A stretch of DNA of 64,000 bases, taken from Arthrobacter sp. MMS18-M83. Its GTDB lineage: Bacteria; Actinomycetota; Actinomycetes; Actinomycetales; Micrococcaceae. The notes beneath the pieces were generated by a model. That model made no database searches. It was not told the DNA's origin and saw nothing but the letters and a program-made list of their open reading frames with translations. Location: the NCBI RefSeq assembly GCF_026683955.1, contig NZ_CP113343.1, positions 2,976,001 to 3,040,000 on the forward strand, read 5' to 3'. Position numbers and translations under genes: made by a program. Shown here one piece after another: positions 1 to 64,000 of this stretch. Within the stretch, counting starts at the first letter, position 1. The number at the start of each line of letters is the position of its first letter.

Positions 1-89
1 TGCTCCACCCAGCGCTGGATGTCGAGGCATGGGCGGAGGACGTTGATGGCGTCCGCACGGCCCACACTGTTGAAAACTTCAAGCTGCAT
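1..89 (-). CDS. uraD: OHCU decarboxylase UraD, 5' end only
   Basis: The reverse strand from ATG at 89 reads MQLEVFNSVGRADAINVLRP and then a CLDIQRWVE segment before leaving the left edge. This is the usual N-terminus of 2-oxo-4-hydroxy-4-carboxy-5-ureidoimidazoline decarboxylase, the last step from urate to (S)-allantoin. A GAGGAAT ribosome site lies about 10 bases upstream. Only about 29 codons are in the window; the catalytic His and Glu lie outside it. The purine-catabolic genes elsewhere in the window (allantoinase, glyoxylate carboligase operon) support the call. Confidence 0.7.
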   Translation of the reverse strand, partial: MQLEVFNSVGRADAINVLRPCLDIQRWVE

Positions 90-384
90 GCTTGTTCATT
101 CCTCGTGCGAGTGCTGGCATCCATGGTGTTGGCTATGCGGAACTCCGGTGATTCCTGCCGGATGGGCCTGCGCGCCTCCGCACCTCAGACCTTCCACATC
201 ATGGAACTGTTATTTCAGCATACGTAATAGTGAATCCAAAGACCGCCGTGGTGTCAAGAGAATACCGCAGGTACGCCCCTCCCGCCCTCCGACGCTCGCT
301 CACCTTTGGTGCCTTCTACGGAAACGCTCGCTCACCTTTGCTGTCTGGTGGACAATGTCAGCAACGAGCCAAAGGAGTTCTGCG
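90..384. promoter_or_regulatory. Divergent intergenic region between uraD and the class V aminotransferase
   Basis: No convincing gene is seen here. The stretch around 205-240 is AT-richer than its surroundings and should hold the uraD promoter. Two direct copies of the intergenic motif CGCTCGCTCACCTTT lie at 293-307 and 325-339, members of the dispersed repeat family described at 1505-1664. An AAAGGAG ribosome site at 371-377 precedes the aminotransferase start. Confidence 0.5.
291..339. repeat. Two copies of the CTCGCTCACC intergenic repeat
   Basis: GACGCTCGCTCACCTTT at 291-307 and AACGCTCGCTCACCTTT at 323-339 are direct copies 32 bp apart. The same motif recurs at 1505, 15952, 16014 and 17805, and in reverse orientation as ATATGTGAGNGAGCGTC near 1648, 16099 and 17913, so this belongs to a dispersed repeat family. 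Confidence 0.8.
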
Positions 385-1478
385 ATGCCCGAGGTCCTGA
401 CTTCCCGGTATCTCTTCGGACCGGGTCCCAGCAATTGCTATCCGGAAGTGACTGCGGCGCTGGCCTATCCGGTGATCGGGCATCTGGATCCTGTGTTCAT
501 CGAGCGACTTGATCGGACATGCGGGGGGCTTCGGACAGTGTGGGGGACCCGGAACGCCCGCACGTTGCCGCTGAGCGCCACCGGCTCCGGCGGGATGGAA
601 GCGGCCTTTGTTAATACAGTGTCCGACGGCGACGTCGCGGTGATTGCCGTCAATGGCCTTTTCGGGGAGCGCATGTGCGAGGTTGCTCGGCGCTGCGGGG
701 CCACGGTGGTACGCGTCGACCACGAATGGGGCCAGCCCGTGGATGCGGAGCGGGTCCTTGCCGCGCACCCCCATCCCAAGGTGATAGCCGCCGTCCATGC
801 CGAGACCTCCACAGGTGTCCTGTCCGACGTCGCGCCCCTCGGCGCCGGCAAAGGCGATGCTCTCCTGATCGTCGACGCGGTGACGTCCATCGGCGGGCTG
901 GAGCTGTTGGCCGACGAGTGGGGGATCGACGTCGGCTATGCCGGCACGCAGAAGTGCCTCGGAGCGCCCCCGGCTTGTCGCCATTCACGGTATCCGAGCG
1001 TGCGTTTGATCGGCGCATCAAGGAGCCGCGTTCTTGGTACCTGGATATCGGTCTTCTCGGCGGGTATGTGGGGGCGGCGAGCGGCAGCCGGACCTATCAC
1101 CACACTGCGCCGGTGACCATGATCGCCGGGCTCGAGGCTGGACTGGACCGCATCCTCGCCGAGGGGCTCACGGCCGTTCAGGCGCGGCACCGTGCAGCCG
1201 GGGCCGAGTTGCGGGATGGCCTTGAAGCGATGGGGCTCGAGTTGTTTGCCGCCGAGGGCTCGCGATTGCCGAGCCTCACCACGGTCAAAGTGCCCGACGG
1301 CGTGGACTCGGCTGCCGTTCGCGCTTACCTTCTGGAGAACTTCAGTATGGAAATCGGCTCCGGAGCCGGTGCGTTCACGTCGACTGTTTGGCGAATCGGC
1401 ATGATGGGCCCGAATGCAAACAGGGCCTCGGTGAAGCTGATCCTTAGCGCGTTGGAAGAAGCGATCGCGAAGGCCTGA
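385..1478 (+). pseudogene. Class V PLP aminotransferase (alanine-glyoxylate / ureidoglycine-glyoxylate type), frameshifted
   Basis: Two frames together encode a class V aminotransferase of about 364 residues. The first begins at ATG 385 behind AAAGGAG (MPEVLTSRYLFGPGPSNCYP) and contains the Asp of IVDAVTSIGG and the PLP lysine in YAGTQKCLGAPP (about Lys190). At about 970 the frame must shift by one to continue as GLSPFTVSERAF to the end. The junction is a run of five C followed by GG where family members need one more G. A PucG-like role, converting ureidoglycine with glyoxylate, fits the neighbouring uraD; a serine- or alanine-glyoxylate aminotransferase is the alternative. A one-base deletion in a GC run could be a true mutation or a sequencing error. 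Confidence 0.8.
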
Positions 1479-1504
1479 CGCTCACCTATAGACGTCCTAA
1501 ACCG

Positions 1505-1664
1505 GACGCTCGCTCACCTACAGGGGAACACGGAACCCTCCTGCAGATCATGATCTGCAGGAGGGTTCCGTCATTTGACATCAAATGTGATCGGGCGTCG
1601 GCCCGGAAGGGGTTCATATGTGAGCGGGCGTCACGCCGGGAGGCGCTATATGTGAGGGAGCGTC
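1505..1664. repeat. Composite palindromic intergenic element, copy 1
   Basis: The element has three parts: a forward CTCGCTCACCTA motif (1505-1521); a perfect 40-bp palindrome at 1531-1570 (20-base arms with no loop, ending CTGCAGATCA/TGATCTGCAG); and inverted motif copies around 1583-1600, 1614-1632 and 1646-1664 (ATATGTGAGGGAGCGTC). It lies between two converging genes and could act as a bidirectional terminator. The same order of parts recurs at 17805-17936, so it is a duplicated or mobile REP/BIME-like unit and not a chance hairpin. Confidence 0.85.
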
Positions 1665-1703
1665 GGGGAGGGGGCGGCCGGGGGAAGGGGTCGGAAGCCG
1701 GGG

Positions 1704-2630
1704 CTAGTGCCCGTTGGCTTGGGCCTTTGTCGCCAGCATCTTGTCGAGGGGCTTGGCGTATCGCTCTTGGACGATCTTCAGGTGCAGCCAGCACTCCACG
1801 CTTGCCACGGATTTCATGGCCCGCGCCTTGTCCAGGACCTCGTACATTTCATCCAGGGAGCTGACGCCCACAGTGGCCACGAGGTCGTGCCGGCCAAGGC
1901 AACTGGCGATGAACTCCACGCCGGGTGTCGCCGCGAAAAAGTCGATTGCTTCCTCAGTTCCGGCCGCCGTCGAGATCCCGAAGCCAAAGGCCATAGACCT
2001 GGAGGAGCCGGAGCGGCTCCGGATAGGCCCGATCTGCATGACGCGGGCTTCGAGCAGGCGAAGGACCCGGATCCTGGCGGCGCTGGCCGAGAGTCCGATC
2101 CGTTCACCGAGGGCTTCGAAACCGAGACGGCCGTCCACCTGCAACTCGCTCATGACGAGGAGGTCCGTCTGGTCCAGTTCAAGCCGGGGATCCGGTGGCT
2201 CTTTGCCGAGGAAGAGGCTGCGAACCACCTCCTTGTACATCAGGACATCCACGGCAGCCACGCCGTCGCAGAGACGGATGGCCTCGACGTCCTCGTAGAG
2301 CCTTTCCACTGTCGGCAGGCGGAGCTCGGCGATGATGCCATACCTGCCCGTGGTGAGGGAAGCGAAGACTGCGCCGTCCAGCTGGCTCAACTTGTCCAGG
2401 GCAGCGCGCGCGGAACCGTTGAGCTGGATGGAAATATGCGCGACGGCGGTCAGGCCCAGTAAGCGCGGATGGACCGCAGCGACAATCCGCAGTTCGCCGG
2501 ATGACGTGAGTTCATTGACCTTGGCTGTCACCGCGGAGCGCGTCACGCCCAGCTGCTTGGACAGCTCGCTGAACGAGGCGCGGCCATCGGCCTGCAGCAG
2601 GCGGATCAGCCTGTCGTCCAGATCATGCAT
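1704..2630 (-). CDS. Lrp/AsnC-family transcriptional regulator, two-module type
   Basis: A 308-residue regulator from ATG 2630 (MHDLDDRLIRLLQADGRASF). It carries two tandem Lrp-type units: an N-terminal winged helix (SFSELSKQLGVTRSAVTAKV) with a ligand-binding RAM-like half, then a second AsnC-type helix-turn-helix (LGFEALGERIGLSASAARIR) with its own C-terminal half. Typical Lrp is about 160 residues, so this is the duplicated form common in actinobacteria. A TTG start at 2681 would add 17 residues, but no better ribosome site is seen there. It is divergent from the amino-acid ABC operon that starts at 2927 and is the obvious candidate regulator of it. Confidence 0.85.
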   Translation of the reverse strand: MHDLDDRLIRLLQADGRASFSELSKQLGVTRSAVTAKVNELTSSGELRIVAAVHPRLLGLTAVAHISIQLNGSARAALDKLSQLDGAVFASLTTGRYGIIAELRLPTVERLYEDVEAIRLCDGVAAVDVLMYKEVVRSLFLGKEPPDPRLELDQTDLLVMSELQVDGRLGFEALGERIGLSASAARIRVLRLLEARVMQIGPIRSRSGSSRSMAFGFGISTAAGTEEAIDFFAATPGVEFIASCLGRHDLVATVGVSSLDEMYEVLDKARAMKSVASVECWLHLKIVQERYAKPLDKMLATKAQANGH

Positions 2631-2926
2631 GGTCTTCACAATAACTGCCTTGTCTTCGGGCCGCGGGAAACAGGTGCTCAACAGAGGTGCGGCGCCGCGG
2701 CGCGCCGAGCTCCGCCGTCCTAGTCAATACTTTCACAAGCCAAGCCATAGGCAAGCGATTTGGATAAGTAAAGCATCTTGAACGTACAAAAACTGTGTGA
2801 TATCAGTATTAAACGACGGATTCGCTTGATTTGACTGGCATTTTCGTTAGCATCGTGATCAGCGCCACATCGGCGCCCTCCGACTCGCGTTTCGGCGCGA
2901 CCCCAACAGTTCATTGGAGATCGCAC
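2631..2926. promoter_or_regulatory. Divergent control region between the Lrp-type regulator and the ABC operon
   Basis: About 300 bases without a gene and AT-richer than the flanks. A perfect TGATATCA palindrome is at 2798-2805 and a TTGACT hexamer at 2831-2836 is a possible -35 for the ABC operon; the matching -10 is weak. A ribosome site (TTGGAGA, 2914-2920) precedes the ATG at 2927. Autoregulation by the Lrp-type protein from here is an inference from the divergent layout. Confidence 0.4.
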
Positions 2927-3775
2927 ATGCTCAAGTTCACGAAGCCCGCCTTGGCGGCCGCTGCGCTGGCCCTGTTGTTGAGCGGCTGCTCCGCCGCAGC
3001 TTCCACCAGCTCAACGGGGCAAGCACCGGCCACCGCGCCGAAGGGACTCGCCACGAGCGGCAAGCTCACCCTGTGTATCGACCCCGAATACGCCCCGCTG
3101 GAGTACTACGCCAACGGCTCCAGCGGTGACATCGTAGGGTTCGACGCCGATGCCGCCCGCGCGCTCGCCAAGCACTGGGGCGTGGATGCCAAGTTCGAAG
3201 TGACCACATTCGATGGCCTCATGCCGGGGCTCCAGACCCGTCGCTGCGATGCCATTTTCGGGGGCCTCTATATGAGCAAAGCCCGACTGGACGTCGCCGA
3301 CGCCTCAGCCGTCATGAACGCCGGACCTGCGATCCTGGCCGCCCCAGGCAGCGCCGGGAATTACAAGACCTCGCTGGATCTGTGCGGCCATTCCGTCGCA
3401 GCGCAGAGTGCTTCCGCCAACGCCGCGCGCATCACCGCACTTAAAGACGAGTGTAAGAAGGCTGGCAAGGACGAGCCCAAGCTCACCGAATACCCCAAGA
3501 CCGCTGAAACCGTTCTGGCAGTCCTCAACGGCAAGTCCGAGGCCCTGATCGAGACCAACGTGGCGGCCGCCTACATGGCCGCCCAGAACGAAGGCAAACT
3601 CGCAGTGGCTCCGGGAGTCTTCCCCGCGGACACCACGTTCGGCGTATTCACCCGCAAGAACGATCCTCTGTCTCCTGCCATCGCGCAGGCACTGAAGGAA
3701 CTTCACCAGGACGGCACCCTGGGCAAGATCGCGAAGGACAACAAGCTGGACGCCACGATCGTCGACGTCCCCTAG
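2927..3775 (+). CDS. Polar amino acid ABC transporter, substrate-binding lipoprotein
   Basis: A 282-residue family 3 periplasmic-binding-type protein. The start at ATG 2927 gives a lipoprotein signal peptide (MLKFTKPALAAAALALLLSG) with the lipobox Cys next, then an Ala/Ser/Thr linker. The binding domain opens with GKLTLCIDPEYAPLEYY and contains GLQTRRCDAIFGGLYMS, as in solute-binding proteins of the PAAT family. It is the first gene of a four- or five-gene operon with permease (3845) and ATPase (4576). The substrate cannot be read from the sequence. Confidence 0.9.
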   Translation: MLKFTKPALAAAALALLLSGCSAAASTSSTGQAPATAPKGLATSGKLTLCIDPEYAPLEYYANGSSGDIVGFDADAARALAKHWGVDAKFEVTTFDGLMPGLQTRRCDAIFGGLYMSKARLDVADASAVMNAGPAILAAPGSAGNYKTSLDLCGHSVAAQSASANAARITALKDECKKAGKDEPKLTEYPKTAETVLAVLNGKSEALIETNVAAAYMAAQNEGKLAVAPGVFPADTTFGVFTRKNDPLSPAIAQALKELHQDGTLGKIAKDNKLDATIVDVP

Positions 3776-3844
3776 CCGCCATCCTCCCCGCGGGGGCCAC
3801 ACCAACGCTGCGGTCCCCGCCCCCTAACGCGAAAGGAGTTGGTG

Positions 3845-4579
3845 ATGGAGTTCGATGTCAACATCTTCGTCCAACAACTCGTGAATCCGAGCTACGTGTC
3901 CGGGGCTTTCCTGTCCGTCGCCGTCGCGGTGCTTTCACTGGTCTTGGCCACGGCGATCGGCTTTGCCGTTGCCCTGGGCCGCACGTCCCGCAGCCGGATC
4001 GCCCAGGGTGTGGCAGGCCTGTACACCTGGTTCTTCCGGGCCATCCCGGCACTGCTGGTCCTGCTCATCATCTGGAACGCCTTGCCCCAACTGTTCCCCG
4101 TCCTGCGTCAGGATTGGTTCTCCCCGTTCATTGCCGCGTTCATCGGCCTGGGCATCGTGGAAGCCGCCTTCATGGCAGAGATCATCCGCTCGGCACTGCT
4201 CAGCATCGACGAAGGCCAGGCATTGGCCGGCCGGGCGCTCGGAATGTCGCCGGTCAAGGTCATGCTCAAGGTTGTCCTGCCGCAGGCCATCCGCACGGCG
4301 CTGCCTCCCACGGGCAATGAGTTCATCGGCTTGGTTAAGTTTTCCTCGCTGGCCTCGGTGATTTCCCTGCAGGAACTCCTCACCACGGCCCAGGTGGGCG
4401 TGAACATCACGTTCCGCTATGCCGAGTACTACGCCGCGGCAATCGTCTACTACCTCATCATCGTGAGCCTACTGACGCTTCTCCAAAGCTATGTGGAGAA
4501 GAAGTTCGTCTGGACCTCGCGGTCCAAATCCAAGAAGCCTTCCGTCCTGGAACCAGTCGGCCAAGGAGTGCAGTCATGA
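3845..4579 (+). CDS. Polar amino acid ABC transporter, permease
   Basis: A 244-residue HisMQ-type permease with about five hydrophobic segments. The cytoplasmic EAA loop, which docks on the ATPase, reads as [23 protein letters not shown] 3845 is preferred because AAAGGAG sits at 3832-3838 with six-base spacing; GTG 3842 is possible. The last four bases overlap the ATPase start (ATGA), so the two are translationally coupled. It is encoded as a single permease gene, so it may act as a homodimer. Confidence 0.9.
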
Positions 4580-5382
4580 CCCACAGGGGCCCGGAACTCA
4601 AACAGGAAATTTGGTCCACCAACGATCCCGTACTCAGCGTGCGGAATCTCCACAAGAAATACCAGGACCAGCACGTCCTGCGCGGGGTCGAATTCGATAT
4701 CCATCAGGGACAGGTCAAGGCAGTGCTCGGTCCCTCCGGATCCGGCAAATCCACCATGTTGCGCCTGATGGCGCTACTCGAGCCAGCCGACGACGGCGGG
4801 ATCTTCCTCCGCGGGCGGCGCACCGGTGTCCGCGAGAAAGCAAGCGGAGCCGTTGTCCTGCCTGAGCGCGAGCTCGCCAAGGAGCGCCGGAACGTAGGTA
4901 TGGTCTTCCAGAAATTCAACCTGTTCCCGCACCTGACGGCCTGCCGCAACGTGATGCTCGGGCTGACCTCCGTCAAGGGCATCCACCACAAGGAAGCCGA
5001 AGAACAGGCCATGGCCATGCTCCAACGGGTGGGGCTTTCGCATCGTTCCGGGCACTTCCCCTCAGAGCTTTCCGGTGGCCAGCAGCAGCGCGTAGCCATC
5101 GCCCGCGCCTTGGTGATGAACCCCGACGTCCTCCTCTTCGACGAGCCAACCTCCGCCTTGGATCCCGAACTGGTGGGCGAAGTCCTGGACGTCATGGAGA
5201 GCCTGGCCAACGATGGCATGACCATGATCGTGGTCACCCACGAGGTCCGTTTCGCGCGCCGGGTGGCCGATGAAGTGACCTTGTTCGACAGCGGCGTGAT
5301 CGTGGAACAAGGCACCCCGGACGAGTTTTTCGACAACCCCCAGCATCAACGGACCAGGAAGTTCTTGAGTCATGTCCACTAA
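4576..5382 (+). CDS. Polar amino acid ABC transporter, ATP-binding protein
   Basis: A 268-residue GlnQ/HisP-type ATPase. Walker A is GPSGSGKST (near residue 54), the signature is [15 protein letters not shown], and Walker B is [20 protein letters not shown], followed by the switch His in VVTHEV. A roughly 20-residue insertion with [15 protein letters not shown] follows the first subdomain. The start overlaps the permease stop, and the 3' end overlaps the next gene by 11 bases, extending the operon into catabolic genes. Confidence 0.92.
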
Positions 5383-6415
5383 CGCGCAGTCCGCTACGCC
5401 GGAGAGGGCGACGCCGGAGCAAAAGCGCCATCGCCCTCTCGCCGTCTACACGGACATGGAAGACCTCGATTACTCCGCCGGCGTCGCCCTCCTGGAAGAC
5501 AACGGTTACGACGTCCGATACCTCGGCACCCAGGACCCCGCGGTCATCGCGGAGCAAGCGAAAGACGCAGCAGCCTTGCTGGTGGGCTACGCGACCGTCA
5601 CCGCGGAAGTCATGGACGCCATCCCGGGCTTGAAAATCATCGCCCTGGTCTCAATGGGATTCGACAACGTTGACCTCGATGCCGCCAAGGAGCGCGGTAT
5701 TTGGGTCAGTAACCTTCCCGGGGTCGCCACGGAGGAGGTCGCCTCCCACGCATTGGCGCTTGCCTTGGCTGTCACGCGCGAAATTCCGTTCTTCCAGGAA
5801 CGCGTGGCCGAGGGGGACTGGAACGGCCGCCCGGACAGCAGGGTGTTCCGGCTCAGCCAGGAGCGGCTCGGGTTGATCGGACTCGGGCGGATCGGCAGCC
5901 GTCTCGGAGAGCTGGCCTGCGGGGTCTTCGGCGAGGTTATCGGCTACGATCCCTACCTTCCGGACACTCCCGCCACCAGGGAAACGCTGGCGAAGGCGGG
6001 CATCCGCCGGGCCGGTCTTGAAGAAGTGCTGGCGGAGTCCGCCGTCGTGTCCTTGCACATGCCTCTCTCGGACGAAACCCACCACATCATCAACGCTGGA
6101 AGCCTCGCGGCGATGCGGCCGGGCAGCTACCTCGTGAACGTTAGCCGCGGGCAGCTGATCGACGACCGAGCCCTGCGTGCCGCCGTCGACTCCGGCCACA
6201 TCCGTGGAGCGGCGCTGGACGTGCTCGACGTCGAACCGGCACCCGCCGACCACCCGCTCATGGGCCACCCGCGGATCCTGGTGACACCGCATGTCGGCTT
6301 CCTTTCGGAGTTCACGCTGTCCGAATACGTCAGGATCCAGGCGCAAAACGTCATTTCCCAAGCCCGCACCGACACCCCGGACACTCCGTTGTTCGAGCTG
6401 GAACCCGCAGGCTGA
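5372..6415 (+). CDS. D-isomer-specific 2-hydroxyacid dehydrogenase
   Basis: A 347-residue NAD-dependent dehydrogenase. The NAD site is [16 protein letters not shown]. The catalytic residues are the Arg of NVSRGQL (about 259), the Glu of [10 protein letters not shown] (about 287) and the His of TPHVGF (about 306). The N-terminal region reads [20 protein letters not shown], close to phosphoglycerate-dehydrogenase-like members of uncertain substrate. It overlaps the ABC ATPase by 11 bases, so it probably processes whatever the transporter brings in, or a derived 2-oxoacid. Confidence 0.88.
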
Positions 6416-6467
6416 GTGCCGGCTGTCCCAGCGGTACAGCAAACTTCAACACGCAAAGGTCATTCCC

Positions 6468-8141
6468 ATGTCATTCCTGGCATCTCATGAAATTTCCCCG
6501 ATCGCTCCCGCCGCGACGCTGTTCTCCGGCGGCCGCATCCGGACCGTTGACGCCCTGAACTCCGTCGCGGAGGCGATGTTGGTCATCGGCAACCGTGTTG
6601 CCGCCGTCGGGACGCCAAAGGAGTGCCGCGACGCGGCGCTTAAGCTCACGACGGCGGTGCCCGACGTCGTCGACCTCCGGGGCCGCACGCTGGTGCCCGG
6701 CTTCATCGATCCGCACGCGCACCCTCTGATGTATGGCCAGCTGCTGTCCTGGGTGGATTGCGGGCCCGAAGCGGCGCCGGACATCCCCACCATGCTGGAA
6801 CTGCTGGCCAAGGCCGCCGCTGACAACCCGGGGGACACTCCGATTCGGGGCTACGGCTACGAGCACCGCAACCTGGCCGAACAGCGCCACCCCACGCGGC
6901 AGGAATTCGACACCGTCTCCACCACGCGCGAGGTGTACGTCATGAACGCGAGCGGCCACGGCGGAGTGGTGAACTCGTACGTGCTTGCGAAGGCCAGAGT
7001 GGACCGCAACACTCCCAACCCCCCGGGCGGCACGTTCTTCCGTGATTCCGACGGCGAGCTCACCGGTGAACTTTCTGACGCCGCCTGCGACATCCTCACC
7101 GGGGACGAAGGCGTCAAACTCGGGCACCACGGTCCCAACTTCCACCTCGGAGACAGCAAGGAGCACCACCGCGCCCAGCTGCTGCGCGCCCAGCGCGAGT
7201 TCCTCAGCCACGGCGTGACCACTATCGGCGATGCCCAGGTGACCAAGCGTGAATTCGGCGCCTACCTGGACCTCGTGGAGCGGGGCGAATTGGTGACGCG
7301 CATCAACGCCTACTTCCTCTCGAGCCTCCTGGACGAGGTGCTGGAACTGGGTCTCGTGGACAAGTTCGGCGATTCCCTCCTCTCCTTCGCCGGCATCAAG
7401 CTTTATGCGGACGGCACCCTCGGCGGCTGGACTGCGTACTTCCCGGAGGGCTACCGGGACGACCCCTGCCGCACCGGTTCGCTTTACCACGAGCCTGCCG
7501 AGTACCGGGCCCTCGTGGCCAAGGCGCACAGTGCCGGGCTGCAGACGGCAACCCACGCGCAGTCGCCCACTGCCATCCAATTGGTGCTGGACGCGGTTAC
7601 CGAAGCTCTTGCGGAGAGCCCGCGGGCAGACCACCGGCACCGGATTGAGCACTGCGGGCTGCCAACGCTGGAGCAGATCGACAAGATGGCCCAGCTGGGC
7701 ATCATGCCGGTCAACCAGCCCCAGCATTACTACAACTGGGGTCCAGGCGTCACGGATGCCATCGGCTCCCCGGGCGAGCGATTCAACCCCCTCGGCGAAT
7801 TCGTGGCCGCAGCAGTTCCTGTGACCATGAGCTCCGATGCGCCGGTGGCCGATCCCCGGCCGCTGGAAGCCATCCAGACCTCCGTGACCCGCAAGACCCG
7901 CTCCGGCGTCCAGTTGGGCTCGGATGATCTTAAGATCGACGTCGTCGAAGCCCTCCGCGCCCACACCATCAACGGTGCACGGGCCATGGGGCGTGAGAAG
8001 GACCTCGGTTCCCTGGAGCCGGACAAGCTGGCCGACTTCGTGATCCTCGCCGGGGATCCGTTGGAGGCGCCCGAGGGGGACATCAGCAGCATCGAGGTTG
8101 TGGAGACCTGGGTCAACGGAGTGCGGGTGTACGCAGGCTAA
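6468..8141 (+). CDS. Amidohydrolase family protein (YtcJ-like, amidohydrolase 3)
   Basis: A 557-residue metal-dependent hydrolase from ATG 6468. The metal-binding entry motif is GFIDPHAHPLMYG; later ligands are suggested by the His of ATHAQS and HRIEHCG and by the Asp of MSSDAPVADPRP near the C-terminus. The YtcJ group has mostly unknown substrates (N-acyl or cyclic amides). It follows the dehydrogenase by about 50 bases and is probably the last gene of the ABC operon. It is bounded downstream by strong inverted repeats. Confidence 0.85.
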   Translation: MSFLASHEISPIAPAATLFSGGRIRTVDALNSVAEAMLVIGNRVAAVGTPKECRDAALKLTTAVPDVVDLRGRTLVPGFIDPHAHPLMYGQLLSWVDCGPEAAPDIPTMLELLAKAAADNPGDTPIRGYGYEHRNLAEQRHPTRQEFDTVSTTREVYVMNASGHGGVVNSYVLAKARVDRNTPNPPGGTFFRDSDGELTGELSDAACDILTGDEGVKLGHHGPNFHLGDSKEHHRAQLLRAQREFLSHGVTTIGDAQVTKREFGAYLDLVERGELVTRINAYFLSSLLDEVLELGLVDKFGDSLLSFAGIKLYADGTLGGWTAYFPEGYRDDPCRTGSLYHEPAEYRALVAKAHSAGLQTATHAQSPTAIQLVLDAVTEALAESPRADHRHRIEHCGLPTLEQIDKMAQLGIMPVNQPQHYYNWGPGVTDAIGSPGERFNPLGEFVAAAVPVTMSSDAPVADPRPLEAIQTSVTRKTRSGVQLGSDDLKIDVVEALRAHTINGARAMGREKDLGSLEPDKLADFVILAGDPLEAPEGDISSIEVVETWVNGVRVYAG

Positions 8142-8166
8142 CGAGGCCTGCCGGGTTGGCGGGCTC

Positions 8167-8259
8167 CCGTCCTGACCTTGTTTGAGACCGGCAACCCGCT
8201 CGACACACCCTCATTCCGGCGTGTCGAGCCGGTTTGAGAATCAAAGAGGGTCAGGACGG
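8167..8259. repeat. Nested inverted repeat downstream of the amidohydrolase
   Basis: Outer arms CCGTCCTGACC (8167-8177) and GGTCAGGACGG (8249-8259) enclose inner arms GCTCGACAC (8198-8206) and GTGTCGAGC (8221-8229), with an ACCGG/CCGGT pair between them. The result is a long two-storey hairpin. No U-tract follows, so its role as a terminator is uncertain; mRNA 3'-end protection is possible. Confidence 0.7.
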
Positions 8260-8279
8260 CAGAGGCAAACACGGTTAAA

Positions 8280-8320
8280 CCCCGACGTCGGCACCCAGGT
8301 GAGTGCCGCCGTCGGGGTTT
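8280..8320. terminator. Bidirectional intrinsic terminator
   Basis: Arms CCCCGACG (8280-8287) and CGTCGGGG (8310-8317) with a second pair GGCAC/GTGCC inside form a strong hairpin followed by TTT on the plus side and TTTAA when read on the minus strand. It separates the converging amidohydrolase and RES toxin genes. Its right part belongs to a 33-bp direct repeat. Confidence 0.75.
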
Positions 8321-8322
8321 CG
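8290..8322. repeat. 33-bp direct repeat, left copy, flanking the RES/Xre module
   Basis: Thirty-three bases beginning GGCACCCAGGTGAGTGCC and ending CGTCGGGGTTTCG are identical to 9522-9554. Together the copies bracket the toxin-antitoxin pair. Here the copy forms the 3' half of a working terminator hairpin. Confidence 0.9.
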
Positions 8323-8327
8323 AAGAC

Positions 8328-9002
8328 TCAGCTGACCTGGACTCCAGTGCGCCTGACGGCTTCGATCAGGTCGGGGTCATTCACGGCGAACGCCGATCCA
8401 CGGCACTCACAGCCGCTATTTGGCTCCGCGATGAAGCCGGCGTAGCAGTAGTCGCCGTCGGTGAAACCGAATTTTGACGGATACCTTAGCCCGGCCGGCT
8501 GGCTGCCGTCATCCAGGCGTTGGGCCAGGATCCATTGGGCCACGGCGGTCGTAAGCGTCCTATCGTCGCCGGTCAGGTCAGCGACAGTCATACGGTCTGC
8601 GGCGGCAATACCGGAAGCCTTGATGGCGACGACGGAGTCGGGGTGGGTTAGGTCGACCCATGGGAGGGTCGGGAAACTGAGACTGTAGATCTCACGGTCA
8701 AGACGCCAATCGGAGTCCATACCGTCCACAGGTAGGCCCTTGTTGCGCAGCTCGTCCAAGAGCTCATTAAGTTCAACGCCAAGGAATCCGGCGATTTCGG
8801 CCAACGCGGCGTAGTTCCGCGCCGAAGGTGCCTTAAAGGCGAGGGACTCAGTGAACGCGGTAACTCGGAGGTCAGCGCCGTAGATGGTCAGCCCGGGGGT
8901 GTCGAACCGGCTCCAGCCCCGACGATCAATAGCCGGGTCAAACGGGCGTTCGAGCGGGTTCAGCGGCCCACGCCCGGCTTTGGAAACTGAGACCCGGAAC
9001 AT
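8328..9002 (-). CDS. RES-domain toxin
   Basis: A 224-residue RES-family protein. Known RES toxins deplete NAD+. The family features are seen near the N-terminus: RRGWSRFDTPG, then TIYGADLRVTAFTESL, carrying the Arg, Tyr and Glu expected in the active site, and the late motif LRYPSKFGF. ATG 9002 gives the family-typical MFRVSVSKAG beginning and has GGAGGGG upstream. A start at 9059 would overlap the antitoxin stop as ATGA and add 19 residues. The immediately upstream gene encodes the matching antitoxin. Confidence 0.82.
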   Translation of the reverse strand: MFRVSVSKAGRGPLNPLERPFDPAIDRRGWSRFDTPGLTIYGADLRVTAFTESLAFKAPSARNYAALAEIAGFLGVELNELLDELRNKGLPVDGMDSDWRLDREIYSLSFPTLPWVDLTHPDSVVAIKASGIAAADRMTVADLTGDDRTLTTAVAQWILAQRLDDGSQPAGLRYPSKFGFTDGDYCYAGFIAEPNSGCECRGSAFAVNDPDLIEAVRRTGVQVS

Positions 9003-9055
9003 GGTGACGGGCCCCTCCACAATGGAAAGGCCCGTCTTCGTGCATTGTCGGCGGA

Positions 9056-9436
9056 TCATGCGTCGTAGGCATCTTCCAGAAGTGCCTTGGCGGACGCTGC
9101 CACTTCCTGGAACCGATCCTCCCGGATCGCCTGGATGGGCGATTGGTAGTCCAGACGCGGGTTGATGGACAGGGCCCAGGCCTGAGCCACTTTCTGTCCG
9201 TGGGTTCCCCCTATTTCCTGAATGACGTCGAGGGTAAAACGGAGACGCTGCTCAGCGGGTTGGGTCGGTTCCAGCTCTCCGCGGGCCCATTTGCGGACCT
9301 GGCCCGAATCCTTGACTCCGGCGAGGGCCGCCACCAGCTTGGATGTCAGGACATCGCAAAGTTCCTGAACGACCTCCGAGGTCTTCATGAAGACGGACCT
9401 GGCTCGATGCCGCGGCCCTCCTGGCCCAATTGACAT
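9056..9436 (-). CDS. Xre/MbcA/ParS-type antitoxin of the RES toxin
   Basis: A 126-residue protein with an N-terminal helix-turn-helix-like part (KLVAALAGVKDSGQVRKWAR) and the C-terminal toxin-binding domain of this antitoxin group, recognised in NPRLDYQSPIQAIREDRF. The start at 9436 is chosen because GGTAGGAG sits six bases upstream; the inner ATG 9388 lacks a good site. It is expected to neutralise the RES protein and repress the pair. The gene order antitoxin-toxin is as usual for RES/Xre loci. Confidence 0.82.
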   Translation of the reverse strand: MSIGPGGPRHRARSVFMKTSEVVQELCDVLTSKLVAALAGVKDSGQVRKWARGELEPTQPAEQRLRFTLDVIQEIGGTHGQKVAQAWALSINPRLDYQSPIQAIREDRFQEVAASAKALLEDAYDA

Positions 9437-9521
9437 GTCGGACTCCTACCCCTAGATTCCCAAGCATACCGCGGAATGACCGTCCCATGCCGGTCTTTTG
9501 CCCGATTTCTGCCAGCAACCG

Positions 9522-9554
9522 GGCACCCAGGTGAGTGCCGCCGTCGGGGTTTCG
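9522..9554. repeat. 33-bp direct repeat, right copy, flanking the RES/Xre module
   Basis: Identical over 33 bases to 8290-8322, but without the left hairpin arm that makes the other copy a full terminator. It lies between the antitoxin promoter region and the 3' end of the aminotransferase gene. A 17-base part (GGTGAGTGCCGCCGTCG) also recurs near 24633. Confidence 0.9.
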
Positions 9555-9571
9555 TGCTGCTTGGCGAAGGT

Positions 9572-10783
9572 TCAGACCCGGCGGATGACCTCCGCGAGGC
9601 GCTTGACACCCTCGGTGAGCTGCTCTTCCGGGGCGTACGAGAAGGCGATGCGGAGCTGGTTGCTGCCACCGCCGTCGGCGTAGAAGGCGCTGCCCGGCAC
9701 AAACACGACTCCTGCCTCGATGGCTGCGGTGAGGACGTGCTCGGTGTCGATGCCCTCAGGCAGCGTGACCCAGGTGAAGAAGCCACCGGTGGGCGTGGTC
9801 CACTTGGTTCCTTCGGGCATGTAAGCAGCCAGGGCGTCCAGGGTTGCCTTGCAACGGGAGGAGTAGACGGCACTGTATGCGGCAATCTGGTCCTGCCAAT
9901 CGAAGCTGCTGATGTATTGCTCCACCACCAGCTGGCTCAAGACCGAGGGGCAGATAGTGGTTGCCTCGGAGGCGATCTGGAGGCGGCTGCGCACATCATG
10001 GGGAGCCACTACCCAACCGACGCGCAAGCCGGGGGCGAAGATCTTGGAAAACGAACCAAGGTAGAACACGTTGTCAGGGTCCAGCGTGTGCATGGCCGGC
10101 TTGAGCGTGCCGTCGAAGCTCAACAGGCCGTAGGGGTTGTCCTCGACGATCAGCACGCCCTCGGCGCGGCAAATGTCCACCACACGCTGCCTACGCTCCA
10201 GGGAAAGGCTGATGCCGGAGGGGTTGTTGAAGTTGGGGACCGTGTAGAAGAACTTGATGGTCTTGCCGTCGGCTTTGAGCCCGGAAATGACGTCTTGGAG
10301 GCGGTCGGGATCGACGCCGTCGTTGTCCATCGCCACATGTGCCACCTCGGCCTGGAAGCCTTCGAACACGCCGAGCGCCCCCACGTAGCTTGGTCCCTCC
10401 GCGATTACGACGTCTCCCGGGTCGCAGAAGAGCTTGGTGACGAGCTCCAGCGCCATCTGCGAGCCTGCGGTGACTTGCACGTTTTCGGGGGACGTCTTTA
10501 TACCCTCGAGCTCCATGACCTGGCAGATCAGGGCTTGCAGTTCCTCGGTTCCAGCCCCCGAGCCATACTGCAGGGCCTCCAGCCCGCGGCGAGTTACGAC
10601 GTCGGACGCCATGGCGGCGATGCGCTCCATCGGCAGCGCAGGTAGGTAGGGGTTGCCGCCGGCTAGGGAGATCATGCTTGGCTGCATGGACACATCGAAG
10701 ACGGCGCGGACGGGGGAGGGCTGGAAGCCGGCCGCCCGCTTGGCCATCCGGCTTGTATGTGAAAGTTCCGCAGTGGTGGTCAT
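9572..10783 (-). CDS. Class I/II PLP-dependent aminotransferase
   Basis: A 403-residue fold-type I aminotransferase of the MocR/2-aminoadipate-aminotransferase-like branch. The PLP lysine lies in YLGSFSKIFAPGLRVGW (about Lys247), the Asn-Pro substrate loop in VPNFNNPSG and the Asp-Asn-Pro-Tyr turn in VEDNPYG. AAAGGA lies upstream of ATG 10783. It is beside the TetR regulator and an ABC operon whose last gene is an AruI-like 2-oxoacid decarboxylase. A transaminase plus decarboxylase route for a basic or branched amino acid is therefore a reasonable inference. Confidence 0.88.
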   Translation of the reverse strand: MTTTAELSHTSRMAKRAAGFQPSPVRAVFDVSMQPSMISLAGGNPYLPALPMERIAAMASDVVTRRGLEALQYGSGAGTEELQALICQVMELEGIKTSPENVQVTAGSQMALELVTKLFCDPGDVVIAEGPSYVGALGVFEGFQAEVAHVAMDNDGVDPDRLQDVISGLKADGKTIKFFYTVPNFNNPSGISLSLERRQRVVDICRAEGVLIVEDNPYGLLSFDGTLKPAMHTLDPDNVFYLGSFSKIFAPGLRVGWVVAPHDVRSRLQIASEATTICPSVLSQLVVEQYISSFDWQDQIAAYSAVYSSRCKATLDALAAYMPEGTKWTTPTGGFFTWVTLPEGIDTEHVLTAAIEAGVVFVPGSAFYADGGGSNQLRIAFSYAPEEQLTEGVKRLAEVIRRV

Positions 10784-10839
10784 GGTGGTCCTTTGTGTTG
10801 TTGTGGCGCCCCGTTCCAGGGCGCGAGTTGGCGCGTGTC

Positions 10840-11520
10840 CTAGTGCGCGTCCACGAGCTTGGAGCGCTTCGCGAAGATGAATTCTCCGGCGTCGATGCCG
10901 AACTCCCGGGCAGCAAAGCGGTGCAGCGTTTCGATCATTTCGGCGGGCGTGAAGCTGTGGACCCCGTTCAGGGACTGGATCGCGAGTCCATCGATCGTGG
11001 CCAGAAGCAGGGTGGCCACTTCGTCAATATCGATGGCTGGCTGGATCAATTTCTCGTCCACGGCCTCCTCGAGCGCCCGGACGAACAGGCCGCGCCATGA
11101 GGTCCAGACTGCTGCGACGCTGTCCCGGATCTCGGAGTTCTTGTGGGCTGCAGCGTAGATCTGCAACCAGAAACCCCAGGCTTCTTCGAAGGGGGTGTCG
11201 CTTTGGATGGAGAAGGTCAGGAGATCGTGCAGGCGTTCCACTGCGTTGGTGCCCTGATCGTAGATGCGCTGCCATTCGGCGAGGGATTCGTCGATGCGGT
11301 ACTCCACCGCCGCGCCGATCAACCTCTCCCGGTGCCGGAAGTAGTGCTGGATCATGCCGATGCTGAAGCCCGAGGCCTCGGAGAGTTCGGCGAAGGAGCA
11401 ACCCTCCACGCCTTGGCGGGCGATCACCTGCGAGGCATGGTGCAGGATGTTCTGCCGGCGTTCGGCCATGGCTTCGGCCGTGACGCTTCGTGTGCGGCGG
11501 CCCGGGTTTGTCTCGCTCAT
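10840..11520 (-). CDS. TetR-family transcriptional regulator
   Basis: A 226-residue regulator with an N-terminal helix-turn-helix (CSFAELSEASGFSIGMIQHY) after the ERRQNILHHASQVIARQG helix, and a BetI-like all-helical ligand domain. GTG/ATG candidates exist upstream, but ATG 11520 has GAAGGAG six bases before it. The gene sits between the aminotransferase (same strand, 56 bases downstream) and the divergent ABC operon at 11690, and probably represses both. Confidence 0.88.
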   Translation of the reverse strand: MSETNPGRRTRSVTAEAMAERRQNILHHASQVIARQGVEGCSFAELSEASGFSIGMIQHYFRHRERLIGAAVEYRIDESLAEWQRIYDQGTNAVERLHDLLTFSIQSDTPFEEAWGFWLQIYAAAHKNSEIRDSVAAVWTSWRGLFVRALEEAVDEKLIQPAIDIDEVATLLLATIDGLAIQSLNGVHSFTPAEMIETLHRFAAREFGIDAGEFIFAKRSKLVDAH

Positions 11521-11689
11521 GCCGTTGCTCCTTCGTTTGACTGGTCGCGCTGATCCGGCGGGCGCCTTGTGGGTGCCCTTAGTCATCTCTCCATGATGTT
11601 GCCATGGTCCCTTGACACGCGTTGTTACTCATCTCACAATAAGTTGAACATATTGTTATTTCAACCCGACCCGAACCGGAGATCCACAA
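11521..11689. promoter_or_regulatory. Divergent promoter region between tetR-type gene and ABC operon
   Basis: A TTGACA hexamer at 11612-11617, a 17-base spacer and CACAAT at 11635-11640 form a plausible promoter for the plus-strand operon. The following AT-rich stretch has inverted arms ACAATA/TATTGT (11636-11655) and TTGAA/TTCAA (11644-11664), candidate TetR operators overlapping the transcription start. Regulation by the adjacent TetR protein is inferred. Confidence 0.5.
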
Positions 11690-12649
11690 ATGATGCGCAA
11701 AGGCGTGAAAAGCCCGCTCGTGGCAGCGGCAGCCATCAGTTTTTTGGCGTTGACGACGGCTTGCTCCAATACCGAAGGTGCGGCCGCTACCGCATCCGGC
11801 AATGCGTCGGCCAGCGGCCAAAGCAGCCAGAGCGGCCAGGAACTCGCGCAGGCCGTGAAGCCCGATTCCAAGGTTCAGGCGCTGCTTCCGGCCGCCATCA
11901 AGAGCAAGGGGTCGCTGACCCTCGTGACGGACCCCACCTACGCCCCCATCGACTTCACCGACGACCAGGGCAAGATCGTCGGACTTGAGCCGGACATGGC
12001 GCTGGCCGTCGCGAAGAAGATGGGCATCACCATCAACATCGAAAAGGCCGACTTCAATGGCATCCTGGCCGGCATCGAGGCCCGGCGGTACGACGCTTCC
12101 TGGGCAGCTTTCTCCATCACGGAGGAGCGCAAGGACAAGGTCAACATGGTCAGCTACATGCGCGGAGGAACGTCCGTCATGGTCAAAAAGGGCAATCCGC
12201 TGGGCATCAAATCGGAGCTGGACCTCTGCGGCAAGACCGTGGCTGCCCAGACCGGGACCACCCAGGCGCTGAGCTTGCTGCCGTCATTCGACAAGAAATG
12301 TGCGGACGCAGGTAAGGACAAGCCTGTTTCCTTGCTGCTGCCCCAGCAGGACAACGTCAACCAGGCTTTAGCCTCGGGCCGTGCCCAGGCACTAGTGGCG
12401 GACAACGCCCTCACCGGTTACTACGCCCAGCTGCAGCCGGACGCGTTTACCTCCGTGGACTCCATCCTCGTGGAACCGTCCCTGTCCGGCGTGGTGAGCC
12501 CCAAGGACGACGGCGGCCTGTCCAAAGCATTCCAGGCCGCGGTCCAGTCCCTCATGGACGATGGAACGTACGCCAAGATCATGGAGGCTTGGAACCTCAA
12601 GTCCGGCATTGTCACCAAGTCTGAGATCAACCCGCCGGCGGGGTCATGA
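11690..12649 (+). CDS. Polar amino acid ABC transporter, substrate-binding lipoprotein
   Basis: A 319-residue family 3 solute-binding protein. The signal peptide ends in a lipobox (AAAISFLALTTACS) followed by an Ala/Ser/Gln-rich linker. The mature domain has GSLTLVTDPTYAPIDFTDD, GILAGIEARRYDASWAA and a C-terminal SLMDDGTYAKIMEAW. The second in-frame ATG at 11693 is an equal start candidate. Its stop overlaps the permease start by four bases (ATGA). Confidence 0.9.
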   Translation: MMRKGVKSPLVAAAAISFLALTTACSNTEGAAATASGNASASGQSSQSGQELAQAVKPDSKVQALLPAAIKSKGSLTLVTDPTYAPIDFTDDQGKIVGLEPDMALAVAKKMGITINIEKADFNGILAGIEARRYDASWAAFSITEERKDKVNMVSYMRGGTSVMVKKGNPLGIKSELDLCGKTVAAQTGTTQALSLLPSFDKKCADAGKDKPVSLLLPQQDNVNQALASGRAQALVADNALTGYYAQLQPDAFTSVDSILVEPSLSGVVSPKDDGGLSKAFQAAVQSLMDDGTYAKIMEAWNLKSGIVTKSEINPPAGS

Positions 12650-13542
12650 CCGTGTCTGACCGGCCCATCACCGCCGAGGCACGGCATGATTTCGCGGAGC
12701 TGGCCTCGCGGCCTGTCCTCAAGCGCAAGCGGCCAGGGCAACTGGTCGCGATGGTGTTGGTGGGACTGTTCGCGCTCATGGGCGCCTACGTCATCGTCAC
12801 CAACCCCGGCTTCGGCTGGCCCACCGTGGCCAAGTACTTGTTCGATATCCGCATCCTCAACGGCCTTCTGACCACCATCGAACTCACGGTGATCGCCATG
12901 GTCCTCGGACTCGTGATCGGTCTGGTGATCGCGGTCATGAGGATGTCGGACAACGCGCTCCTCCGTGGCGTGGCGGGTGCCTATATCTGGTTCTTCCGTG
13001 GCACTCCGCTCTTGGTGCAGATGCTTTTCTGGGGCTTCGCTGCCGTACTGTTTCCCACCATCGGCGTCGGCATCCCCGGCGGTCCTATGTTGGTGGAATG
13101 GAACACGAACGACGTCCTGCCGCTGTTCGTGGCCGGCATCCTTGGCCTGGGCTTGAACGAGGGCGCCTATATGGCAGAAATCGTGCGGGCCGGCCTGATG
13201 GGTGTTCCCGCGGGACAGTCCGAGGCTTCCCACGCCATGGGCTTCAGCCGGATGGAAACCCTGCGCCACGTGGTCATCCCGCAAGCCATGAAAATCATCC
13301 TTCCGCCCGTGGGCAACGAGACCATCTCCATGCTCAAGACCACGTCGTTGGTGATCGTGATCGGCGTCGGGGACCTGCTCTACAACACCCAGCAGATCTA
13401 CGCGCGCAACCTCCAGCAGATCCCGCTGCTGATCGTGGCGAGCCTCTGGTACATCCTGCTCACCACCATCCTCTCGCTCGTCCAGGCGCGCATTGAGAAG
13501 CGGTACTCCCGCGGCAACAACATCCAGGCACGAAAGGCTTAA
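12646..13542 (+). CDS. Polar amino acid ABC transporter, permease
   Basis: A 298-residue permease with a 45-residue cytoplasmic N-terminal extension before the first membrane segment. It has an extra hydrophobic segment ahead of the five-helix core, and the EAA loop reads [37 protein letters not shown] is the usual PAAT permease hallmark. It is coupled to the binding protein by a four-base overlap and is followed by the ATPase after five bases. Confidence 0.9.
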
Positions 13543-13547
13543 CAGCA

Positions 13548-14306
13548 ATGTCTGAAGTCCAGTTCCTCAACGTGCACAAGGATTTCTCCGGCATGGAGGT
13601 CCTCAAAGGCATCAACTTCACGGTCGAATCGGGACAAGTGGCATGCTTGATCGGCCCCTCAGGCTCGGGCAAGTCCACCCTGCTCCGCTGCGTCAACCAC
13701 CTCGAAACCACCAGTTCCGGAACCATCCTGGTGGGTGGCCGCATGATCGGCTACGAGGTCCACGGCGACAGGCTGATCGAGGCACACCAGAGGGACATCA
13801 ACAAGCGCCGCTCCCGGATTGGCATGGTGTTCCAGTCCTTCAACCTCTTCGGCCACATGACGGCCCTCGAAAACGTGATGATGGGCCCGGTGAAGCTCCT
13901 CAAGATTCCCAAGGCCCAAGCCGAGGCCGAAGCCCGCGGGCTCCTGGCCAAAGTGGGCCTCGCCGACCGCACGGGGCACTACCCGGCCCAGCTCTCCGGC
14001 GGCCAACAACAGCGTGTGGCCATTGCCCGGGCCCTGTCCATGAAGCCCGACCTCATGCTTTTCGACGAGCCAACCTCAGCGCTTGATCCCGAACTTGTGG
14101 GCGAAGTCCTGGACGTCATGAAAGCGCTGGCTCGCGACGGCATGACCATGATCGTCGTGACGCACGAGATGGGCTTTGCCCGCGAAGTGGCCGACGTCGT
14201 GGCGTTCATGGACGGCGGCGTCATCGTCGAAGCCGGCGATCCCAACGAGATCATCACCCGCCCCCAGCACGAGCGAACAAAGGCGTTCCTCTCCAAAGTC
14301 CTCTAG
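13548..14306 (+). CDS. Polar amino acid ABC transporter, ATP-binding protein
   Basis: A 252-residue ATPase with Walker [11 protein letters not shown]-loop [20 protein letters not shown], signature [16 protein letters not shown], Walker [21 protein letters not shown] and switch His VVTHEMG. It is homologous to the ATPase at 4576 but lacks that protein's insertion. It is the third gene of the operon and lies 22 bases ahead of the decarboxylase gene. Confidence 0.92.
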
Positions 14307-14328
14307 GCCACAATCAAAGGATCCAACC

Positions 14329-15927
14329 TTGACCAGTTCCATCCCCACCAACAACGTCGGCCTCGCCGTCATGACCACGCTGCGGAACTATGGGATCGAC
14401 GCCATCTTCGGGATTCCCGGCACCCACAACCTCGAGTTCTACCGGCACCTGGAGCCGCTCGGCATCCATCCCGTAACCACCCGCCACGAGCAAGGAGCCG
14501 GGTACGGCTCCGACGGATGGAGCCAGCTCAAGGGGCTTCCCGGCGTCGTGATCACCACTTCCGGACCCGGCCTGCTCAACGCGATGTCCGCTGCGGCCAC
14601 TTCCTATTGCGAGTCCCGGCCGATGATCATCCTGTCCCCGGGCGCGCCACGAGGCAGTGAATTCTCGGACATCGGGCTGCTGCACGAAACCAAGGACCCC
14701 ACCGGTGCGGTCCGCGCCCTGATCGGGCGCAGCACGCGTGTATCCAGCGGCAGCGAAGCCGTTGAGCTGATTCACGAAGCCTTCGCCTTCTTCACACACG
14801 GGCGGCCGCGTCCCGTCCACATCGAGATCCCGCTGGACGTGCTGGAGGGCGCGTCCGACGTCGACCCTTCCGCCCTGGAAGCCCGCCCCTTGGGTGCGCC
14901 GAAAGCGGCAGCCGACGACGCCGTTGCCGCCGCGGCGGACATCCTCCGCCGGGCGTCGAATCCGGTGATCCTGGCCGGGGGCGGTTCGCTCGGAACCGGC
15001 GGCGCGCTCCTCGAACTTGCAGAACTCCTGCAAGCACCCGTGGTGACCACAATCAATGGCAAGGGTGCTGTTCCGGAAGCCCATCCGTTGTCCCTTGGTT
15101 CGGAAATCCGGCTCGCAGCGGCACAGGATCTTTGCAATTCCTCGGACGCGCTGCTGGTGATCGGCTCGAAGGTGGGCGAGTCGGAGCTATGGGGCGGCAA
15201 GATTGTGCCGCAGGGGAGTTGCATCCGCATTGACATCGATCCGTCCCAATTGCAATGCAATCTTGCGCCGGACGTCGAGCTCCTGGGCAACGCGTCCGCC
15301 GTCGTACGCCAACTGCTCGCGGCGCTCGCAGGGCATGGGCCGGCCTCCGCTCCGGAACTGGACCCTTTGCGCCGCGAGCTGCAGGAAGAAGCCCGCTCCA
15401 TGGCGCCCGTGCTCGCACAAATCAACCAGATCCTCGCGGCCGCGCTGCCGGCGGACACCGTCATTGCGGGTGATTCCTCGCAGATCACATACTTCGGGAC
15501 CACGTCCTTCTTCCCCATGCAGCAGCCGCACCAGCTCCTGTACACGCCCGCATACGCAACGCTGGGTTATGGACTGCCGGCCGCGATCGGGGCCAAAATA
15601 GCGGCTCCGGACCGTCCGGTGGTGGGGCTGATCGGCGACGGGGCGCTCATGTTTGCCGTTCAGGAATTCATCACCGCCGTGGAACAGGGCGTGGACCTGC
15701 CCATCATCTGCATCAACAACGGAGGCTACGGCGAAATCCGGCAGAACATGGAGGACCGCGACCTGGCTCCGGTCGGCGTGAACCTCACGCAACCGGACTG
15801 GGTGCGCCTGGCCGAAGGCTTCGGGCTGACTGCGTTCAACGTTGAGTCCCTCGACGAGCTTGCCGGCGTTGTCACCAAGGCGCTTGCCGTCAAGGGACCG
15901 AGCCTCATCCACGTGAGCATCCAGTAA
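14329..15927 (+). CDS. Thiamine-diphosphate-dependent enzyme, acetolactate-synthase-like (AruI-like 2-oxoacid decarboxylase)
   Basis: A 532-residue three-domain ThDP enzyme. The catalytic Glu is in TTRHEQGAGYGSDGW; the cofactor motif is GDGALMFAVQEF through CINNGGYGE. The first ATG in frame is 14 codons inside the conserved N-terminus, so TTG 14329 is taken as start; AAAGG precedes it by eight bases. The sequence resembles the 5-guanidino-2-oxopentanoate decarboxylase group more than biosynthetic IlvB, and there is no ilvN partner. With the transporter and the aminotransferase at 9572 it could decarboxylate an arginine-type 2-oxoacid; the substrate is inferred. Confidence 0.8.
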   Translation: MTSSIPTNNVGLAVMTTLRNYGIDAIFGIPGTHNLEFYRHLEPLGIHPVTTRHEQGAGYGSDGWSQLKGLPGVVITTSGPGLLNAMSAAATSYCESRPMIILSPGAPRGSEFSDIGLLHETKDPTGAVRALIGRSTRVSSGSEAVELIHEAFAFFTHGRPRPVHIEIPLDVLEGASDVDPSALEARPLGAPKAAADDAVAAAADILRRASNPVILAGGGSLGTGGALLELAELLQAPVVTTINGKGAVPEAHPLSLGSEIRLAAAQDLCNSSDALLVIGSKVGESELWGGKIVPQGSCIRIDIDPSQLQCNLAPDVELLGNASAVVRQLLAALAGHGPASAPELDPLRRELQEEARSMAPVLAQINQILAAALPADTVIAGDSSQITYFGTTSFFPMQQPHQLLYTPAYATLGYGLPAAIGAKIAAPDRPVVGLIGDGALMFAVQEFITAVEQGVDLPIICINNGGYGEIRQNMEDRDLAPVGVNLTQPDWVRLAEGFGLTAFNVESLDELAGVVTKALAVKGPSLIHVSIQ

Positions 15928-15951
15928 CTGCCCCGCCCCCGATCCCTCCCC

Positions 15952-16116
15952 CGACTCTCGCTCACTTATGGCTGGTTTTTGGCCGTGCGGCTCGCTTGTG
16001 GCGGCCCTTCGGCCGACGCTCGCTCACTTGTGGCGGCCCTTCGGCTGTGCGGCTCACTTTCTAGGAGCAAGTGATGGAGCGTCCGACGAAAAGCCCCTAT
16101 ACGTGAGCGAGGGTCA
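15952..16116. repeat. Cluster of CTCGCTCAC intergenic repeats
   Basis: Forward copies of the repeat motif lie at 15952-15970 and 16014-16030, degenerate copies (GCGGCTCGCTTGTGG, GCGGCTCACTTTC) between and after them, and an inverted copy (TATACGTGAGCGAGGGTCA) at 16098-16116. The spacer GGCGGCCCTTCGGC is itself repeated. Unlike the elements at 1505 and 17805 there is no large CTGCAGAT palindrome here. The 250-base gap up to 16178 holds nothing else recognisable. Confidence 0.75.
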
Positions 16117-16178
16117 GCCGGGCGAGGGCGGTGTGTCTGGGAACGGTTTTGGACTGTACGACTTTAGGAAGGAACACG

Positions 16179-17798
16179 ATGAGCGGGACGATCAAAAACT
16201 TCGAATTGAAGGCCACGGCATGGGGGTGGGTGGACCAGCAGAAGGAGCAGCTTTCCGCCTGGCACACGAATATTTGGGAATTGGCCGAACCGGCCTGGCG
16301 CGAATACGAGTCCTGCGCTTGGTATGTGAGAACGCTTCGCGAATATGGCTTCACGGTCGAGGAGGGCAGTGGGGGCATGCCCACCGCGTTCGCCGCCGAG
16401 TGGACAAGTCCCGCCGGACCCGGCGCGAGGATCCTTGGCTACGCTGAATACGATGCAATCCCGGGAAATTGCCAAGCCGCATCAACTAAACGGGAGCCCC
16501 GTGCCGGTATGTCACGCTTCGCGCCGGGCCACACGGATCCGCATTCGGCTCTGGGCATCTCGACACTCGCGGGATTCCTCGCCGCTAAAGACACCATCGA
16601 ACGCCACAACCTACCGGGCACCTTGGTCTATACGGGTGAGCCAGCCGAAAAAGTCCAGGGATCCAAGGTGGTCCACGGCCTGCGCGGCTACTACGACAAC
16701 CTGGACGCGATCATCTCGTACCACCCGTTCTACATGATGCCCCTCTGCAACACCGCGCGTTGGGACACTCACTGCGGCTCGTACTACAGCAAGATCTACA
16801 CCTTCACATGCGACAACCCCGAGGGCTGGAACAATACGTACGGCGATAGTCCCATCCCTTCGTCGCACTCCGCAGCCCGGGCACCGGGAGCTGACGCTGC
16901 GCTGTTCACGATGTTTTCGCTGACCAAAACCACGCAGGATTCCATGCTCCCGCAGGCGGGCGGATGGTCGCTGTCAGAAGCGATCCTCACCGCTGGGCAG
17001 GCGACGGCGGACAATCAGCCTGCGGGACTGGCCCAGATCCAGTACTCCTGGCGTTGTCCGAGCCTCGCCGAATCCGATTCAGTACTCGCCGTCCTCGATC
17101 GCAATGCGGAACTTGCGGCGGCCGCTTCGCATTGCAGCGTTAGTTCCCGCTGGGTGGCTCGCAACCGGCCGGGCATCGCCAACCACACAGTCGCGCAACT
17201 GGCGTGGGAGAACATCGCCGCTGTCGGCGCACCGGTTTTGGATGAGAAGGCCCGGGGGATCGGACGTGAAATCCAAGCCTCCTGCGGGGTGGAACCCATG
17301 GACAATCCGTTCCACCCGGCAACGGCGGAGCTTATCAGTCCGCAGGAAGCCGAGGCGGAGCTGCGCAGGCACATCCCGGCGACCCAGCAGAACTGGACCA
17401 GCGACGACTACGTAGAGATGACCTGGTACGCGCCCACTATCCGCTTCTACACGGCACGGCCTACGTTGGCGCCCGACGCGAAAGGCACCGCATACCCGGG
17501 CTGGGCCATGACCGCGATGGGTGGAATCCCGGAGACGATCGACCCCACCATCACAGCGACGGGCAAGATGATTGCCGGGATGGTGCTGGACCTGCTCACC
17601 TCGCCGGAGGTGCTGGCGGAGGCGAAGACAGAGTTCGAAGCCGAGAAGCGCCGCCGTGGCGCCGTGGCACCTCTGCTTCCTGCCGATTTCACTGCGCCGA
17701 CGGATTTCCGCTGGCCCGAATATATCGGGGAAGGCAAAACACGCGAGTGGTGGATCCCCGTGTCCGAAGAGGCATGGAACACCGCTGGCGGTAACTAG
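16179..17798 (+). CDS. M20-family amidohydrolase, AbgB-like
   Basis: A 539-residue protein resembling the B subunit of aminobenzoyl-glutamate hydrolase and related M20 zinc peptidases. It opens with a helical segment (WELAEPAWREYESCAWYVRT), then GYAEYDAIPG, RFAPGHTDPHSALG with candidate metal ligands, and VYTGEPAEKVQGSKVVH with the catalytic Glu region. AGGAAGGAA precedes ATG 16179. It stands alone between two repeat clusters; whether it cleaves acyl amino acids or dipeptides is not shown by the sequence. Confidence 0.82.
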   Translation: MSGTIKNFELKATAWGWVDQQKEQLSAWHTNIWELAEPAWREYESCAWYVRTLREYGFTVEEGSGGMPTAFAAEWTSPAGPGARILGYAEYDAIPGNCQAASTKREPRAGMSRFAPGHTDPHSALGISTLAGFLAAKDTIERHNLPGTLVYTGEPAEKVQGSKVVHGLRGYYDNLDAIISYHPFYMMPLCNTARWDTHCGSYYSKIYTFTCDNPEGWNNTYGDSPIPSSHSAARAPGADAALFTMFSLTKTTQDSMLPQAGGWSLSEAILTAGQATADNQPAGLAQIQYSWRCPSLAESDSVLAVLDRNAELAAAASHCSVSSRWVARNRPGIANHTVAQLAWENIAAVGAPVLDEKARGIGREIQASCGVEPMDNPFHPATAELISPQEAEAELRRHIPATQQNWTSDDYVEMTWYAPTIRFYTARPTLAPDAKGTAYPGWAMTAMGGIPETIDPTITATGKMIAGMVLDLLTSPEVLAEAKTEFEAEKRRRGAVAPLLPADFTAPTDFRWPEYIGEGKTREWWIPVSEEAWNTAGGN

Positions 17799-17804
17799 CC
17801 CGGA

Positions 17805-17936
17805 CGCTCGCTCACCTATGGGCAGAAAGTTCGGAATCCTCCTGCAGATCATCTGCAGGAGGATTCCGTCGTTTGGGCTTATATGTGAGGGGGCGTCGCG
17901 CGGGCGGGCCTTATATGTGAGGGAGCGTCGCGGCCC
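17805..17936. repeat. Composite palindromic intergenic element, copy 2
   Basis: It starts with GACGCTCGCTCACCTATGG (17805-17823), then an 18-base inverted repeat with a one-base loop at 17832-17868 (arms begin CGGAATCCTCCTGCAGAT), then two inverted motif copies (ATATGTGAGGGGGCGTCG near 17881 and ATATGTGAGGGAGCGTCG near 17913). Order and sequence match the element at 1505-1664. It lies at the 3' ends of two converging genes. Confidence 0.85.
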
Positions 17937-17958
17937 GGCGCTTACAGACCTGGGAAGC

Positions 17959-18426
17959 CTACAGCCCCAGTTCCGCCTTCAGCGCGGCTACGTGGCCCTG
18001 GGCCTTGACCTGGTATTGGGTCAGCTTGACCTTGCCTTCGCCGTCGAGCACTACGGTGGAGCGGACCAGGCCGTCCACCACTTCGCCGTTCACGAGCTTC
18101 TCGCCCCAGGCACCGTAAGCCAGCGCCACAGCGTGGTCTTCGTCGGAGAGGAGCGGGAAAGTCAGCGAGAAGTCGCCGACGAAGCGTGCGATCTTTTCCG
18201 GAGCGTCGGGGGAGATGCCCAGGACTTCGTAGCCCGAGGACTGCAGGCTGGACAGGCTGTCGCGGAAGTCGCAGGCCTCGGTGGTGCAGCCAGGGGTGGC
18301 GGCTTCGGGGTAGAAGTACACGATGACGTTGCGTCCGCGGTAATCGGACAGGGAGACCTTCTGGCCTTCGGAGTTAAGCAGCGCAAAATCGGGGGCCTGG
18401 GTTCCGGCGAGGAGTTTCTGGGTCAT
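17959..18426 (-). CDS. bcp: Thioredoxin-dependent peroxiredoxin (Bcp/PrxQ)
   Basis: A 155-residue PrxQ-type peroxidase reducing hydroperoxides with thioredoxin. The peroxidatic Cys47 and resolving Cys52 are in TPGCTTEACDFRD, preceded by VIVYFYPEA; length is normal. The ATG at 18426 is well placed and no other gene overlaps it. It follows the allantoin/glyoxylate operon on the same strand, separated from the winged-helix gene by 67 bases. Confidence 0.93.
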   Translation of the reverse strand: MTQKLLAGTQAPDFALLNSEGQKVSLSDYRGRNVIVYFYPEAATPGCTTEACDFRDSLSSLQSSGYEVLGISPDAPEKIARFVGDFSLTFPLLSDEDHAVALAYGAWGEKLVNGEVVDGLVRSTVVLDGEGKVKLTQYQVKAQGHVAALKAELGL

Positions 18427-18493
18427 GTTTCGATCCTTGACTTGTCGGGCAACCGCCGTGGCCGGCGATCAATCTAAAGATGTAACGGGCTAC

Positions 18494-19171
18494 CTAGATG
18501 CAGTATTCCGCGGGTCCGCGGACTGTGGAGCCTGGTCCGGGCACGAACTGGTAGCCGCCTCCACGCACTGTGGCGATGACATGGCGGGCTGAGCCCAGCT
18601 TGCGCCGGACGCGTCCAACATACACGTCGATCGACCGGAATGCCGCGCCGGGGCAGTCAAGTGACTCCAAAAAACGTTGCAATTCTTCACGTGGGATGGC
18701 TCGGGACAGGTTTTCCACGAGGTAGCGAAGAAGGCTGTGTTCCATCGCCGTGAAGCTGACCGGGACACCGTCCAGGAGAACGGTGTGCGCGGCCAGGTCC
18801 ACTGCCACGCTGCTGCGCCGGCCAGCCAGGGAGACAGGCGACGGCGCGGCGGGGCGGGTTCCGGCGTCGGACGCTTCCGGCGGAGTGCCGCCGTCGGAAG
18901 CGCCGGAATCACCGGACGTTGCGGCTCCGGCGGCGGGCCAAAGGAGGACTTCCGCTCCCGGAGCAAGTTTGCGGGCTCGGGCCAGGACCGCTTCAGCGGC
19001 CCGGGCCCAAACCTCGGGATCGATCTCGCGGCCTTCGCCGGGCTGTACCCACAGGGCCAGGCCACGCGGGTGCAGGCCGGGCCGAAGCGCGGAAGGCCGG
19101 GCGGCCTGGTGCCGCGAGGCGTTGAGCCGTGCGGGCAGTTGCCCGTACGGGGCATGGACGTTGACGGCCAT
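18494..19171 (-). CDS. Winged-helix (OmpR/PhoB-type) DNA-binding protein without receiver domain
   Basis: A 225-residue protein whose C-terminal 95 residues form an OmpR-type winged helix (LLDGVPVSFTAMEHSLLRYL ... SIDVYVGRVRRKLG ... IATVRGGGYQFVPG). The N-terminal 120 residues are Ala/Pro/Gly-rich and show no phospho-acceptor receiver domain; WARAAEAVLARARKLAPGAE suggests a short helical domain instead. It is encoded 10 bases downstream of allB, so it may be co-transcribed with the allantoin/glyoxylate genes. The signal it senses is unknown. Confidence 0.8.
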   Translation of the reverse strand: MAVNVHAPYGQLPARLNASRHQAARPSALRPGLHPRGLALWVQPGEGREIDPEVWARAAEAVLARARKLAPGAEVLLWPAAGAATSGDSGASDGGTPPEASDAGTRPAAPSPVSLAGRRSSVAVDLAAHTVLLDGVPVSFTAMEHSLLRYLVENLSRAIPREELQRFLESLDCPGAAFRSIDVYVGRVRRKLGSARHVIATVRGGGYQFVPGPGSTVRGPAEYCI

Positions 19172-19181
19172 GGCCGTGGCC

Positions 19182-20543
19182 TTACACGCCGCCGCGGCGA
19201 ATCAGCTTGCCGCTGGGCGTCCGGCCGTCGATCTCGTTCCCGCGCAGGTACGTTTTGCGTACGACGCCGGAGAGCGCCTTGCCGTCGTACGGCGTGATCG
19301 GGTTCTTGTGCTTGAGTTTCTTGACGTCGACGACGAACGCGTCGTCCGGCGCGAAGATGGAGAAATCGGCGTCGTAGCCGAGCGCCAGCTGGCCTTTGTT
19401 GTGCAGGCGGGCCAAGGCTGCAGGCTTCTCGGACATCCAGGACACCACCTGCTCCAGGGAGATTCCGCGGTGCCGTGCTTCAGTCCAGATCAACGAGAGC
19501 CCCAGCTGCAACGAGGAGACGCCGCCCCAGGCCACGGCGAAGTCGCCGTTTTCCAGGTCCTTCAGGTCAAGGGTAGAGGGGGAATGGTCCGAGACGATGC
19601 AGTCGATGGTGCCGTCCTGCAGGCCCTGCCAGAGCAGCTCGCGGTTGGAGGCCTCGCGGATGGGTGGGCAGCACTTGTACGCGGTGGCGCCGTCGGGGAT
19701 CTCCTCGGCCATGAGCGTCAGGTAGTGCGGGCAGGTCTCCACGGTGAGGTGCACGCCGTCGCGCTTTGCCGTGGCGATCATGGGCAGCGCGTCCGACGAC
19801 GAGAGGTGCAGGATGTGCGCACGCGCACCGGTCCAGCGGGCGCGTTCGATCACCTCGGCGATGGCTTTGTTCTCGGCGCCGCGTGGGCGGGAGGCAAGGA
19901 AAGTGGAGTAGTGTGCGCCGCCGGGGTGGGGTGCGTGGTCGATAGAGTGGGAGTCCTCGGCGTGGACGATCATGAGGGAGTCGAAGGACTTGAGCTCGGC
20001 CATGTCCTCTTCCATCTCGTCCGCGTCCAGGTGCGGGAACTCGTCCACGCCGGAGTGGAGGAGGAAGCACTTGAAGCCGAAGACGCCCTCGTCGTGCAGT
20101 GGACGGAGGTCCTTCTTGTTGCCCGGAATGGCACCGCCCCAAAATCCGACGTCCACGAACGCCTGGTCCTCGGCCACTTCGCGCTTGAGCTTGAGGCCGT
20201 CCACGTTGGTGGTGGGCGGAATGGAGTTCAACGGCATGTCGATGATGGTGGTGACGCCGCCGGCTGCTGCGGCGCGGGTGGCGGAGGCGAAGCCCTCCCA
20301 TTCGGTGCGGCCGGGCTCGTTGACGTGCACGTGGGTGTCCACCAGGCCGGGAATGAGGGTTTCGTCGTCGGCGAGTTCAATGATCTCGGTGCCCTGCAGG
20401 CCGTTGCCCAAAGGTTCGATCGCGACGATCACGCCGTTGCGGACACCAACTTCGCGGGCGGTGATGCCTGCGGTGGTAAGGATGCGCTGGCCGCGGATGA
20501 CCAGGTCAAACGGGCCGTGTGCTGTGGTGGTTTCTTCAGACAT
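19182..20543 (-). CDS. allB: Allantoinase
   Basis: A 453-residue cyclic amidohydrolase that opens allantoin to allantoate. Metal and active-site motifs are seen in order: [20 protein letters not shown], the carbamylated-Lys region [24 protein letters not shown], and [14 protein letters not shown]. The true start is ATG 20543, with AAGGAG seven bases upstream; it overlaps the end of the glycerate kinase gene by eight bases. It is the fifth gene of the minus-strand operon hyi-glxR-gcl-glycerate kinase-allB. Confidence 0.93.
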
Positions 20544-21759
20544 GGAGTTGCTCCTTGGTCTCGGTTCGCGCTGCATCTTGGGTGAGTGCCGATTTTTCGG
20601 ATAGGCGCACGCCGATGTGCTTACCCAATTCTTCAAGCAGCGGCCCTGCTTCAGCTATACATTTCTCTACATTGGATTCGAGCCCGGTCAACGCATGGAC
20701 CGACTCGAAACCGGACTCCGAAACTTGTTCCGGGCTCAGCGTACTGCGGCCGCAGACGGCAATCACAGGGATCCCGGAACGCGCCGCGGCCCGCGCCACG
20801 CCCATGGGCGTTTTGCCGAGCAGGCTCTGTTCGTCGAGGCTGCCTTCGCCGGTGATCACCAGGTCCGCGCCCGTCAGTCGCTGCTCGAGTTCGGTGAATT
20901 CGAGGACGACGTCGATGCCCGGCCTGCGTGCCGCGCCCAGCGCGGCGATGGCAATGTAGCCGACGCCGCCTGCCGCACCTGCGCCCGGAGCCTGTGCGGC
21001 GTCCTGGGCTTCGAGACCGATCTCGCTGGCGAGAACTTGCACGAAATGGGCCAAGGCCGCATCGAGCGAGGCGACATCGTCCGGCGTCGCGCCCTTCTGC
21101 GGTCCGAAGATCGCGGCGGCGCCGGTGCGGCCCAAAAGGGGATTGTCGACGTCGGACGCGAGGACGAACTCGGTGACCTCCAAGCGGACGTCCAGGTTCG
21201 AGAAGTCGATCCGGTCGAGCCGGGCGAGTGCTGCGCCGCCGCCGGGGAGTTCGTTGCCGTCGGCGTCGAGGAGGACCGCACCGAGGCCCTGCAGGACGCC
21301 GGCGCCGCCGTCGGTATTGGCGCTGCCGCCGACGCCGAGGATGATGTGCCGGCAGCCGAGGTCCAGGGCGGCGCGGATGAGTTCGCCCGTGCCCAGGCTC
21401 GTTGAGCTTTTGGCAGTTTCGGAGTTCGGGGCGCTGCCGTCGCCGAAGCCTGGCAGCATCGCGAGCCCGGAGGCCGCCGCCATTTCAATGACCGCTTCCT
21501 CGCCGCGGACCGCGAACTCTGCCCTGATCGGCTGGCCCATGGGGCCGGTGACCGTGGCGCAGCGGCGGGTGAAGCCGGAGCCGACGGCGGCGTCGAGAGT
21601 CCCTTCGCCGCCGTCGGCCACTGGAATCAGCGTGGTCTCAAAGTCCTCGCCCGGGCGGCTGGCCGCAAATCCAGCCCGCAGTCCGGTGCTCAAGCGGCTG
21701 GCGACCTCGGGGGCGGACAGCGATCCCTTGAACTTGTCCGGGGCTATGACCACACGCAT
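20536..21759 (-). CDS. glxK: Glycerate kinase (GarK/GlxK family)
   Basis: A 407-residue member of the GckA-unrelated bacterial glycerate kinase family, beginning [20 protein letters not shown] and containing [24 protein letters not shown] and [20 protein letters not shown], all hallmarks of the family. It phosphorylates glycerate made from tartronate semialdehyde by the reductase two genes upstream, delivering it to glycolysis. Its 3' end overlaps allB by eight bases. The C-terminus is about 20 residues longer than usual. Confidence 0.92.
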
Positions 21760-21781
21760 TCCGTACCTCCTTCAGTACTTA

Positions 21782-23560
21782 CTAGTCCAGCAGGGCGATG
21801 ATCGACGTGGGGGCGTCCGCGCCGCGCTCGGCCAGCTCTTCGAACTCGTTCACGCCGTTGATTTCAACACCCATGGAGATGTTGGTGACCTTTTCCAGGA
21901 TCACTTCAACCACCACGGGAACCTTGAACTCGCCCATGAGTGCCTTGGCCTTGTCGAAGGCGGCGGGCAGGTCGGACGGGTTTTCCACGCGGATGGCCTT
22001 GCAGCCCAGGCCTTCGGCCACCTTGACGTGGTCCACGCCGTAACCGTTGGTCTCCGGGGAGTTGATGTTCTCGAACGCCAGGGACACGTTCTGTTCCATG
22101 TTGAAACCGCGCTGGGACTGGCGGATCAAGCCCAGGTACGAGTTGTTCACCACCACGTGGATGTACGGCAGGTTGAACTGTGCGCCCACGGCCAGTTCTT
22201 CGATCATGAACTGGAAGTCGTAGTCACCGGACAGGGCAACAACGGTCTCGTCCGGCTTGCCGCGGACAACGCCCAGGGCGGCCGGTGCGGTCCAGCCCAA
22301 GGGGCCTGCCTGGCCGGCGTTGATCCACTTGCGCGGGCCGAAGACATGCAGCAGCTGTGCGCCGGCGATCTGCGACAGGCCGATGGTGGACACGTAAGTG
22401 GTGTCCTTGCCGAAGGCCTTGTTCATCTCCTCGTATACGCGCTGCGGCTTGATCGGCACGTTCTCGAAGTGGGTCTTGCGCTGCAGGGAACCCTTGCGGG
22501 CGATGCACTCGGCAACCCAAGCGGAGTAGTCCGGCAGGGACTTGGCTGCCTGGCGCTCGCGGGCCAGCTCGATCAGCCCGTCCAGCGCCGCACCGGCGTC
22601 GGACGCGATGCCGAAGTCCGGCGAGAACACACGGCCGATCTGCGTCGGCTCGATGTCGATGTGCACGAACTTACGGCCGGCCGTGTAGGTGTCCAGGCCG
22701 CCGGTGTGGCGGTTGGCCCAGCGGTTGCCGATGCCGATCACGAAGTCAGAGGCCAGCATGGTCTCGTTGCCGTAGCGGTGCGAGGTCTGCAGTCCCACCA
22801 TGCCGGCCATCAGGGGGTGGTCGTCAGGGATGGTGCCCCAGCCCATCAGGGTGGGGATGACCGGAACGTTCAGCAGTTCGGCCAGCTCAACCAGCTGCGC
22901 GGAAGCGCCGGCGTTTATGATGCCGCCGCCTGCAACGATCAGCGGCCGCTCGGCCGCGGTGAGCATGTCCAGTGCCTTTTCCAGCTGCTTGCGGCTGGCC
23001 TTCGGCTTCTCGACGGCGATTGGCTCGTAAGCGTCGATGTCGAACTCGATCTCGGCCATCTGCACGTCGAACGGCAGGTCCAGCAGGACCGGGCCCGGAC
23101 GGCCGGAGCGCATGAGCTGGAAGGCCTTCTGGAAGGCACCCGGAACCTGGCCCGGTTCCATGATGGTCATGGCCATCTTGGTGACCGGCTTGGCGATGGA
23201 CTCGATGTCCACGGCCTGGAAGTCTTCCTTGTGCAGCTTGGCAACGGGAGCCTGGCCGGTGATGCAGAGCATGGGGATGGAATCTGCCCAAGCCGCGTAC
23301 AGGCCGGTGATCATGTCCGTTCCTGCGGGGCCCGAGGTGCCGATGCAGATACCGATGTTTCCGTCCGCCGCTCGGGAGTAGCCGTCAGCCATGTGGCTGG
23401 CGCCTTCAACGTGGCGGGCCAGGGTGTGGCGGATTCCGCCATGGGCCCGCATCGCGGAATAGAAGGGGTTGATTGCCGCGCCTGGCAGGCCGAACGCCTC
23501 GATGGCGCCTTCCTTTGCCAAGATGGCGACGGCTGCGTCTACAGTGCGCATCTTCGTCAT
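21782..23560 (-). CDS. gcl: Glyoxylate carboligase
   Basis: A 592-residue ThDP enzyme that joins two glyoxylates to tartronate semialdehyde with loss of CO2. The normal catalytic Glu of ThDP enzymes is replaced by Val51 ([17 protein letters not shown]), the signature of true Gcl as opposed to acetolactate synthase. The cofactor motif is [15 protein letters not shown] with VNNSYLG. It sits between glxR and glycerate kinase in the operon, so glyoxylate released from ureidoglycolate can be routed to glycerate. Confidence 0.96.
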
Positions 23561-23691
23561 GGTGTGCTCCTTGAAAAGTCTGTTTTGCCCGCTGCGGGCG
23601 GTTTTTGGGTGTGTCTGGGGGAGCAGGCGCGTCGGAAGTGCCCGACGCCGGCTGCTGGTTTTGCTTGTTTCCGCCTTTTGGGGCGGGCGGC

Positions 23692-24570
23692 TTACTTGCG
23701 GCCGCTGAGCTGGAGGACCTGCTTGAAGAGGCCGGAGTGGTCGAGTCCGCCGTCGCCCTGGTTGACAGTGGCGGCGACGAGCTGTGCGACGACGGCGCCG
23801 AGCGGGATTGCGACGTTGGCTTCGCGGGCTGCGGAGGTGACGATACCGAGGTCCTTGTTGTGGAGGGCCAGGCGGAAGCCAGGGTCGAAGTTGCGGTCGA
23901 GCATCTTCTGGCCCTTCTGGTCGAGGACCTTGGAGCCGGCCAAGCCGCCGCCGAGGACCTTGAGGGCTGCGTCGGTGTCCACGCCGTAGGCCTCAAGGAA
24001 GGCGATGGCCTCGCCGAGGACTTCGATGTTGACGGCCACGATCAGCTGGTTGGCTGCCTTGACGGTCTGGCCGGAGCCGGAGGGGCCGACGTGGACGATC
24101 GTTTTGCCGACGGCGGTGAGGACCGGCTGGGCTGCCTCGAAGTCGGCTGCGTCGCCGCCAACCATGATCGAAAGGACGGCGTCGATGGCGCCCTGTTCGC
24201 CACCGGAAACCGGGGCGTCGAGCGGACGGATGCCGGCTGCGACGGCGTCTGCCGACAGGCGGGCTGCGACGTCCGGGCGGATGCTGCTCGCGTCGATCCA
24301 GAGGGTGCCCTTCTTCGCGTTGGCGAAGACACCGTCCGGACCGCTGACCACACCTTCGACGTCGGGGGAGTCCGGCACCATGGTGATGACGACGTCGGCG
24401 TCCTTGACGGCGTCGGCGATGTTCGTGGCACCCTTGCCGCCTTCGGAGACGAGCTTGTCGATCTTGTCCTGGCTGCGGTTGAAACCGGTGACAGTGTGGC
24501 CGGCCTTGACCAGGTTGATGGCCATGGGGAGGCCCATGATTCCGAGTCCGATAACTGCAACGTTGCTCAT
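23692..24570 (-). CDS. glxR: 2-hydroxy-3-oxopropionate (tartronate semialdehyde) reductase
   Basis: A 292-residue beta-hydroxyacid dehydrogenase. The nucleotide site is [20 protein letters not shown], the substrate motif is [11 protein letters not shown], and the catalytic Lys is in [14 protein letters not shown]. It reduces the Gcl product to glycerate. It is flanked by hyi upstream and gcl downstream, the usual order. Length and motifs are complete. Confidence 0.95.
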
Positions 24571-24672
24571 GATTTTCCTTACTGAAGTCTTTTTAGCTCA
24601 GGTGTGCTGATTGCTGGTTCGCTGGCCGCTCTGGTGAGTGCCGCCGTCGTGCGCTTGCCAACTGGGGGTTTG

Positions 24673-25476
24673 CTAGTGGGAGGTGACGCGCTGGCGGATG
24701 GCCCAGCTGAAGGCCGTTTCCCGCGGTTCCTTGTATTCGAGGCCGATGTAGCCGGCGTAGCCGAGTTCGCGGCTGCGGGCGATCCATTCGCCGAGGGGAA
24801 GCTCGCCGGTTCCGGGAGCCCCGCGGCCGGGGTTGTCGGCGATCTGGATGTGGCCGAAGTCCTTGGCGTGTTTCTCGATGACGGCTGCGACGTCGTCCCC
24901 GTTGACTGCCAGGTGGTAGAAGTCTGCGAGGAGCTTTACGTTTTCTGCGCCGGATTCTTCCTTGACGCGGGCGATCACCTTGAGGGCGTCGGCGGCCTTG
25001 AGGAGCGGGTACTTGGGGGCGCCGCTGACCGGTTCGAGGAGGACGGTGCCGCCGATGCGTGCGACGCCTTCTGCGGCGCTGGCCAGGTTTTCGGCGCCGA
25101 TGGCGTCCTGCTTCTCAGCGGATTCGCCGTCCACGCGGTTGCCGTAGAGGGCGTTGAAGGCCTTGCAGCCGAGCCGCTCGCCGATGCCTGCGACAACGTC
25201 GATGTTGTCCAGGAATTCGGAGGAGCGGGCGGGCCAGGAAACCAGCCCCCGGTCGCCGCCGGGCATGTTGCCGGCGTTGAAGTTCAGGCCGGTGAGCTGA
25301 ACGCCAGCGTCCTTGATGGCGTCCTCGAACTCGGTTATCTGGGCGTCCGACGGGACGGAGGTTTCAAAGGGCCACCAGAATTCGACGGCGTCAAAGCCGG
25401 CAGCCTTCGCGGCCGCGGGGCGCTCGAGCAGGGGCAGCTCCGTCAGGAGGATGGAGCAGTTCACTGTGTACGTCAT
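24673..25476 (-). CDS. hyi: Hydroxypyruvate isomerase
   Basis: A 267-residue TIM-barrel isomerase of the AP-endonuclease-2 family, starting MTYTVNCSILLTELPLLERP. The metal-binding Glu/His/Asp residues are suggested by FDAVEFWWPFE, LLEPVSGAPKYPL, LLADFYHLAVNGDD and HIQIADNPGRGAPGTG. It interconverts hydroxypyruvate and tartronate semialdehyde and is the first gene of the operon, so the operon promoter should lie just upstream of 25476. Confidence 0.93.
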   Translation of the reverse strand: MTYTVNCSILLTELPLLERPAAAKAAGFDAVEFWWPFETSVPSDAQITEFEDAIKDAGVQLTGLNFNAGNMPGGDRGLVSWPARSSEFLDNIDVVAGIGERLGCKAFNALYGNRVDGESAEKQDAIGAENLASAAEGVARIGGTVLLEPVSGAPKYPLLKAADALKVIARVKEESGAENVKLLADFYHLAVNGDDVAAVIEKHAKDFGHIQIADNPGRGAPGTGELPLGEWIARSRELGYAGYIGLEYKEPRETAFSWAIRQRVTSH

Positions 25477-25730
25477 CGTAGGTGTCCTTCCGGGGGAGGG
25501 CTTGGGATCTATGTTCCGCTTGGCTCTTGGTTGCTTACCTCGATCGCCTTGGCAAGTTTCCGCTTTGTGGAATTTAGATTCTGCTTTATGAAAAGTTTAG
25601 GGAAGGAGGGGGTGGGAGTCAAGGGGGTGTGGGGCGGAATGGGGTTTGGGATACCAAACACGTCCTGGAGGTCAAGCTGAGGAAGGCGCTCAATCCAAAC
25701 GTGTGCACCGGGCTTGGGTAAGGCCCCTGC

Positions 25731-25823
25731 ACCTAGACGCAACTCAGTGACCACCTATTTCGCCTCTGCTGACACCTAGATGAGGTGCGACGACCACCTA
25801 TTTTGCCTGGACTCACCACCTAG
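25731..25823. promoter_or_regulatory. Phased ACCTAG/ACCTAT operator array 1
   Basis: Five direct hexamers, ACCTAG at 25731, ACCTAT at 25753, ACCTAG at 25774, ACCTAT at 25796 and ACCTAG at 25818, are spaced 22, 21, 22 and 22 bases, i.e. two helical turns each on one face of the DNA. The preceding 250 bases back to hyi show nothing else. The last copy is about 78 bases before the small reading frame at 25901. The pattern resembles direct-repeat operators of cooperative activators such as SARP proteins; the protein that binds it is not identified. Confidence 0.75.
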
Positions 25824-25900
25824 ACGAGCATGACAGGCCTTTGGATTGCTCACGGATCGGGTACATCCAGTCCCAGTCAACCCAGCTCCAAGGAGGAATG

Positions 25901-25960
25901 ATGCGCCCCTCGAAGAAGGCGATGACTCTCGCAACCGCAGCCTTTTCTCTGGCTCTCTGA
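25901..25960 (+). CDS. Very small reading frame, truncated signal-peptide-like (19 residues)
   Basis: ATG 25901 (or 25898) follows a full AAGGAGG ribosome site and encodes MRPSKKAMTLATAAFSLAL, then TGA. The basic N-terminus and the hydrophobic stretch look like the beginning of a Sec signal peptide cut short. It may be a leader, a remnant of a secreted protein, or a coupling frame for the downstream gene at 25981. No homologue is recognised. Confidence 0.4.
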   Translation: MRPSKKAMTLATAAFSLAL

Positions 25961-25980
25961 AACCTAGAAGAGGTCTGATA

Positions 25981-26259
25981 TTGATTTACTCATCAACGGT
26001 CCGAACTATCGCAGCTGTCTCTGTGCTCGCGTGCATCGCGGGCAGCATCGTCGTCGGGCTCCATAGCGAACCGAAGACTCCTGTGCTTGCGTGGACATCC
26101 TTGGCCGCCGGTGCGGTCGCCCTGCTGGTAGTGCTCGCTACAAAACGAAGTCCGAAGCGCGATGCTGTCCTATTCATGATTTGCGGGATGTGTATCGGAA
26201 CCGTGGCGATCGTCGTGGATGCCGAGTCGGCTCAAAGCAAATCCGTCAATCGTCTCTAG
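25981..26259 (+). CDS. Small membrane protein, unknown function
   Basis: A 92-residue protein from TTG 25981, chosen because GAAGAGG lies seven bases upstream and no ATG is available before the first membrane segment. Three hydrophobic segments are seen at about residues 9-26, 35-53 and 63-81, separated by short charged loops (HSEPKT, TKRSPKRD). It sits downstream of operator array 1, sharing that motif with the RiPP operon, so an immunity or export-linked role in the cluster is possible but not shown. Confidence 0.55.
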   Translation: MIYSSTVRTIAAVSVLACIAGSIVVGLHSEPKTPVLAWTSLAAGAVALLVVLATKRSPKRDAVLFMICGMCIGTVAIVVDAESAQSKSVNRL

Positions 26260-26357
26260 GCGTCGGCAATGGGAAGTTTGAGAGCGGCTTACAAATTCAC
26301 GGGGGTGCGCCACTTGCTCCCAGGGAAACGCGGCCAGCACGATCGGATGAAAAACCC

Positions 26358-26474
26358 ATCTAGGTGTAAACCGTCGATTTACACCTAGGCCCGCCTCCAG
26401 CCACACCTAGATTGGGCGATCCCACCCCTAATTCCGGTCTCCGGGCACCTAGTTTCACCCATCTCACCACCTAG
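26358..26474. promoter_or_regulatory. Phased ACCTAG operator array 2 with palindrome, upstream of the RiPP operon
   Basis: ACCTAG copies at 26383, 26405, 26447 and 26469, with a degenerate CCCTAA at 26426 filling the gap, give spacings of 22, 21, 21 and 22 bases. The first copy is also the right arm of a perfect inverted repeat, CTAGGTGTAAA (26360-26370) and TTTACACCTAG (26378-26388), with a seven-base spacer. The last copy ends about 50 bases before the first biosynthetic gene. The remaining gap 26260-26357 shows nothing recognisable. Confidence 0.78.
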
Positions 26475-26526
26475 GCCCGTTTTGGCGTCATAGTCTCCTC
26501 AACGAGGACGGACCCCGTCAGACCGA

Positions 26527-27606
26527 ATGTCTGCGGGCCGCCCAGACGAACGCACGCAGCGGACAACTATTGGGGGTTGGGAATTGAAGCTGAGTCAGCA
26601 ACAGACCATTGCAGCAGCTGTGGACCAGTGGATTACGGGCATTCCCGGGCGAATACCAGATCATGCCATCTTCGTTGAGAACCCCGGACATGAGTCGTTT
26701 GCAAAGGAACTTGCCGGCGAGCAGTCGATCGTCCTTGTGCTTGACGGCGGCGGGGAAGATGACGCGGTCATCCCAGTCTCCGGGTTCTTCAATGTCGCAG
26801 GTGAAGAACTCTTGGTTGGTGGAACCCTCAGTCTGGAGATCCAGGACTATGTGGCCATTCCGTTCGTCAATCTCATCGGCGTCACGGTAGTCAGGATTAT
26901 CACGGCCGAAGACTGGCAGGCCTTCTTCGATGACGCAGAAGAATCCCGACGGTCGGGTTACTTCGTGCGACAGCTCACCGAAGTGAACGCCGTTCTTGCC
27001 GAGCGGGGCCTTTTGGACGGCAGCCCAGCTATCGGTTCCTCGCTGGCAAGGCTCCACATCACACGAGACGGAAGGGTACTCAGCGGACCCTACGGAACCC
27101 AGATCGGTTGGGCCGGAGACTCCTTGGCCGACATTCACAAGAGGTGCCTCGTGCTCCAACCGGAGTCTTCGCTCGCTTCTGTCTGTGACGTTGAGGTGAT
27201 TCGTAAGTCCCTTGACGCCAGGCCTTGGATTCCCCGCTATTTGGCTGCATTGGATGCCTGGAAGTTCATTCCCCAGGGCAATCGCGCAGACACCACGCTG
27301 GTCGGTTTCGGTGCCAGTCTTTACGGCGCATCGCCCACTGATGATCTCCCGTCACCACGCGCACCCTTCATCATCCACAGGGCAGGAGAGCACACGCTCC
27401 TAGACACTGCGTCCGGACGCACTTTCAGACTCGGACCTGATGCCGCCGCGATCATCGAGGCACTCTCGAATCTGCGGGATGTCAAGGCCGCTGCGTCCGC
27501 CGTGGCAGCCCCGCTGGGCATTTCCGCAGCGGTTGCCGAGGAATCCGCACGAGTGATTCTCACACAGTTCGAACAGGCAGGCGTGGACGTTTTCGGCGCC
27601 AGCTGA
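26527..27606 (+). CDS. mpaB: Daptide-type RiPP recognition protein (MpaB-like)
   Basis: A protein of up to 359 residues. The C-terminal 70 residues, from HTLLDTASGRTFRLGPDAAA to ILTQFEQAGVDVFG, have the pattern of a PqqD-like RiPP recognition element, which binds leader peptides. The larger N-terminal part has no motif I can name. In known daptide clusters a protein of this type presents the precursor to the Thr-modifying enzymes. The start is uncertain: ATG 26527 has no close ribosome site, and TTG 26584 would shorten it by 19 residues. It opens the biosynthetic operon, behind operator array 2. Confidence 0.72.
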   Translation: MSAGRPDERTQRTTIGGWELKLSQQQTIAAAVDQWITGIPGRIPDHAIFVENPGHESFAKELAGEQSIVLVLDGGGEDDAVIPVSGFFNVAGEELLVGGTLSLEIQDYVAIPFVNLIGVTVVRIITAEDWQAFFDDAEESRRSGYFVRQLTEVNAVLAERGLLDGSPAIGSSLARLHITRDGRVLSGPYGTQIGWAGDSLADIHKRCLVLQPESSLASVCDVEVIRKSLDARPWIPRYLAALDAWKFIPQGNRADTTLVGFGASLYGASPTDDLPSPRAPFIIHRAGEHTLLDTASGRTFRLGPDAAAIIEALSNLRDVKAAASAVAAPLGISAAVAEESARVILTQFEQAGVDVFGAS

Positions 27607-27660
27607 ATTCCGAACCTTCATTTTGCCGGCCACCCGTCGAACTCAAAGGACTAACAACCG

Positions 27661-28950
27661 ATGACTGCAGCACCCGACCGTGCCACACCCAGCACCCAAC
27701 TCCCGCTCTGGATTCCCCTGATTGCGCAGCACGATTTCCCTGTCGCGACCTACACCGCTGTCAGCGCCCGCGGCGTCCACGTAGCTTTTGAAGACGGTCG
27801 ACGCCGCCTTTGCGCAAAGAGTGGACTGTGGAACGCCAACCTCGGTTACGGCAACCCACGTATCGCCGAGGCAATCGCTACGGAACTTGAAGCTGCATCC
27901 TACCTTCCGTTGTTCAGGACGGCGCATCGCAAAGCAATCGAGGCGGCCAACGCACTGCTCTCACTCCCTGCCCACCGCTTTCAACGGGTGGTCTTCTCCA
28001 CCTCCGGGGGAGCTGCCAACGACGCCGGCATGAAGCTCGCGCGCCAATACTTCGTCCTGGACGGACAACCCGAGCGAAAAATCATCGTGGGCCTGACCGG
28101 CAGCTATCACGGGCTCACCTACGGGAGCCAGGCCCTCAGCGGTGACGACCTCGGTCAGGCTGTCTATGGTGTCGACCGGCGCAATATCCGACACATCAGA
28201 TTCGATGACGGGGGCGCGGAACTGGCGCAATTGATGCTCAGGGAAGGGCGCAGGGTCGCCGCGGTCATCGTCGAACCGGTCCTCGGGTCCGGTGCTGACG
28301 TTGTGCCGGAAAGCTTCCTGGACTCATTGTTGAAACTCCGGGAGGAGCACGGCTTTCTGGTTGTCGCGGACGAGGTGGCCACCGGATTCGGGCGGGTGAA
28401 CTCCTGGTTCGTTTCTGATGAGTGGCCGTCGGCTCCGGACGTCATCGTGACGTCGAAGGCGATGACGAACGGCACCAGCGCGTGCGCCGCACCTCTGGTC
28501 GGAGCGCGGGTAACGGAGAAGTTCGATTCCACGGAATCTGTCTTTGTCCATGGAGAGACGCAAGCAGGAACTCCGGCCACGTGCGCCGCCATTCTTTCGA
28601 CCATCGACGAAATGAAAAGGCTGGATCATGGCAGCCTCACAGCGGCAGTCTCGGCCGGACTCGATGATCTCATCGGCCGACTCCAATGCATTCCCGGCGT
28701 CGGTACGGCCACCGGTCGGGGCTGCATGCGGGCCATCAAGCTGGAGATAGCGGACGGATTGCCATTGTCACCGAGCGGTGTCTTGGCCGTCGTCAGACGT
28801 ATTCACGAGGCCGGAGCGATCGTGCAGCCCGGCCCAAGCAGGATCCAGCTCCTGCCGGCCTTGGTATTCACGAAGGAAAACTTTGAGGAACTCCACGCGG
28901 CCATCGCAGGGGGGCTCAGCGCAGCCCGCCGGGACGGGGTCTTCACGTGA
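27661..28950 (+). CDS. mpaD: Class III PLP aminotransferase of the daptide pathway (MpaD-like)
   Basis: A 429-residue aminotransferase class III enzyme. Visible motifs are VFSTSGGAANDAGMKLARQY, GLTGSYHGLTYGSQ, VVADEVATGFGR with the cofactor Asp, and TSKAMTNG with the PLP lysine (about Lys266). In daptide biosynthesis this enzyme aminates the C-terminal ketone made by oxidative decarboxylation of Thr. Its stop overlaps the dehydrogenase start by four bases (GTGA). Assignment to the daptide role rests on the full gene neighbourhood. Confidence 0.8.
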   Translation: MTAAPDRATPSTQLPLWIPLIAQHDFPVATYTAVSARGVHVAFEDGRRRLCAKSGLWNANLGYGNPRIAEAIATELEAASYLPLFRTAHRKAIEAANALLSLPAHRFQRVVFSTSGGAANDAGMKLARQYFVLDGQPERKIIVGLTGSYHGLTYGSQALSGDDLGQAVYGVDRRNIRHIRFDDGGAELAQLMLREGRRVAAVIVEPVLGSGADVVPESFLDSLLKLREEHGFLVVADEVATGFGRVNSWFVSDEWPSAPDVIVTSKAMTNGTSACAAPLVGARVTEKFDSTESVFVHGETQAGTPATCAAILSTIDEMKRLDHGSLTAAVSAGLDDLIGRLQCIPGVGTATGRGCMRAIKLEIADGLPLSPSGVLAVVRRIHEAGAIVQPGPSRIQLLPALVFTKENFEELHAAIAGGLSAARRDGVFT

Positions 28951-30161
28951 TCGCAGACCGGACCTGGAAGACCCGCTGCGTCGTTGTCGATGGGGAGCTG
29001 CCTGCCAATTACCTCGGCACACTGATTCGTGGACGGGCCGGACTCGTGGTGGACAGTGCGCTCACCGAGCACCGAGATCGGCTCTTGGACGGCGGCCTCA
29101 ACGGAGCGCCCGTCTTGGAACTCGACGCCCGACCCGTGTCATTCGCGACCCTGGCGGTTGTTGCCGACTTCACTCGAGCACACGGTCTCGAGACCGTTGT
29201 GGCACTCGGCGGCGGCTCCGTCCTTGACGCGGTGAAACTCTCTGCCCTGTTCTTCGCCGATCCGTGCTTCGCTGAATTTGCGGCGCGCCATGCCAAGCGA
29301 TCGGGCCTCGTCGTCATACCTTTCGGGACCGAACCAAACGAGCGCCCTAGAACCATCCTGATGCCGTCCACTGTGGGGACCGGCGCCGAAGTCAGCGCTG
29401 TAGCATGCCTGGACACCGACGTCGGACGCCACCTGATCGCCTCACCGCACCTGTCGGGTGACATAGCGGTGCTCGACGCCGCACATTTCGCGAGCCTCCC
29501 CGGGACCCTTGTGTTCGAAGGGCTGCTCGAAGCGTTTCTCCGGGTGGCCGGAACGATGATCGGCAGCAGCCGGAGCACTTTCGACGACGACGCGCTCTCA
29601 CTTCTGGCGCGGATCGTGCGGCTGGGGCATCGCCTGCAGCACGAAGATTCCGCTGAGCTGCGGCTTGCTGCAGCCCGGCTCAGCATGGAAACCCACACCG
29701 GATGGTCGCTCATGGCTCGAAACCCTTACGGGGCGAAGCACTGGTATGTCGCGAACGAATTGGCATACCTGACAGGCGAGAGAAAGATGACCGCAACTGC
29801 CACCGTCATCGGGCCCATATGGGATGAGATCGAAAACGGCGCCCCGGCCTGGGGCAACCCTCATCGTTTGTCCGAACTATGGTCCGTGGTGGCAGAAATT
29901 GACCCTTCGCTCGGCCGCTCTGCCGCTTCCGGCATCAGGGAGTTGCTGCACCAATGGGGCGTCCAAGGGCTCGATGACCTGAGCGAACAAACTGCCGTGA
30001 AAACAGCCAAATCGGCGGTCGGCCGCTGGGGTGGAGTGCTGCCCATGCTGCGTGGCATTGACCACGCGCAAATCCAGCACATTCTCCTGAAATCAGTCAA
30101 GAAACAGCCAGTCTTGCCAGGCCCATTGGGCGACCAACGAGCGGCAAGGGAGAGGGGGTGA
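28947..30161 (+). CDS. mpaC: Iron-type alcohol dehydrogenase of the daptide pathway (MpaC-like)
   Basis: A 404-residue Fe-ADH-superfamily protein starting at GTG 28947. The nucleotide motif is VVALGGGSVLDAVKLSA and the second is MPSTVGTGAEVSAVACL; METHTGWSLMARNPYGAKHW carries His residues in the metal-binding half, though the usual HG(x)2H pattern is altered. In daptide clusters the homologue performs oxidative decarboxylation of the invariant C-terminal Thr of the precursor. It ends five bases before the first precursor gene. Confidence 0.78.
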   Translation: MIADRTWKTRCVVVDGELPANYLGTLIRGRAGLVVDSALTEHRDRLLDGGLNGAPVLELDARPVSFATLAVVADFTRAHGLETVVALGGGSVLDAVKLSALFFADPCFAEFAARHAKRSGLVVIPFGTEPNERPRTILMPSTVGTGAEVSAVACLDTDVGRHLIASPHLSGDIAVLDAAHFASLPGTLVFEGLLEAFLRVAGTMIGSSRSTFDDDALSLLARIVRLGHRLQHEDSAELRLAAARLSMETHTGWSLMARNPYGAKHWYVANELAYLTGERKMTATATVIGPIWDEIENGAPAWGNPHRLSELWSVVAEIDPSLGRSAASGIRELLHQWGVQGLDDLSEQTAVKTAKSAVGRWGGVLPMLRGIDHAQIQHILLKSVKKQPVLPGPLGDQRAARERG

Positions 30162-30165
30162 GCAT

Positions 30166-30309
30166 ATGAACAACACCGTCGCGCCAAGGCTTCTGGATCT
30201 CGAAATCCAGGAGCTGGAAAGCATCGAAGTTCCGGACGACTGGAGCGAACGTATCCACGGAATCACCGTAGGGCTTGCTTTGGTCGGAATCGCCGTCACC
30301 ATCACGTGA
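30166..30309 (+). CDS. Daptide-type precursor peptide A1
   Basis: A 47-residue peptide from ATG 30166 behind GGGAGAGGGGGTG. The leader contains LDLEIQELESIEVPDD; the C-terminal half is hydrophobic (ITVGLALVGIAVTIT) and ends in Thr, the residue converted to a dimethylated diamine in daptides. The leader block LxIxELExxxxPDD is shared with the two following peptides. It lies directly between the dehydrogenase and A2. Confidence 0.82.
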   Translation: MNNTVAPRLLDLEIQELESIEVPDDWSERIHGITVGLALVGIAVTIT

Positions 30310-30360
30310 CGAGAAGCCGACCGAAAGACCAGTCGATCGACACAGGGGGAGGTGAAAGCG

Positions 30361-30486
30361 ATGCAGGAACAGCTCAATATCTCAATCCAGGAAATTGAGT
30401 CCATGGATACACCGGACTTCAACAATTGGTTCATTGGCGTGTCCCAAGGGGTGGCTATCGGCATCATTGCCGTCAGCATCACCTAG
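30361..30486 (+). CDS. Daptide-type precursor peptide A2
   Basis: A 41-residue peptide from ATG 30361 with GGGGAGG nine bases upstream; GTG 30352 is an in-frame alternative. The leader is NISIQEIESMDTPD, followed by a hydrophobic core (GVSQGVAIGIIAVSIT) with C-terminal Thr. It is the shortest of the three, and its leader matches A3 most closely (DTPD). Confidence 0.82.
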   Translation: MQEQLNISIQEIESMDTPDFNNWFIGVSQGVAIGIIAVSIT

Positions 30487-30536
30487 GCGGAAGCCCGGCC
30501 GACTGTCCAAGAACAAGACGATCGAGAGGAGGGGCA

Positions 30537-30674
30537 ATGATCGCAACATCAAACCTTCAGCTGACCATTGAAGAACTGGAGAACCTCGATACACCTGACG
30601 ACACACCGTGGTACATCCGCGTTGGTGACGTCATCATTATCGCCGGCATCGTCGTCGGCATCGCTGCGACCTAG
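30537..30674 (+). CDS. Daptide-type precursor peptide A3
   Basis: A 45-residue peptide from ATG 30537 with GAGGAGGGG just upstream. The leader reads LQLTIEELENLDTPDD and the core GDVIIIAGIVVGIAAT ends in Thr. Each precursor has its own ribosome site and the three are 51 and 50 bases apart, as expected for tandem duplicates. A strong stem-loop follows at 30683. Confidence 0.82.
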   Translation: MIATSNLQLTIEELENLDTPDDTPWYIRVGDVIIIAGIVVGIAAT

Positions 30675-30682
30675 CAAGTGCG

Positions 30683-30717
30683 CGCGGGTGGGGAAGCGCT
30701 AGCGTTCGCCACCCGCG
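30683..30717 (+). terminator. Intercistronic stem-loop after the precursor genes
   Basis: Arms CGCGGGTGG (30683-30691) and CCACCCGCG (30709-30717) enclose a loop with an AGCGCT palindrome. No run of T follows, so it is more likely a partial attenuator or mRNA-stabilising hairpin that keeps precursor transcripts in excess over the downstream enzymes. Confidence 0.55.
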
Positions 30718-30759
30718 TGTACTCCCCTCCCCACGTCTGACTCCCGAGAGTACGAGTTG

Positions 30760-31584
30760 ATGAGAACCGCAACTGACAAGACTGCTGCCGACATCCTGCG
30801 CGCCATTGGCCACGGGAGTCCTCCTGGGGATCTGTACGGCATTGAAGGGTCCCGCCTTTACGACAGGCTGACTTCTGACGATCTGTCCGAGCTTCCCGAG
30901 ATTCTTGGCGCTGTTCGGAAAACAGCAGGACCCATCCTCGAATTAGCGGCGGGGTCCGGCAGGATTACCCGGGCGCTTCTGGCTCTGGGGCGTCCCCTGA
31001 CAGCCGTTGACTCTTCGCCGGAAATGCTGGAAATGCTCAGGCAAAGGGCTGCGACCCGGTCCTTTAATCCTCGGGGAGTCGCAGTGGAACTCGTCGAGGC
31101 GGACATGTCCCAACTGCCTGTTGGCGGCAAGTACGGCTGCGTCGTACTGGGTGCCAGCTCAGTGACTCTTCTGACTCATGACCAGCGACGAGCGCTCTTC
31201 GGCCGGGTCCGCGATTCCCTGGCCCCTGAATCCCGCTTGGTGCTCACAGTCCTCGATGCCGACTTATCTGACCAGTCGCCGGACCATGACGAGGGCTCGA
31301 TTACTGGATTCTCGGTGCTCGACGCCAACTCCATCCTCTTCAATATTGAGCGCCGGGATCCGGATGGCGGAGCGAGGCACGTGACCATGATCAAGATCGA
31401 TTTCGATGAGGGAAAGTCATACCGGACGGCCGCCTATGTCAGCGATGTGGCTTACGTCCGGAACGAGGTTATTGAAGCCGAGCTCTCCGCTGAGGGCTTG
31501 CATGTTCTCGAAAGAGGAGCTGTCCGGATCGCCTCGCCGGTCCCTTCCCTTAACAAGGTTGAGATGTGGGTATGCGGCAAATAA
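30760..31584 (+). CDS. mpaM: Daptide-type SAM-dependent methyltransferase (MpaM-like)
   Basis: A 274-residue class I methyltransferase. The SAM site is PILELAAGSGRITRALLALG, the acidic motif is TAVDSSPEML, and the motif IV region is GCVVLGASSVTLL. In the daptide pathway this enzyme dimethylates the new C-terminal amine. ATG 30760 is used; TTG 30757 precedes it. Its stop TAA overlaps the ATG of the next gene (TAATG). Confidence 0.78.
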   Translation: MRTATDKTAADILRAIGHGSPPGDLYGIEGSRLYDRLTSDDLSELPEILGAVRKTAGPILELAAGSGRITRALLALGRPLTAVDSSPEMLEMLRQRAATRSFNPRGVAVELVEADMSQLPVGGKYGCVVLGASSVTLLTHDQRRALFGRVRDSLAPESRLVLTVLDADLSDQSPDHDEGSITGFSVLDANSILFNIERRDPDGGARHVTMIKIDFDEGKSYRTAAYVSDVAYVRNEVIEAELSAEGLHVLERGAVRIASPVPSLNKVEMWVCGK

Positions 31585-32828
31585 TGATCGACCCCGCACG
31601 GACCTTGGATCCCTCCCTCGGCCTGGTTTCTGATGCGCAGGTCTACGTCCCGAATGAGGTTGGTCTATGGCGCACGGTGGCGTATTTGGCCAACGCCCCG
31701 TGGGACGGGGAACATCCCAGGCTTTCTTCCGCTGTCGGAGCATTCGACGTCAACAGGCGATCCTCGGTGACCAGGGGATCCGGCGAGGCGGTAGAGCGCT
31801 TCGCGCTCGTTCCAGTGCCGGCCGATTCGGAACACCTCCTTGTGACCAACCCTTCCCACGAAAGGAGGATCGATTTCGTGGAAGCAGGACTAGGGCACCC
31901 CTCGGCCCTTGGCCTTGAGTTCCCGTGGTATCGGGCGACGGACCTGGTTTCCGGGACTGAGTCACATGTTCCAGCCGGTGTTGTGGACTACAACCCCGGC
32001 GAATTCCCGGAAGAAGGTCTTGCTGGTCAGTTCTTCGATCCATCTCCCAACGGAGCCGCCGCCGGACCCTCGGAACACTTCGCCATGACTTCCGCCGTGG
32101 CTGAAGTCATTTAGCGTGATGCCTTCTTGTGGGCTTGGCACAACAGGACACAGCTCAAGAAAATCATCATCGAAGACTTGCCAGCAGAACTGTCTGGTAA
32201 TCCGGACACTCGTAGTCTCACGCGGCTCTTCAGAACCGCCCTCGACTCCGGTATCCACGCCAATCTTGCTTTTGTCCCCAACGACGACGGGCCATTGGAA
32301 ATCGCGGTCAGCGTCATCATCGGTGACACGAAGCATGGACAGTTCGGTGCGGTCGGAATCAAGGCTTCCGCAGACCCCATTTCGGCATTGAAGGGCGCCC
32401 TCCAGGAAGGGCTTCAAATCCGTGAACTCCTCCTGTCCAGATCGCCGTCCCCGGTTACAAGCCACGAAGCGGTGACAAACGACGAGTCGAGAGCGGACTT
32501 CTGGATGACGCGCCCAGCAATCGATGAACTTAGCGCATGGGTGCAGTCGTTCTCGAAGGCGCCACTGCCTCGTGCCCACCCCCAACCCGACGTGGACGAC
32601 TTGGTGCAGCATCTGGCTCGGAAAGGAATCACTTCGCACTGGGTAAGCCTCACCCACAGGCTTCCTGCGGCGATACAAGAGATCGGCTGGGAAGCGGGCA
32701 AGGCAATCTGTCCGGGTGCGTTCCCACTCACCATGGACGAATCCAAGCGACTGTCCTTGGTGCCGAACAGCTTTGACGGCCCGCCACGTCGGAACGCTTT
32801 CGCTTCAACACCACATCCGTTGATATGA
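31584..32828 (+). pseudogene. YcaO-family protein interrupted by an in-frame amber codon
   Basis: Two reading frames in the same register form one YcaO domain of 414 codons, split by TAG at 32112-32114 (codon 177). The upstream part has SSVTRGSGEAVERFALVPVP; at the break the text is SAVAEVI-stop-RDAFLWAWHNR, where YcaO proteins read EVIERDAF. So one GAG to TAG change removes the metal/ATP-binding Glu itself. The downstream part continues with IAVSVIIGDTKHGQFGAVG and SALKGALQEGLQIREL. No second lesion is seen, so the loss is recent or the codon is suppressed. No E1-like or TfuA partner is present. The start may be ATG 31572 instead. Confidence 0.85.
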
Positions 32829-34525
32829 GCCCCTACAGGAACGGCGAAACGGTGACAGGACCTTCCCACGCTCGAACTCCGATTCAATGGCCCGCACAGC
32901 TGGCTCCAACTGCGTCGATTGACGAGCCCCTACAGGCCGGCGGGCCATGGATCGTGGCTCTGAACGGTGTGCCAAAAGCCAGGGTCTCTGCGGACGTGGC
33001 CAATGTGCTCAAAGTTTTGGACGGCAAAAAGGAACCTGCCCAAGTGGCTCACCACCTTGGCAGTCCATGGACTGCGGAGGACGTCATGGGGGTCGCTCGC
33101 CAGTTAGTCCACACGGGTGTCTTCGATGTGACGGCAAACCAGGCGGAAACTCGGCGAGTCCAGTTCCGCGCGCCCCTCACCCTGCAGGTTACGTTGTTCA
33201 AGCCCGCGCCGCTCCTCAACTTCTTCCGCCCGGCGGTTGCCGCCATGGCCCGTCCCGGGTTCATCGCTGCGGCGGGTGTTCTCGTCGTCGGCGGCATCAT
33301 CGGCGCTTTCATGGCGGGCCCAAACGTTTGGCGGGTATTGGCAACGCCACTTCCCTTGGAGGCCTATATTCACGTCGCCATCGCGATGTTCGCCTCCACT
33401 TTGCTGCACGAGCTCGGTCATGGAATGGCGCTCGCCTATTTCGGTGGCATGCCCAGACGTATCGGAATCATGATCTTTTATCTGGCCCCAGCGTTCTTTT
33501 GCGACGTGACGGACGGCTGGCGACTCAGTTCGCCCAAACAAAGGGTGCTGGTCGCGCTGGCCGGACCCTTCGTTCACCTCGGCCTTGGGAGCATTGCGCT
33601 TGTGGTTCAGGGCATTCTTCCGGCGACGTCCCTGAAAGACGCCGCCATCCTCTACGGAATCATTTGCTACGCAATAGCCGTCTTGAACCTCTTTCCGTTC
33701 ATCAAGCTGGATGGCTACGTCGCGTTGATGTCAGCTGTGGATATTCCGCACCTACGTCGAAAATCCATCGCCGCATTGTCAGACGCGGTCAGCTCTAGGT
33801 TTCTTGGTTCACGTATCAACACGGGCAGCCAAGGTCTCCTAGCCTGGTTCGGCTTTGCAAGCTTCGTGTCAGGCATCGCTTTCATGGTCATTGGTTTCCA
33901 AAGATTTGCGCCCATCGTCCTGCAACTCGGCTTCGCGGGACACATAGTGGTCCTCGTTGTCCTTGGCCTTTTGCTTGTGTTGGCCCTCAAGGGAATCATC
34001 CAGTTTTTCCATTCGGCCTCAAAGAGCGGCAGCCCGACGTGGCGGCGGATTGGTTTCTTGCTACTCGGAACGGCTGTCGCGGCGGGACTCCTCATCGTGA
34101 TTCCGATCAGGTCTGTCGTCGTGGCCGGTTACACCTACATCAACGGAGAACTAAAGATCGTGACCCCCATCGAATCGACCGCTCAAGCGATCGTCCCGGG
34201 AGACAGGGTGACTTTGAAGTCCCAAGGAATGGTGGTTCATGAAGAACTGGCACAAGCCACCATCGGCACAGAACCGCCGTCGAATTCGATTGCACCTGTG
34301 GAAACCATCGTCCCGGTGACGTTTCCGGGCACGAATGTCCCTGTGCGGGCGTACCCGGGACGCCTTGAAGGTTCGGTCTACCTCCCGGTCTCGGGACGAG
34401 CCGAGGTGACGAGCCACAGGGAGATGCGGCTGTGGGAGTGGCTCTGGGATGCCGCCTCGAATTCTCCGCTATGGCCAGGGAACTTCGGACAACCCACCAA
34501 AGTCTCGACGGAAGGGCAACAGTGA
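32825..34525 (+). CDS. mpaP: Daptide-type membrane metalloprotease, M50 family (MpaP-like)
   Basis: A 566-residue intramembrane protease. The zinc site is STLLHELGHGMALAYFGGMP (first His about 195) with the distal ligand in NLFPFIKLDGY (about 286-296). About ten hydrophobic segments follow and precede it. The N-terminal 100 residues (ALNGVPKARVSADVANVLKV onwards) resemble a PqqD/RRE-like fold, which could hold the leader peptide. A C-terminal soluble stretch after the last membrane helix resembles a secretion-adaptor beta domain. The start overlaps the YcaO stop (ATGA) and the stop overlaps the ATPase start (GTGA). It is expected to remove the leader. Confidence 0.78.
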   Translation: MSPYRNGETVTGPSHARTPIQWPAQLAPTASIDEPLQAGGPWIVALNGVPKARVSADVANVLKVLDGKKEPAQVAHHLGSPWTAEDVMGVARQLVHTGVFDVTANQAETRRVQFRAPLTLQVTLFKPAPLLNFFRPAVAAMARPGFIAAAGVLVVGGIIGAFMAGPNVWRVLATPLPLEAYIHVAIAMFASTLLHELGHGMALAYFGGMPRRIGIMIFYLAPAFFCDVTDGWRLSSPKQRVLVALAGPFVHLGLGSIALVVQGILPATSLKDAAILYGIICYAIAVLNLFPFIKLDGYVALMSAVDIPHLRRKSIAALSDAVSSRFLGSRINTGSQGLLAWFGFASFVSGIAFMVIGFQRFAPIVLQLGFAGHIVVLVVLGLLLVLALKGIIQFFHSASKSGSPTWRRIGFLLLGTAVAAGLLIVIPIRSVVVAGYTYINGELKIVTPIESTAQAIVPGDRVTLKSQGMVVHEELAQATIGTEPPSNSIAPVETIVPVTFPGTNVPVRAYPGRLEGSVYLPVSGRAEVTSHREMRLWEWLWDAASNSPLWPGNFGQPTKVSTEGQQ

Positions 34526-35232
34526 AAATCCATGCCAGCTTTGACGGGTTCAGCAAGAAACGAGGCACAAGTTTCGCCGTCGAAGACTTGACGTTCGATG
34601 TACCCGCCGGGCGAATCGTCGGACTGATAGGACCCAATGGCGCCGGAAAGAGCACGGCCCTGGCTGGCTTGACCGGCCTGTTGGAGGCGACGTCCGGGCG
34701 TGCCACGGTCTTTGGAACTGACTACCGGACCCTGCACAGGCCCGTCACCAAAGTAGGGGTAAACCTGGACGGAATGGACGTCGAGCCTGGGCTCACCGGC
34801 CGGCGTCACCTGCAGATCTGTCGGTTTGCTGCCGGGACCCCGCCCGAGAGCGTCGATCGTGTCCTGGAACTGGTCGATTTGACCGCCCAAGCGAACAAGA
34901 AGGTCCGGGACTACTCCCTCGGGATGAGGCAGCGTCTGGGCATCGCCTCGGCAATCATCGGTGGCCCCAAGCTCCTGGTCCTCGACGAACCGGCCAACGG
35001 GCTCGACCCGGATGGCATTCAATGGCTGCGATCGTTCCTCAGGGACTTCGCCAAGTCCGGGGGAAGCGTGCTGATCTCCAGCCATCAGCTGACGGAGCTG
35101 GAACAGATAGCCGACGACGTTGTCATCCTGAAGCGGCGGATGTTGTTCCGTGGGTCCGTTGAGGACGCCACTGCCGTTGGTGGCGGGAACCTGGAAGCTG
35201 CATATTTCAGGATTCTGGAGGGAGCCCGATGA
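34522..35232 (+). CDS. ABC exporter ATP-binding protein of the RiPP cluster
   Basis: A 236-residue drug/peptide-exporter-type ATPase. Walker A is GLIGPNGAGKSTALAGL, the signature region is DYSLGMRQRLGIASAIIGGP, Walker B is LLVLDEPANGLDPDGI, and the switch His is in ISSHQL. GTG 34522, with GGAAGGG upstream and a four-base overlap with the protease gene, is the best start. Together with the two following membrane proteins it probably exports the mature peptide and may give immunity. Confidence 0.85.
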   Translation: MKIHASFDGFSKKRGTSFAVEDLTFDVPAGRIVGLIGPNGAGKSTALAGLTGLLEATSGRATVFGTDYRTLHRPVTKVGVNLDGMDVEPGLTGRRHLQICRFAAGTPPESVDRVLELVDLTAQANKKVRDYSLGMRQRLGIASAIIGGPKLLVLDEPANGLDPDGIQWLRSFLRDFAKSGGSVLISSHQLTELEQIADDVVILKRRMLFRGSVEDATAVGGGNLEAAYFRILEGAR

Positions 35233-35978
35233 ACTACGAAGTCAATGCGGCTTTCGCCGGCGGGCTCCGGTCCGAGCTGCTGAGATACTTCAGCGGCTAC
35301 TCCGTCCTCGGCATCCTGGCCTTCAGTGGACTGGTGCCTTGGTTCGTGGCGAATTTCCTGGGCTGGCCCGATCATGCGGACAAGCTCTCATCGGCCCAAA
35401 ACGTCGAGACGTTTTGGGCCCTCGCCACGACGATCGCAATCGTTGCCACTTTCGCAGGAAGCTACCTCGTAACCCGGGAAGCCTACTTCGGGACTCTTCG
35501 ACGAAGCGTTGCCATCTCCGGGATGAGTCAACTTGTGAAGACCAAATACGCAGCCTCGCTGGTTGTCGGTCTTTTCACGGCAACTTCAGGCCTGGCTCTC
35601 TGGAGCGGCAGTACCGCGCTCGCAGTGTCCCCGGAAGTGCGCACTGAACTTGTGGAAGGCGCCTCCTGGCAAGCTTTGCTCGGCGTCGTCGTCGCCTCAG
35701 TTGCCGGGTGCTTGTGGGGTTGTTCGCTCGGCTGGATCATCAGGCACTACTACGCAACCACGATCGCCACCATGCTGATTCCCCTCGCTTTGGAACTCCC
35801 CCTTATGGCGAACTTTCCTGAAATTGCCCGATGGCTGCCGTCGGGAGCCTTGGCAGGGATCGCAAACCTGCCGATTGAGGGCCTGTTCGGACCGCTCCAC
35901 GCATGCCCGGTCTCTCTGGGATGGCTGATTGCCGGAGGAGCAGGCGCGATGTGGGTGCTGCGGAGAAGGGGGGTCTAG
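35229..35978 (+). CDS. ABC exporter membrane subunit 1
   Basis: A 249-residue integral membrane protein with about six hydrophobic segments, in the ABC-2 style (GYSVLGILAFSGLVPWFVAN; GVVVASVAGCLWGCSLGWII). It overlaps the ATPase by four bases (ATGA) and is followed directly by the second membrane subunit, with which it has weak family resemblance (both have an LWG(C/F)xxGxxIR(H/N) loop). Family-level assignment only; no catalytic motif is expected. Confidence 0.75.
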   Translation: MNYEVNAAFAGGLRSELLRYFSGYSVLGILAFSGLVPWFVANFLGWPDHADKLSSAQNVETFWALATTIAIVATFAGSYLVTREAYFGTLRRSVAISGMSQLVKTKYAASLVVGLFTATSGLALWSGSTALAVSPEVRTELVEGASWQALLGVVVASVAGCLWGCSLGWIIRHYYATTIATMLIPLALELPLMANFPEIARWLPSGALAGIANLPIEGLFGPLHACPVSLGWLIAGGAGAMWVLRRRGV

Positions 35979-36695
35979 TTGGACAACTATGCACCTGCCT
36001 TCCTTTCGGACATGCAGCGCCCGTGGCTGTGGAAAGGATCAGCCGTCTGCGCCTTGCTTGTGGCTGGTCTGATCGGTGCACTTGTGGTGGCCGCGGCAAT
36101 CAGTTCAAAAGAAGACGGCGGGCAGGCGATGACAGGCGTGGATCGAACTCTCTTGGAAGCCGGCTTGTCGCTGATGCTCACGGCAGCGGCCGTGGTGGGT
36201 TCCTTCTCATTCACGTCGGACTTTGACACGAGATCGTTTCATCGACGCATCTTGATGTTCCAGCGTGGAGCGGCATTCACCGGACGGGCGGCCTCCATCA
36301 CAGTCGCTGCACTCGTGACGGGCGCAATCGTAGGGGTGCTTTTCGGGCTATCAGGGGAACTGGTGGCAAACCTGTGGCATGTCAGCGCCCCCGCCGTGCT
36401 GGCTTTCGCCGCGATGGCCGGAATCGGTTCGCTCTGGGGTTTCGCGATCGGTTCCCTCATCCGCAACCATTTTCTGAGCCTCTTTGTTGTACCGCTGAGC
36501 CTTGTTCTGCCGGCAGCTCTCGCCAGCCGGCTCGGACAAATTGCCGATCTTCTCTTCCCGAACATGGTCACGGATTGGGTGAACCAATGGGCGTTGGGAA
36601 GCGTGAAGCTCGATTCCTTTGCAGGGGCAGTTATCTGGCTTGCCTGCTCGCTCGGCGGGGCATATTGGGTGTTTTTAAAGCGCGACCTGACTTAA
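35979..36695 (+). CDS. ABC exporter membrane subunit 2
   Basis: A 238-residue membrane protein with about six hydrophobic segments starting at TTG 35979, immediately after the TAG of subunit 1; GGAGAAGGGGGG supplies the ribosome site. The loop SLWGFAIGSLIRNHFLSLFV parallels subunit 1. A 236-residue ATPase plus two roughly 240-residue membrane proteins form a complete heteromeric exporter. It ends the coupled operon. Confidence 0.75.
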   Translation: MDNYAPAFLSDMQRPWLWKGSAVCALLVAGLIGALVVAAAISSKEDGGQAMTGVDRTLLEAGLSLMLTAAAVVGSFSFTSDFDTRSFHRRILMFQRGAAFTGRAASITVAALVTGAIVGVLFGLSGELVANLWHVSAPAVLAFAAMAGIGSLWGFAIGSLIRNHFLSLFVVPLSLVLPAALASRLGQIADLLFPNMVTDWVNQWALGSVKLDSFAGAVIWLACSLGGAYWVFLKRDLT

Positions 36696-36723
36696 CCATT
36701 TACCGTTCATTAGGGAATTTACT

Positions 36724-36921
36724 GTGAAGCGTAACCAGACCATTTGGCTTCTATTGACTCTTATTTTTGGTTTCTACTCCATCTACATCTTTTCCTCCGC
36801 AAGCGGGGACTCATTGTGGGCCATCGTTTCCGGAATGGTTCTCGTAGCCGCTTCACTGGCTTCGCTTTGGAAATTCCTGCGCGGTGTCAAGGCATCAAAG
36901 AACCACAGAAGCGGCGAGTGA
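36724..36921 (+). CDS. Small two-helix membrane protein at the end of the RiPP cluster
   Basis: A 65-residue protein from GTG 36724, 28 bases after the exporter operon. It has a basic start (MKRNQ), hydrophobic segments at about 7-24 and 32-50, and a basic tail (KFLRGVKASKNHRSGE). Small cationic membrane proteins at the end of bacteriocin-like clusters are often immunity factors, but no family is recognised. Its 3' part overlaps the antisense reading frame at 36783-37124; the AT-rich leader before it supports this strand. Confidence 0.55.
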   Translation: MKRNQTIWLLLTLIFGFYSIYIFSSASGDSLWAIVSGMVLVAASLASLWKFLRGVKASKNHRSGE

Positions 36922-37124
36922 CGCCTGTGGTAGTCCGCCAGGGCGTACACACGCGAGAGCGACATCTCGGACCACCGTTCCTGCGGCAGCGGCGAGCGGC
37001 CCGGGACGGCGATGATTGGCCGGGTGCCCGATCGGTGTGCGACGGCGGCAGGCAGCTTTCCGGCGAGGGTGTGTTCATCGTCCGCGACGCTCGTGATCCG
37101 GCGCCCGCCGTCGGAACCTTCCAC
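36783..37124 (-). pseudogene. Gene fragment downstream of the symporter, probably truncated
   Basis: GTG 37124, nine bases after a GGAGG site, opens 113 codons. The first 80 residues look protein-like (EGSDGGRRITSVADDEHTLA; SEMSLSRVYALADYHRRHSP LLWFF), while the last 35 are only the antisense of the small membrane gene. So the 3' end of an original minus-strand gene was probably replaced near 36922 by the right end of the RiPP cluster. Family unknown. Confidence 0.45.
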
Positions 37125-37151
37125 CGTGACCGGCCTCCGCCGTCGGGGGCT

Positions 37152-38849
37152 TCAGAACACCGGCCCTCCCGTTTCGCCCAATGGGTACTCGCGCTGGAGC
37201 TGGGCGACCTTGGGATCGTCCTCGTCAGCTCCGTAGTCCGAGTTTCGGGTGATGTCCTTTCCATCGGGGAGCTTCATCGCGCGGAAGACCAGGGACAGGA
37301 CTGCAGCAACGATGAGGTTGATTGCGAACGCCACCACGGCGATGTAGACCTGCACATTGGTGCCCGGGATGGCCGCGATGGAGCCGCCGAAGTTGGCCTT
37401 CGTGACCGGGTTGACCACGTTGTATGCCGCGATGGTGCCGTAGATGATTCCGGCGGCCCAGCCTGCGAAGAGCGCCCAGCGGTGGAACCACCTGGTGTAG
37501 AGCCCGGCCACGATCGCCGGGAAGGTCTGCAGGATCCAGATACCACCGAGGAGCTGCATGTTGATGGCGGCCGACTGGTCCATCGCAATGACGAAGATCA
37601 GTGCCCCGAACTTCACCACGAGCGAGGCGATTTTGGAGACCTTCGCTTCCTGCCGCGGGTCGGCGTCGGGCCGGATCAGGTCCCGGTAGATGTTGCGGGT
37701 GAACAGGTTGGCGGCAGCGATTGACATGATGGCGGCCGGGACCAAGGCGCCGATGGCGATAGCCGCCAAAGCGATCCCTGCAAACCACGCGGGGAAGTTG
37801 TCAAGGAACAACTGCGGAACCACCAGTTGCGGGTTGACGGCACCGTTCAGGTCGATCGGCTTGGTTCCCGCGGAGATGGCCGCGTAGCCGAGGAGGGCAA
37901 GGAATCCAAGCATCAGCGAGTACAGCGGGAGCACCGCGGCATTCTTGCGGATCGTGTTCCTGCTCTTGGTCGCCAGGACCCCGGTGATCGAGTGCGGGTA
38001 CATGAACAGGGCCAGCGCAGAGCCAAGAGCCAGTGTCCAGTAAGCCGAGTAGCTGGCCGCGCCCGGGATGAAGACGCCGGTTGGCTTGCCTGTGGCCGGG
38101 CTGATGGCGTCGAGTTTCGTCTGGGCTGCACCAAAGATGTTGTCCCAGCCTCCGAACTTGATAGGCAGGTAGATCACCGCAACGATGACCGCCAGATAGA
38201 TCAGGAGATCCTTCACGACGGCGATCAGCGCCGGAGCGCGAAGGCCCGAAGTGTAGGTGTAGGCGGCCAGGACCACGAACGCGATGATCAGCGGCAAGTC
38301 AGTCAGCAACACATTCTCTGCGCTGCCGAGGCCCAGCACCGTGAGCACGGCTTTGATGCCAACCAATTGCAGCGCGATGTACGGCATGGTTGCCACGATG
38401 CCGGTGAGGGCCACGGCAACCGTCAGCGCCCTGCTGCCATAGCGCCCGCCAACGAAGTCCGCAGGAGTGACGAACCCATGCCTGTGCGAGACCGACCACA
38501 ACCGGCTCATCAGCAGGAACACAATCGGGTACAGCACAATCGTGTACGGCACTGCGAAGAAGCCACTCACGGCTCCGGTGGCCCACATTGCCGCCGGGAC
38601 GGCCACGAACGTGTAGGCCGTGTAGAGGTCCCCACCGAGAAGGAACCACGTCACCCAGGTTCCAAACCCGCGGCCACCGAGGCCCCACTCATCGAGGCTG
38701 TGCAAGCCGGTCTCTTTGCCCGCGCGCCAGCGTGCAGCGAAGAAGCCCAACACCGCCACCAGGATAAAGAGGACGACGACGACGGTGAGCGCGACGCCGT
38801 TGACGGGCCTGTCCGGTGTGGTCGCCAGCGGGACCGCGAGCCCGCTCAT
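37152..38849 (-). CDS. Sodium:solute symporter (SSS family)
   Basis: A 565-residue transporter with about 13 hydrophobic segments. It has the SSS features GLGGRGFGTWVTWFLLGGDL near the N-terminus and MSRLWSVSHRHGFVTPADFV. Together with the adjacent DUF3311 protein it resembles the YhjB/YhjC-type or monocarboxylate-transporting pairs; the substrate is not readable from sequence. The start overlaps the DUF3311 stop by four bases. Confidence 0.88.
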   Translation of the reverse strand: MSGLAVPLATTPDRPVNGVALTVVVVLFILVAVLGFFAARWRAGKETGLHSLDEWGLGGRGFGTWVTWFLLGGDLYTAYTFVAVPAAMWATGAVSGFFAVPYTIVLYPIVFLLMSRLWSVSHRHGFVTPADFVGGRYGSRALTVAVALTGIVATMPYIALQLVGIKAVLTVLGLGSAENVLLTDLPLIIAFVVLAAYTYTSGLRAPALIAVVKDLLIYLAVIVAVIYLPIKFGGWDNIFGAAQTKLDAISPATGKPTGVFIPGAASYSAYWTLALGSALALFMYPHSITGVLATKSRNTIRKNAAVLPLYSLMLGFLALLGYAAISAGTKPIDLNGAVNPQLVVPQLFLDNFPAWFAGIALAAIAIGALVPAAIMSIAAANLFTRNIYRDLIRPDADPRQEAKVSKIASLVVKFGALIFVIAMDQSAAINMQLLGGIWILQTFPAIVAGLYTRWFHRWALFAGWAAGIIYGTIAAYNVVNPVTKANFGGSIAAIPGTNVQVYIAVVAFAINLIVAAVLSLVFRAMKLPDGKDITRNSDYGADEDDPKVAQLQREYPLGETGGPVF

Positions 38850-39127
38850 TGTTCCTGCTCCCCAGCGCGTGCGCCCCGAGCGTCCTCGCGGCGGCGGCGG
38901 TCCTCTTTGGCTACTATCCGGTAGGCGATGCCAATCATGCCTGCGGTGATCGGAACCCAGAGCATTTGGTACCAGTAGAAGAACGGCATACCGGCAAACC
39001 GCGGCTTGTCGATCGAGTACAGGGGGACGAAAAGCGGGACCAGTATGGAGATGGTTAGCAAGATTCCGGCAACAACATATGGACCGGGCCTTGCCGGCCC
39101 CCTGGTTGGCACATCGGGAGTTGACAT
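38846..39127 (-). CDS. DUF3311 small membrane protein, partner of the symporter
   Basis: A 93-residue protein with two hydrophobic segments (VVAGILLTISILVPLFVPLY and YWYQMLWVPITAGMIGIAYR) and a basic/acidic C-terminus. DUF3311 proteins are routinely encoded just before an SSS symporter and are thought to help its assembly or function. The four-base overlap with the symporter gene supports coupled expression. Confidence 0.87.
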   Translation of the reverse strand: MSTPDVPTRGPARPGPYVVAGILLTISILVPLFVPLYSIDKPRFAGMPFFYWYQMLWVPITAGMIGIAYRIVAKEDRRRREDARGARAGEQEQ

Positions 39128-39298
39128 GGACGCCTCCTCATCGAGACGGCCCCCGGAGCGGGAAGGGCTTCCCTGGACGTGCCGGTGGCCTGGGGGCCGC
39201 GAATATGACGGTCCACCAACAGAATAGATTCTGGATTAATTCTCCGACAGGGGAAGTGTGCCCCGTTTTTGCGGCGGGGCCAGCGCTAGAACAGCAGA

Positions 39299-39326
39299 GG
39301 GCGGCCACCGATGCCGGTGACCGCCC
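39299..39326 (-). terminator. Hairpin downstream of the phosphoesterase-fusion gene
   Basis: GGGCGG-C-CACCG (39299-39310) pairs with CGGTG-A-CCGCCC (39315-39326) around a four-base loop. It lies 18 bases beyond the stop of the minus-strand gene. No strong T-tract is visible on that strand, so it may be a weak or factor-assisted terminator. The rest of the 39128-39344 gap holds nothing else clear. Confidence 0.55.
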
Positions 39327-39344
39327 CTGCCAAACTGGATTTGG

Positions 39345-41840
39345 TTAGCCGTCAGTGTCCTTCGCAGTCGGCTGGCCGTTGGAGCCTGAGCCTGAACCGA
39401 TCATGCTGTGCTGGGGTTCGGGCATGTTCGAGTCAGCACCGTTCACGGACTCCCAGATGGCCTTGTTGTAGAGCTGCTCATCGATCTTGTCTTCGGTAGC
39501 GGTGTCCTGGCTGGCTACCTGTGGGGCCATCGGAGCATTTGCCCCGTTGACGGTGGTCATGTCGTAGCTGGGCTTGACCGCGGTGTACGGCGTATTGTCC
39601 GGCTTGGCCGTGAACGACGCGTTCATGGAGGTGGCGAACGCATCGAACTGGGTCAGCGGGGCGATGCCGGCGATCAGTCCGATGGTGCGGACCATTGAAG
39701 CCGTGCTGTAGAAGGTTGAATCGACTTTCCCGGTCTGGGTGTAGGGGCTGATGGCCAGCGCCAAGGTGCGGTGCGCATCCACGTGATCCGGGCCATTCTG
39801 GGCGTCATCCTCGGTGATGAAGATGGCAGTGTCCTTCCAGGCGGAAGAGTGGGACACGGTGTCCACCAGCTTGCCGAGCGCGTAGTCGTTATCCGCGACG
39901 TATGCCTTCGGCGTGGGGGCGCCAACACGGGTGGCCTGGGTGTGGTCATTGGGCAGCCGGACGAACTGGACGGTCGGAACAGTTCCGGACGCCACGTGGG
40001 ACTGGAAGTCCTTGGCCCATTCCTCAACACGCGGAGTACCGCAGGTAGGCTTCAGCGGTGCGAACGACCCCGCGGAATCAGGGCAGTTCAGGTCGTAGCC
40101 GTGGTAGTTGTGGTCGGTCTGCGCATCCAGGACGGGGTCTGCGGCGTTGAACGTGCCGGCGTTGTTGGAAACGTAGAAGCCGTAGTTGCGGAAGCTGACG
40201 CCTGCCTTGGCCAGCCGCTGCCAGACATACGTGTTGTCAGGCTGCTGGGCCGCGATTTCAGGGGCGTTTCCTTCGCTGGGATACGGTGCCTTGCGGCCCG
40301 AGTAGTTGGCCGGCCACATCTGCTCGGCGTAGGGGTTCGAGTTGGCCGAGGCCACCCAGTTCCAACCGTTGGCACTAACTTCAGCATCGGCGTAAAAGTT
40401 GTCAATCGTGGTGAACTTCTTGGACAGGGCCCTCATGTTCGGGGCAGACTCGTCGCCGAAGAGATTCAGCGAGGGATCGCCGTTGCCCTTGCCGAGGCTG
40501 CCGAGCACCTGGTCATAGGTGCGGTTTTCCTTGACCACATAGATCACGTGTTTGATGGGGCTCTCTTGACCGGGTTGGCGCGGGATGATGTTGCCCCCAG
40601 CGGTGTCCGGGCGGTTGTTGTTTTTGACCTGCTCGGTGGCCTTCTGCAGTTGCCCGCCTTCTGGAACGCTGAAGCTGCTCAAGGTGCCGGCGATCATGGA
40701 TCCGCTGTACTGGTTTTCGGCAGTGGGGGCACTTGACTCAGGGTTCGGGTGGCCGGCGCCGTTGTTCGGCCCGGCGCCAAGGCCCTTCGCATTCGTGACG
40801 TGCAGGGTCCCACCGCTGAAAGCCAATGAACTTGGGTACCAGCCGACAGGCACCACGCCGGCAACCGCGTTGTGGGCAAGGTCGACGACGGCGACGTCGT
40901 TGTTACCGGAGTTGCTCACGAAGAGGCGGTGCCCGGCTTCGTCCAAGGCCAGCCCTGTGGGGTTGGTTCCCACCGGCGCGCCCTTCTCAGGCGCGACGCT
41001 GATACTCGAGCTTGTGCCGGCTGCGGTATCGACCACCGAGACGGTGTCGTCATCGCCATTGGTGACGTAAAGGGTACGTCCGTCCTTCGAGAGGACGGAC
41101 TTGTTGGGGTGGAGACCCACGGTGACGGTGCGGGAAACCTTCGGTTCTGCGCCTGAGATGTCCACCGCGGAGAGGTCGGACGCGCCTTGGTTGGTGACAT
41201 ACGCCGTCGTGCCGTCTGGGGAAACGGCAACTGAAAGTGGCCGGTGACCGGCCGGCGTCGTCGAAACGGTGCCGGTGGCGAGGTCGACGACGGACACGGC
41301 GTCGGCCAGCTGGTCTGCAACTACCAGCCGCTTACCGTCGGGCGTGATCGCCAATCCGGCCGGGAAGAGGTTCAGTGCCTTGCCCGCGGGGGTCGTGGTG
41401 GGCAGCTGGATGGGTGCGCCTTCCGCCAGCTTGCCGCCGGAGTAGCTGTAGGTGCGGATTTTGGAGTTCGCAGCCGCGCTGGCGTAAAGCTTGGTGCCGT
41501 CCGGACTCCAGGCCAAGCCCATGTAGAGCGATTCGGGCGACTTGTAGGAGATGGTCTGGTCTACCTCGTGATCTGCGAGATCGACGAGTTGCAGGGACTG
41601 GGTACCTTGACCGTTGTTGGTGACGGCGAGCCTCTTGCCGTCGGGGGAGATGGCGGAGTTCAGCGGGAGGTCTCCGAGTGAGGTCTGCTGTCCAGTTGGC
41701 GTGACGCGCATGCCCACTGGCGTGACCGCTGTTCCGTCCTCGTGAGGGCCGGCGAACGTGGAAACCGCCGCAAAGGCAGCTCCGCCGACGAGCACACAAG
41801 ACAATGTTCCGATGATGACCGGGATTGTTTTGAATTTCAT
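39345..41840 (-). CDS. Secreted YncE-like beta-propeller / alkaline-phosphatase-fold phosphoesterase fusion
   Basis: An 831-residue exported protein. After a signal segment (MKFKTIPVIIGTLSCVLVGG) come about seven repeats of the YncE/cytochrome-D1 propeller type (each with SPDGKRL, SPDGTTAYVTNQG or SKDGRTLYVTNGD), to about residue 350. The C-terminal half is a type I phosphodiesterase/acid-phosphatase-like domain: VIYVVKENRTYDQVLGSLGK, FYADAEVSANGWNW, and IFITEDDAQNGPDHVDAHRT with metal-binding Asp/His. The fusion is known in soil bacteria; a cell-envelope phosphate-scavenging role is inferred. Confidence 0.83.
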   Translation of the reverse strand: MKFKTIPVIIGTLSCVLVGGAAFAAVSTFAGPHEDGTAVTPVGMRVTPTGQQTSLGDLPLNSAISPDGKRLAVTNNGQGTQSLQLVDLADHEVDQTISYKSPESLYMGLAWSPDGTKLYASAAANSKIRTYSYSGGKLAEGAPIQLPTTTPAGKALNLFPAGLAITPDGKRLVVADQLADAVSVVDLATGTVSTTPAGHRPLSVAVSPDGTTAYVTNQGASDLSAVDISGAEPKVSRTVTVGLHPNKSVLSKDGRTLYVTNGDDDTVSVVDTAAGTSSSISVAPEKGAPVGTNPTGLALDEAGHRLFVSNSGNNDVAVVDLAHNAVAGVVPVGWYPSSLAFSGGTLHVTNAKGLGAGPNNGAGHPNPESSAPTAENQYSGSMIAGTLSSFSVPEGGQLQKATEQVKNNNRPDTAGGNIIPRQPGQESPIKHVIYVVKENRTYDQVLGSLGKGNGDPSLNLFGDESAPNMRALSKKFTTIDNFYADAEVSANGWNWVASANSNPYAEQMWPANYSGRKAPYPSEGNAPEIAAQQPDNTYVWQRLAKAGVSFRNYGFYVSNNAGTFNAADPVLDAQTDHNYHGYDLNCPDSAGSFAPLKPTCGTPRVEEWAKDFQSHVASGTVPTVQFVRLPNDHTQATRVGAPTPKAYVADNDYALGKLVDTVSHSSAWKDTAIFITEDDAQNGPDHVDAHRTLALAISPYTQTGKVDSTFYSTASMVRTIGLIAGIAPLTQFDAFATSMNASFTAKPDNTPYTAVKPSYDMTTVNGANAPMAPQVASQDTATEDKIDEQLYNKAIWESVNGADSNMPEPQHSMIGSGSGSNGQPTAKDTDG

Positions 41841-42000
41841 GATCCCAAAGCTAGGAGCCTTGAAACACGGTGGCCCGACTCACAGGGAACCGTCAGCTAA
41901 ATCGTCAGTGAACTGATGAAGTGGGCGGGACGGTACTGCTTGCTCCATGAACCACCCGGTTTGGTAGTTTCAACCCCAGCCGGGGTCTAGGCTCGGCCTC

Positions 42001-43806
42001 ATGACAGCCGACAAATCGACGCCGCGGGATCCGATGCAGGACCCGGCGCCGAGGGGCCCGACGGCGCACGCCGAGCCCGGTGCCGGGCGGAGCTTCCGGA
42101 CCGAGTTGAAACGCGGAGAGAACGTCATCGATCCGATGACTTTCGCCGGTTCGCTTCCGCAGGATCGCGGCATCGCCCCGCGTATCCGGGTCGGCAGCAG
42201 CAAGTGGTTCAATCTGCTCTGGTTGCTACCGATCGGCTTCGTGATCCTCATCGTTGCGGTCGCCGTTGCGAAGGGGATCCGGGGATTGCCTCCAGTCGAG
42301 TCGTTCCTGAAGACCTATCCGGGAACCTCAAAGCTGCCGGTGGGCGCGCCTGTGGGCTTTCCGGCCTGGCTGGGGTGGCAACACTTCCTCAACATGTTCC
42401 TCTTGATCTTCATCATCCGTTCGGGAGCACAGATACTCACGGATCACCCGCGACTGTATTGGACGCGGCATTCGACGCCGGGACGGGATTGGTTCCGGGT
42501 ACAGAAGCCAGTGCCCGAAGATCCGATGTGGACGGCTAAGAAGGATTCGATCAGCCTGCCGCAGCAGGTAGGCCTGCCTGGCCTGCGGCATTCCATCGGG
42601 CTAGCACGCTGGTGGCACCTCGGGATCGACACGCTGTGGCTGGTCAACGGAATCGTCTTTTTTGTGCTTTTGTTCGCGACGGGCCAATGGATGCGCGTGG
42701 TCCCGTTGAGCTGGGACGTCATCCCGAACTCGATCTCGGTGGTCATCCAATACCTCTCTTTGGACTGGCCGATCGAGAGCGGATGGACTAACTACAACAG
42801 CCTGCAACTGATCGCTTACTCCGTCACGATCTTCATCGCAGCACCTTTGGCCCTGATTACCGGGCTGGGCATGTCCCCGGCGCTCTCCACGCGTTTTCGT
42901 CGCATTAGCTCGGTCTTCAACGTTCAGATGGCCCGGTCCTTGCACTTTCTGGTGCTGTGCTGGTTCTTGTTGTTCATCGTCCTTCACATGGCGTTGGTGC
43001 TGACCACGGGGGCGCTGGAGAACCTCAACCACATGTACGCGGGGCGCAACGACCAATCGTGGATCGGGTTCTGGATCTTTGCTGCGTCGATGGTAGTCAT
43101 CATCGTGGGGTGGGTTGCCGCCACTCCGTTCACCCTCCGGCATCCGCGCCTCATCCAGAGGGCCGGTTCTGCGCTGATCGGCCCGACAGAGCGGTTATTC
43201 GAGCACATCGACTCACGCCCGGGGCAGTACACCGACAAGGACATTTCGCCGTACCTGTGGCTCAACGGCCAGTACCCTGTATCCGACGAGTATAAGAACC
43301 TGTTCAACAACGATTTCCGGGACTACCGGTTGCGCGTCAATGGGCTCGTGGGCAATCCGGTCGAGTTGAGCCTGGCCGAGCTGCGGTCGATGGATTACCA
43401 CGAGCAGATCACACAGCACTTCTGCATCCAGGGCTGGTCTGGAGTGGCAAAGTGGGGCGGGGTGTCGATGCAGGCCATCCTCGACTTGGCCAAGCCGACC
43501 CCGGAGGCAAAGTGGGTGGTGTTCTATTCGTTGGGCGATGGACCGGATAAGGGCGACGACTACGACGCGCATCCAATCGAGCAGATGGGCTATCAGCTCA
43601 CGATGCTCGCTTACGACATGAACGGTACTCCGCTGTCGTATGGCCACGGTGCGCCGCTCCGGCTGCGCAACGAGGTGCAGCTCGGCTTCAAGATGGTCAA
43701 GTGGATCAAGGGCATCGAATTTGTAGCCGACTTCTCCGAGGTGGGTGGCGGCTTCGGCGGTTACAACGAAGACCACGAGTTCTTCGGATACCGGCAGTCG
43801 ATCTAA
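42001..43806 (+). CDS. Cytochrome b561-like / sulfite-oxidase-fold molybdopterin oxidoreductase fusion
   Basis: A 601-residue protein. Residues about 70-400 form a membrane part with six or so segments and His residues suited to haem (WQHFLNMFLLIFIIR; LARWWHLGIDTLWLV; LHFLVLCWFLLFIVLHMALV). The C-terminal 190 residues are a molybdopterin-binding domain of the sulfite-oxidase type with the likely Mo-ligand Cys in ITQHFCIQGWSGVAKWGGV and ending GGFGGYNEDHEFFGYRQ. It could couple a periplasmic-side oxidation or reduction to the quinone pool. ATG 42001 lacks a strong ribosome site. Confidence 0.82.
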   Translation: MTADKSTPRDPMQDPAPRGPTAHAEPGAGRSFRTELKRGENVIDPMTFAGSLPQDRGIAPRIRVGSSKWFNLLWLLPIGFVILIVAVAVAKGIRGLPPVESFLKTYPGTSKLPVGAPVGFPAWLGWQHFLNMFLLIFIIRSGAQILTDHPRLYWTRHSTPGRDWFRVQKPVPEDPMWTAKKDSISLPQQVGLPGLRHSIGLARWWHLGIDTLWLVNGIVFFVLLFATGQWMRVVPLSWDVIPNSISVVIQYLSLDWPIESGWTNYNSLQLIAYSVTIFIAAPLALITGLGMSPALSTRFRRISSVFNVQMARSLHFLVLCWFLLFIVLHMALVLTTGALENLNHMYAGRNDQSWIGFWIFAASMVVIIVGWVAATPFTLRHPRLIQRAGSALIGPTERLFEHIDSRPGQYTDKDISPYLWLNGQYPVSDEYKNLFNNDFRDYRLRVNGLVGNPVELSLAELRSMDYHEQITQHFCIQGWSGVAKWGGVSMQAILDLAKPTPEAKWVVFYSLGDGPDKGDDYDAHPIEQMGYQLTMLAYDMNGTPLSYGHGAPLRLRNEVQLGFKMVKWIKGIEFVADFSEVGGGFGGYNEDHEFFGYRQSI

Positions 43807-43831
43807 AGGTCCTCAAGCGTGGGCGCGGCAG

Positions 43832-45028
43832 TCAGCCCTCCAGCTCTCCGCGCCGGAATCTCAGCTCTCGTAGGGCGCCTCGGAGCGGCGACCCCGTAAA
43901 CGGTAGGTCCTCTAAGCTGACGCTCCCAGAAGCTGACAGTGCCAGTGCATTGGCCGTGGCAGCCGCGCGCTGCGGCAAGCCAATGGACGCCGCGAAATCG
44001 GCCCAGTGCCTTGCTTTGAGGTTCTTTGTTTTTCCGGACACCGGCAACGCGAGCGAGTCATTTCCATACAACAGCGTGCACGGAATGTCGTAGATCGGAG
44101 CCATGACAAATTCGCCGTGCTGGCCCCCGAGGACCGAGAGGTTCTTCGCGTGCAGGTCGCCGTTCCCGGTCAGCCATGCAAAAACAAACTGCAGGTACAG
44201 ATTGCGGCTGGCCACGAGTGGGGCTTTGCACATCCCGGCCAGTGCAGAGGCCACATCCTCGGATGTCACAGAATACTTGGAAGCCGGTGGCAGGCCCATG
44301 ACTTGGGCTCCGTCCTCCATGGGCAAGCGCACCCAAGTGCGGTCCTCGTCCCGCACGCGGTCGAAGCGTTCCACCAACAACCCCGGCAGCCCGTGCATGT
44401 CCGTGATGATACGGCTCTTGGATACCGGGATCTTGAGATCCTTGGCCGCAGAGAGGTGTGCCGCTTCGTTCTCCAGCAAATTGGCTTGGTTGGGCGGGTC
44501 AAGTTTGAGTAGATACCGCTGCCCCTTGAGTGACAATGGCGTGGTCAGCATGGAGGCGCTTGCCTTGTCTTGGACGCCAGGGATTGCATGACGGTCCACC
44601 GCGTTGGCCAGGGCCGTGAAGTCCAGTTCCTCGGGTCTGGAGGTGTCGGCCAGCGGCGCCGGCTCCACGGGGGTTTCCCCGGCGGGAACCACTTGGACGT
44701 CTCCGGGGGCATCGGCTCCAACTGCGAGCAGGAGAGTGAGTTCGTCGTCGAGACTGGTTTTGGTGGCGTCCCGGAGCACGCTCAGCCGGTGCCCCTCCGG
44801 CAGCAGGCCGGCGAAGAACGGGGGAAGAGCACCAGCGGGAGTCTCCACGGCAAGGTCTGCCAGGGGCAAAGAACTGGCAACCGCGGGCAATCCGGAGGTC
44901 AGATACTCGGCTGTATAGGAGAAATTCACCCCACCATGGACCGTGCGGACGAGGTGGCCTGCGAGGGCACCGCCCTTATGAACATCTGCCGCGCGGACGA
45001 ACTTCAGGTCTTGGAGATCGTCGGCCAT
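43832..45028 (-). CDS. hipA: HipA-like Ser/Thr kinase toxin
   Basis: A 398-residue HipA-family kinase. The glycine-loop region is HAIPGVQDKASASMLT, the RFDR element is GLLVERFDRVRDEDRTWVRL, the catalytic loop is WLTGNGDLHAKNLSVL with Asp and Asn, and the metal Asp is in APIYDIPCTLLYG. HipA kinases phosphorylate translation factors and cause growth arrest until balanced by HipB. The start ATG shares one base with the HipB stop (TGATG), so the toxin is translationally coupled to its antitoxin. Confidence 0.9.
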   Translation of the reverse strand: MADDLQDLKFVRAADVHKGGALAGHLVRTVHGGVNFSYTAEYLTSGLPAVASSLPLADLAVETPAGALPPFFAGLLPEGHRLSVLRDATKTSLDDELTLLLAVGADAPGDVQVVPAGETPVEPAPLADTSRPEELDFTALANAVDRHAIPGVQDKASASMLTTPLSLKGQRYLLKLDPPNQANLLENEAAHLSAAKDLKIPVSKSRIITDMHGLPGLLVERFDRVRDEDRTWVRLPMEDGAQVMGLPPASKYSVTSEDVASALAGMCKAPLVASRNLYLQFVFAWLTGNGDLHAKNLSVLGGQHGEFVMAPIYDIPCTLLYGNDSLALPVSGKTKNLKARHWADFAASIGLPQRAAATANALALSASGSVSLEDLPFTGSPLRGALRELRFRRGELEG

Positions 45029-45246
45029 CAGCTGGCCGCCAAGTGAAGGCCGACGGCGTTCGCCACCGTCACGACTGCCGCCAGCGAAGGATTGCCCGTG
45101 GCCGTTTCAATCGCCCGAACGGTCCTTTCGGAGGTTCCAGCAAGGTCGGCAAGGTCTGCTTGGGTGATGCCGGCCTCTTTGCGGGCTTTCCGAATGCTCG
45201 CCGCGATGGCCGCAAGATCTTCCACGAGCCTCCTAGAATTCGGCAT
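45028..45246 (-). CDS. hipB: HipB-like XRE antitoxin
   Basis: A 72-residue helix-turn-helix protein from ATG 45246; an upstream ATG at 45279 would add 11 residues, but then the first operator-like palindrome would lie inside the gene. The helix-turn-helix reads ASIRKARKEAGITQADLADL AGTSERTVRAIE. HipB binds HipA and represses the operon. No strong ribosome site is visible at either start. Inverted repeats just upstream are the probable binding sites. Confidence 0.85.
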   Translation of the reverse strand: MPNSRRLVEDLAAIAASIRKARKEAGITQADLADLAGTSERTVRAIETATGNPSLAAVVTVANAVGLHLAAS

Positions 45247-45376
45247 GATGTTGCCGATTTGGCAATTTCCTAGGTCCATTCTGAACCATTTTGCCTAAAT
45301 CGGCAAGATACTGCCGAAATCGATCTTTTTGGCTGCTGCGAGGTCGCCAAAACCTAATTTCGGCAAAATCATGCCG
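45241..45376. promoter_or_regulatory. Operator cluster upstream of hipBA
   Basis: CGGCA-N6-TGCCG occurs at 45241-45256 and again at 45361-45376. Between them are TTGCC-N5-GGCAA at 45251-45265 and TTGCC-N6-GGCAA at 45291-45306, and a half-site CTGCCGAAAT at 45311. The region is AT-rich and should hold the hipBA promoter. The repeats probably bind HipB in a cooperative way, as in other hip operons. Confidence 0.7.
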
Positions 45377-45426
45377 ATTTCCGTTGAGAAACCCGGCTCG
45401 TGGAAAGGAGCGCTGCACCCCGCCCG

Positions 45427-45750
45427 CTACGTCCCCGCCAGCCATTCCGGATCGAAATCCGGATGGTCCGAGTAGGGCAGTGCAAGGGCATTTAACGATT
45501 TTGTGGTCCATTCGATCGACTCTGGAATCCACCGCGGGTCATCCCCAAGCGCGTGGTGGACCATGGTTGCCAAGGCCGTCTGCCGTGCAGATTCAACAAT
45601 GCTGAGCAGTCTTCGCTTTGACGCGCATTCCAGAAGAAGGCGGCGCTCGTACCATTTGCCAGCTTCGGAGACGGAACGGTCGCCGAGGAGTTTCCGCGCG
45701 GCGGCCTCGTCCTCGTCCAGGCGCTCGGACAGGAAATCGACGATATCCAC
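45427..45750 (-). CDS. DUF6221 family protein
   Basis: A 107-residue protein that begins MDIVDFLSERLDEDEAAARK and ends LNALALPYSDHPDFDPEWLA, the two conserved ends of DUF6221, a family of small actinobacterial and phage-borne proteins of unknown function. The middle (LLECASKRRLLSIVESARQT) is helical. It lies between the hip operators and the ammonium transporter gene and shows no link to either. Confidence 0.8.
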   Translation of the reverse strand: MDIVDFLSERLDEDEAAARKLLGDRSVSEAGKWYERRLLLECASKRRLLSIVESARQTALATMVHHALGDDPRWIPESIEWTTKSLNALALPYSDHPDFDPEWLAGT

Positions 45751-45797
45751 AAAACGAGCGTACGCGCCCGCTGCGGCCGCGGAAATGCCTGTTTCCG

Positions 45798-47102
45798 CTA
45801 TGCCGGGTCGGCTTGCTTTTCGCGCTGGAGTTCGACGGCGGCAGCTGCGTGGGGGAGGGCGTTGAAGTGGCTCCGGGACAGTCCGCCGAACTCGTAGGCG
45901 GTCTCGGCGTGCTCGGACAGGTCCACGCCGGCGAGCTCGGCCTCCTGGCTGACCCGGAATCCCACGGTCTTGTGGATGACCAGGCCAATGATCGCCGTCA
46001 TGACTCCAGACACCGCAAGGGTGACAAGAATGGCGACGATCTGCGCCACGAGCTGCTGGAGGCCGCCGCCGTAGAACAGTCCTCCACCTTTGCCGTTCAC
46101 CGGCAGCGCAATGAATCCGAGCGCGAGGGTGCCTACAAGCCCGCCACCAAGGTGGACGCCCACGACGTCGAGCGAGTCATCGAAGCCGAACTTGTGCTTC
46201 AGGTCCACGAACACGGCACAGGCGGCACCGGCCACAAGGCCCAGGCCAAGGGCTGCGGCGGGAGCGACGTTGGCGCAGGCCGGGGTGATGGCCACGAGGC
46301 CGGCAACGACGCCGGATGCGGCACCCAAGGATGTAGGGTGGCCGTGCCGGATCTTCTCCGTCACCAGCCAGCTGAGCATGGCGCCGGCGGGGGCAACGAG
46401 GGTGTTGACCCAGATCAATCCGGCCTGCTCCGCGGTGGTGGCGGCGCCGGCGTTGAAGCCGAACCAGCCGAACCACAGGAGGCCAGCGCCAAGCATGATG
46501 AAGGGGAGGTTGTGCGGGCGGTGGTTCGGGTCCTTTCCGAAGCCGTGGCGCTTGCCCAGGATCAAAGCCAGGACAAAGGCGGCAGCGCCGGAGCTGATTT
46601 CCACCACCGTGCCTCCGGCGAAGTCAATCACCTGGCCGAAGACGGAACTGATGGCTCCGCCGGGGCTCAGGAGGCCGGCACCCCAGACCATGAATGCCAA
46701 GGGGCAGTACACCAGCGTGATCCAGATGGGGACGAAGATAACCCAGGAAGTGAACTTGGCGCGGTCGGCAATGGCCCCACTGATGAGGGCAACGGTGACC
46801 ATGGCGAAGGTGGCGCTGAAGCCAAGCTTGATGAGATCGGTGGAGCCAACCAGGTCCGCCGAACCGAAGCTGCTGAACGGGTTGCCGAAAAGCCCCAGAA
46901 CGCTCTTGCCGCTGATCATCGAGTATCCCCACAGAATCCACACGGCACCTACGATGCCTGCGGAGATGAAGCTCATCATGATCATGTTGAGGGAGGCCTT
47001 GGCCCGGGTCATGCCACCGTAGAAGAGGCCGAGCGCTGGAGTCATAAGCAGTGCAAGTGCCGCCGACACCATCACCCAAACGTTTTCCGCAGTGATATTC
47101 AC
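45798..47102 (-). CDS. amt: Ammonium transporter
   Basis: A 434-residue Amt-family channel with about eleven hydrophobic segments, beginning MNITAENVWVMVSAALALLM. Family motifs are FYGGMTRAKASLNMIMMSFI, DFAGGTVVEISSGAAAFVLA and FDDSLDVVGVHLGGGLVGTL, the last carrying one of the pore His residues. No glnK or glnD gene follows it here, unlike in many relatives. It would serve uptake of ammonium when nitrogen is limiting. Confidence 0.94.
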   Translation of the reverse strand: MNITAENVWVMVSAALALLMTPALGLFYGGMTRAKASLNMIMMSFISAGIVGAVWILWGYSMISGKSVLGLFGNPFSSFGSADLVGSTDLIKLGFSATFAMVTVALISGAIADRAKFTSWVIFVPIWITLVYCPLAFMVWGAGLLSPGGAISSVFGQVIDFAGGTVVEISSGAAAFVLALILGKRHGFGKDPNHRPHNLPFIMLGAGLLWFGWFGFNAGAATTAEQAGLIWVNTLVAPAGAMLSWLVTEKIRHGHPTSLGAASGVVAGLVAITPACANVAPAAALGLGLVAGAACAVFVDLKHKFGFDDSLDVVGVHLGGGLVGTLALGFIALPVNGKGGGLFYGGGLQQLVAQIVAILVTLAVSGVMTAIIGLVIHKTVGFRVSQEAELAGVDLSEHAETAYEFGGLSRSHFNALPHAAAAVELQREKQADPA

Positions 47103-47486
47103 GTGCGTTTCCCTTCTTATCGGAGTGCCGTAGGAGGGCCGCCGTTGCTGGCCCCGTTCTTCCCCTGCTCAATATTTCCGGTTCCGTGTTTCAGGCAATG
47201 CGAGGAAAAATTGCGGGGACGTTACATAAGTGGGGCTGGCGTGAAGAACGCATGACGGGCATGTTTCGGGAATGTTAACTCCGCTGCCGTGCGGGCGCCG
47301 GGTCGCCTGGACCGGGGGTGCGGGATCGTTGTGTTTCCGCGGATTCTGGACCGGTTGGAGGTGAAATCATGCCATCACAGCCGAAATCCGGACATTTCTT
47401 CCACGTGAACGGCGGCTCACCGCCCCCAATGGGGATGTTTGAGGCGAACGCTGGCGCGTCACTGCCGCCAAGCGCACACTTACCCT
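47103..47486. other. Intergenic region between amt and the amidotransferase gene
   Basis: About 380 bases. The part next to amt must contain its promoter, but no clear -10/-35 stands out. A short frame at 47369 (MPSQPKSGHFFHVNGGSPPP) has a good GGAGG site, yet its remainder runs over the amidotransferase gene in another frame and looks non-coding. Nothing else was recognised. Confidence 0.4.
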
Positions 47487-48224
47487 GTGAAGCCGTTTCT
47501 CCTGCTCGCATCTCGTGCCGAAGACGCCGCCGCCGAGGAAGAGTACCAGGCGTATCTTCGCTTCGGAGGGCTGGCTCCCGAGCAGCTCATACGCATCCGG
47601 TTGGAAGCGGCGCCCCTGCCGGCGCTTGAGCTCTCCGACTATTCCGGCGTGATTGTGGGTGGCAGTCCTTTTACCTCGAGCGATCCGCCTGAGCACAAGG
47701 GTCCTGTCCAGAACCGGGTGGAGAAGGAGCTTTCGCAGCTGCTGGACAGAATTGTCGCTGTCGACTTTCCATTTCTAGGAGCTTGCTACGGGGTCGGAAC
47801 CCTGGGTCTCCACCAAGGAGCGGTGATTGACCGTACCTATGGTGAAGGACTGGGCGGTGTGACTATCAAACTCACAGCAGAGGGGCTCCTGGATCCACTC
47901 CTCGAAAACATGTCCGAACGCTTTATTGCCTTCACCGGTCACAAGGAGGCGTGCACCGTTCTGCCCGGACACGCCGTATTGCTGGCCAGCTCGGCTGCCT
48001 GCCCGGTGCAGATGTTCCGTATCAAGAGGAACCTCTACGCCACACAGTTCCATCCCGAGCTCGATGCCGAGGGTCTGGTCACCCGGATCGACACCTACCG
48101 CTACGCCGGATACTTCCCGCCCGATGCCGCGGAACAGCTGATGGCGGACGCCCGAAAGTTCACGGCGACCGAACCGATGAAGATCCTCAAGAACTTTGTC
48201 CTGCGGTACGCAGGTCCTCACTAG
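47487..48224 (+). CDS. Class I glutamine amidotransferase-like protein
   Basis: A 245-residue GATase1 domain from GTG 47487 (MKPFLLLASRAEDAAAEEEY). The nucleophile is Cys100 in FLGACYGVGTLG; the His and Glu of the triad are in ATQFHPELDAEG. Oxyanion region VIVGGSPF is as in GMP-synthase-like stand-alone members. No synthetase domain is attached, so it may be an amidase or a gamma-glutamyl hydrolase of unknown substrate. It is followed by a small monooxygenase gene on the same strand. Confidence 0.82.
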   Translation: MKPFLLLASRAEDAAAEEEYQAYLRFGGLAPEQLIRIRLEAAPLPALELSDYSGVIVGGSPFTSSDPPEHKGPVQNRVEKELSQLLDRIVAVDFPFLGACYGVGTLGLHQGAVIDRTYGEGLGGVTIKLTAEGLLDPLLENMSERFIAFTGHKEACTVLPGHAVLLASSAACPVQMFRIKRNLYATQFHPELDAEGLVTRIDTYRYAGYFPPDAAEQLMADARKFTATEPMKILKNFVLRYAGPH

Positions 48225-48252
48225 CGTCGGAGGGATGAAGCACAATGGGGCC

Positions 48253-48558
48253 ATGACCTTTGCAAACGTGGGAAGTCTCGGCACGAAACCTGGCCAACGC
48301 GACGCCGTCGTCTCCATCCTGCTCAGACCGAAGCCGGAGCTGCGGGATGCGGGCTGCTTGCTCTACGAGGTGGGCGTCAACGACGAAGCGCCGGACACGG
48401 TCTTTGTCTGCGAACTGTGGGAGTCGGCAGAGGCGCACCAAGGATCGCTGCAGCTGGACAGCGTGAGGGCCGCCATAGGTGAGGCAATGCCGCTACTTTC
48501 CGGTGAGATGGGCGGCAGTCGGTTCACCGTGCTGGGCTCACCGCTCCGCGACGCCTGA
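48253..48558 (+). CDS. Antibiotic biosynthesis monooxygenase (ABM) domain protein
   Basis: A 101-residue ferredoxin-like small protein (MTFANVGSLGTKPGQRDAVV). The pattern AGCLLYEVGVNDEAPDTVFV, CELWESAEAHQGSL and a C-terminal strand are as in ABM/YgiN-like proteins, which act as cofactor-independent oxygenases or quinone-related enzymes. ATG 48235 is possible, but its ribosome site would touch the start codon. It may be co-transcribed with the amidotransferase gene 28 bases upstream. Confidence 0.78.
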   Translation: MTFANVGSLGTKPGQRDAVVSILLRPKPELRDAGCLLYEVGVNDEAPDTVFVCELWESAEAHQGSLQLDSVRAAIGEAMPLLSGEMGGSRFTVLGSPLRDA

Positions 48559-48638
48559 AATTCACCCAGGCGACACGTGGCTGACGGACAGGATTTTCAT
48601 AGCCCTTACATAGCTGCCGTAGCTACTGTTGGTTCATT

Positions 48639-49607
48639 ATGGAAAAGCAAGAGCCCCATGATTCCGGTCTTGGGACCGGACGGAAGCGAAATCGGCGGAA
48701 CTTTTGGAGTTCCCTCCGATATCGATCGGCCTTGCTGACAGTTTGCACCGCTATTTTGGCGCTGGCCATTACGGCAACGATCTACTCCGCCGCGCATGCG
48801 CGTTCGTCCGCCCCCCGTGCCGTGTCGGCGATCGCCAGTGCTAGACCATCGGCGACCCGGACCCCGACGACGGCGGCCCCCGCGGCGGCACCGGTTGTGC
48901 CCGCTGCCCCGGTGGCAGGAGTAACTCCAGCCTTGGACGCGGAGATCAACGGCATTCTCGACGACAACAGCCAATACGACATCGGTGTCACGCTGATCGA
49001 TTTGTCCGACGGTTCGAGCCACCAGTACGGGGTCCAGGCACCATTCGAGGCAGCGAGCACTGCCAAGGTCCTGGCTGCCAGCGCCTACTACCACCTTGCC
49101 GAGGTAGGCGAAGTGTCGCTTGACGATCCCTTGGGGGATTACACATCCGGACTCCAGATCAAGGAGATGATCCAAGAAAGCGATAACGAGTCGTGGTCCT
49201 TGATCATGGACGCTGTGGGCTACTCGGAACTGCAGGAATATGCCGCCTCCATCGGCGTCAGCTATGACCCTCTGAACAACACCTTGACTCCAAGCGAGAT
49301 GGCCAGCATCCTGGCCGACCTCTACACCGGAAAGCTCTTGAACCAGCAGGACACCGCGCAACTGCTTTCCTACATGCAGAACACGAACTATGAATCCCTC
49401 ATCCCCGCCGCGGTACCGGCCGGCATCACGGTCTTTCACAAGTACGGGCTGCTCGACGACGAACTCCATGACGCCAGCGTTCTCACCGGCGGCACCAGCT
49501 CCTACGTGTTCGTGGTCTACACCAAAGGCCAGAACGAGAGCGACATACCGGCCCGCACCGACGTTTTCCACCAGCTCACCCAGGCGGTGGTTACTGACTT
49601 GTTCTAG
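48639..49607 (+). CDS. Class A beta-lactamase-like serine hydrolase, membrane-anchored
   Basis: A 322-residue protein with a cytoplasmic basic start (RKRNRRNFWSSLRYRS), one membrane helix (ALLTVCTAILALAITATIYS), an Ala/Pro/Thr linker and a penicillin-binding-type domain from about residue 95. The nucleophile motif SxxK is STAK (Ser140), the second motif is ESDNESW, and the third is HKYGLLDD in place of KTG. The class A ExxLN Glu is not evident, so an acylating but poorly hydrolysing or peptidoglycan-related role is as likely as antibiotic resistance. A strong terminator follows. Confidence 0.78.
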   Translation: MEKQEPHDSGLGTGRKRNRRNFWSSLRYRSALLTVCTAILALAITATIYSAAHARSSAPRAVSAIASARPSATRTPTTAAPAAAPVVPAAPVAGVTPALDAEINGILDDNSQYDIGVTLIDLSDGSSHQYGVQAPFEAASTAKVLAASAYYHLAEVGEVSLDDPLGDYTSGLQIKEMIQESDNESWSLIMDAVGYSELQEYAASIGVSYDPLNNTLTPSEMASILADLYTGKLLNQQDTAQLLSYMQNTNYESLIPAAVPAGITVFHKYGLLDDELHDASVLTGGTSSYVFVVYTKGQNESDIPARTDVFHQLTQAVVTDLF

Positions 49608-49636
49608 CGATCCTTCGGCTTCAACGGCTCCAGCAC

Positions 49637-49683
49637 AACGACGCCGGCCGTGCGGTCAGTCTGACTGCACGGCCGGCGTCGTT
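49637..49683 (+). terminator. Intrinsic terminator after the beta-lactamase-like gene
   Basis: Arms AACGACGCCGGCCGTGC (49637-49653) and GCACGGCCGGCGTCGTT (49667-49683) pair perfectly over 17 bases around a 13-base loop and are followed by GTTTCCTT. It lies 30 bases beyond the stop. Confidence 0.92.
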
Positions 49684-49721
49684 GTTTCCTTATGCGCGCT
49701 GAGCGCCTGTCGCATTGCTGG

Positions 49722-49784
49722 TTACTTGCCTCCTTTCCGCATAGGGTCGGGCCAATTTCCGATAAATCTCATGTGGTCCTGCAT
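49722..49784 (-). CDS. Possible 20-residue peptide
   Basis: ATG 49784 follows CAGGAG with six-base spacing and encodes MQDHMRFIGNWPDPMRKGGK, then TAA. It is 79 bases downstream of the Pro-rich protein on the same strand. The compact sequence with Trp, Pro and a basic tail, together with the good ribosome site, makes it worth noting; there is no family evidence. Confidence 0.35.
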   Translation of the reverse strand: MQDHMRFIGNWPDPMRKGGK

Positions 49785-49863
49785 GGTCTTCTCCTGACTG
49801 AGGCTTGTCACTGCGCGGTGTGGCGCAGGTGGGTCGTGCCTGCCATGGGGCAGGGGCGGCTGG

Positions 49864-50772
49864 TCAGTCGGGGGATGACCCTGGATCGAATGCGGGTTCC
49901 GCAGTGGGGTTTTGACGGCCCTCAGGTATGCGGCTGTCGTGGAAGGGCGGTGCCAACGCGCGCTGTTCCGGGAGATCTGCCGCCCCATGGGCCGATCCTC
50001 CCTGTGGTCCCGACGTCGATCCCGACTCGCGTGGTGACGCCGCGGCAGGATCCGGTGTGTCCTCCGGAGGATCCACAGCAACGACCAATGAGTTAGTCAT
50101 CGCCAATTCGGCAGGGAACCCCGGGGCAGGCCTGTCCGGAAGGAAGCGAAGGATACTTTTGTTGGCTGACGGTCCGGTCTCGACGGCTGGTGAAAGAGCG
50201 CCGGTACGGAGAATCGTGGTGGGGTCGGGTGGGGTCGGCGCGCTGGCCGGAGGCCCCGCGGGCACCGGGACGGTGACGATGGTTGGAACGCTTGTTCCCG
50301 AAGGAGGCACGATCCTCGGCACTGGAGGCGCAGGCGGCAATGAAGACGGCACTGGCAGTAGCGGGAGTTCCCCGATCGTGCTGTCAACGGGAGGCGCGAC
50401 GGCGTCGATGATTCCAACAAGGGCGGGTGGCACGGCGTCGTTCGGCAACTGATTGACCAAGGTCTTGGGAATCTCTGCCAATTGGCTCGGACCTGGAATG
50501 GCCGAAGGGACGTCACCGACCAGCGACCGCAGGGGATCGGGAAGCGGAACGGGGACTATGGAAACCGCCGGAACCGACGGCACCGCCGGAACCGACGGAA
50601 CTGCCGGAACCGACGGAACTGCCGGAACCGACGGAACTGCCGGCAGGAGGTCAGTAGCTTGCGACGGGCCGGCGAGCCACACCAGCCACGCGAATACGCC
50701 AAAAGTCGCGAGAAGAACAGGGCGCAATAAGGAAACGCCACGGGGTCCCAGATGCCCGTCCAAACACTCCAC
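49864..50772 (-). CDS. Secreted Pro/Ala/Val-rich protein
   Basis: A 302-residue protein with a signal peptide (LLRPVLLATFGVFAWLVWLA, then GPSQA) and a low-complexity mature part. Residues about 43-70 are four tandem copies of PAVPSV; further on are proline-rich stretches (LPLLPVPSSLPPAPPVPRIV) and an acidic/polar tail. Such composition suits a cell-wall or surface-exposed spacer. A downstream in-frame GTG (VSLLRPVL) could be the real start. Function unknown. Confidence 0.65.
   Translation of the reverse strand: MECLDGHLGPRGVSLLRPVLLATFGVFAWLVWLAGPSQATDLLPAVPSVPAVPSVPAVPSVPAVPSVPAVSIVPVPLPDPLRSLVGDVPSAIPGPSQLAEIPKTLVNQLPNDAVPPALVGIIDAVAPPVDSTIGELPLLPVPSSLPPAPPVPRIVPPSGTSVPTIVTVPVPAGPPASAPTPPDPTTILRTGALSPAVETGPSANKSILRFLPDRPAPGFPAELAMTNSLVVAVDPPEDTPDPAAASPRESGSTSGPQGGSAHGAADLPEQRALAPPFHDSRIPEGRQNPTAEPAFDPGSSPD
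50567..50638. repeat. 18-bp tandem repeat, four units
   Basis: Units GCCGGAACCGACGGAACT begin at 50567, 50585, 50603 and 50621 (the first differs at two positions) and a partial unit follows at 50639. They lie in frame inside the Pro-rich protein gene and encode PAVPSV hexapeptides. Copy number could vary between strains by slippage. Confidence 0.92.
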
Positions 50773-51029
50773 CTCCCCAGTGCGGTGTTTGCACGCTAGG
50801 TTACGCTCGTCCTCGGCGGTAGTCCATAGCTAAGCAGGCTTAGTGTCCGAATTCGGTAAGCATCGTGAGTTAGATCGCCGCGAGATTCCGGGATTTGAGA
50901 CTGCTTTTGGGAACAAGCGGTTTCGGCGGAGTTTTCGTTCTGTCTATTGTGAGGTTCTTACGCTCAGGGTCTTGTCGTGGGTGCCAGCTGGTTTTACTTG
51001 GTGGCAGTCTTCAGTAATCGGAGGAACAC

Positions 51030-52229
51030 GTGGAAACCGTCAATCAGCTCCTTGACTCAATCAAGGACGTGGGCCGCGATGCGGTGCGCGGAGGATACTC
51101 CAGGGCCGTCTACTCGACCCCCGAGCTCGACCTCAGGCAGTGGTTCATCGAACAAGCCCAGCAGCGCGGTCTCGACGTCGAGACCGACCGCAACGGCATC
51201 ATCTGGGCTTGGTGGGGAAAGCCGCAGGATGGTGCGCTTGTCACCGGCAGCCACCTCGACTCCGTCCCCGGAGGAGGGGCCTTTGACGGGCCGCTCGGCG
51301 TCGCTTCCGCACTGGCCGCCGTCGACATCCTCAAGTCCCGCAGCCTTAATCGGGGGCGCTCCCTGGCCATCACGGTCTTTCCGGAAGAGGAAGGATCCCG
51401 CTTTGGCGTGGCGTGCCTGGGGTCGAGGATACTGACCGGCGCGATCCACGTCGACAAGGCGCTGAACCTGCGCGACGTCGACGGCGACACTTTCGCTGAC
51501 GTCGCGCGGAGCCGCGGACTGGATCCCCGGTACGTCGGGCACGATCCGGAGGCGCTTGCGCGAATCGGCGACTTCGTGGAACTCCATGTGGAACAAGGCA
51601 AGGGGCTGGGCCAGAGTGGGCCGGCCATCGCCGTCGGGAGTTCCATCTTGGGCCACGGCCGCTGGAAGTTGAGCGTCAGCGGCCAGGGCAACCACGCCGG
51701 AACAACACTCATGGCCGACCGTGCCGATCCGATGGTCGCGGCCGCGCAGATCGTCGTTGCCGTCCGCGACACCGCGGCCAGGCAGCCGGATGCGAGGGCT
51801 ACCGTCGGGCGCTTGACGCCTGTTCCGGGTGGCACCAACGTGATTGCCTCCCGCGTGGACCTGTGGCTTGACGCCCGCCATCCCGACGACGCCGTCACAG
51901 CGCAACTGATCGAATCGATCTACGCGGCAGCCCGGGAAATCGCGGCGAGCGAAGGATGCACGGTAACCCTCACGGAGGAGTCCTACAGCGACACCGTGCA
52001 CTTCGATCCCGGCCTGAGCCGACGCATCGCCGAGCTTCTACCCGGGGCGCCGGTTCTGGCGACCGGCGCAGGGCACGACGCCGGTGTGCTGGCTGGACAT
52101 GTCCCCTCGGCGATGCTCTTCGTCCGCAACCCCAGCGGAATCTCGCATTCCCCGGAAGAATACGTGGCTGACGAGGACGCCTCGGCCGGCGCCGTTGCGC
52201 TCGCCGACGTTTTGGAGGGACTCCTGTGA
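51030..52229 (+). CDS. M20-family amidase (allantoate amidohydrolase / N-carbamoylase type)
   Basis: A 399-residue Zn amidase from GTG 51030 with GGAGG five bases upstream. Metal ligands are seen in TGSHLDSVPGGGAFDGPLGV, the catalytic Glu in FPEEEGSRFG, and further ligands in FVELHVEQGKGL and GAGHDAGVLAG. Substrates in this family are allantoate, ureidoglycolate-like or N-carbamoyl/N-formyl amino acids. It overlaps hutF by four bases, so an N-formylglutamate or related amide from histidine degradation is a plausible substrate here; allantoate is the alternative, given the allantoin genes in the window. Confidence 0.85.
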   Translation: METVNQLLDSIKDVGRDAVRGGYSRAVYSTPELDLRQWFIEQAQQRGLDVETDRNGIIWAWWGKPQDGALVTGSHLDSVPGGGAFDGPLGVASALAAVDILKSRSLNRGRSLAITVFPEEEGSRFGVACLGSRILTGAIHVDKALNLRDVDGDTFADVARSRGLDPRYVGHDPEALARIGDFVELHVEQGKGLGQSGPAIAVGSSILGHGRWKLSVSGQGNHAGTTLMADRADPMVAAAQIVVAVRDTAARQPDARATVGRLTPVPGGTNVIASRVDLWLDARHPDDAVTAQLIESIYAAAREIAASEGCTVTLTEESYSDTVHFDPGLSRRIAELLPGAPVLATGAGHDAGVLAGHVPSAMLFVRNPSGISHSPEEYVADEDASAGAVALADVLEGLL

Positions 52230-53590
52230 GCGGGTTCTGGTGCGAGGCGGCGCTGGTAAGCGCCGATGCCCACGCCGGCGCTGGCGTGGGCGGTTCAGCT
52301 GTGGCCACGGGCGTCAGGTTGGAGGTACGCGACGGCCGAATCTCCGGAATCACCACCGGGGCCCAGCCCGAAGCCTCTGACCAGATCCTGATCGGAGTCG
52401 TCTTCCCGGCGGCGGCCAACGCCCACTCGCATGCGTTCCACCGGATCCTGCGCGGACGGACCCATGATGGGCGCGGCGACTTTTGGGTGTGGCGGGAGCA
52501 GATGTACCGGAGCGCCGCGGAACTCACACCCGAGAAATACGAAAAGCTCGCCACGGCAGTCTTCACTGAAATGGTGGTGTCCGGCTTCAGCAGCGTGGCG
52601 GAGTTCCACTATGTCCACCACCAGCCCGAAGGAACACCGTACCCGGATCCGCACGCCATGGAACTGGCGTTGGCACGGGCAGCCGTTGCGGCCGGGATCC
52701 GGCTCACTTTGCTGGACACCCTTTATCTCGCGGGAGGCATCGGAACGCCGCTCAGCCCGGAACAGGCACGGTTCGGCGACGCCGACGCCCAGGCTTGGCT
52801 GGATCGGCTCGCCTCGCTGCGGGCCGAAATCGCGCGGACCTTTCCGCCGGACTTGGTCAGCGTGGGGGCCGCCCTGCATTCCGTCCGTGGCGTGCCCGAG
52901 GAAGCTCTCAAGACTGTCGCCCGGCAGTTGCCCGCCGACATTCCGCTCCACATCCACTTGAGCGAACAACCGGCTGAGAACGAGGCGTGCCTGCAGGCCT
53001 ATGGCGTCACCCCAGCTGGACTCCTTGCCCGGCATGGCCTGGTGTCGACACGGCTCTCCGCCGTCCACGCCACGCACTTGACCCCGGAGGACATCAAGCT
53101 CCTCGGGGACGCTGGGGCCACAGTGGTGATGTGTCCAAGCACCGAGGCCGATCTGGCCGATGGGATCGGTCCGGCGCGCGCATTGTCCGACGCCGGTGCG
53201 ACCATCGCGCTCGGCACAGACCAGCACGCCGTGATCGATCCCTGGGTTGAAATGCGCACCTTGGAGAACGGAGAACGCCTTGGTTCCGGTCAGCGGGGCA
53301 GGTTTTCACCGCAGGAACTGCTCCGCGCCGCAACGGTCGGTGCGGCGGCATCCATGGGCACGCCCATAGCGTCGGCGCTGGAAGTCGGCGCAGTCTGCGA
53401 CCTCATGGCTGTGGCCCCGGACTCGGTGCGGACGGCAGGTTCCATGCCGCAGCAGTTCGCGTTCAGCGCGACGGCGAGTGACGTCACCGCCGTCGTCATT
53501 GCCGGGGAACCGGTGGCTTCACACGGAGTCCACGTACGGCTCGGCGCCCCGGGCAGATTGCTCACGGAGGCGTTGAAGGAGTTCTCCTAA
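52226..53590 (+). CDS. hutF: Formimidoylglutamate deiminase
   Basis: A 454-residue amidohydrolase from GTG 52226. Metal motif is NAHSHAFHRILRGRTHDGRG with WVWREQMYRSAAELTPEKY, characteristic of HutF; further ligands lie in VGAALHSVRGVP, LHIHLSEQPAE and ALGTDQHAVIDPW. It converts N-formimidoyl-glutamate to N-formyl-glutamate and ammonia in the five-step histidine pathway. Other hut genes are not in the window, so they lie elsewhere. Confidence 0.9.
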   Translation: MSGFWCEAALVSADAHAGAGVGGSAVATGVRLEVRDGRISGITTGAQPEASDQILIGVVFPAAANAHSHAFHRILRGRTHDGRGDFWVWREQMYRSAAELTPEKYEKLATAVFTEMVVSGFSSVAEFHYVHHQPEGTPYPDPHAMELALARAAVAAGIRLTLLDTLYLAGGIGTPLSPEQARFGDADAQAWLDRLASLRAEIARTFPPDLVSVGAALHSVRGVPEEALKTVARQLPADIPLHIHLSEQPAENEACLQAYGVTPAGLLARHGLVSTRLSAVHATHLTPEDIKLLGDAGATVVMCPSTEADLADGIGPARALSDAGATIALGTDQHAVIDPWVEMRTLENGERLGSGQRGRFSPQELLRAATVGAAASMGTPIASALEVGAVCDLMAVAPDSVRTAGSMPQQFAFSATASDVTAVVIAGEPVASHGVHVRLGAPGRLLTEALKEFS

Positions 53591-53610
53591 AGGACGGCGG
53601 CCACGAAGAA

Positions 53611-54675
53611 TCAGCGGACGTGGGCCGGTGAGGCAAGGGTACGGCCCGGGACGAAGACTCCCGGGAAGCGTTCGTGCCGTACGGTTGCGGAGCTGCGATT
53701 CTTGAGCAGCTCCGCCATGACTGCAGTGCCCCGTACCGCCACTTCATGGACCGGAATTCTGAGTGTGGCGATCCCGATCTGATCGGCGCCCATCAGGATG
53801 CCGTCGCACCCCGTGATGGACAGATCCTCGGGAATGCGCAGCCCTGCCGCTTTTGCGAACGGCATGAAGGAGATGGCGCGGGTATCCGAAGGGAACATGG
53901 CTGCGGTGATCCGTCCTTCGGCCGTTAGCCGGACGATGTCCTCACAACGGTCCACAGGGTCCCCAAAGAGATCCGTGTCCAACTGGTGGACCTCGATGCC
54001 GCGCCCGCGCAGGTGTGCCGCCATGGCGAGACCTCGCCGGTTTTCGGCTGTGGAGACGGAGAACGCCGGAACTACGACGGCCACCGCGCGGTGACCCGCG
54101 CTAGCCACACGGTCGGCCAGGATGGCACCGTTGGTGTCCTCGTCGTAGGAGACTCCGAAAATGCCCGGATGCTCCTCCACCCTGCCGACGGACACTACCG
54201 GTACCGAGTCGAGGAACGGTTCCAGATCGTGAGCCTTGATGACCCCTGTGGATACCATGAGGCCGCCGACCCGCAAGCCCAGGAGCCTCCGCAACCCGGC
54301 CAGCTCTTCCTCAGCACCCCGCGTCATAGTGGGGACCACGGTGATCAGCTGAAGCCCCGAGCGGCTGGCCTCGTTCTGGATCTCGCTGTGGAGCAGGCCG
54401 TATGCGGGATTCCTGGGATCCCGCAGAAGCAGGCCCACCAGGTCCGAACTCCGCGCCGCCAGCCCGCTGGCAATCATGTTGGGCACGTAGCCCAATTCCC
54501 TCAAGGCCCTGTTGACCTTTTCCTGGGTCTTGGGGGAAACAGAGACATGCCCCATTAGCACCCGGGACACTGTGGCCCGGGATACTTGGGCCAGCTGGGC
54601 GACGTCGTCCATCCGCACACCCAGCGGTGATCCTCCGTTACGTCCCTTCGGGGGCCCCAGCTCAGTCACAGCCAC
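53611..54675 (-). CDS. LacI-family transcriptional regulator
   Basis: About 354 residues with the LacI helix-turn-helix (MDDVAQLAQVSRATVSRVLM) and a sugar-binding-like effector domain (LVGLLLRDPRNPAYGLLHSE; VPVVSVGRVEEHPGIFGVSY). Start uncertain: GTG 54675 follows the GDPD stop closely; GTG 54618 or ATG 54612 would remove an unusual 20-residue Pro/Gly extension. It closes the minus-strand operon of the ABC importer and GDPD, and probably binds the two mirror-image sites at 59546-59559 and 59634-59647. Confidence 0.88.
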   Translation of the reverse strand: MAVTELGPPKGRNGGSPLGVRMDDVAQLAQVSRATVSRVLMGHVSVSPKTQEKVNRALRELGYVPNMIASGLAARSSDLVGLLLRDPRNPAYGLLHSEIQNEASRSGLQLITVVPTMTRGAEEELAGLRRLLGLRVGGLMVSTGVIKAHDLEPFLDSVPVVSVGRVEEHPGIFGVSYDEDTNGAILADRVASAGHRAVAVVVPAFSVSTAENRRGLAMAAHLRGRGIEVHQLDTDLFGDPVDRCEDIVRLTAEGRITAAMFPSDTRAISFMPFAKAAGLRIPEDLSITGCDGILMGADQIGIATLRIPVHEVAVRGTAVMAELLKNRSSATVRHERFPGVFVPGRTLASPAHVR

Positions 54676-54679
54676 CACT

Positions 54680-55564
54680 CTACTGGCTGGCCAACATGCC
54701 CGCGGACGCCCCCTGAACCACCGCATTTCGGTAGGGGACCAGCAATCCCGGCCAGTCGGTCTGGATGATGTCGGCACCAAGTCCTACCAGCCGTCCCCAC
54801 CCTGAATCGGGGTCGCCGAGCACGGACATCTCGTCGTCCCAGCCGCAGAACAGGGGCACCCCGTTGCTCAGGTTGATGGCGTTCAATAGGACGAAAAGTC
54901 CACGCGAATGGAGCCATTCCACATAGTCGGGAGAGGCAAAATCGTGGTCCGGACCTTCCGCCAGAAGTTCCATCCCAACCGTGTTGATCTCCGTGTACTC
55001 CAGCACGCGGAGAACGTCCTCATGGGACCGGACCATGGGCGCGAAGGGGTATTTCACCGGGTGCGCAGCCAGCAGCTCCAGCGGTTCCCGGTCCACGGGG
55101 GATTTCAGCACGGCCCTGCCGAGTACGTCGTAACGGTCCAGGTATGGCAGCAGCCTCTCCCAGTACCACCAGGAGCGGTCCACGTTGAACAGGGCACAAG
55201 GGTTTTGACCCAGTACCTCACCGAGCGTTGTCACCCTGCAGGGCTCGTTGCTCGCCGTGGAGCACCAGCGGTACTCCAAGGCACGGATCGATGCGGCATC
55301 CAGTGTCCTGATGTTCTCCTGGATCCCGAAGTGCATCGGCTCGTAGCCGTCGTGGAAGAGAAAGAACTCGCCATCGGTCGATTCAACGATGTCGATCTCC
55401 ACCATCTCGGCACCTTGGCGAAGAGCCGCCTCCACGGCTGCCTGGGTGTTTTCCGCGATGGTGCCGAGGCCGGTGCCGCGGTGGACGGCCACCAGTGGCC
55501 TAGCGCGCTCAAAAGCGGCATTGAGTTGGGCATTCTGCTCCACGAATCGTGGCTGTCCGAACAT
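54680..55564 (-). CDS. Glycerophosphodiester phosphodiesterase family protein
   Basis: A 294-residue GDPD-type TIM barrel. The catalytic His-Arg and Glu cluster is VAVHRGTGLGTIAENTQAAV, with EMVEIDIVESTDGEFFLFHD carrying Glu, Asp and the second His. The C-terminus ends with GADIIQTDWPGLLVPYR as in the family. It normally releases sn-glycerol-3-phosphate from phospholipid head-group diesters. It is encoded three bases after the permease, so the transporter may import the diester. Confidence 0.88.
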   Translation of the reverse strand: MFGQPRFVEQNAQLNAAFERARPLVAVHRGTGLGTIAENTQAAVEAALRQGAEMVEIDIVESTDGEFFLFHDGYEPMHFGIQENIRTLDAASIRALEYRWCSTASNEPCRVTTLGEVLGQNPCALFNVDRSWWYWERLLPYLDRYDVLGRAVLKSPVDREPLELLAAHPVKYPFAPMVRSHEDVLRVLEYTEINTVGMELLAEGPDHDFASPDYVEWLHSRGLFVLLNAINLSNGVPLFCGWDDEMSVLGDPDSGWGRLVGLGADIIQTDWPGLLVPYRNAVVQGASAGMLASQ

Positions 55565-55567
55565 TTT

Positions 55568-57394
55568 CTATCCCTCTTGCTTGTTGGCGGCGCCAGCTGT
55601 GGCCAGCTCACGGTATTCGCGGACGGTTTCTGGTGTAGTCGACCGCGGAGCAGGGACTACTTTTGTTGGCGACTTAGGTCGGCGCCGCGAACCGACGGGC
55701 CTGGTCGCGCGTCCGTAGACGAGCCACATGGTGACGCCCGTGATGACCATGAGGATGACGGTGTAAACGAAGGTCAGGGCTGTGGTGTCCGTCAAGGTGT
55801 CGTTGCTGGTGGCGTTCTTGATGACGATGCCCAAAGGCTGGTACAGGGGGTGAGCCAGGAAGACGGCAGTGTCGTAGTCGTCGAGCAGGTGGTTGAAGTT
55901 CAGGGCCGCTACCGCCGCCGCCGTGGGGGCGACGATCGGCAACAGGATCCGGCGAAAGGTGGTGAAGGATCCGGCACCAAGAATCGCGGCGGCCTCTTCC
56001 AGCTGGTCCGGTACCGCGGCGAAGGCTGCCTTGAGCATCCGCAGGGTGAATGGGATCTTGCCGATCACGTAGGCAATCGCGAGGATCGCCAGCGTGCCTG
56101 CCAGGACAATGTTGCCCACCAGCCATTCCGAGTGGTCGAAAGTGATGATCAATCCAAGCGCCACCATGGTGGAGGGCAGAATCCAAGGGATATGCAGGAT
56201 GAATTCGATGGCAGCGGTGACGGGGTTGCGGAATTTCTGTACCAGGCGGGCAACGAACAGCAGGCCGAAGACCGCAACAATCGTTGCGACGGCACTGTAG
56301 CCGATGCTCACGAGGAACGGCCACAGTGCCGAGTAGTCGGTGAAGACTCGGAGGTAGTTATCCAGAGTGAAGGTGCCGGGGTTCAGGGTGGCGCTCTGGA
56401 TCGAGGCAGCGTCGGTGAAGGAGAAGACCACGATTAGGACCGGCGGGAGCGCATAGACGGCGAAAAGTGCGTATGCCACGGCGTACACCACAACATTTGC
56501 CACCGGGTTTTCGATCTTTTGCTTCTGCATGGACGCAGGAACTTTGGACACGCTGAAGTAGGTCCCGCCTTTCTCAAGACGGTTCATCACGGCCAGCAAC
56601 ACGATAGTGGATAGGCCCAGGATGATGGCGAGCGTCGCGGCAAGATCCCGCGACGACGGAGCATTGGCGAACGTCAAAATCATCGGCGTGACGGTCTGGA
56701 AGTCTTGGCCGCCGAGTACTTGTGGGGCGGCCAGCGCCCCCAGCCCGCCGAGGAAGGTCAGGATGGTGATGGCATACACCGTCGGCATCAGAGTGGGCAG
56801 GACGATGCTGCGCAGCACTTTCCAGCTTGAAGCGCCCATCATCCGTGCGGCTTCGATGGTCTGGAAGTCCACCTTCGCCAGCGCATTGCCGAGGAACAGC
56901 AGATGGTTTCCGGTGCAGGCGAACGTCATGACGAACACCACGGCGAACATGCCCGTGAACCAACCCGCATTCATGCCCGGGAACACGTTCAGCAGCAGGC
57001 GCGTGATGAAGCCACTATCTCCGTAGATGAACTTGTAGCCGGCCACCAGCACGATTCCGCCGTAAACCAGCGTGCTGGCGTAGCCCAGCCACAAAACCCG
57101 GGCGCCTTTGATGTCGAAGTACCGTGTTGCCAGGACAATGAAGATCCCGACGGCGTTGACGGTCACCGAGAGCACGACTGCAAGTAGGAAGCTGTTGCGC
57201 AATGATTCCATGGCGCGTTGGGAAGACATCAGCCGCCGGACGGCATCGAAGGAAAACTGCCCCTCCGGCAGGAAGACCGTTCCAAGCAATCTAACGTTCG
57301 GGTAGATCAGGAACGTGACGGAAAACCACAACAGAACCGCCCCCACCACCAGGAACAGCGGGGACCGAAGCAGTTGTTTCAACGAGCCGTTCAC
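55568..57394 (-). CDS. ABC importer permease, two fused membrane domains
   Basis: A 608-residue Fe3+/spermidine-type permease with two copies of the six-helix domain. The two EAA loops are EAARMMGASSWKVLRSIVLP (first half) and EEAAAILGAGSFTTFRRILL (second half). The basic C-terminal tail is about 45 residues long. It overlaps the ATPase gene by four bases. Such fused permeases occur in importers for iron, thiamine, phosphonates or phosphodiesters. Confidence 0.88.
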   Translation of the reverse strand: MNGSLKQLLRSPLFLVVGAVLLWFSVTFLIYPNVRLLGTVFLPEGQFSFDAVRRLMSSQRAMESLRNSFLLAVVLSVTVNAVGIFIVLATRYFDIKGARVLWLGYASTLVYGGIVLVAGYKFIYGDSGFITRLLLNVFPGMNAGWFTGMFAVVFVMTFACTGNHLLFLGNALAKVDFQTIEAARMMGASSWKVLRSIVLPTLMPTVYAITILTFLGGLGALAAPQVLGGQDFQTVTPMILTFANAPSSRDLAATLAIILGLSTIVLLAVMNRLEKGGTYFSVSKVPASMQKQKIENPVANVVVYAVAYALFAVYALPPVLIVVFSFTDAASIQSATLNPGTFTLDNYLRVFTDYSALWPFLVSIGYSAVATIVAVFGLLFVARLVQKFRNPVTAAIEFILHIPWILPSTMVALGLIITFDHSEWLVGNIVLAGTLAILAIAYVIGKIPFTLRMLKAAFAAVPDQLEEAAAILGAGSFTTFRRILLPIVAPTAAAVAALNFNHLLDDYDTAVFLAHPLYQPLGIVIKNATSNDTLTDTTALTFVYTVILMVITGVTMWLVYGRATRPVGSRRRPKSPTKVVPAPRSTTPETVREYRELATAGAANKQEG

Positions 57395-58437
57395 GAGGCG
57401 ACCCCGTACTGGGAGACGCCGTACTGAAGGAGGTCGTCCGGGTTGACTAGGATCTGGACCGAATCTCCGGGCTGGAAGCCTCCCCTGCCATCCTCCTGCA
57501 GGATCCCGCGGAACGTTCCGTGATCCGTCTCGACGCGGTAGCTGCTGTAGACGCCGTGATAGTGCCGTGAGCTCACCCGGCCCGCGAGGGCGGGCACCGC
57601 TGCCGAGACGACCGTATCCGCCGCCTCGATCCTGACCTTTTCGATCCGCACGTAAGCTGGCCTCGCGGGATCAAGGTGGGTCCCGCCGTCGCGCATTACT
57701 GCTTTGACTGTGGAGGGGGACAGCCTGTTGGCATCGCCCACAAAGTTGCACACAAACTCGGTCGCGGACCGCGTGTACACCTCCTGGGGCGTTCCTACCT
57801 GCTCGATCCGGCCGTTGTTCATCACGGCAATGCGGTCGCTCATGGTCAGCGCCTCGTCCTGGTCGTGGGTGACGTAGACAGTAGTGATGCCGAACTGCTG
57901 CTGTAGATCCTTGAGCTGGGCCCGCAATTGGTGGCGTAGCTTCGCGTCGAGGTTGGACAAGGGTTCATCCAGCAACAGGATCTTGGGCCGCAGCACCAAG
58001 GCGCGGGCGATCGCAACGCGCTGTTGCTGGCCGCCGGAAAGGTCCGTGACGCTCTTGCCCAGTTGTTCGTCGCTGAGATTGACCTCGCGGGCGATTTTGC
58101 GGACGCGCTCTGCGGTCTCGGCCTTGGAAACCTTCGCAACCTTGAGGCCGAAGGCGATGTTTTCCCACACGGACAGGGTGGGAAACAGGGCGTAGCTCTG
58201 GAAGACCATCCCGATTTCGCGGCGGTGGCTGGGCAAGTGTGTGACACGCTTGCCGCCGATACGGATGTCCCCGCGGCTGGGCTCGATGAAGCCGGCCAGC
58301 GCCCGGAGGGCAGTGGACTTGCCACAGCCCGAGGGGCCCAGGAGGGTGAAAAACTCGCCTTCTTCCACCGTGAGCTGGTACTCGGGCAGTGCGACAAAAT
58401 CTCCGAAGCGGATCTCGACATTCTCAAACGTGATCAT
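57391..58437 (-). CDS. ABC importer ATP-binding protein (PotA/FbpC type)
   Basis: A 348-residue ATPase with Walker A GPSGCGKSTALRALAGF, Q-loop MVFQSYALFPTLSVWENIAF, signature [20 protein letters not shown], Walker B ILLLDEPLSNLDAKLRHQL and switch YVTHDQDEAL. A TOBE regulatory domain lies at the C-terminus. It follows the binding-protein gene by three bases and overlaps the permease gene by four. Confidence 0.92.
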   Translation of the reverse strand: MITFENVEIRFGDFVALPEYQLTVEEGEFFTLLGPSGCGKSTALRALAGFIEPSRGDIRIGGKRVTHLPSHRREIGMVFQSYALFPTLSVWENIAFGLKVAKVSKAETAERVRKIAREVNLSDEQLGKSVTDLSGGQQQRVAIARALVLRPKILLLDEPLSNLDAKLRHQLRAQLKDLQQQFGITTVYVTHDQDEALTMSDRIAVMNNGRIEQVGTPQEVYTRSATEFVCNFVGDANRLSPSTVKAVMRDGGTHLDPARPAYVRIEKVRIEAADTVVSAAVPALAGRVSSRHYHGVYSSYRVETDHGTFRGILQEDGRGGFQPGDSVQILVNPDDLLQYGVSQYGVAS

Positions 58438-58440
58438 CGA

Positions 58441-59502
58441 CTAGCCCTTCAGGTACTCAAGCTGGATCTTCTCGACCCACTTGTCGATGTATTTCCCGAC
58501 CAAAGTCCAGTCGATAGCCTGGTTCTTGAACGCGGCAGTCTGTTGGATCGCCTGAGCATCTGCGGTGGCGGCGGCCTTGTTGTTGGCGGGGGCCGTGAAG
58601 AACTGCTTGGACCACTTGGCCTGGACGTCGGCGGAACCGAACCAGTCGATGAACTTCTTAGCGGTTTCGTCCTTCTTGGTGCCCTTGATCAGGCCGACCT
58701 GCTGAACGGCGAAAGGAACTCCGACGGCGGGCTTCACGGCTTCCGTCGCGATCCCGTATTGCTTTTCGCGGCTCGCTTTACCGGAGAGCCACATCTGGCC
58801 GGCGTCCACCTGGGACTTCTTCATGCGCGAGTACAGGTCCTCGCCCGTGACGGCACGGCTCCCGTTGGCGAAGTAAGCCTTTACTTGTGCCCACCCCTCG
58901 GCGCTGATCCCGAGCTCACCGCTGGCGTCGGCGTAGCGGGCCAGGATGCCGGCAAGCACCATCTGGGTTGTGGCACCTCCCAGCGCGGTGGGCACCTCGT
59001 ACTTGCCTTTGAACTGGCCCTTGGTCCAGAGATCGGTCCAATCCTGTGGGGCGGCGGCAGGAGTGGCGTAGGCGGCCTTGTTGTAGACGAGCATGATCGG
59101 CTCGCGCACAATCGGCCAGAATTGCTTGCCTGACTGGTCACCCAGGGAGGCATCGACGTCTCCTGCCCAGGACGGTGTGTAGGGATCGAGCACGTTCTGG
59201 GCCTTGAGCTTCTCGAAGTACACGTTGTTCAAGCCGAACGTTACGTCAGCCACAGGGTTGTTCTTCTCCGCCGTCAGGCGGTTCATCACGTCGCCACCTC
59301 CCAGATCAACGAAGTCGATCTTGAAACCGGCCGCCGCGGCTTCCTTCTTCAACCAATCACCGCGCCCATCGGAGACTGAGTTGCTGTAGATGATGAGGGA
59401 TTCGTTGGATGAGGCCGATGCTTGGCCGGGCGGTGTGCAGGCGGTGGAAAGCAGGGATCCGGCGGCGAGTACGGCACCAAGCAGGACGATTCGACGTTTC
59501 AA
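58441..59502 (-). CDS. ABC importer substrate-binding lipoprotein
   Basis: A 353-residue extracellular binding protein of the Fe3+/phosphonate/thiamine type (NESLIIYSNSVSDGRGDWLK; VADVTFGLNNVYFEKLKAQN). Starting at TTG 59502, with GGAG five bases upstream, gives a compact lipoprotein signal (LKRRIVLLGAVLAAGSLLST, then Cys). The ATG at 59544 would add 14 residues and overlap an operator, so TTG is preferred. First gene of the operon importer-GDPD-lacI. Confidence 0.88.
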   Translation of the reverse strand: MKRRIVLLGAVLAAGSLLSTACTPPGQASASSNESLIIYSNSVSDGRGDWLKKEAAAAGFKIDFVDLGGGDVMNRLTAEKNNPVADVTFGLNNVYFEKLKAQNVLDPYTPSWAGDVDASLGDQSGKQFWPIVREPIMLVYNKAAYATPAAAPQDWTDLWTKGQFKGKYEVPTALGGATTQMVLAGILARYADASGELGISAEGWAQVKAYFANGSRAVTGEDLYSRMKKSQVDAGQMWLSGKASREKQYGIATEAVKPAVGVPFAVQQVGLIKGTKKDETAKKFIDWFGSADVQAKWSKQFFTAPANNKAAATADAQAIQQTAAFKNQAIDWTLVGKYIDKWVEKIQLEYLKG

Positions 59503-59545
59503 AGTGTCTCCAGGAGTGAACGGGTCGGACGCAATCGCGATCAAA

Positions 59546-59647
59546 TGAACGCGCTTTCATTCTGATGCTCATCATGGAACTTGTGGATTCAAATGGGTAA
59601 ATCGAATGCGAACAGATAGCTACGGGGAAAAGTTGAAAGCGCGTTCA
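59546..59647. promoter_or_regulatory. Paired LacI-type operators before the ABC-importer operon
   Basis: TGAACGCGCTTTCA at 59546-59559 and its exact reverse complement TGAAAGCGCGTTCA at 59634-59647 are near-palindromic sites with the central CG typical of LacI-family operators. Centres are 88 bases apart. The lacI-type gene at the end of the same operon is the likely regulator; two sites could support looping. Confidence 0.75.
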
Positions 59648-59836
59648 TTGGTTGTCAATCGCGTTCCACGAGGAAACTGCGTTAGGGCTTTGTTGTTGAG
59701 GGTCGAAGGGCGGAATGCCTAGTTTCCGGGCCCAGAAGGGGCGGCCTGCCCAAGGCACCTGTTGCACTCCTGCCGTAGATTTGCCTTGGTCACGTCTGAC
59801 CTTGAAACCTGCTGCCCAACTTGACCAGGAGAAACC

Positions 59837-60586
59837 ATGACTCCGGCCCCCATGCCCAGCCAACTGACGAACCGCTTTGGCGCTTGGCTCACTTTTCTGG
59901 ATGCGCACGGCATAGAAGTCCTGTCCGGCAGCGGATTCGACTGGATCGGCATCGACCTGCAACACGGCACCGCCACCCTGGACGGACTCCCCGGGTTGCT
60001 CCGCGCTTGCGAAATCAACCGAACGCCTGCTTTGGTGCGCACGTCCGGGCACAGCGCGGCGGAGATCGGCCGTGCCCTCGACGCCGGAGCGGCCGGCGTC
60101 GTGGTCCCGATGGTCGAGTCCGCGGTCCAAGCCGCCGCGATCGCCGCCGCCTGTGCCTTTCCACCAGAGGGTGTCCGCAGTTCCGGGGCTTCACGGTCTG
60201 CCATCGCGGCGCCTTCGCTGCTGCAGCCCGAAGGGAAAGTACTGTGCTTGGCCATGATTGAAAGCGCAGCGGGGCTGGCCAACGCTGAGGAGATCGCCGA
60301 AACCGAGGGCATCGACGGGATCTTCCTTGGTCCCTACGATTTGGCACTGTCCTTACGCGCCAGCGGCGTCACGGATCCGATCACCCTCGATGCGATCAGC
60401 CACGTTCTGGCGGTAGCCCGGCGTCTTGGAAAGCTGACGGGTGCGTTCAGCGGCTCAGCCCAGTTGAGCGGTGCGTTGCGCGACGCCGATCTGCTGGCTG
60501 TCGACTCGGACCTCGCCTTCCTGAGGTCCGGAGCCGAAGCCAAGCTGACGGACACCCGCGCGGCACTTTCGGCCGCACGGGTCTAG
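59837..60586 (+). CDS. HpcH/HpaI aldolase family protein
   Basis: A 249-residue class II (metal-dependent) 2-oxoacid aldolase-like TIM barrel. The N-terminal NRFGAWLTFLDAHGIEVLSG, the WIGIDLQHGTA motif with catalytic His, RTSGHSAAEIGRALDAGAAG VVVPMVES and CLAMIESAAGLANAEEIA carrying the metal Glu are all seen; the last Asp is in IFLGPYDLALSL. ATG 59837 has AGGAG six bases upstream. Substrate is unknown. Confidence 0.88.
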   Translation: MTPAPMPSQLTNRFGAWLTFLDAHGIEVLSGSGFDWIGIDLQHGTATLDGLPGLLRACEINRTPALVRTSGHSAAEIGRALDAGAAGVVVPMVESAVQAAAIAAACAFPPEGVRSSGASRSAIAAPSLLQPEGKVLCLAMIESAAGLANAEEIAETEGIDGIFLGPYDLALSLRASGVTDPITLDAISHVLAVARRLGKLTGAFSGSAQLSGALRDADLLAVDSDLAFLRSGAEAKLTDTRAALSAARV

Positions 60587-60629
60587 ACCGATCACGGATC
60601 TAGGCTCACCATGGGACTCAGCCACCGAA

Positions 60630-61349
60630 TCAGACGCTGCGGGCCTTCACAGGCGGACGCATGTACGTGGTGCGGCTTGGTCGCACGCCCAAACGGACGC
60701 TGCTTTCGAGCCAGGTGACAGCGGCGCCGGTGGGATCCACAACCGGTACGTACGTGCCGTTCTCTTCCAGTCGCCGCTGCAGTGCAGCAGCCACCCCGAG
60801 CATTCCTGTGCACCCGAGCACGATGACATCGGCCTCGCCGCGCCCAACAGCCTCCGACGCTTGGACGTAGAGGCGGTCCAGGAGCAGTTCGTGGTCTTCC
60901 AAGCCGAGCACAGGCAAGTCCACAACGCGGATGCAGGCGATCCGCTCGCTCAAGCCGTACCGCCGGGTGAGGCTGCGGAGCATCGGCAAGACGTTAGGGA
61001 GCACAGTAATGATGCCAATCTTTTCGCCCAGGCTCAGGGCGTGCAGGACCGCCGGTTCGAAGCCGCCAACCACTGGATAGTCCGCGATCTCCCGCGCCGC
61101 GTGCACCCCGGGATCGCCGAAGCAAGTGACGAACACGGCATCAACGCCGTCGCTGCTTGCCTCGTCGATCCGGTCAAGGATGCCCGGTGCCGCGAGGGCT
61201 TCGTCGTACTCGGACTCGATGCTTGCCGTTCCGCGGGCCAGGGAAACGATGTCGAACGTGGTTCCTGGGGAAACCCAGGCGGCGATCTCAGCCGCGACCG
61301 ACTCGGCAAAGCTGTCGCCGATCACAGGAACTATGACTCGAAGATGCAT
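60630..61349 (-). CDS. Asp/Glu/hydantoin racemase family protein
   Basis: A 239-residue racemase with the two catalytic Cys in DAVFVTCFGDPGVH (about Cys75) and DVIVLGCTGMLGVA (about Cys178). It starts at ATG 61349 behind GGAAGGA (MHLRVIVPVIGDSFAESVAA). It lies just downstream of a PucR regulator and a DUF917 gene, typical company for hydantoin or allantoin degradation, where a hydantoin or allantoin racemase would be useful. Confidence 0.85.
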   Translation of the reverse strand: MHLRVIVPVIGDSFAESVAAEIAAWVSPGTTFDIVSLARGTASIESEYDEALAAPGILDRIDEASSDGVDAVFVTCFGDPGVHAAREIADYPVVGGFEPAVLHALSLGEKIGIITVLPNVLPMLRSLTRRYGLSERIACIRVVDLPVLGLEDHELLLDRLYVQASEAVGRGEADVIVLGCTGMLGVAAALQRRLEENGTYVPVVDPTGAAVTWLESSVRLGVRPSRTTYMRPPVKARSV

Positions 61350-61486
61350 GACAGATCCTTCCGTAGGGGTACATGTGCTGGCAACACTAGGTGCATCATC
61401 CAAAGCCCAGAACGGGCGGCGCGCACTGCGAACCCGGGAGGACAGTGCGGACTGCCCGGAGTGACGGGATCTCCACGGGCAGCGCT

Positions 61487-63046
61487 CTAGCTGTGCTCGG
61501 TCTCGATGCTTCTGCAGGCTAATTGCAGCGCCAGCCGCTGGTTGGGATCATCGAGGTCCACGCCCAAGCGCTCGCGTAGTCGGTGCAGGCGTGCCGTGAC
61601 GGTGTTGCGGTGCAAGCCCAGGACAATTCCAGTAGTGGAGACCGAGCCGCCAGCCTCAAGGTATACCTGCAGGGTGCGGAGAAGCTGCCCGCCATCGACG
61701 CCTTTGAGAGGTGCCAGTGCGGTCTCGGCGAAAGCCCGCAGGATCTCGGAATCCTGCCATGCAGCCAAGAGTCTCGCGACGCCCAGCTCATCGATGTGTT
61801 CGGCCGCAGGACGGTAGTCGTGCGTCCTTGCCAACGTTGCCGCGTCGCGCGCTTCCAAGAGCGTGCTGGCCAACCCGCCGGGGCCGTGGTGGACACGTCC
61901 CACTCCGGCCACCACCTCCCAGTGTGCGGGCAGCTGGGCCAGCATGAGGCGCACTGAGCGCAGAACCCGGCGGCCATCCGACGACGGGGGTTCCGTGGCG
62001 CTGCTGATCCAGACGGTCCAGCCATCACCACGGTCCACTACGGGTCCAACAAGCTTTTGGGCTTCCAAGGCGCTCCGCAGTTTCCGCATGGAGGTCACGG
62101 GATCATCCTGCAAGGGATCCCCAAGCCGAGCGGTCCGGATCAGGTGGATTCCGACGTGCCAGTCCTGGAGGCGCCAGCCCGCGGACAGCGCGCGTTCCAC
62201 GACATCTTGGCTCGCCACACCCTGCCCCGCGATGAGGTCCGCGAGAAGACGTCCATGGAACACGGAATCCCTTTCGGCTGCCGCGCGCTGACTGGTGAGC
62301 CACGCCCGGACGAAGGGTTCGGCAACTGCCAAGGCACTGGCCGTTGCGATGCGCTGGTGTTCCCCGCTGCCGGCCGTATGGGAAGCGAGCCACGCGGCGG
62401 CTTGCGTGGAGCCCGGCTCGGTCACGGGATGGATCAGGATCTGCCCGCCGGGTGAGGGGTCGCTGTGCTGTGGAACGGTCAGGTCCAGTCTGAGCGTCGA
62501 AGGCAGGCCGAGGGGTTCACCGTGGATCGCGCTCCCGTCCGAGGACAGCAGCCAAACCGCTTGGGACAATGCCAAGCTCAGCGCGGCCAGAATGTCTTCC
62601 GCCGTGGTCTTGGTACTGAGCCGGCGGACCACGTCCTCGATGAGCCTTGCCCGCTGTACTTCCGGTGCACGGACCCGGATGGTGAGGCGATGGAGCAGGT
62701 CCACGAGGTCGGCCCCCACAATGGACAGCACGGGGATGGCAAGACGGTCGGCCAACCGCAGGGTGGAGAGCAAGGGTGGCTGCTCTTCGGCGGTTATCAG
62801 CAGAGCTGCAACGCCGGCCGATTCGGCCCGCCGGACGAGGGCTTCCAAGCGGTAGGACGGTGTCACCGCCGCCGCGGCGCACACCACAAGGTGACCGTTC
62901 GCCGTCGTCGGGAGCTCACCGCTGTACCAGCTCAAGTCGCGGACTGCGCGGTCGAGTCCGTGCTTGCCGGCGACGACGGCGGAACCTGCGAGTACCGTTT
63001 CGGTGAGGAGTTCCCGGACGGTGACCGGCGCGTAATTGGCGGTCAT
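61487..63046 (-). CDS. PucR-family transcriptional regulator
   Basis: A 519-residue regulator: N-terminal PucR-like sensor domain (VRELLTETVLAGSAVVAGKH; TANGHLVVCAAAAVTPSYRL), a GGDEF-unlike central region, and the C-terminal PucR helix-turn-helix (LQVYLEAGGSVSTTGIVLGL HRNTVTARLHRLRERLG). Such proteins activate purine or hydantoin degradation genes. Its start overlaps the preceding DUF917 stop by four bases (ATGA), so the two are coupled. Confidence 0.9.
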   Translation of the reverse strand: MTANYAPVTVRELLTETVLAGSAVVAGKHGLDRAVRDLSWYSGELPTTANGHLVVCAAAAVTPSYRLEALVRRAESAGVAALLITAEEQPPLLSTLRLADRLAIPVLSIVGADLVDLLHRLTIRVRAPEVQRARLIEDVVRRLSTKTTAEDILAALSLALSQAVWLLSSDGSAIHGEPLGLPSTLRLDLTVPQHSDPSPGGQILIHPVTEPGSTQAAAWLASHTAGSGEHQRIATASALAVAEPFVRAWLTSQRAAAERDSVFHGRLLADLIAGQGVASQDVVERALSAGWRLQDWHVGIHLIRTARLGDPLQDDPVTSMRKLRSALEAQKLVGPVVDRGDGWTVWISSATEPPSSDGRRVLRSVRLMLAQLPAHWEVVAGVGRVHHGPGGLASTLLEARDAATLARTHDYRPAAEHIDELGVARLLAAWQDSEILRAFAETALAPLKGVDGGQLLRTLQVYLEAGGSVSTTGIVLGLHRNTVTARLHRLRERLGVDLDDPNQRLALQLACRSIETEHS

Positions 63047-64000
63047 CGGGTGGTCTCCGGCTGTCCGGCGTCGATCCCGAAAGCGGTGAGTCCGATCAAC
63101 TCCTCTGCGCCGTCAGGCCAGCCTGGCATCGGCGGGAGACGCAGCAACGCGATCGATTGTCCCGAGCGGAGCCTGTCCGGCGGGATGGGAACAAAGGTCA
63201 CGGGGTCCAACACTGCCAAGACATCCGGCGCGGACGCACGGGAGACGCCGTCTATAGCCACGTTCAAGTATTCGTCCAGCATGTCCAGTCTCAGGATGTG
63301 CCCCGCTGAACGGTCTGTGACCGTGAGGCTGCCGGGGACGTCTCCGCGCCGGGGCCGGATCTCGTCTACCCTGCCTTCGCACAACAACTCGCCGCCCAGC
63401 CTGGCGGCGAGGTCCGAAACGCTGCGCCCCGCGGAGTCAGCCAGGGCCTGTCCGAGCGCAAGGCAGCCGCTGACCGAACCGGGCAAACCAAGTGCTGCCA
63501 AGGTGTCGGCGCGGCACGGATAGAGGGCCACCGCTGCGGCGCCCCCCAGGGCGGCGACGTTGGCGCGCATGATCCGGTCGGCCGCATCGATGGAAGCGGA
63601 TTCGATAATGACGGAATCTCCCGCGGGCCCAACCACCGCCATGGGCGTCGCCGGATGGCCCGAGGCGGCGAGGGTCGTCTGGCTGATCCGGGGAAAGCTC
63701 GGCCCATGAGGTCTCCGTCCACCACGGGAAGCCGGAGCACTTGCGCGGCAACAATGGGGACCAAGGCATTCAAGCCCCCGATTTCGATCACCCCGATAGC
63801 GCCGACGCGCTGGCGCAGTGCGCCTGCCAACGCGGTAACAGCGTCGGCAAAGTCTTCCCCGCCCGGTGGCCGCTCCGCGACGACGTCAGGCGCCCCAGCG
63901 AGCCCGACGTGGACCACGACGGTGTTCGGTGGCAGACCGCCGGCAGGTACCAAGCGGACGCGACCTCCCCCTTGGAGCATATGACGCAAAAGCCGGGCCC
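63043..64000 (-). pseudogene. DUF917 family protein, frameshifted and cut by the right edge
   Basis: The minus strand encodes a DUF917 protein (S-methyl thiohydantoin desulfurase-like) in two frames. From the edge to about 63690 it reads LPPNTVVVHVGLAGAPDVVA, VIEIGGLNALVPIVAAQVLR and VVDGDLMGRAFP; then one base is missing in a CCCCGG run, and the next frame continues as ISQTTLAASGHPATPMAVVG, ADRIMRANVAALGG and on to the stop. The N-terminus lies outside. True mutation and sequencing error cannot be told apart from this window. The gene is coupled to the PucR gene downstream. Confidence 0.8.

What the first reader, a model, noticed from the sequence alone, without database searches (positions are those of the whole stretch)
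26527..36921. A complete daptide-type RiPP biosynthetic cluster
Seen directly: in one strand and mostly with overlapping start/stop codons, there are an RRE-like protein, a class III aminotransferase, an iron-type alcohol dehydrogenase, three short peptides ending in Thr, a class I methyltransferase, an M50-type protease and an ABC exporter. Known: daptides (mpaA-D, M and P genes) carry a C-terminal Thr converted by oxidative decarboxylation, transamination and dimethylation into a diamine, giving peptides with two amino ends. Inference: this strain makes up to three such membrane-active peptides. The YcaO gene makes this version different from the minimal set.
Basis: partly seen in the sequence, partly recalled or inferred. 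Interest (0 to 1): 0.88.

Follow-up and report, generated by a model that had tools for sequence, protein, structure and literature searches.

The report
Daptide operon in an antagonism regulon
A soil Arthrobacter carries the genes for daptides, small peptides whose tail end is turned into an amine, and the same DNA control tags that sit before these genes also sit before other competition peptides in it and its relatives, which points to one master regulator.

Summary
The operon at window 26584-36921 is a daptide gene cluster: DapB, C, D, M, P and all three precursors pass NCBIfam daptide cut-offs. Two corrections. The YcaO gene (dapY) is interrupted by an in-frame TAG at 32112-32114; 27 of 27 relatives in which both halves were found have an open frame. 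YcaO daptides are already published: DapY makes a C-terminal imidazoline (PMC12338566). So this strain should make the simple dimethyl-diamine (Dmp) forms.

New here: the operon starts behind CACCTAG heptamers phased by 21-22 bp. In this genome such arrays also precede a circular-bacteriocin operon, an SdpB locus broken by insertion elements, and the gene of a large LuxR-type (LAL) regulator. Among 198 genomes of the genus, 38 of 38 with true arrays carry the regulator; 1 of 148 without it matches the pattern, spuriously. In a clade of 10 genomes the arrays read CAC[GT][GT]AG, and the regulator's recognition helix changes from ENH to ESH in 10 of 10. Best reading: one LAL regulator controls daptides together with unrelated competition weapons. 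Regulation, product and activity are inferred, not shown.

The parts
25730..25823 (+). second heptamer array: CACCTAG/CACCTAT at 25730, 25752, 25773, 25795, 25817 (22/21/22/22 bp), ahead of short ORFs
26360..26474 (+). dap promoter array: CACCTAG at 26382, 26404, 26446, 26468, a degenerate site between, and one inverted copy at 26360
   Evidence: 25 of 26 relatives have at least one exact heptamer upstream of dapB, 24 of 26 at least two
26584..27606 (+). dapB, accessory protein with C-terminal RRE; start TTG 26584 proposed (listed ORF begins 26527)
   Evidence: NF041823 207.9 bits, cut-off 150; PqqD domain; start
27661..28950 (+). dapD, class III aminotransferase
   Evidence: NF041821 547.1 bits, cut-off 450
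28947..30161 (+). dapC, Fe-ADH-family oxidative decarboxylase
   Evidence: NF041822 330.9 bits, cut-off 300
30166..30309 (+). dapA1 precursor, 47 aa, leader ELESIEVP, predicted core 24 aa ending in Thr
   Evidence: NF041808 28.8 bits, cut-off 25; sequence
30361..30486 (+). dapA2 precursor, 41 aa, leader EIESMDTP, predicted core 23 aa ending in Thr
   Evidence: NF041808 34.9 bits, cut-off 25
30537..30674 (+). dapA3 precursor, 45 aa, leader ELENLDTP, predicted core 25 aa ending in Thr
   Evidence: NF041808 51.9 bits, cut-off 25
30760..31584 (+). dapM, SAM methyltransferase
   Evidence: NF041820 233.6 bits, cut-off 175
31572..32828 (+). dapY, YcaO-family gene, interrupted by in-frame TAG at 32112-32114
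   Evidence: PF02624 on both pieces, 34.8 and 39.6 bits, cut-off 25.7; open frame in 27 of 27 relatives where both pieces were found; start ATG 31572 by homology to P0001
32825..34525 (+). dapP, RRE-type M50 intramembrane protease
   Evidence: NF041824 363.2 bits, cut-off 300
34522..35232 (+). dapT1, ABC transporter ATPase
   Evidence: PF00005 92.7 bits
35229..35978 (+). dapT2, presumed permease
   Evidence: no family hit; matched in 24 of 26 relatives
35979..36695 (+). dapT3, presumed permease
   Evidence: no family hit; matched in 24 of 26 relatives
36724..36921 (+). 65-aa hydrophobic protein at the operon end; candidate immunity protein
   Evidence: matched in 26 of 26 relatives, three of them only at E 0.003-0.004; kept behind an array at the same site in four genomes that lack the daptide core genes there

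Best explanation
This is a daptide operon that should make three Dmp-capped peptides, and it is one target of a shared antagonism regulon. DapB holds the leader (ELExxxxx) and presents the C-terminal Thr to DapC, which oxidises and decarboxylates it; DapD transaminates the ketone and DapM dimethylates the amine; DapP cuts after ELExxxxx and the DapT proteins export the peptide. In relatives with intact dapY, DapY could divert the monomethyl intermediate to an imidazoline (Diz), as published for Streptomyces azureus; here dapY is broken, so all three should end as Dmp. Transcription is proposed to be switched on by a LAL-type LuxR regulator (G000:C1:1775756-1778317) whose GerE domain reads CACCTAG heptamers spaced by two helical turns. 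The same regulator would act on its own promoter, a circular-bacteriocin operon and an SdpB locus in this genome, and on ESX/TNT, SdpABC-type and other operons in relatives. The 65-aa protein probably gives self-protection. Shown by sequence: gene families, the stop codon, the arrays, their co-occurrence and co-variation with the regulator. Inferred: enzyme order (from published homologues), product, binding, activation and immunity.
For: Family scores. Chemistry from PMC10036551 and PMC12338566. dapY stop; only one YcaO match in the genome. Of 82 arrays in 61 loci, 79 with room to tell: 71 have a same-strand gene start within 400 bp downstream, 18 a divergent gene start within 400 bp; 1 of 82 lies inside an ORF over 100 aa (simple home-made gene caller). 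Regulator and array: 38 of 38 array genomes have the LAL; 1 of 148 LAL-free genus genomes matches the pair pattern, a 7-bp tandem repeat in G010; family draw, 1 of 235 LAL-free genomes. 29 of 29 genomes with a strong dapB match (E below 1e-30) have the LAL. Heptamers in the 300 bp upstream of 49 of 50 best LAL genes, two or more in 47. Operator switch: 10 of 10 LAL-positive genomes of one clade have CACKKAG arrays and ESH; 38 of 38 CACCTAG genomes have ENH. Of 8 differences fixed between that clade and its four sisters, N826S is the only one at a site invariant in the remaining orthologues, G005 set aside. The circular-bacteriocin operon (G044, G053) and the dap operon of G078 carry the switched heptamers. 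The SdpB gene behind an array in this genome passes its model (197.9 bits, cut-off 178.4).
Against: No expression, binding or mass data. The switch is one event on the tree (clade support 0.87), so the 10 genomes are not independent. G110 (ENH) and G005 (ETH) have the LAL but no CACCTAG pair. Three paralogues of the LAL examined (47-48% identity) also read ENH but have one, none and none of the heptamers upstream, and LAL relatives at 46-50% identity in 6 genomes of another genus lack CACCTAG pairs, so the helix alone does not predict the array. This genome's own LAL promoter mixes CACCTAG with one CACGGAG. The loci were chosen by the pattern, which fixes the 21-23 bp spacing by construction; only the 42-45 bp multiples are free of that. 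Some first genes behind arrays are not obvious weapons, for example an MFS transporter. The stop in dapY could be an assembly error; reads were not available.
Confidence: 0.72

Rival explanations
1. Ordinary YcaO daptide cluster: the TAG is an assembly error or is tolerated, DapY works and some peptides end as the imidazoline Diz, as azuritides do.
For: 27 of 27 relatives with both dapY pieces have an open frame; the two pieces have dN/dS 0.30 and 0.28 against the nearest relative, other genes of the operon 0.00-0.30, and no second lesion.
Against: The assembly is near complete in 2 contigs, and a recent lesion would look the same. I saw no start with a clear ribosome site behind the stop (sequence).
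Confidence: 0.15
2. The heptamers are read by a different regulator (a SARP, a response regulator) that is merely inherited together with the LAL.
For: Streptomyces SARP-type regulators bind heptameric direct repeats, classically at 11-bp period (PMC5930380, passages). Co-occurrence alone cannot separate linked genes.
Against: The LAL gene carries the array in its own promoter and its recognition helix changes with the heptamer. Among the 40 gene clusters whose sequences I looked at no other regulator stood out; this was not a systematic search.
Confidence: 0.15
3. The operon is decaying and makes nothing: dapY is already lost and its stop uncouples translation of dapP, whose start overlaps the end of dapY.
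For: dapY stop; dapP ATG 32825 overlaps the dapY end; some relatives give no match to the exporter (L054, L060) or to most of the cluster (L076; L145, L147, L153, L156).
Against: All other dap genes are open, with dN/dS 0.00-0.30 against the nearest relative; the arrays are intact.
Confidence: 0.12

Closest known systems
Daptide cluster mpa of Microbacterium paraoxydans DSM 15019 (PMC10036551)
   Same: BCDMP enzymes, three precursors ending in Thr, ELE-type leader, ABC transporter genes
   Different: here a (broken) YcaO gene, a conserved 65-aa end gene, and a heptamer-array promoter; whether mpa has such an array was not tested
Daptide clusters with DapY of Streptomyces azureus and Thermobifida fusca (PMC12338566)
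   Same: daptide core plus a YcaO gene; relatives' DapY ends in PHPLI (27 of 27), as do Streptomyces, Kitasatospora, Frankia and Microbacterium homologues
   Different: dapY is interrupted here; 25 of 27 relatives lack the first Pro of the PxPxP ending that the paper reports for TfDapY and SaDapY. Those two sequences were not at hand, so membership of their group was not tested
SARP-LAL regulator PimR and its operators, Streptomyces natalensis (PMC5930380)
   Same: heptameric direct repeats in a target promoter; large ATPase-type regulator
   Different: PimR binds through a SARP domain at 11-bp period and lacks the LuxR HTH; here a C-terminal GerE domain is the proposed reader, at 22-bp period, and targets lie at scattered loci
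AS-48-like circular bacteriocin of Arthrobacter sp. APC 3897 (PMC10456417)
   Same: circular bacteriocin genes with a DUF95 protein in Arthrobacter
   Different: no shared regulator or operator in the 12 of 28 passages shown to me

Membership tests
Daptides | DUF-RRE protein, Fe-ADH, aminotransferase, methyltransferase and RRE-M50 protease encoded together | tested here: met
   all five above NCBIfam equivalog cut-offs
Daptides | precursors with ELExxxxx leader and invariant C-terminal Thr | tested here: met
   three of three end in Thr; A2 has EIE in place of ELE
Daptides | C-terminal Thr converted to Dmp in the product | not testable with these tools
   masses predicted for LC-MS
YcaO (Diz-forming) daptides | intact DapY | tested here: not met
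   in-frame TAG at 32112-32114
LAL-type LuxR regulators | large protein with N-terminal ATPase and C-terminal GerE HTH | tested here: met
   GerE 33.7 bits, cut-off 23.5, residues 793-843; ATPase part weak in this protein (AAA_16 18.1 bits under its cut-off), AAA_22 30.9 over 27 in an orthologue
LAL-type LuxR regulators | binds the heptamer array | tested here: inconclusive
   co-occurrence and recognition-helix co-variation only
Circular bacteriocin, uberolysin type (second target) | Bacteriocin_IId precursor with SpoIIM/DUF95 protein | tested here: inconclusive
   PF09221 26.4 bits over 23.6; TIGR03651 23.6 under 30.7; SpoIIM 21.0 under 26.9
SdpABC-type system (third target) | SdpA, SdpB and SdpC genes together | tested here: inconclusive
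   this genome: SdpB 197.9 over 178.4, no SdpA or SdpC identified in the stretch, IS3 and IS21 transposases between array and SdpB; relatives: SdpA 107.6 over 53.1, SdpB 207.0 over 178.4, SdpC-family 76.8 under 99.2

The most novel reading that the evidence does not exclude
A single autoregulated LAL regulator runs an antagonism regulon in Arthrobacter/Paenarthrobacter (daptides, circular bacteriocins, SdpABC-type toxins, ESX with TNT toxins and orphan immunity proteins) through two-turn-phased heptamer arrays, and in one clade the whole regulon changed operator from CACCTAG to CAC[GT][GT]AG together with one residue (N826S) in the recognition helix.
Probability: 0.7. Interest if true: 0.78.

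Novelty: new variant of a known kind. Interest (0 to 1): 0.62.

Why it matters
It would place daptides, whose natural role is not established, inside a coordinated set of competition weapons, and it gives a simple sequence tag for finding further unrecognised peptides and immunity genes in these soil bacteria. The natural operator switch offers a clean case of a transcription factor and its regulon changing specificity together, with a named residue to test. The broken dapY beside 27 relatives with an open frame is a natural comparison for the published Dmp/Diz branch point.

Tried and rejected
RNA families and tRNAs: none in window 20000-42000 and in the window respectively. A second YcaO in the genome that could stand in for DapY: none found. 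DapY of a relative as single sequence against solved structures: no hit; the profile finds MJ1094, TruD, MusD, YcaO and LynD. Split two-piece YcaO enzyme: thought unlikely, because the 27 relatives examined have one frame. A precursor-like hit in L156 (A3, E 0.028) was dropped as chance. The paired octamer with up to 3 mismatches gave 30 places against 83 for the backward control; of the 7 places with 1-2 mismatches 6 lie in the three arrays and one (C1:3204516) was not pursued; the 23 with 3 mismatches were dropped. The three-copy pattern CACNNAG matches 41 of 198 genomes, 30 LAL-positive and 11 LAL-free; none of the 11 has three CACCTAG or CACKKAG heptamers, and two LAL-positive matches (G166, G173) are not such heptamers either (my count). 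G010 was dropped from the array set because its match is a 7-bp tandem repeat. Seven weaker dapB matches (G002, G026, G038, G044, G061, G137, G157) were left out of the 29; five of the seven are LAL-free. The divergent daptide-like loci L064-L066 gave no YcaO match and no CACCTAG in the 450 bp upstream of dapB.

Literature: searches for a CACCTAG site or a LuxR/LAL bacteriocin regulon in Arthrobacter, Paenarthrobacter or Micrococcaceae showed none in the listings; subscription papers are not held. Papers seen: PMC10036551 (outline with abstract, passages, section 6), PMC12338566 (outline with abstract, passages, section 10), PMC5930380 and PMC10456417 (passages); all others as search listings only.
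Full report
WHAT IS THERE. Reading and ORF lists show one + strand operon. NCBIfam names it clearly: NF041823 daptide RRE protein, NF041821 aminotransferase, NF041822 dehydrogenase, NF041820 methyltransferase and NF041824 protease pass their equivalog cut-offs, and all three short peptides pass the daptide_123 precursor model (not the narrower MpaA1-A3 models). The window lies in a 5.1-Mb genome of 2 contigs; the nearest named relative found is Arthrobacter sp. MI7-26 (dehydrogenase 96%). The probable dapB start is TTG 26584: 26 of 26 relatives have a start codon at residues 18-22 of the listed ORF (26584 is residue 20), and in 7 of 26 an in-frame stop lies at residues 5-19.

DAPY IS INTERRUPTED. 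Two Pfam YcaO pieces in one frame are separated by a TAG at 32112-32114, codon 183 of a 420-codon frame counted from 31566, within the YcaO domain and a conserved block. The frame between the matched pieces is open in 27 of 27 distinct relatives: 26 loci of the genus scan plus L069. One deletion derivative (L076) and three divergent daptide-like loci (L064-L066) gave no dapY match. It is the only YcaO match in the genome. dN/dS of the pieces (0.30, 0.28) is like the other genes (0.00-0.30), so the lesion is recent or is an assembly error. Published work (PMC12338566, section 10) has the monomethyl intermediate go either to Diz by DapY or to Dmp by DapM. Without DapY the expected ends are Dmp. 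The stop may also weaken translational coupling to dapP, whose start overlaps the dapY end (inference).

THE PROMOTER ARRAY. Upstream of dapB lie CACCTAG heptamers at 26382, 26404, 26446 and 26468 (22, 42, 22 bp), with a degenerate copy in the gap and one inverted copy at 26360. Of 26 fetched relatives 25 have at least one exact heptamer there and 24 at least two; spacings are 22 bp (21 of 45), 43 (15), 44 (4), 65 (3), 42 and 21 (1 each). The exception, G078, has CACGGAG and CACGTAG at this place. A second array stands at 25730-25823 in the window.

A REGULON. In the whole genome the exact pair pattern occurs at two loci only: dap and C1:1771431. The latter precedes a precursor with the Pfam circular-bacteriocin domain (PF09221 26.4 bits, cut-off 23.6; the NCBIfam model is missed, 23.6 against 30.7), a SpoIIM-like protein below cut-off and a transporter. 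The three-copy scan adds the promoter of the LAL gene next door and C1:1794610. Behind the latter lies an unidentified c11-like gene, then IS3 and IS21 transposase genes, then an SdpB gene (197.9 bits, cut-off 178.4). In relatives the first genes within 400 bp of arrays include the LAL itself (15), c11 (6, in three loci followed by SdpC-, SdpA- and SdpB-like genes), a WXG100-like gene (5; Pfam 25.2 under 27.3) followed by ESAT6_3 (140.9 over 100) and TNT-domain proteins (44.0 over 27), an MFS transporter (4), circular bacteriocins (3), I36-inhibitor/ABC sets (3), dapM-like genes (3) and small membrane proteins. Representatives, not all members, were annotated. Of 79 arrays with room to tell, 71 have a same-strand gene start within 400 bp; 18 have a divergent start within 400 bp.

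THE REGULATOR. The LAL (854 aa, GerE at residues 793-843) is present in 50 of 198 genus genomes at E up to 1e-40. Of 39 genomes with the pair pattern one, G010, is a 7-bp tandem repeat; the other 38 are all LAL-positive. Of 148 LAL-free genomes only G010 matches (Fisher p about 5e-29 with G010 counted against; relatedness makes this too optimistic). The backward control pattern, by contrast, is scattered over LAL-positive and LAL-free genomes. 29 of 29 genomes with a strong dapB match are LAL-positive. In a family draw of 245 genomes the pattern occurs in 5: four LAL-positive of this genus and one LAL-free; 6 LAL-positive genomes of another genus (46-50% identity) have none.

THE OPERATOR SWITCH. 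Twelve LAL-positive genomes lack CACCTAG pairs. Ten of them (G012, G042, G044, G050, G053, G064, G078, G106, G131, G161) carry arrays of CAC[GT][GT]AG: 50 of the 52 three-copy matches listed for them, overlapping ones counted apart, consist only of such heptamers (my count). Their LAL recognition helix reads RTVESH in 10 of 10; the 38 CACCTAG genomes read RTVENH in 38 of 38; G110 (ENH) and G005 (ETH) have no pair; three paralogues read ENH with few or no heptamers upstream. The ten form one clade (support 0.87); of 8 differences fixed from its four sisters only N826S falls at a site invariant in the remaining orthologues, G005 set aside. The circular-bacteriocin operon in G044 and G053 carries the switched heptamers. 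That residue sits in the helix which, from recall of NarL/LuxR-type structures, reads the major groove; solved relatives by sequence include EsrB, GerE and VraR domains.

THE END GENE. The 65-aa protein is matched at the operon end in 26 of 26 relatives, three of them weakly. In 23 of these 26 a gamma-glutamyltransferase gene lies beside it (family); in L038, L039 and L059 it was not found in the stretch, and in the window the next gene is an MctP permease. Beside the same gene, four genomes keep an array with a dapM-like methyltransferase plus this protein (G196, G038, G111) or the protein alone (G096), and no match to the other daptide enzymes in the fetched stretches. G038 has a divergent dapB match elsewhere. 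Keeping a weapon's last gene without the weapon suggests orphan immunity (inference).

VERDICT. Daptide cluster: firm. Dmp-only product: likely. Control by a LAL regulator within a wider antagonism regulon: likely, not found described in the listings searched, and the most interesting part.

Noticed in passing
window 25730-25823 and 25846-26259: A five-heptamer array ahead of short ORFs (a 20-aa frame and a small hydrophobic protein); the pair pattern is not listed at this place in the nearest relative, G147.
   Followed up: partly
L240 (G000:C1:1794000-1801500): Array-preceded locus with IS3 and IS21 transposase genes ahead of an SdpB gene; probably an Sdp-type system broken by insertions. 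Described only.
   Followed up: partly
L145, L147, L153, L156: Methyltransferase and/or 65-aa protein behind an array at the dap site in genomes without the other daptide enzymes there; candidate orphan immunity.
   Followed up: partly
L135, L159, L164, L166: Array-preceded WXG100-like, ESAT6-like and polymorphic-toxin genes (TNT domain shown for L159): type VII secretion cargo apparently in the same regulon.
   Followed up: partly
L064, L065, L066: Divergent daptide-like loci (dapB 26-27%, aminotransferase 47-50%) without YcaO match and without heptamers upstream of dapB.
   Followed up: no
P0054-P0057: Shorter DapY relatives (236-307 aa); two look frame-shifted at the end by eye. Loss of dapY may recur.
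   Followed up: no
L054, L060: Daptide operons with no match to the three transporter genes that keep the 65-aa protein.
   Followed up: no
L242, L253: Array-preceded operons with an ABC transporter and two unidentified proteins (about 312 and 334-340 aa) that could be another peptide system; L245 and L252 show the transporter part.
   Followed up: no
window 21125-25680: + strand ORFs (954, 201, 358 aa) directly upstream without any NCBIfam hit at E up to 0.01.
   Followed up: no
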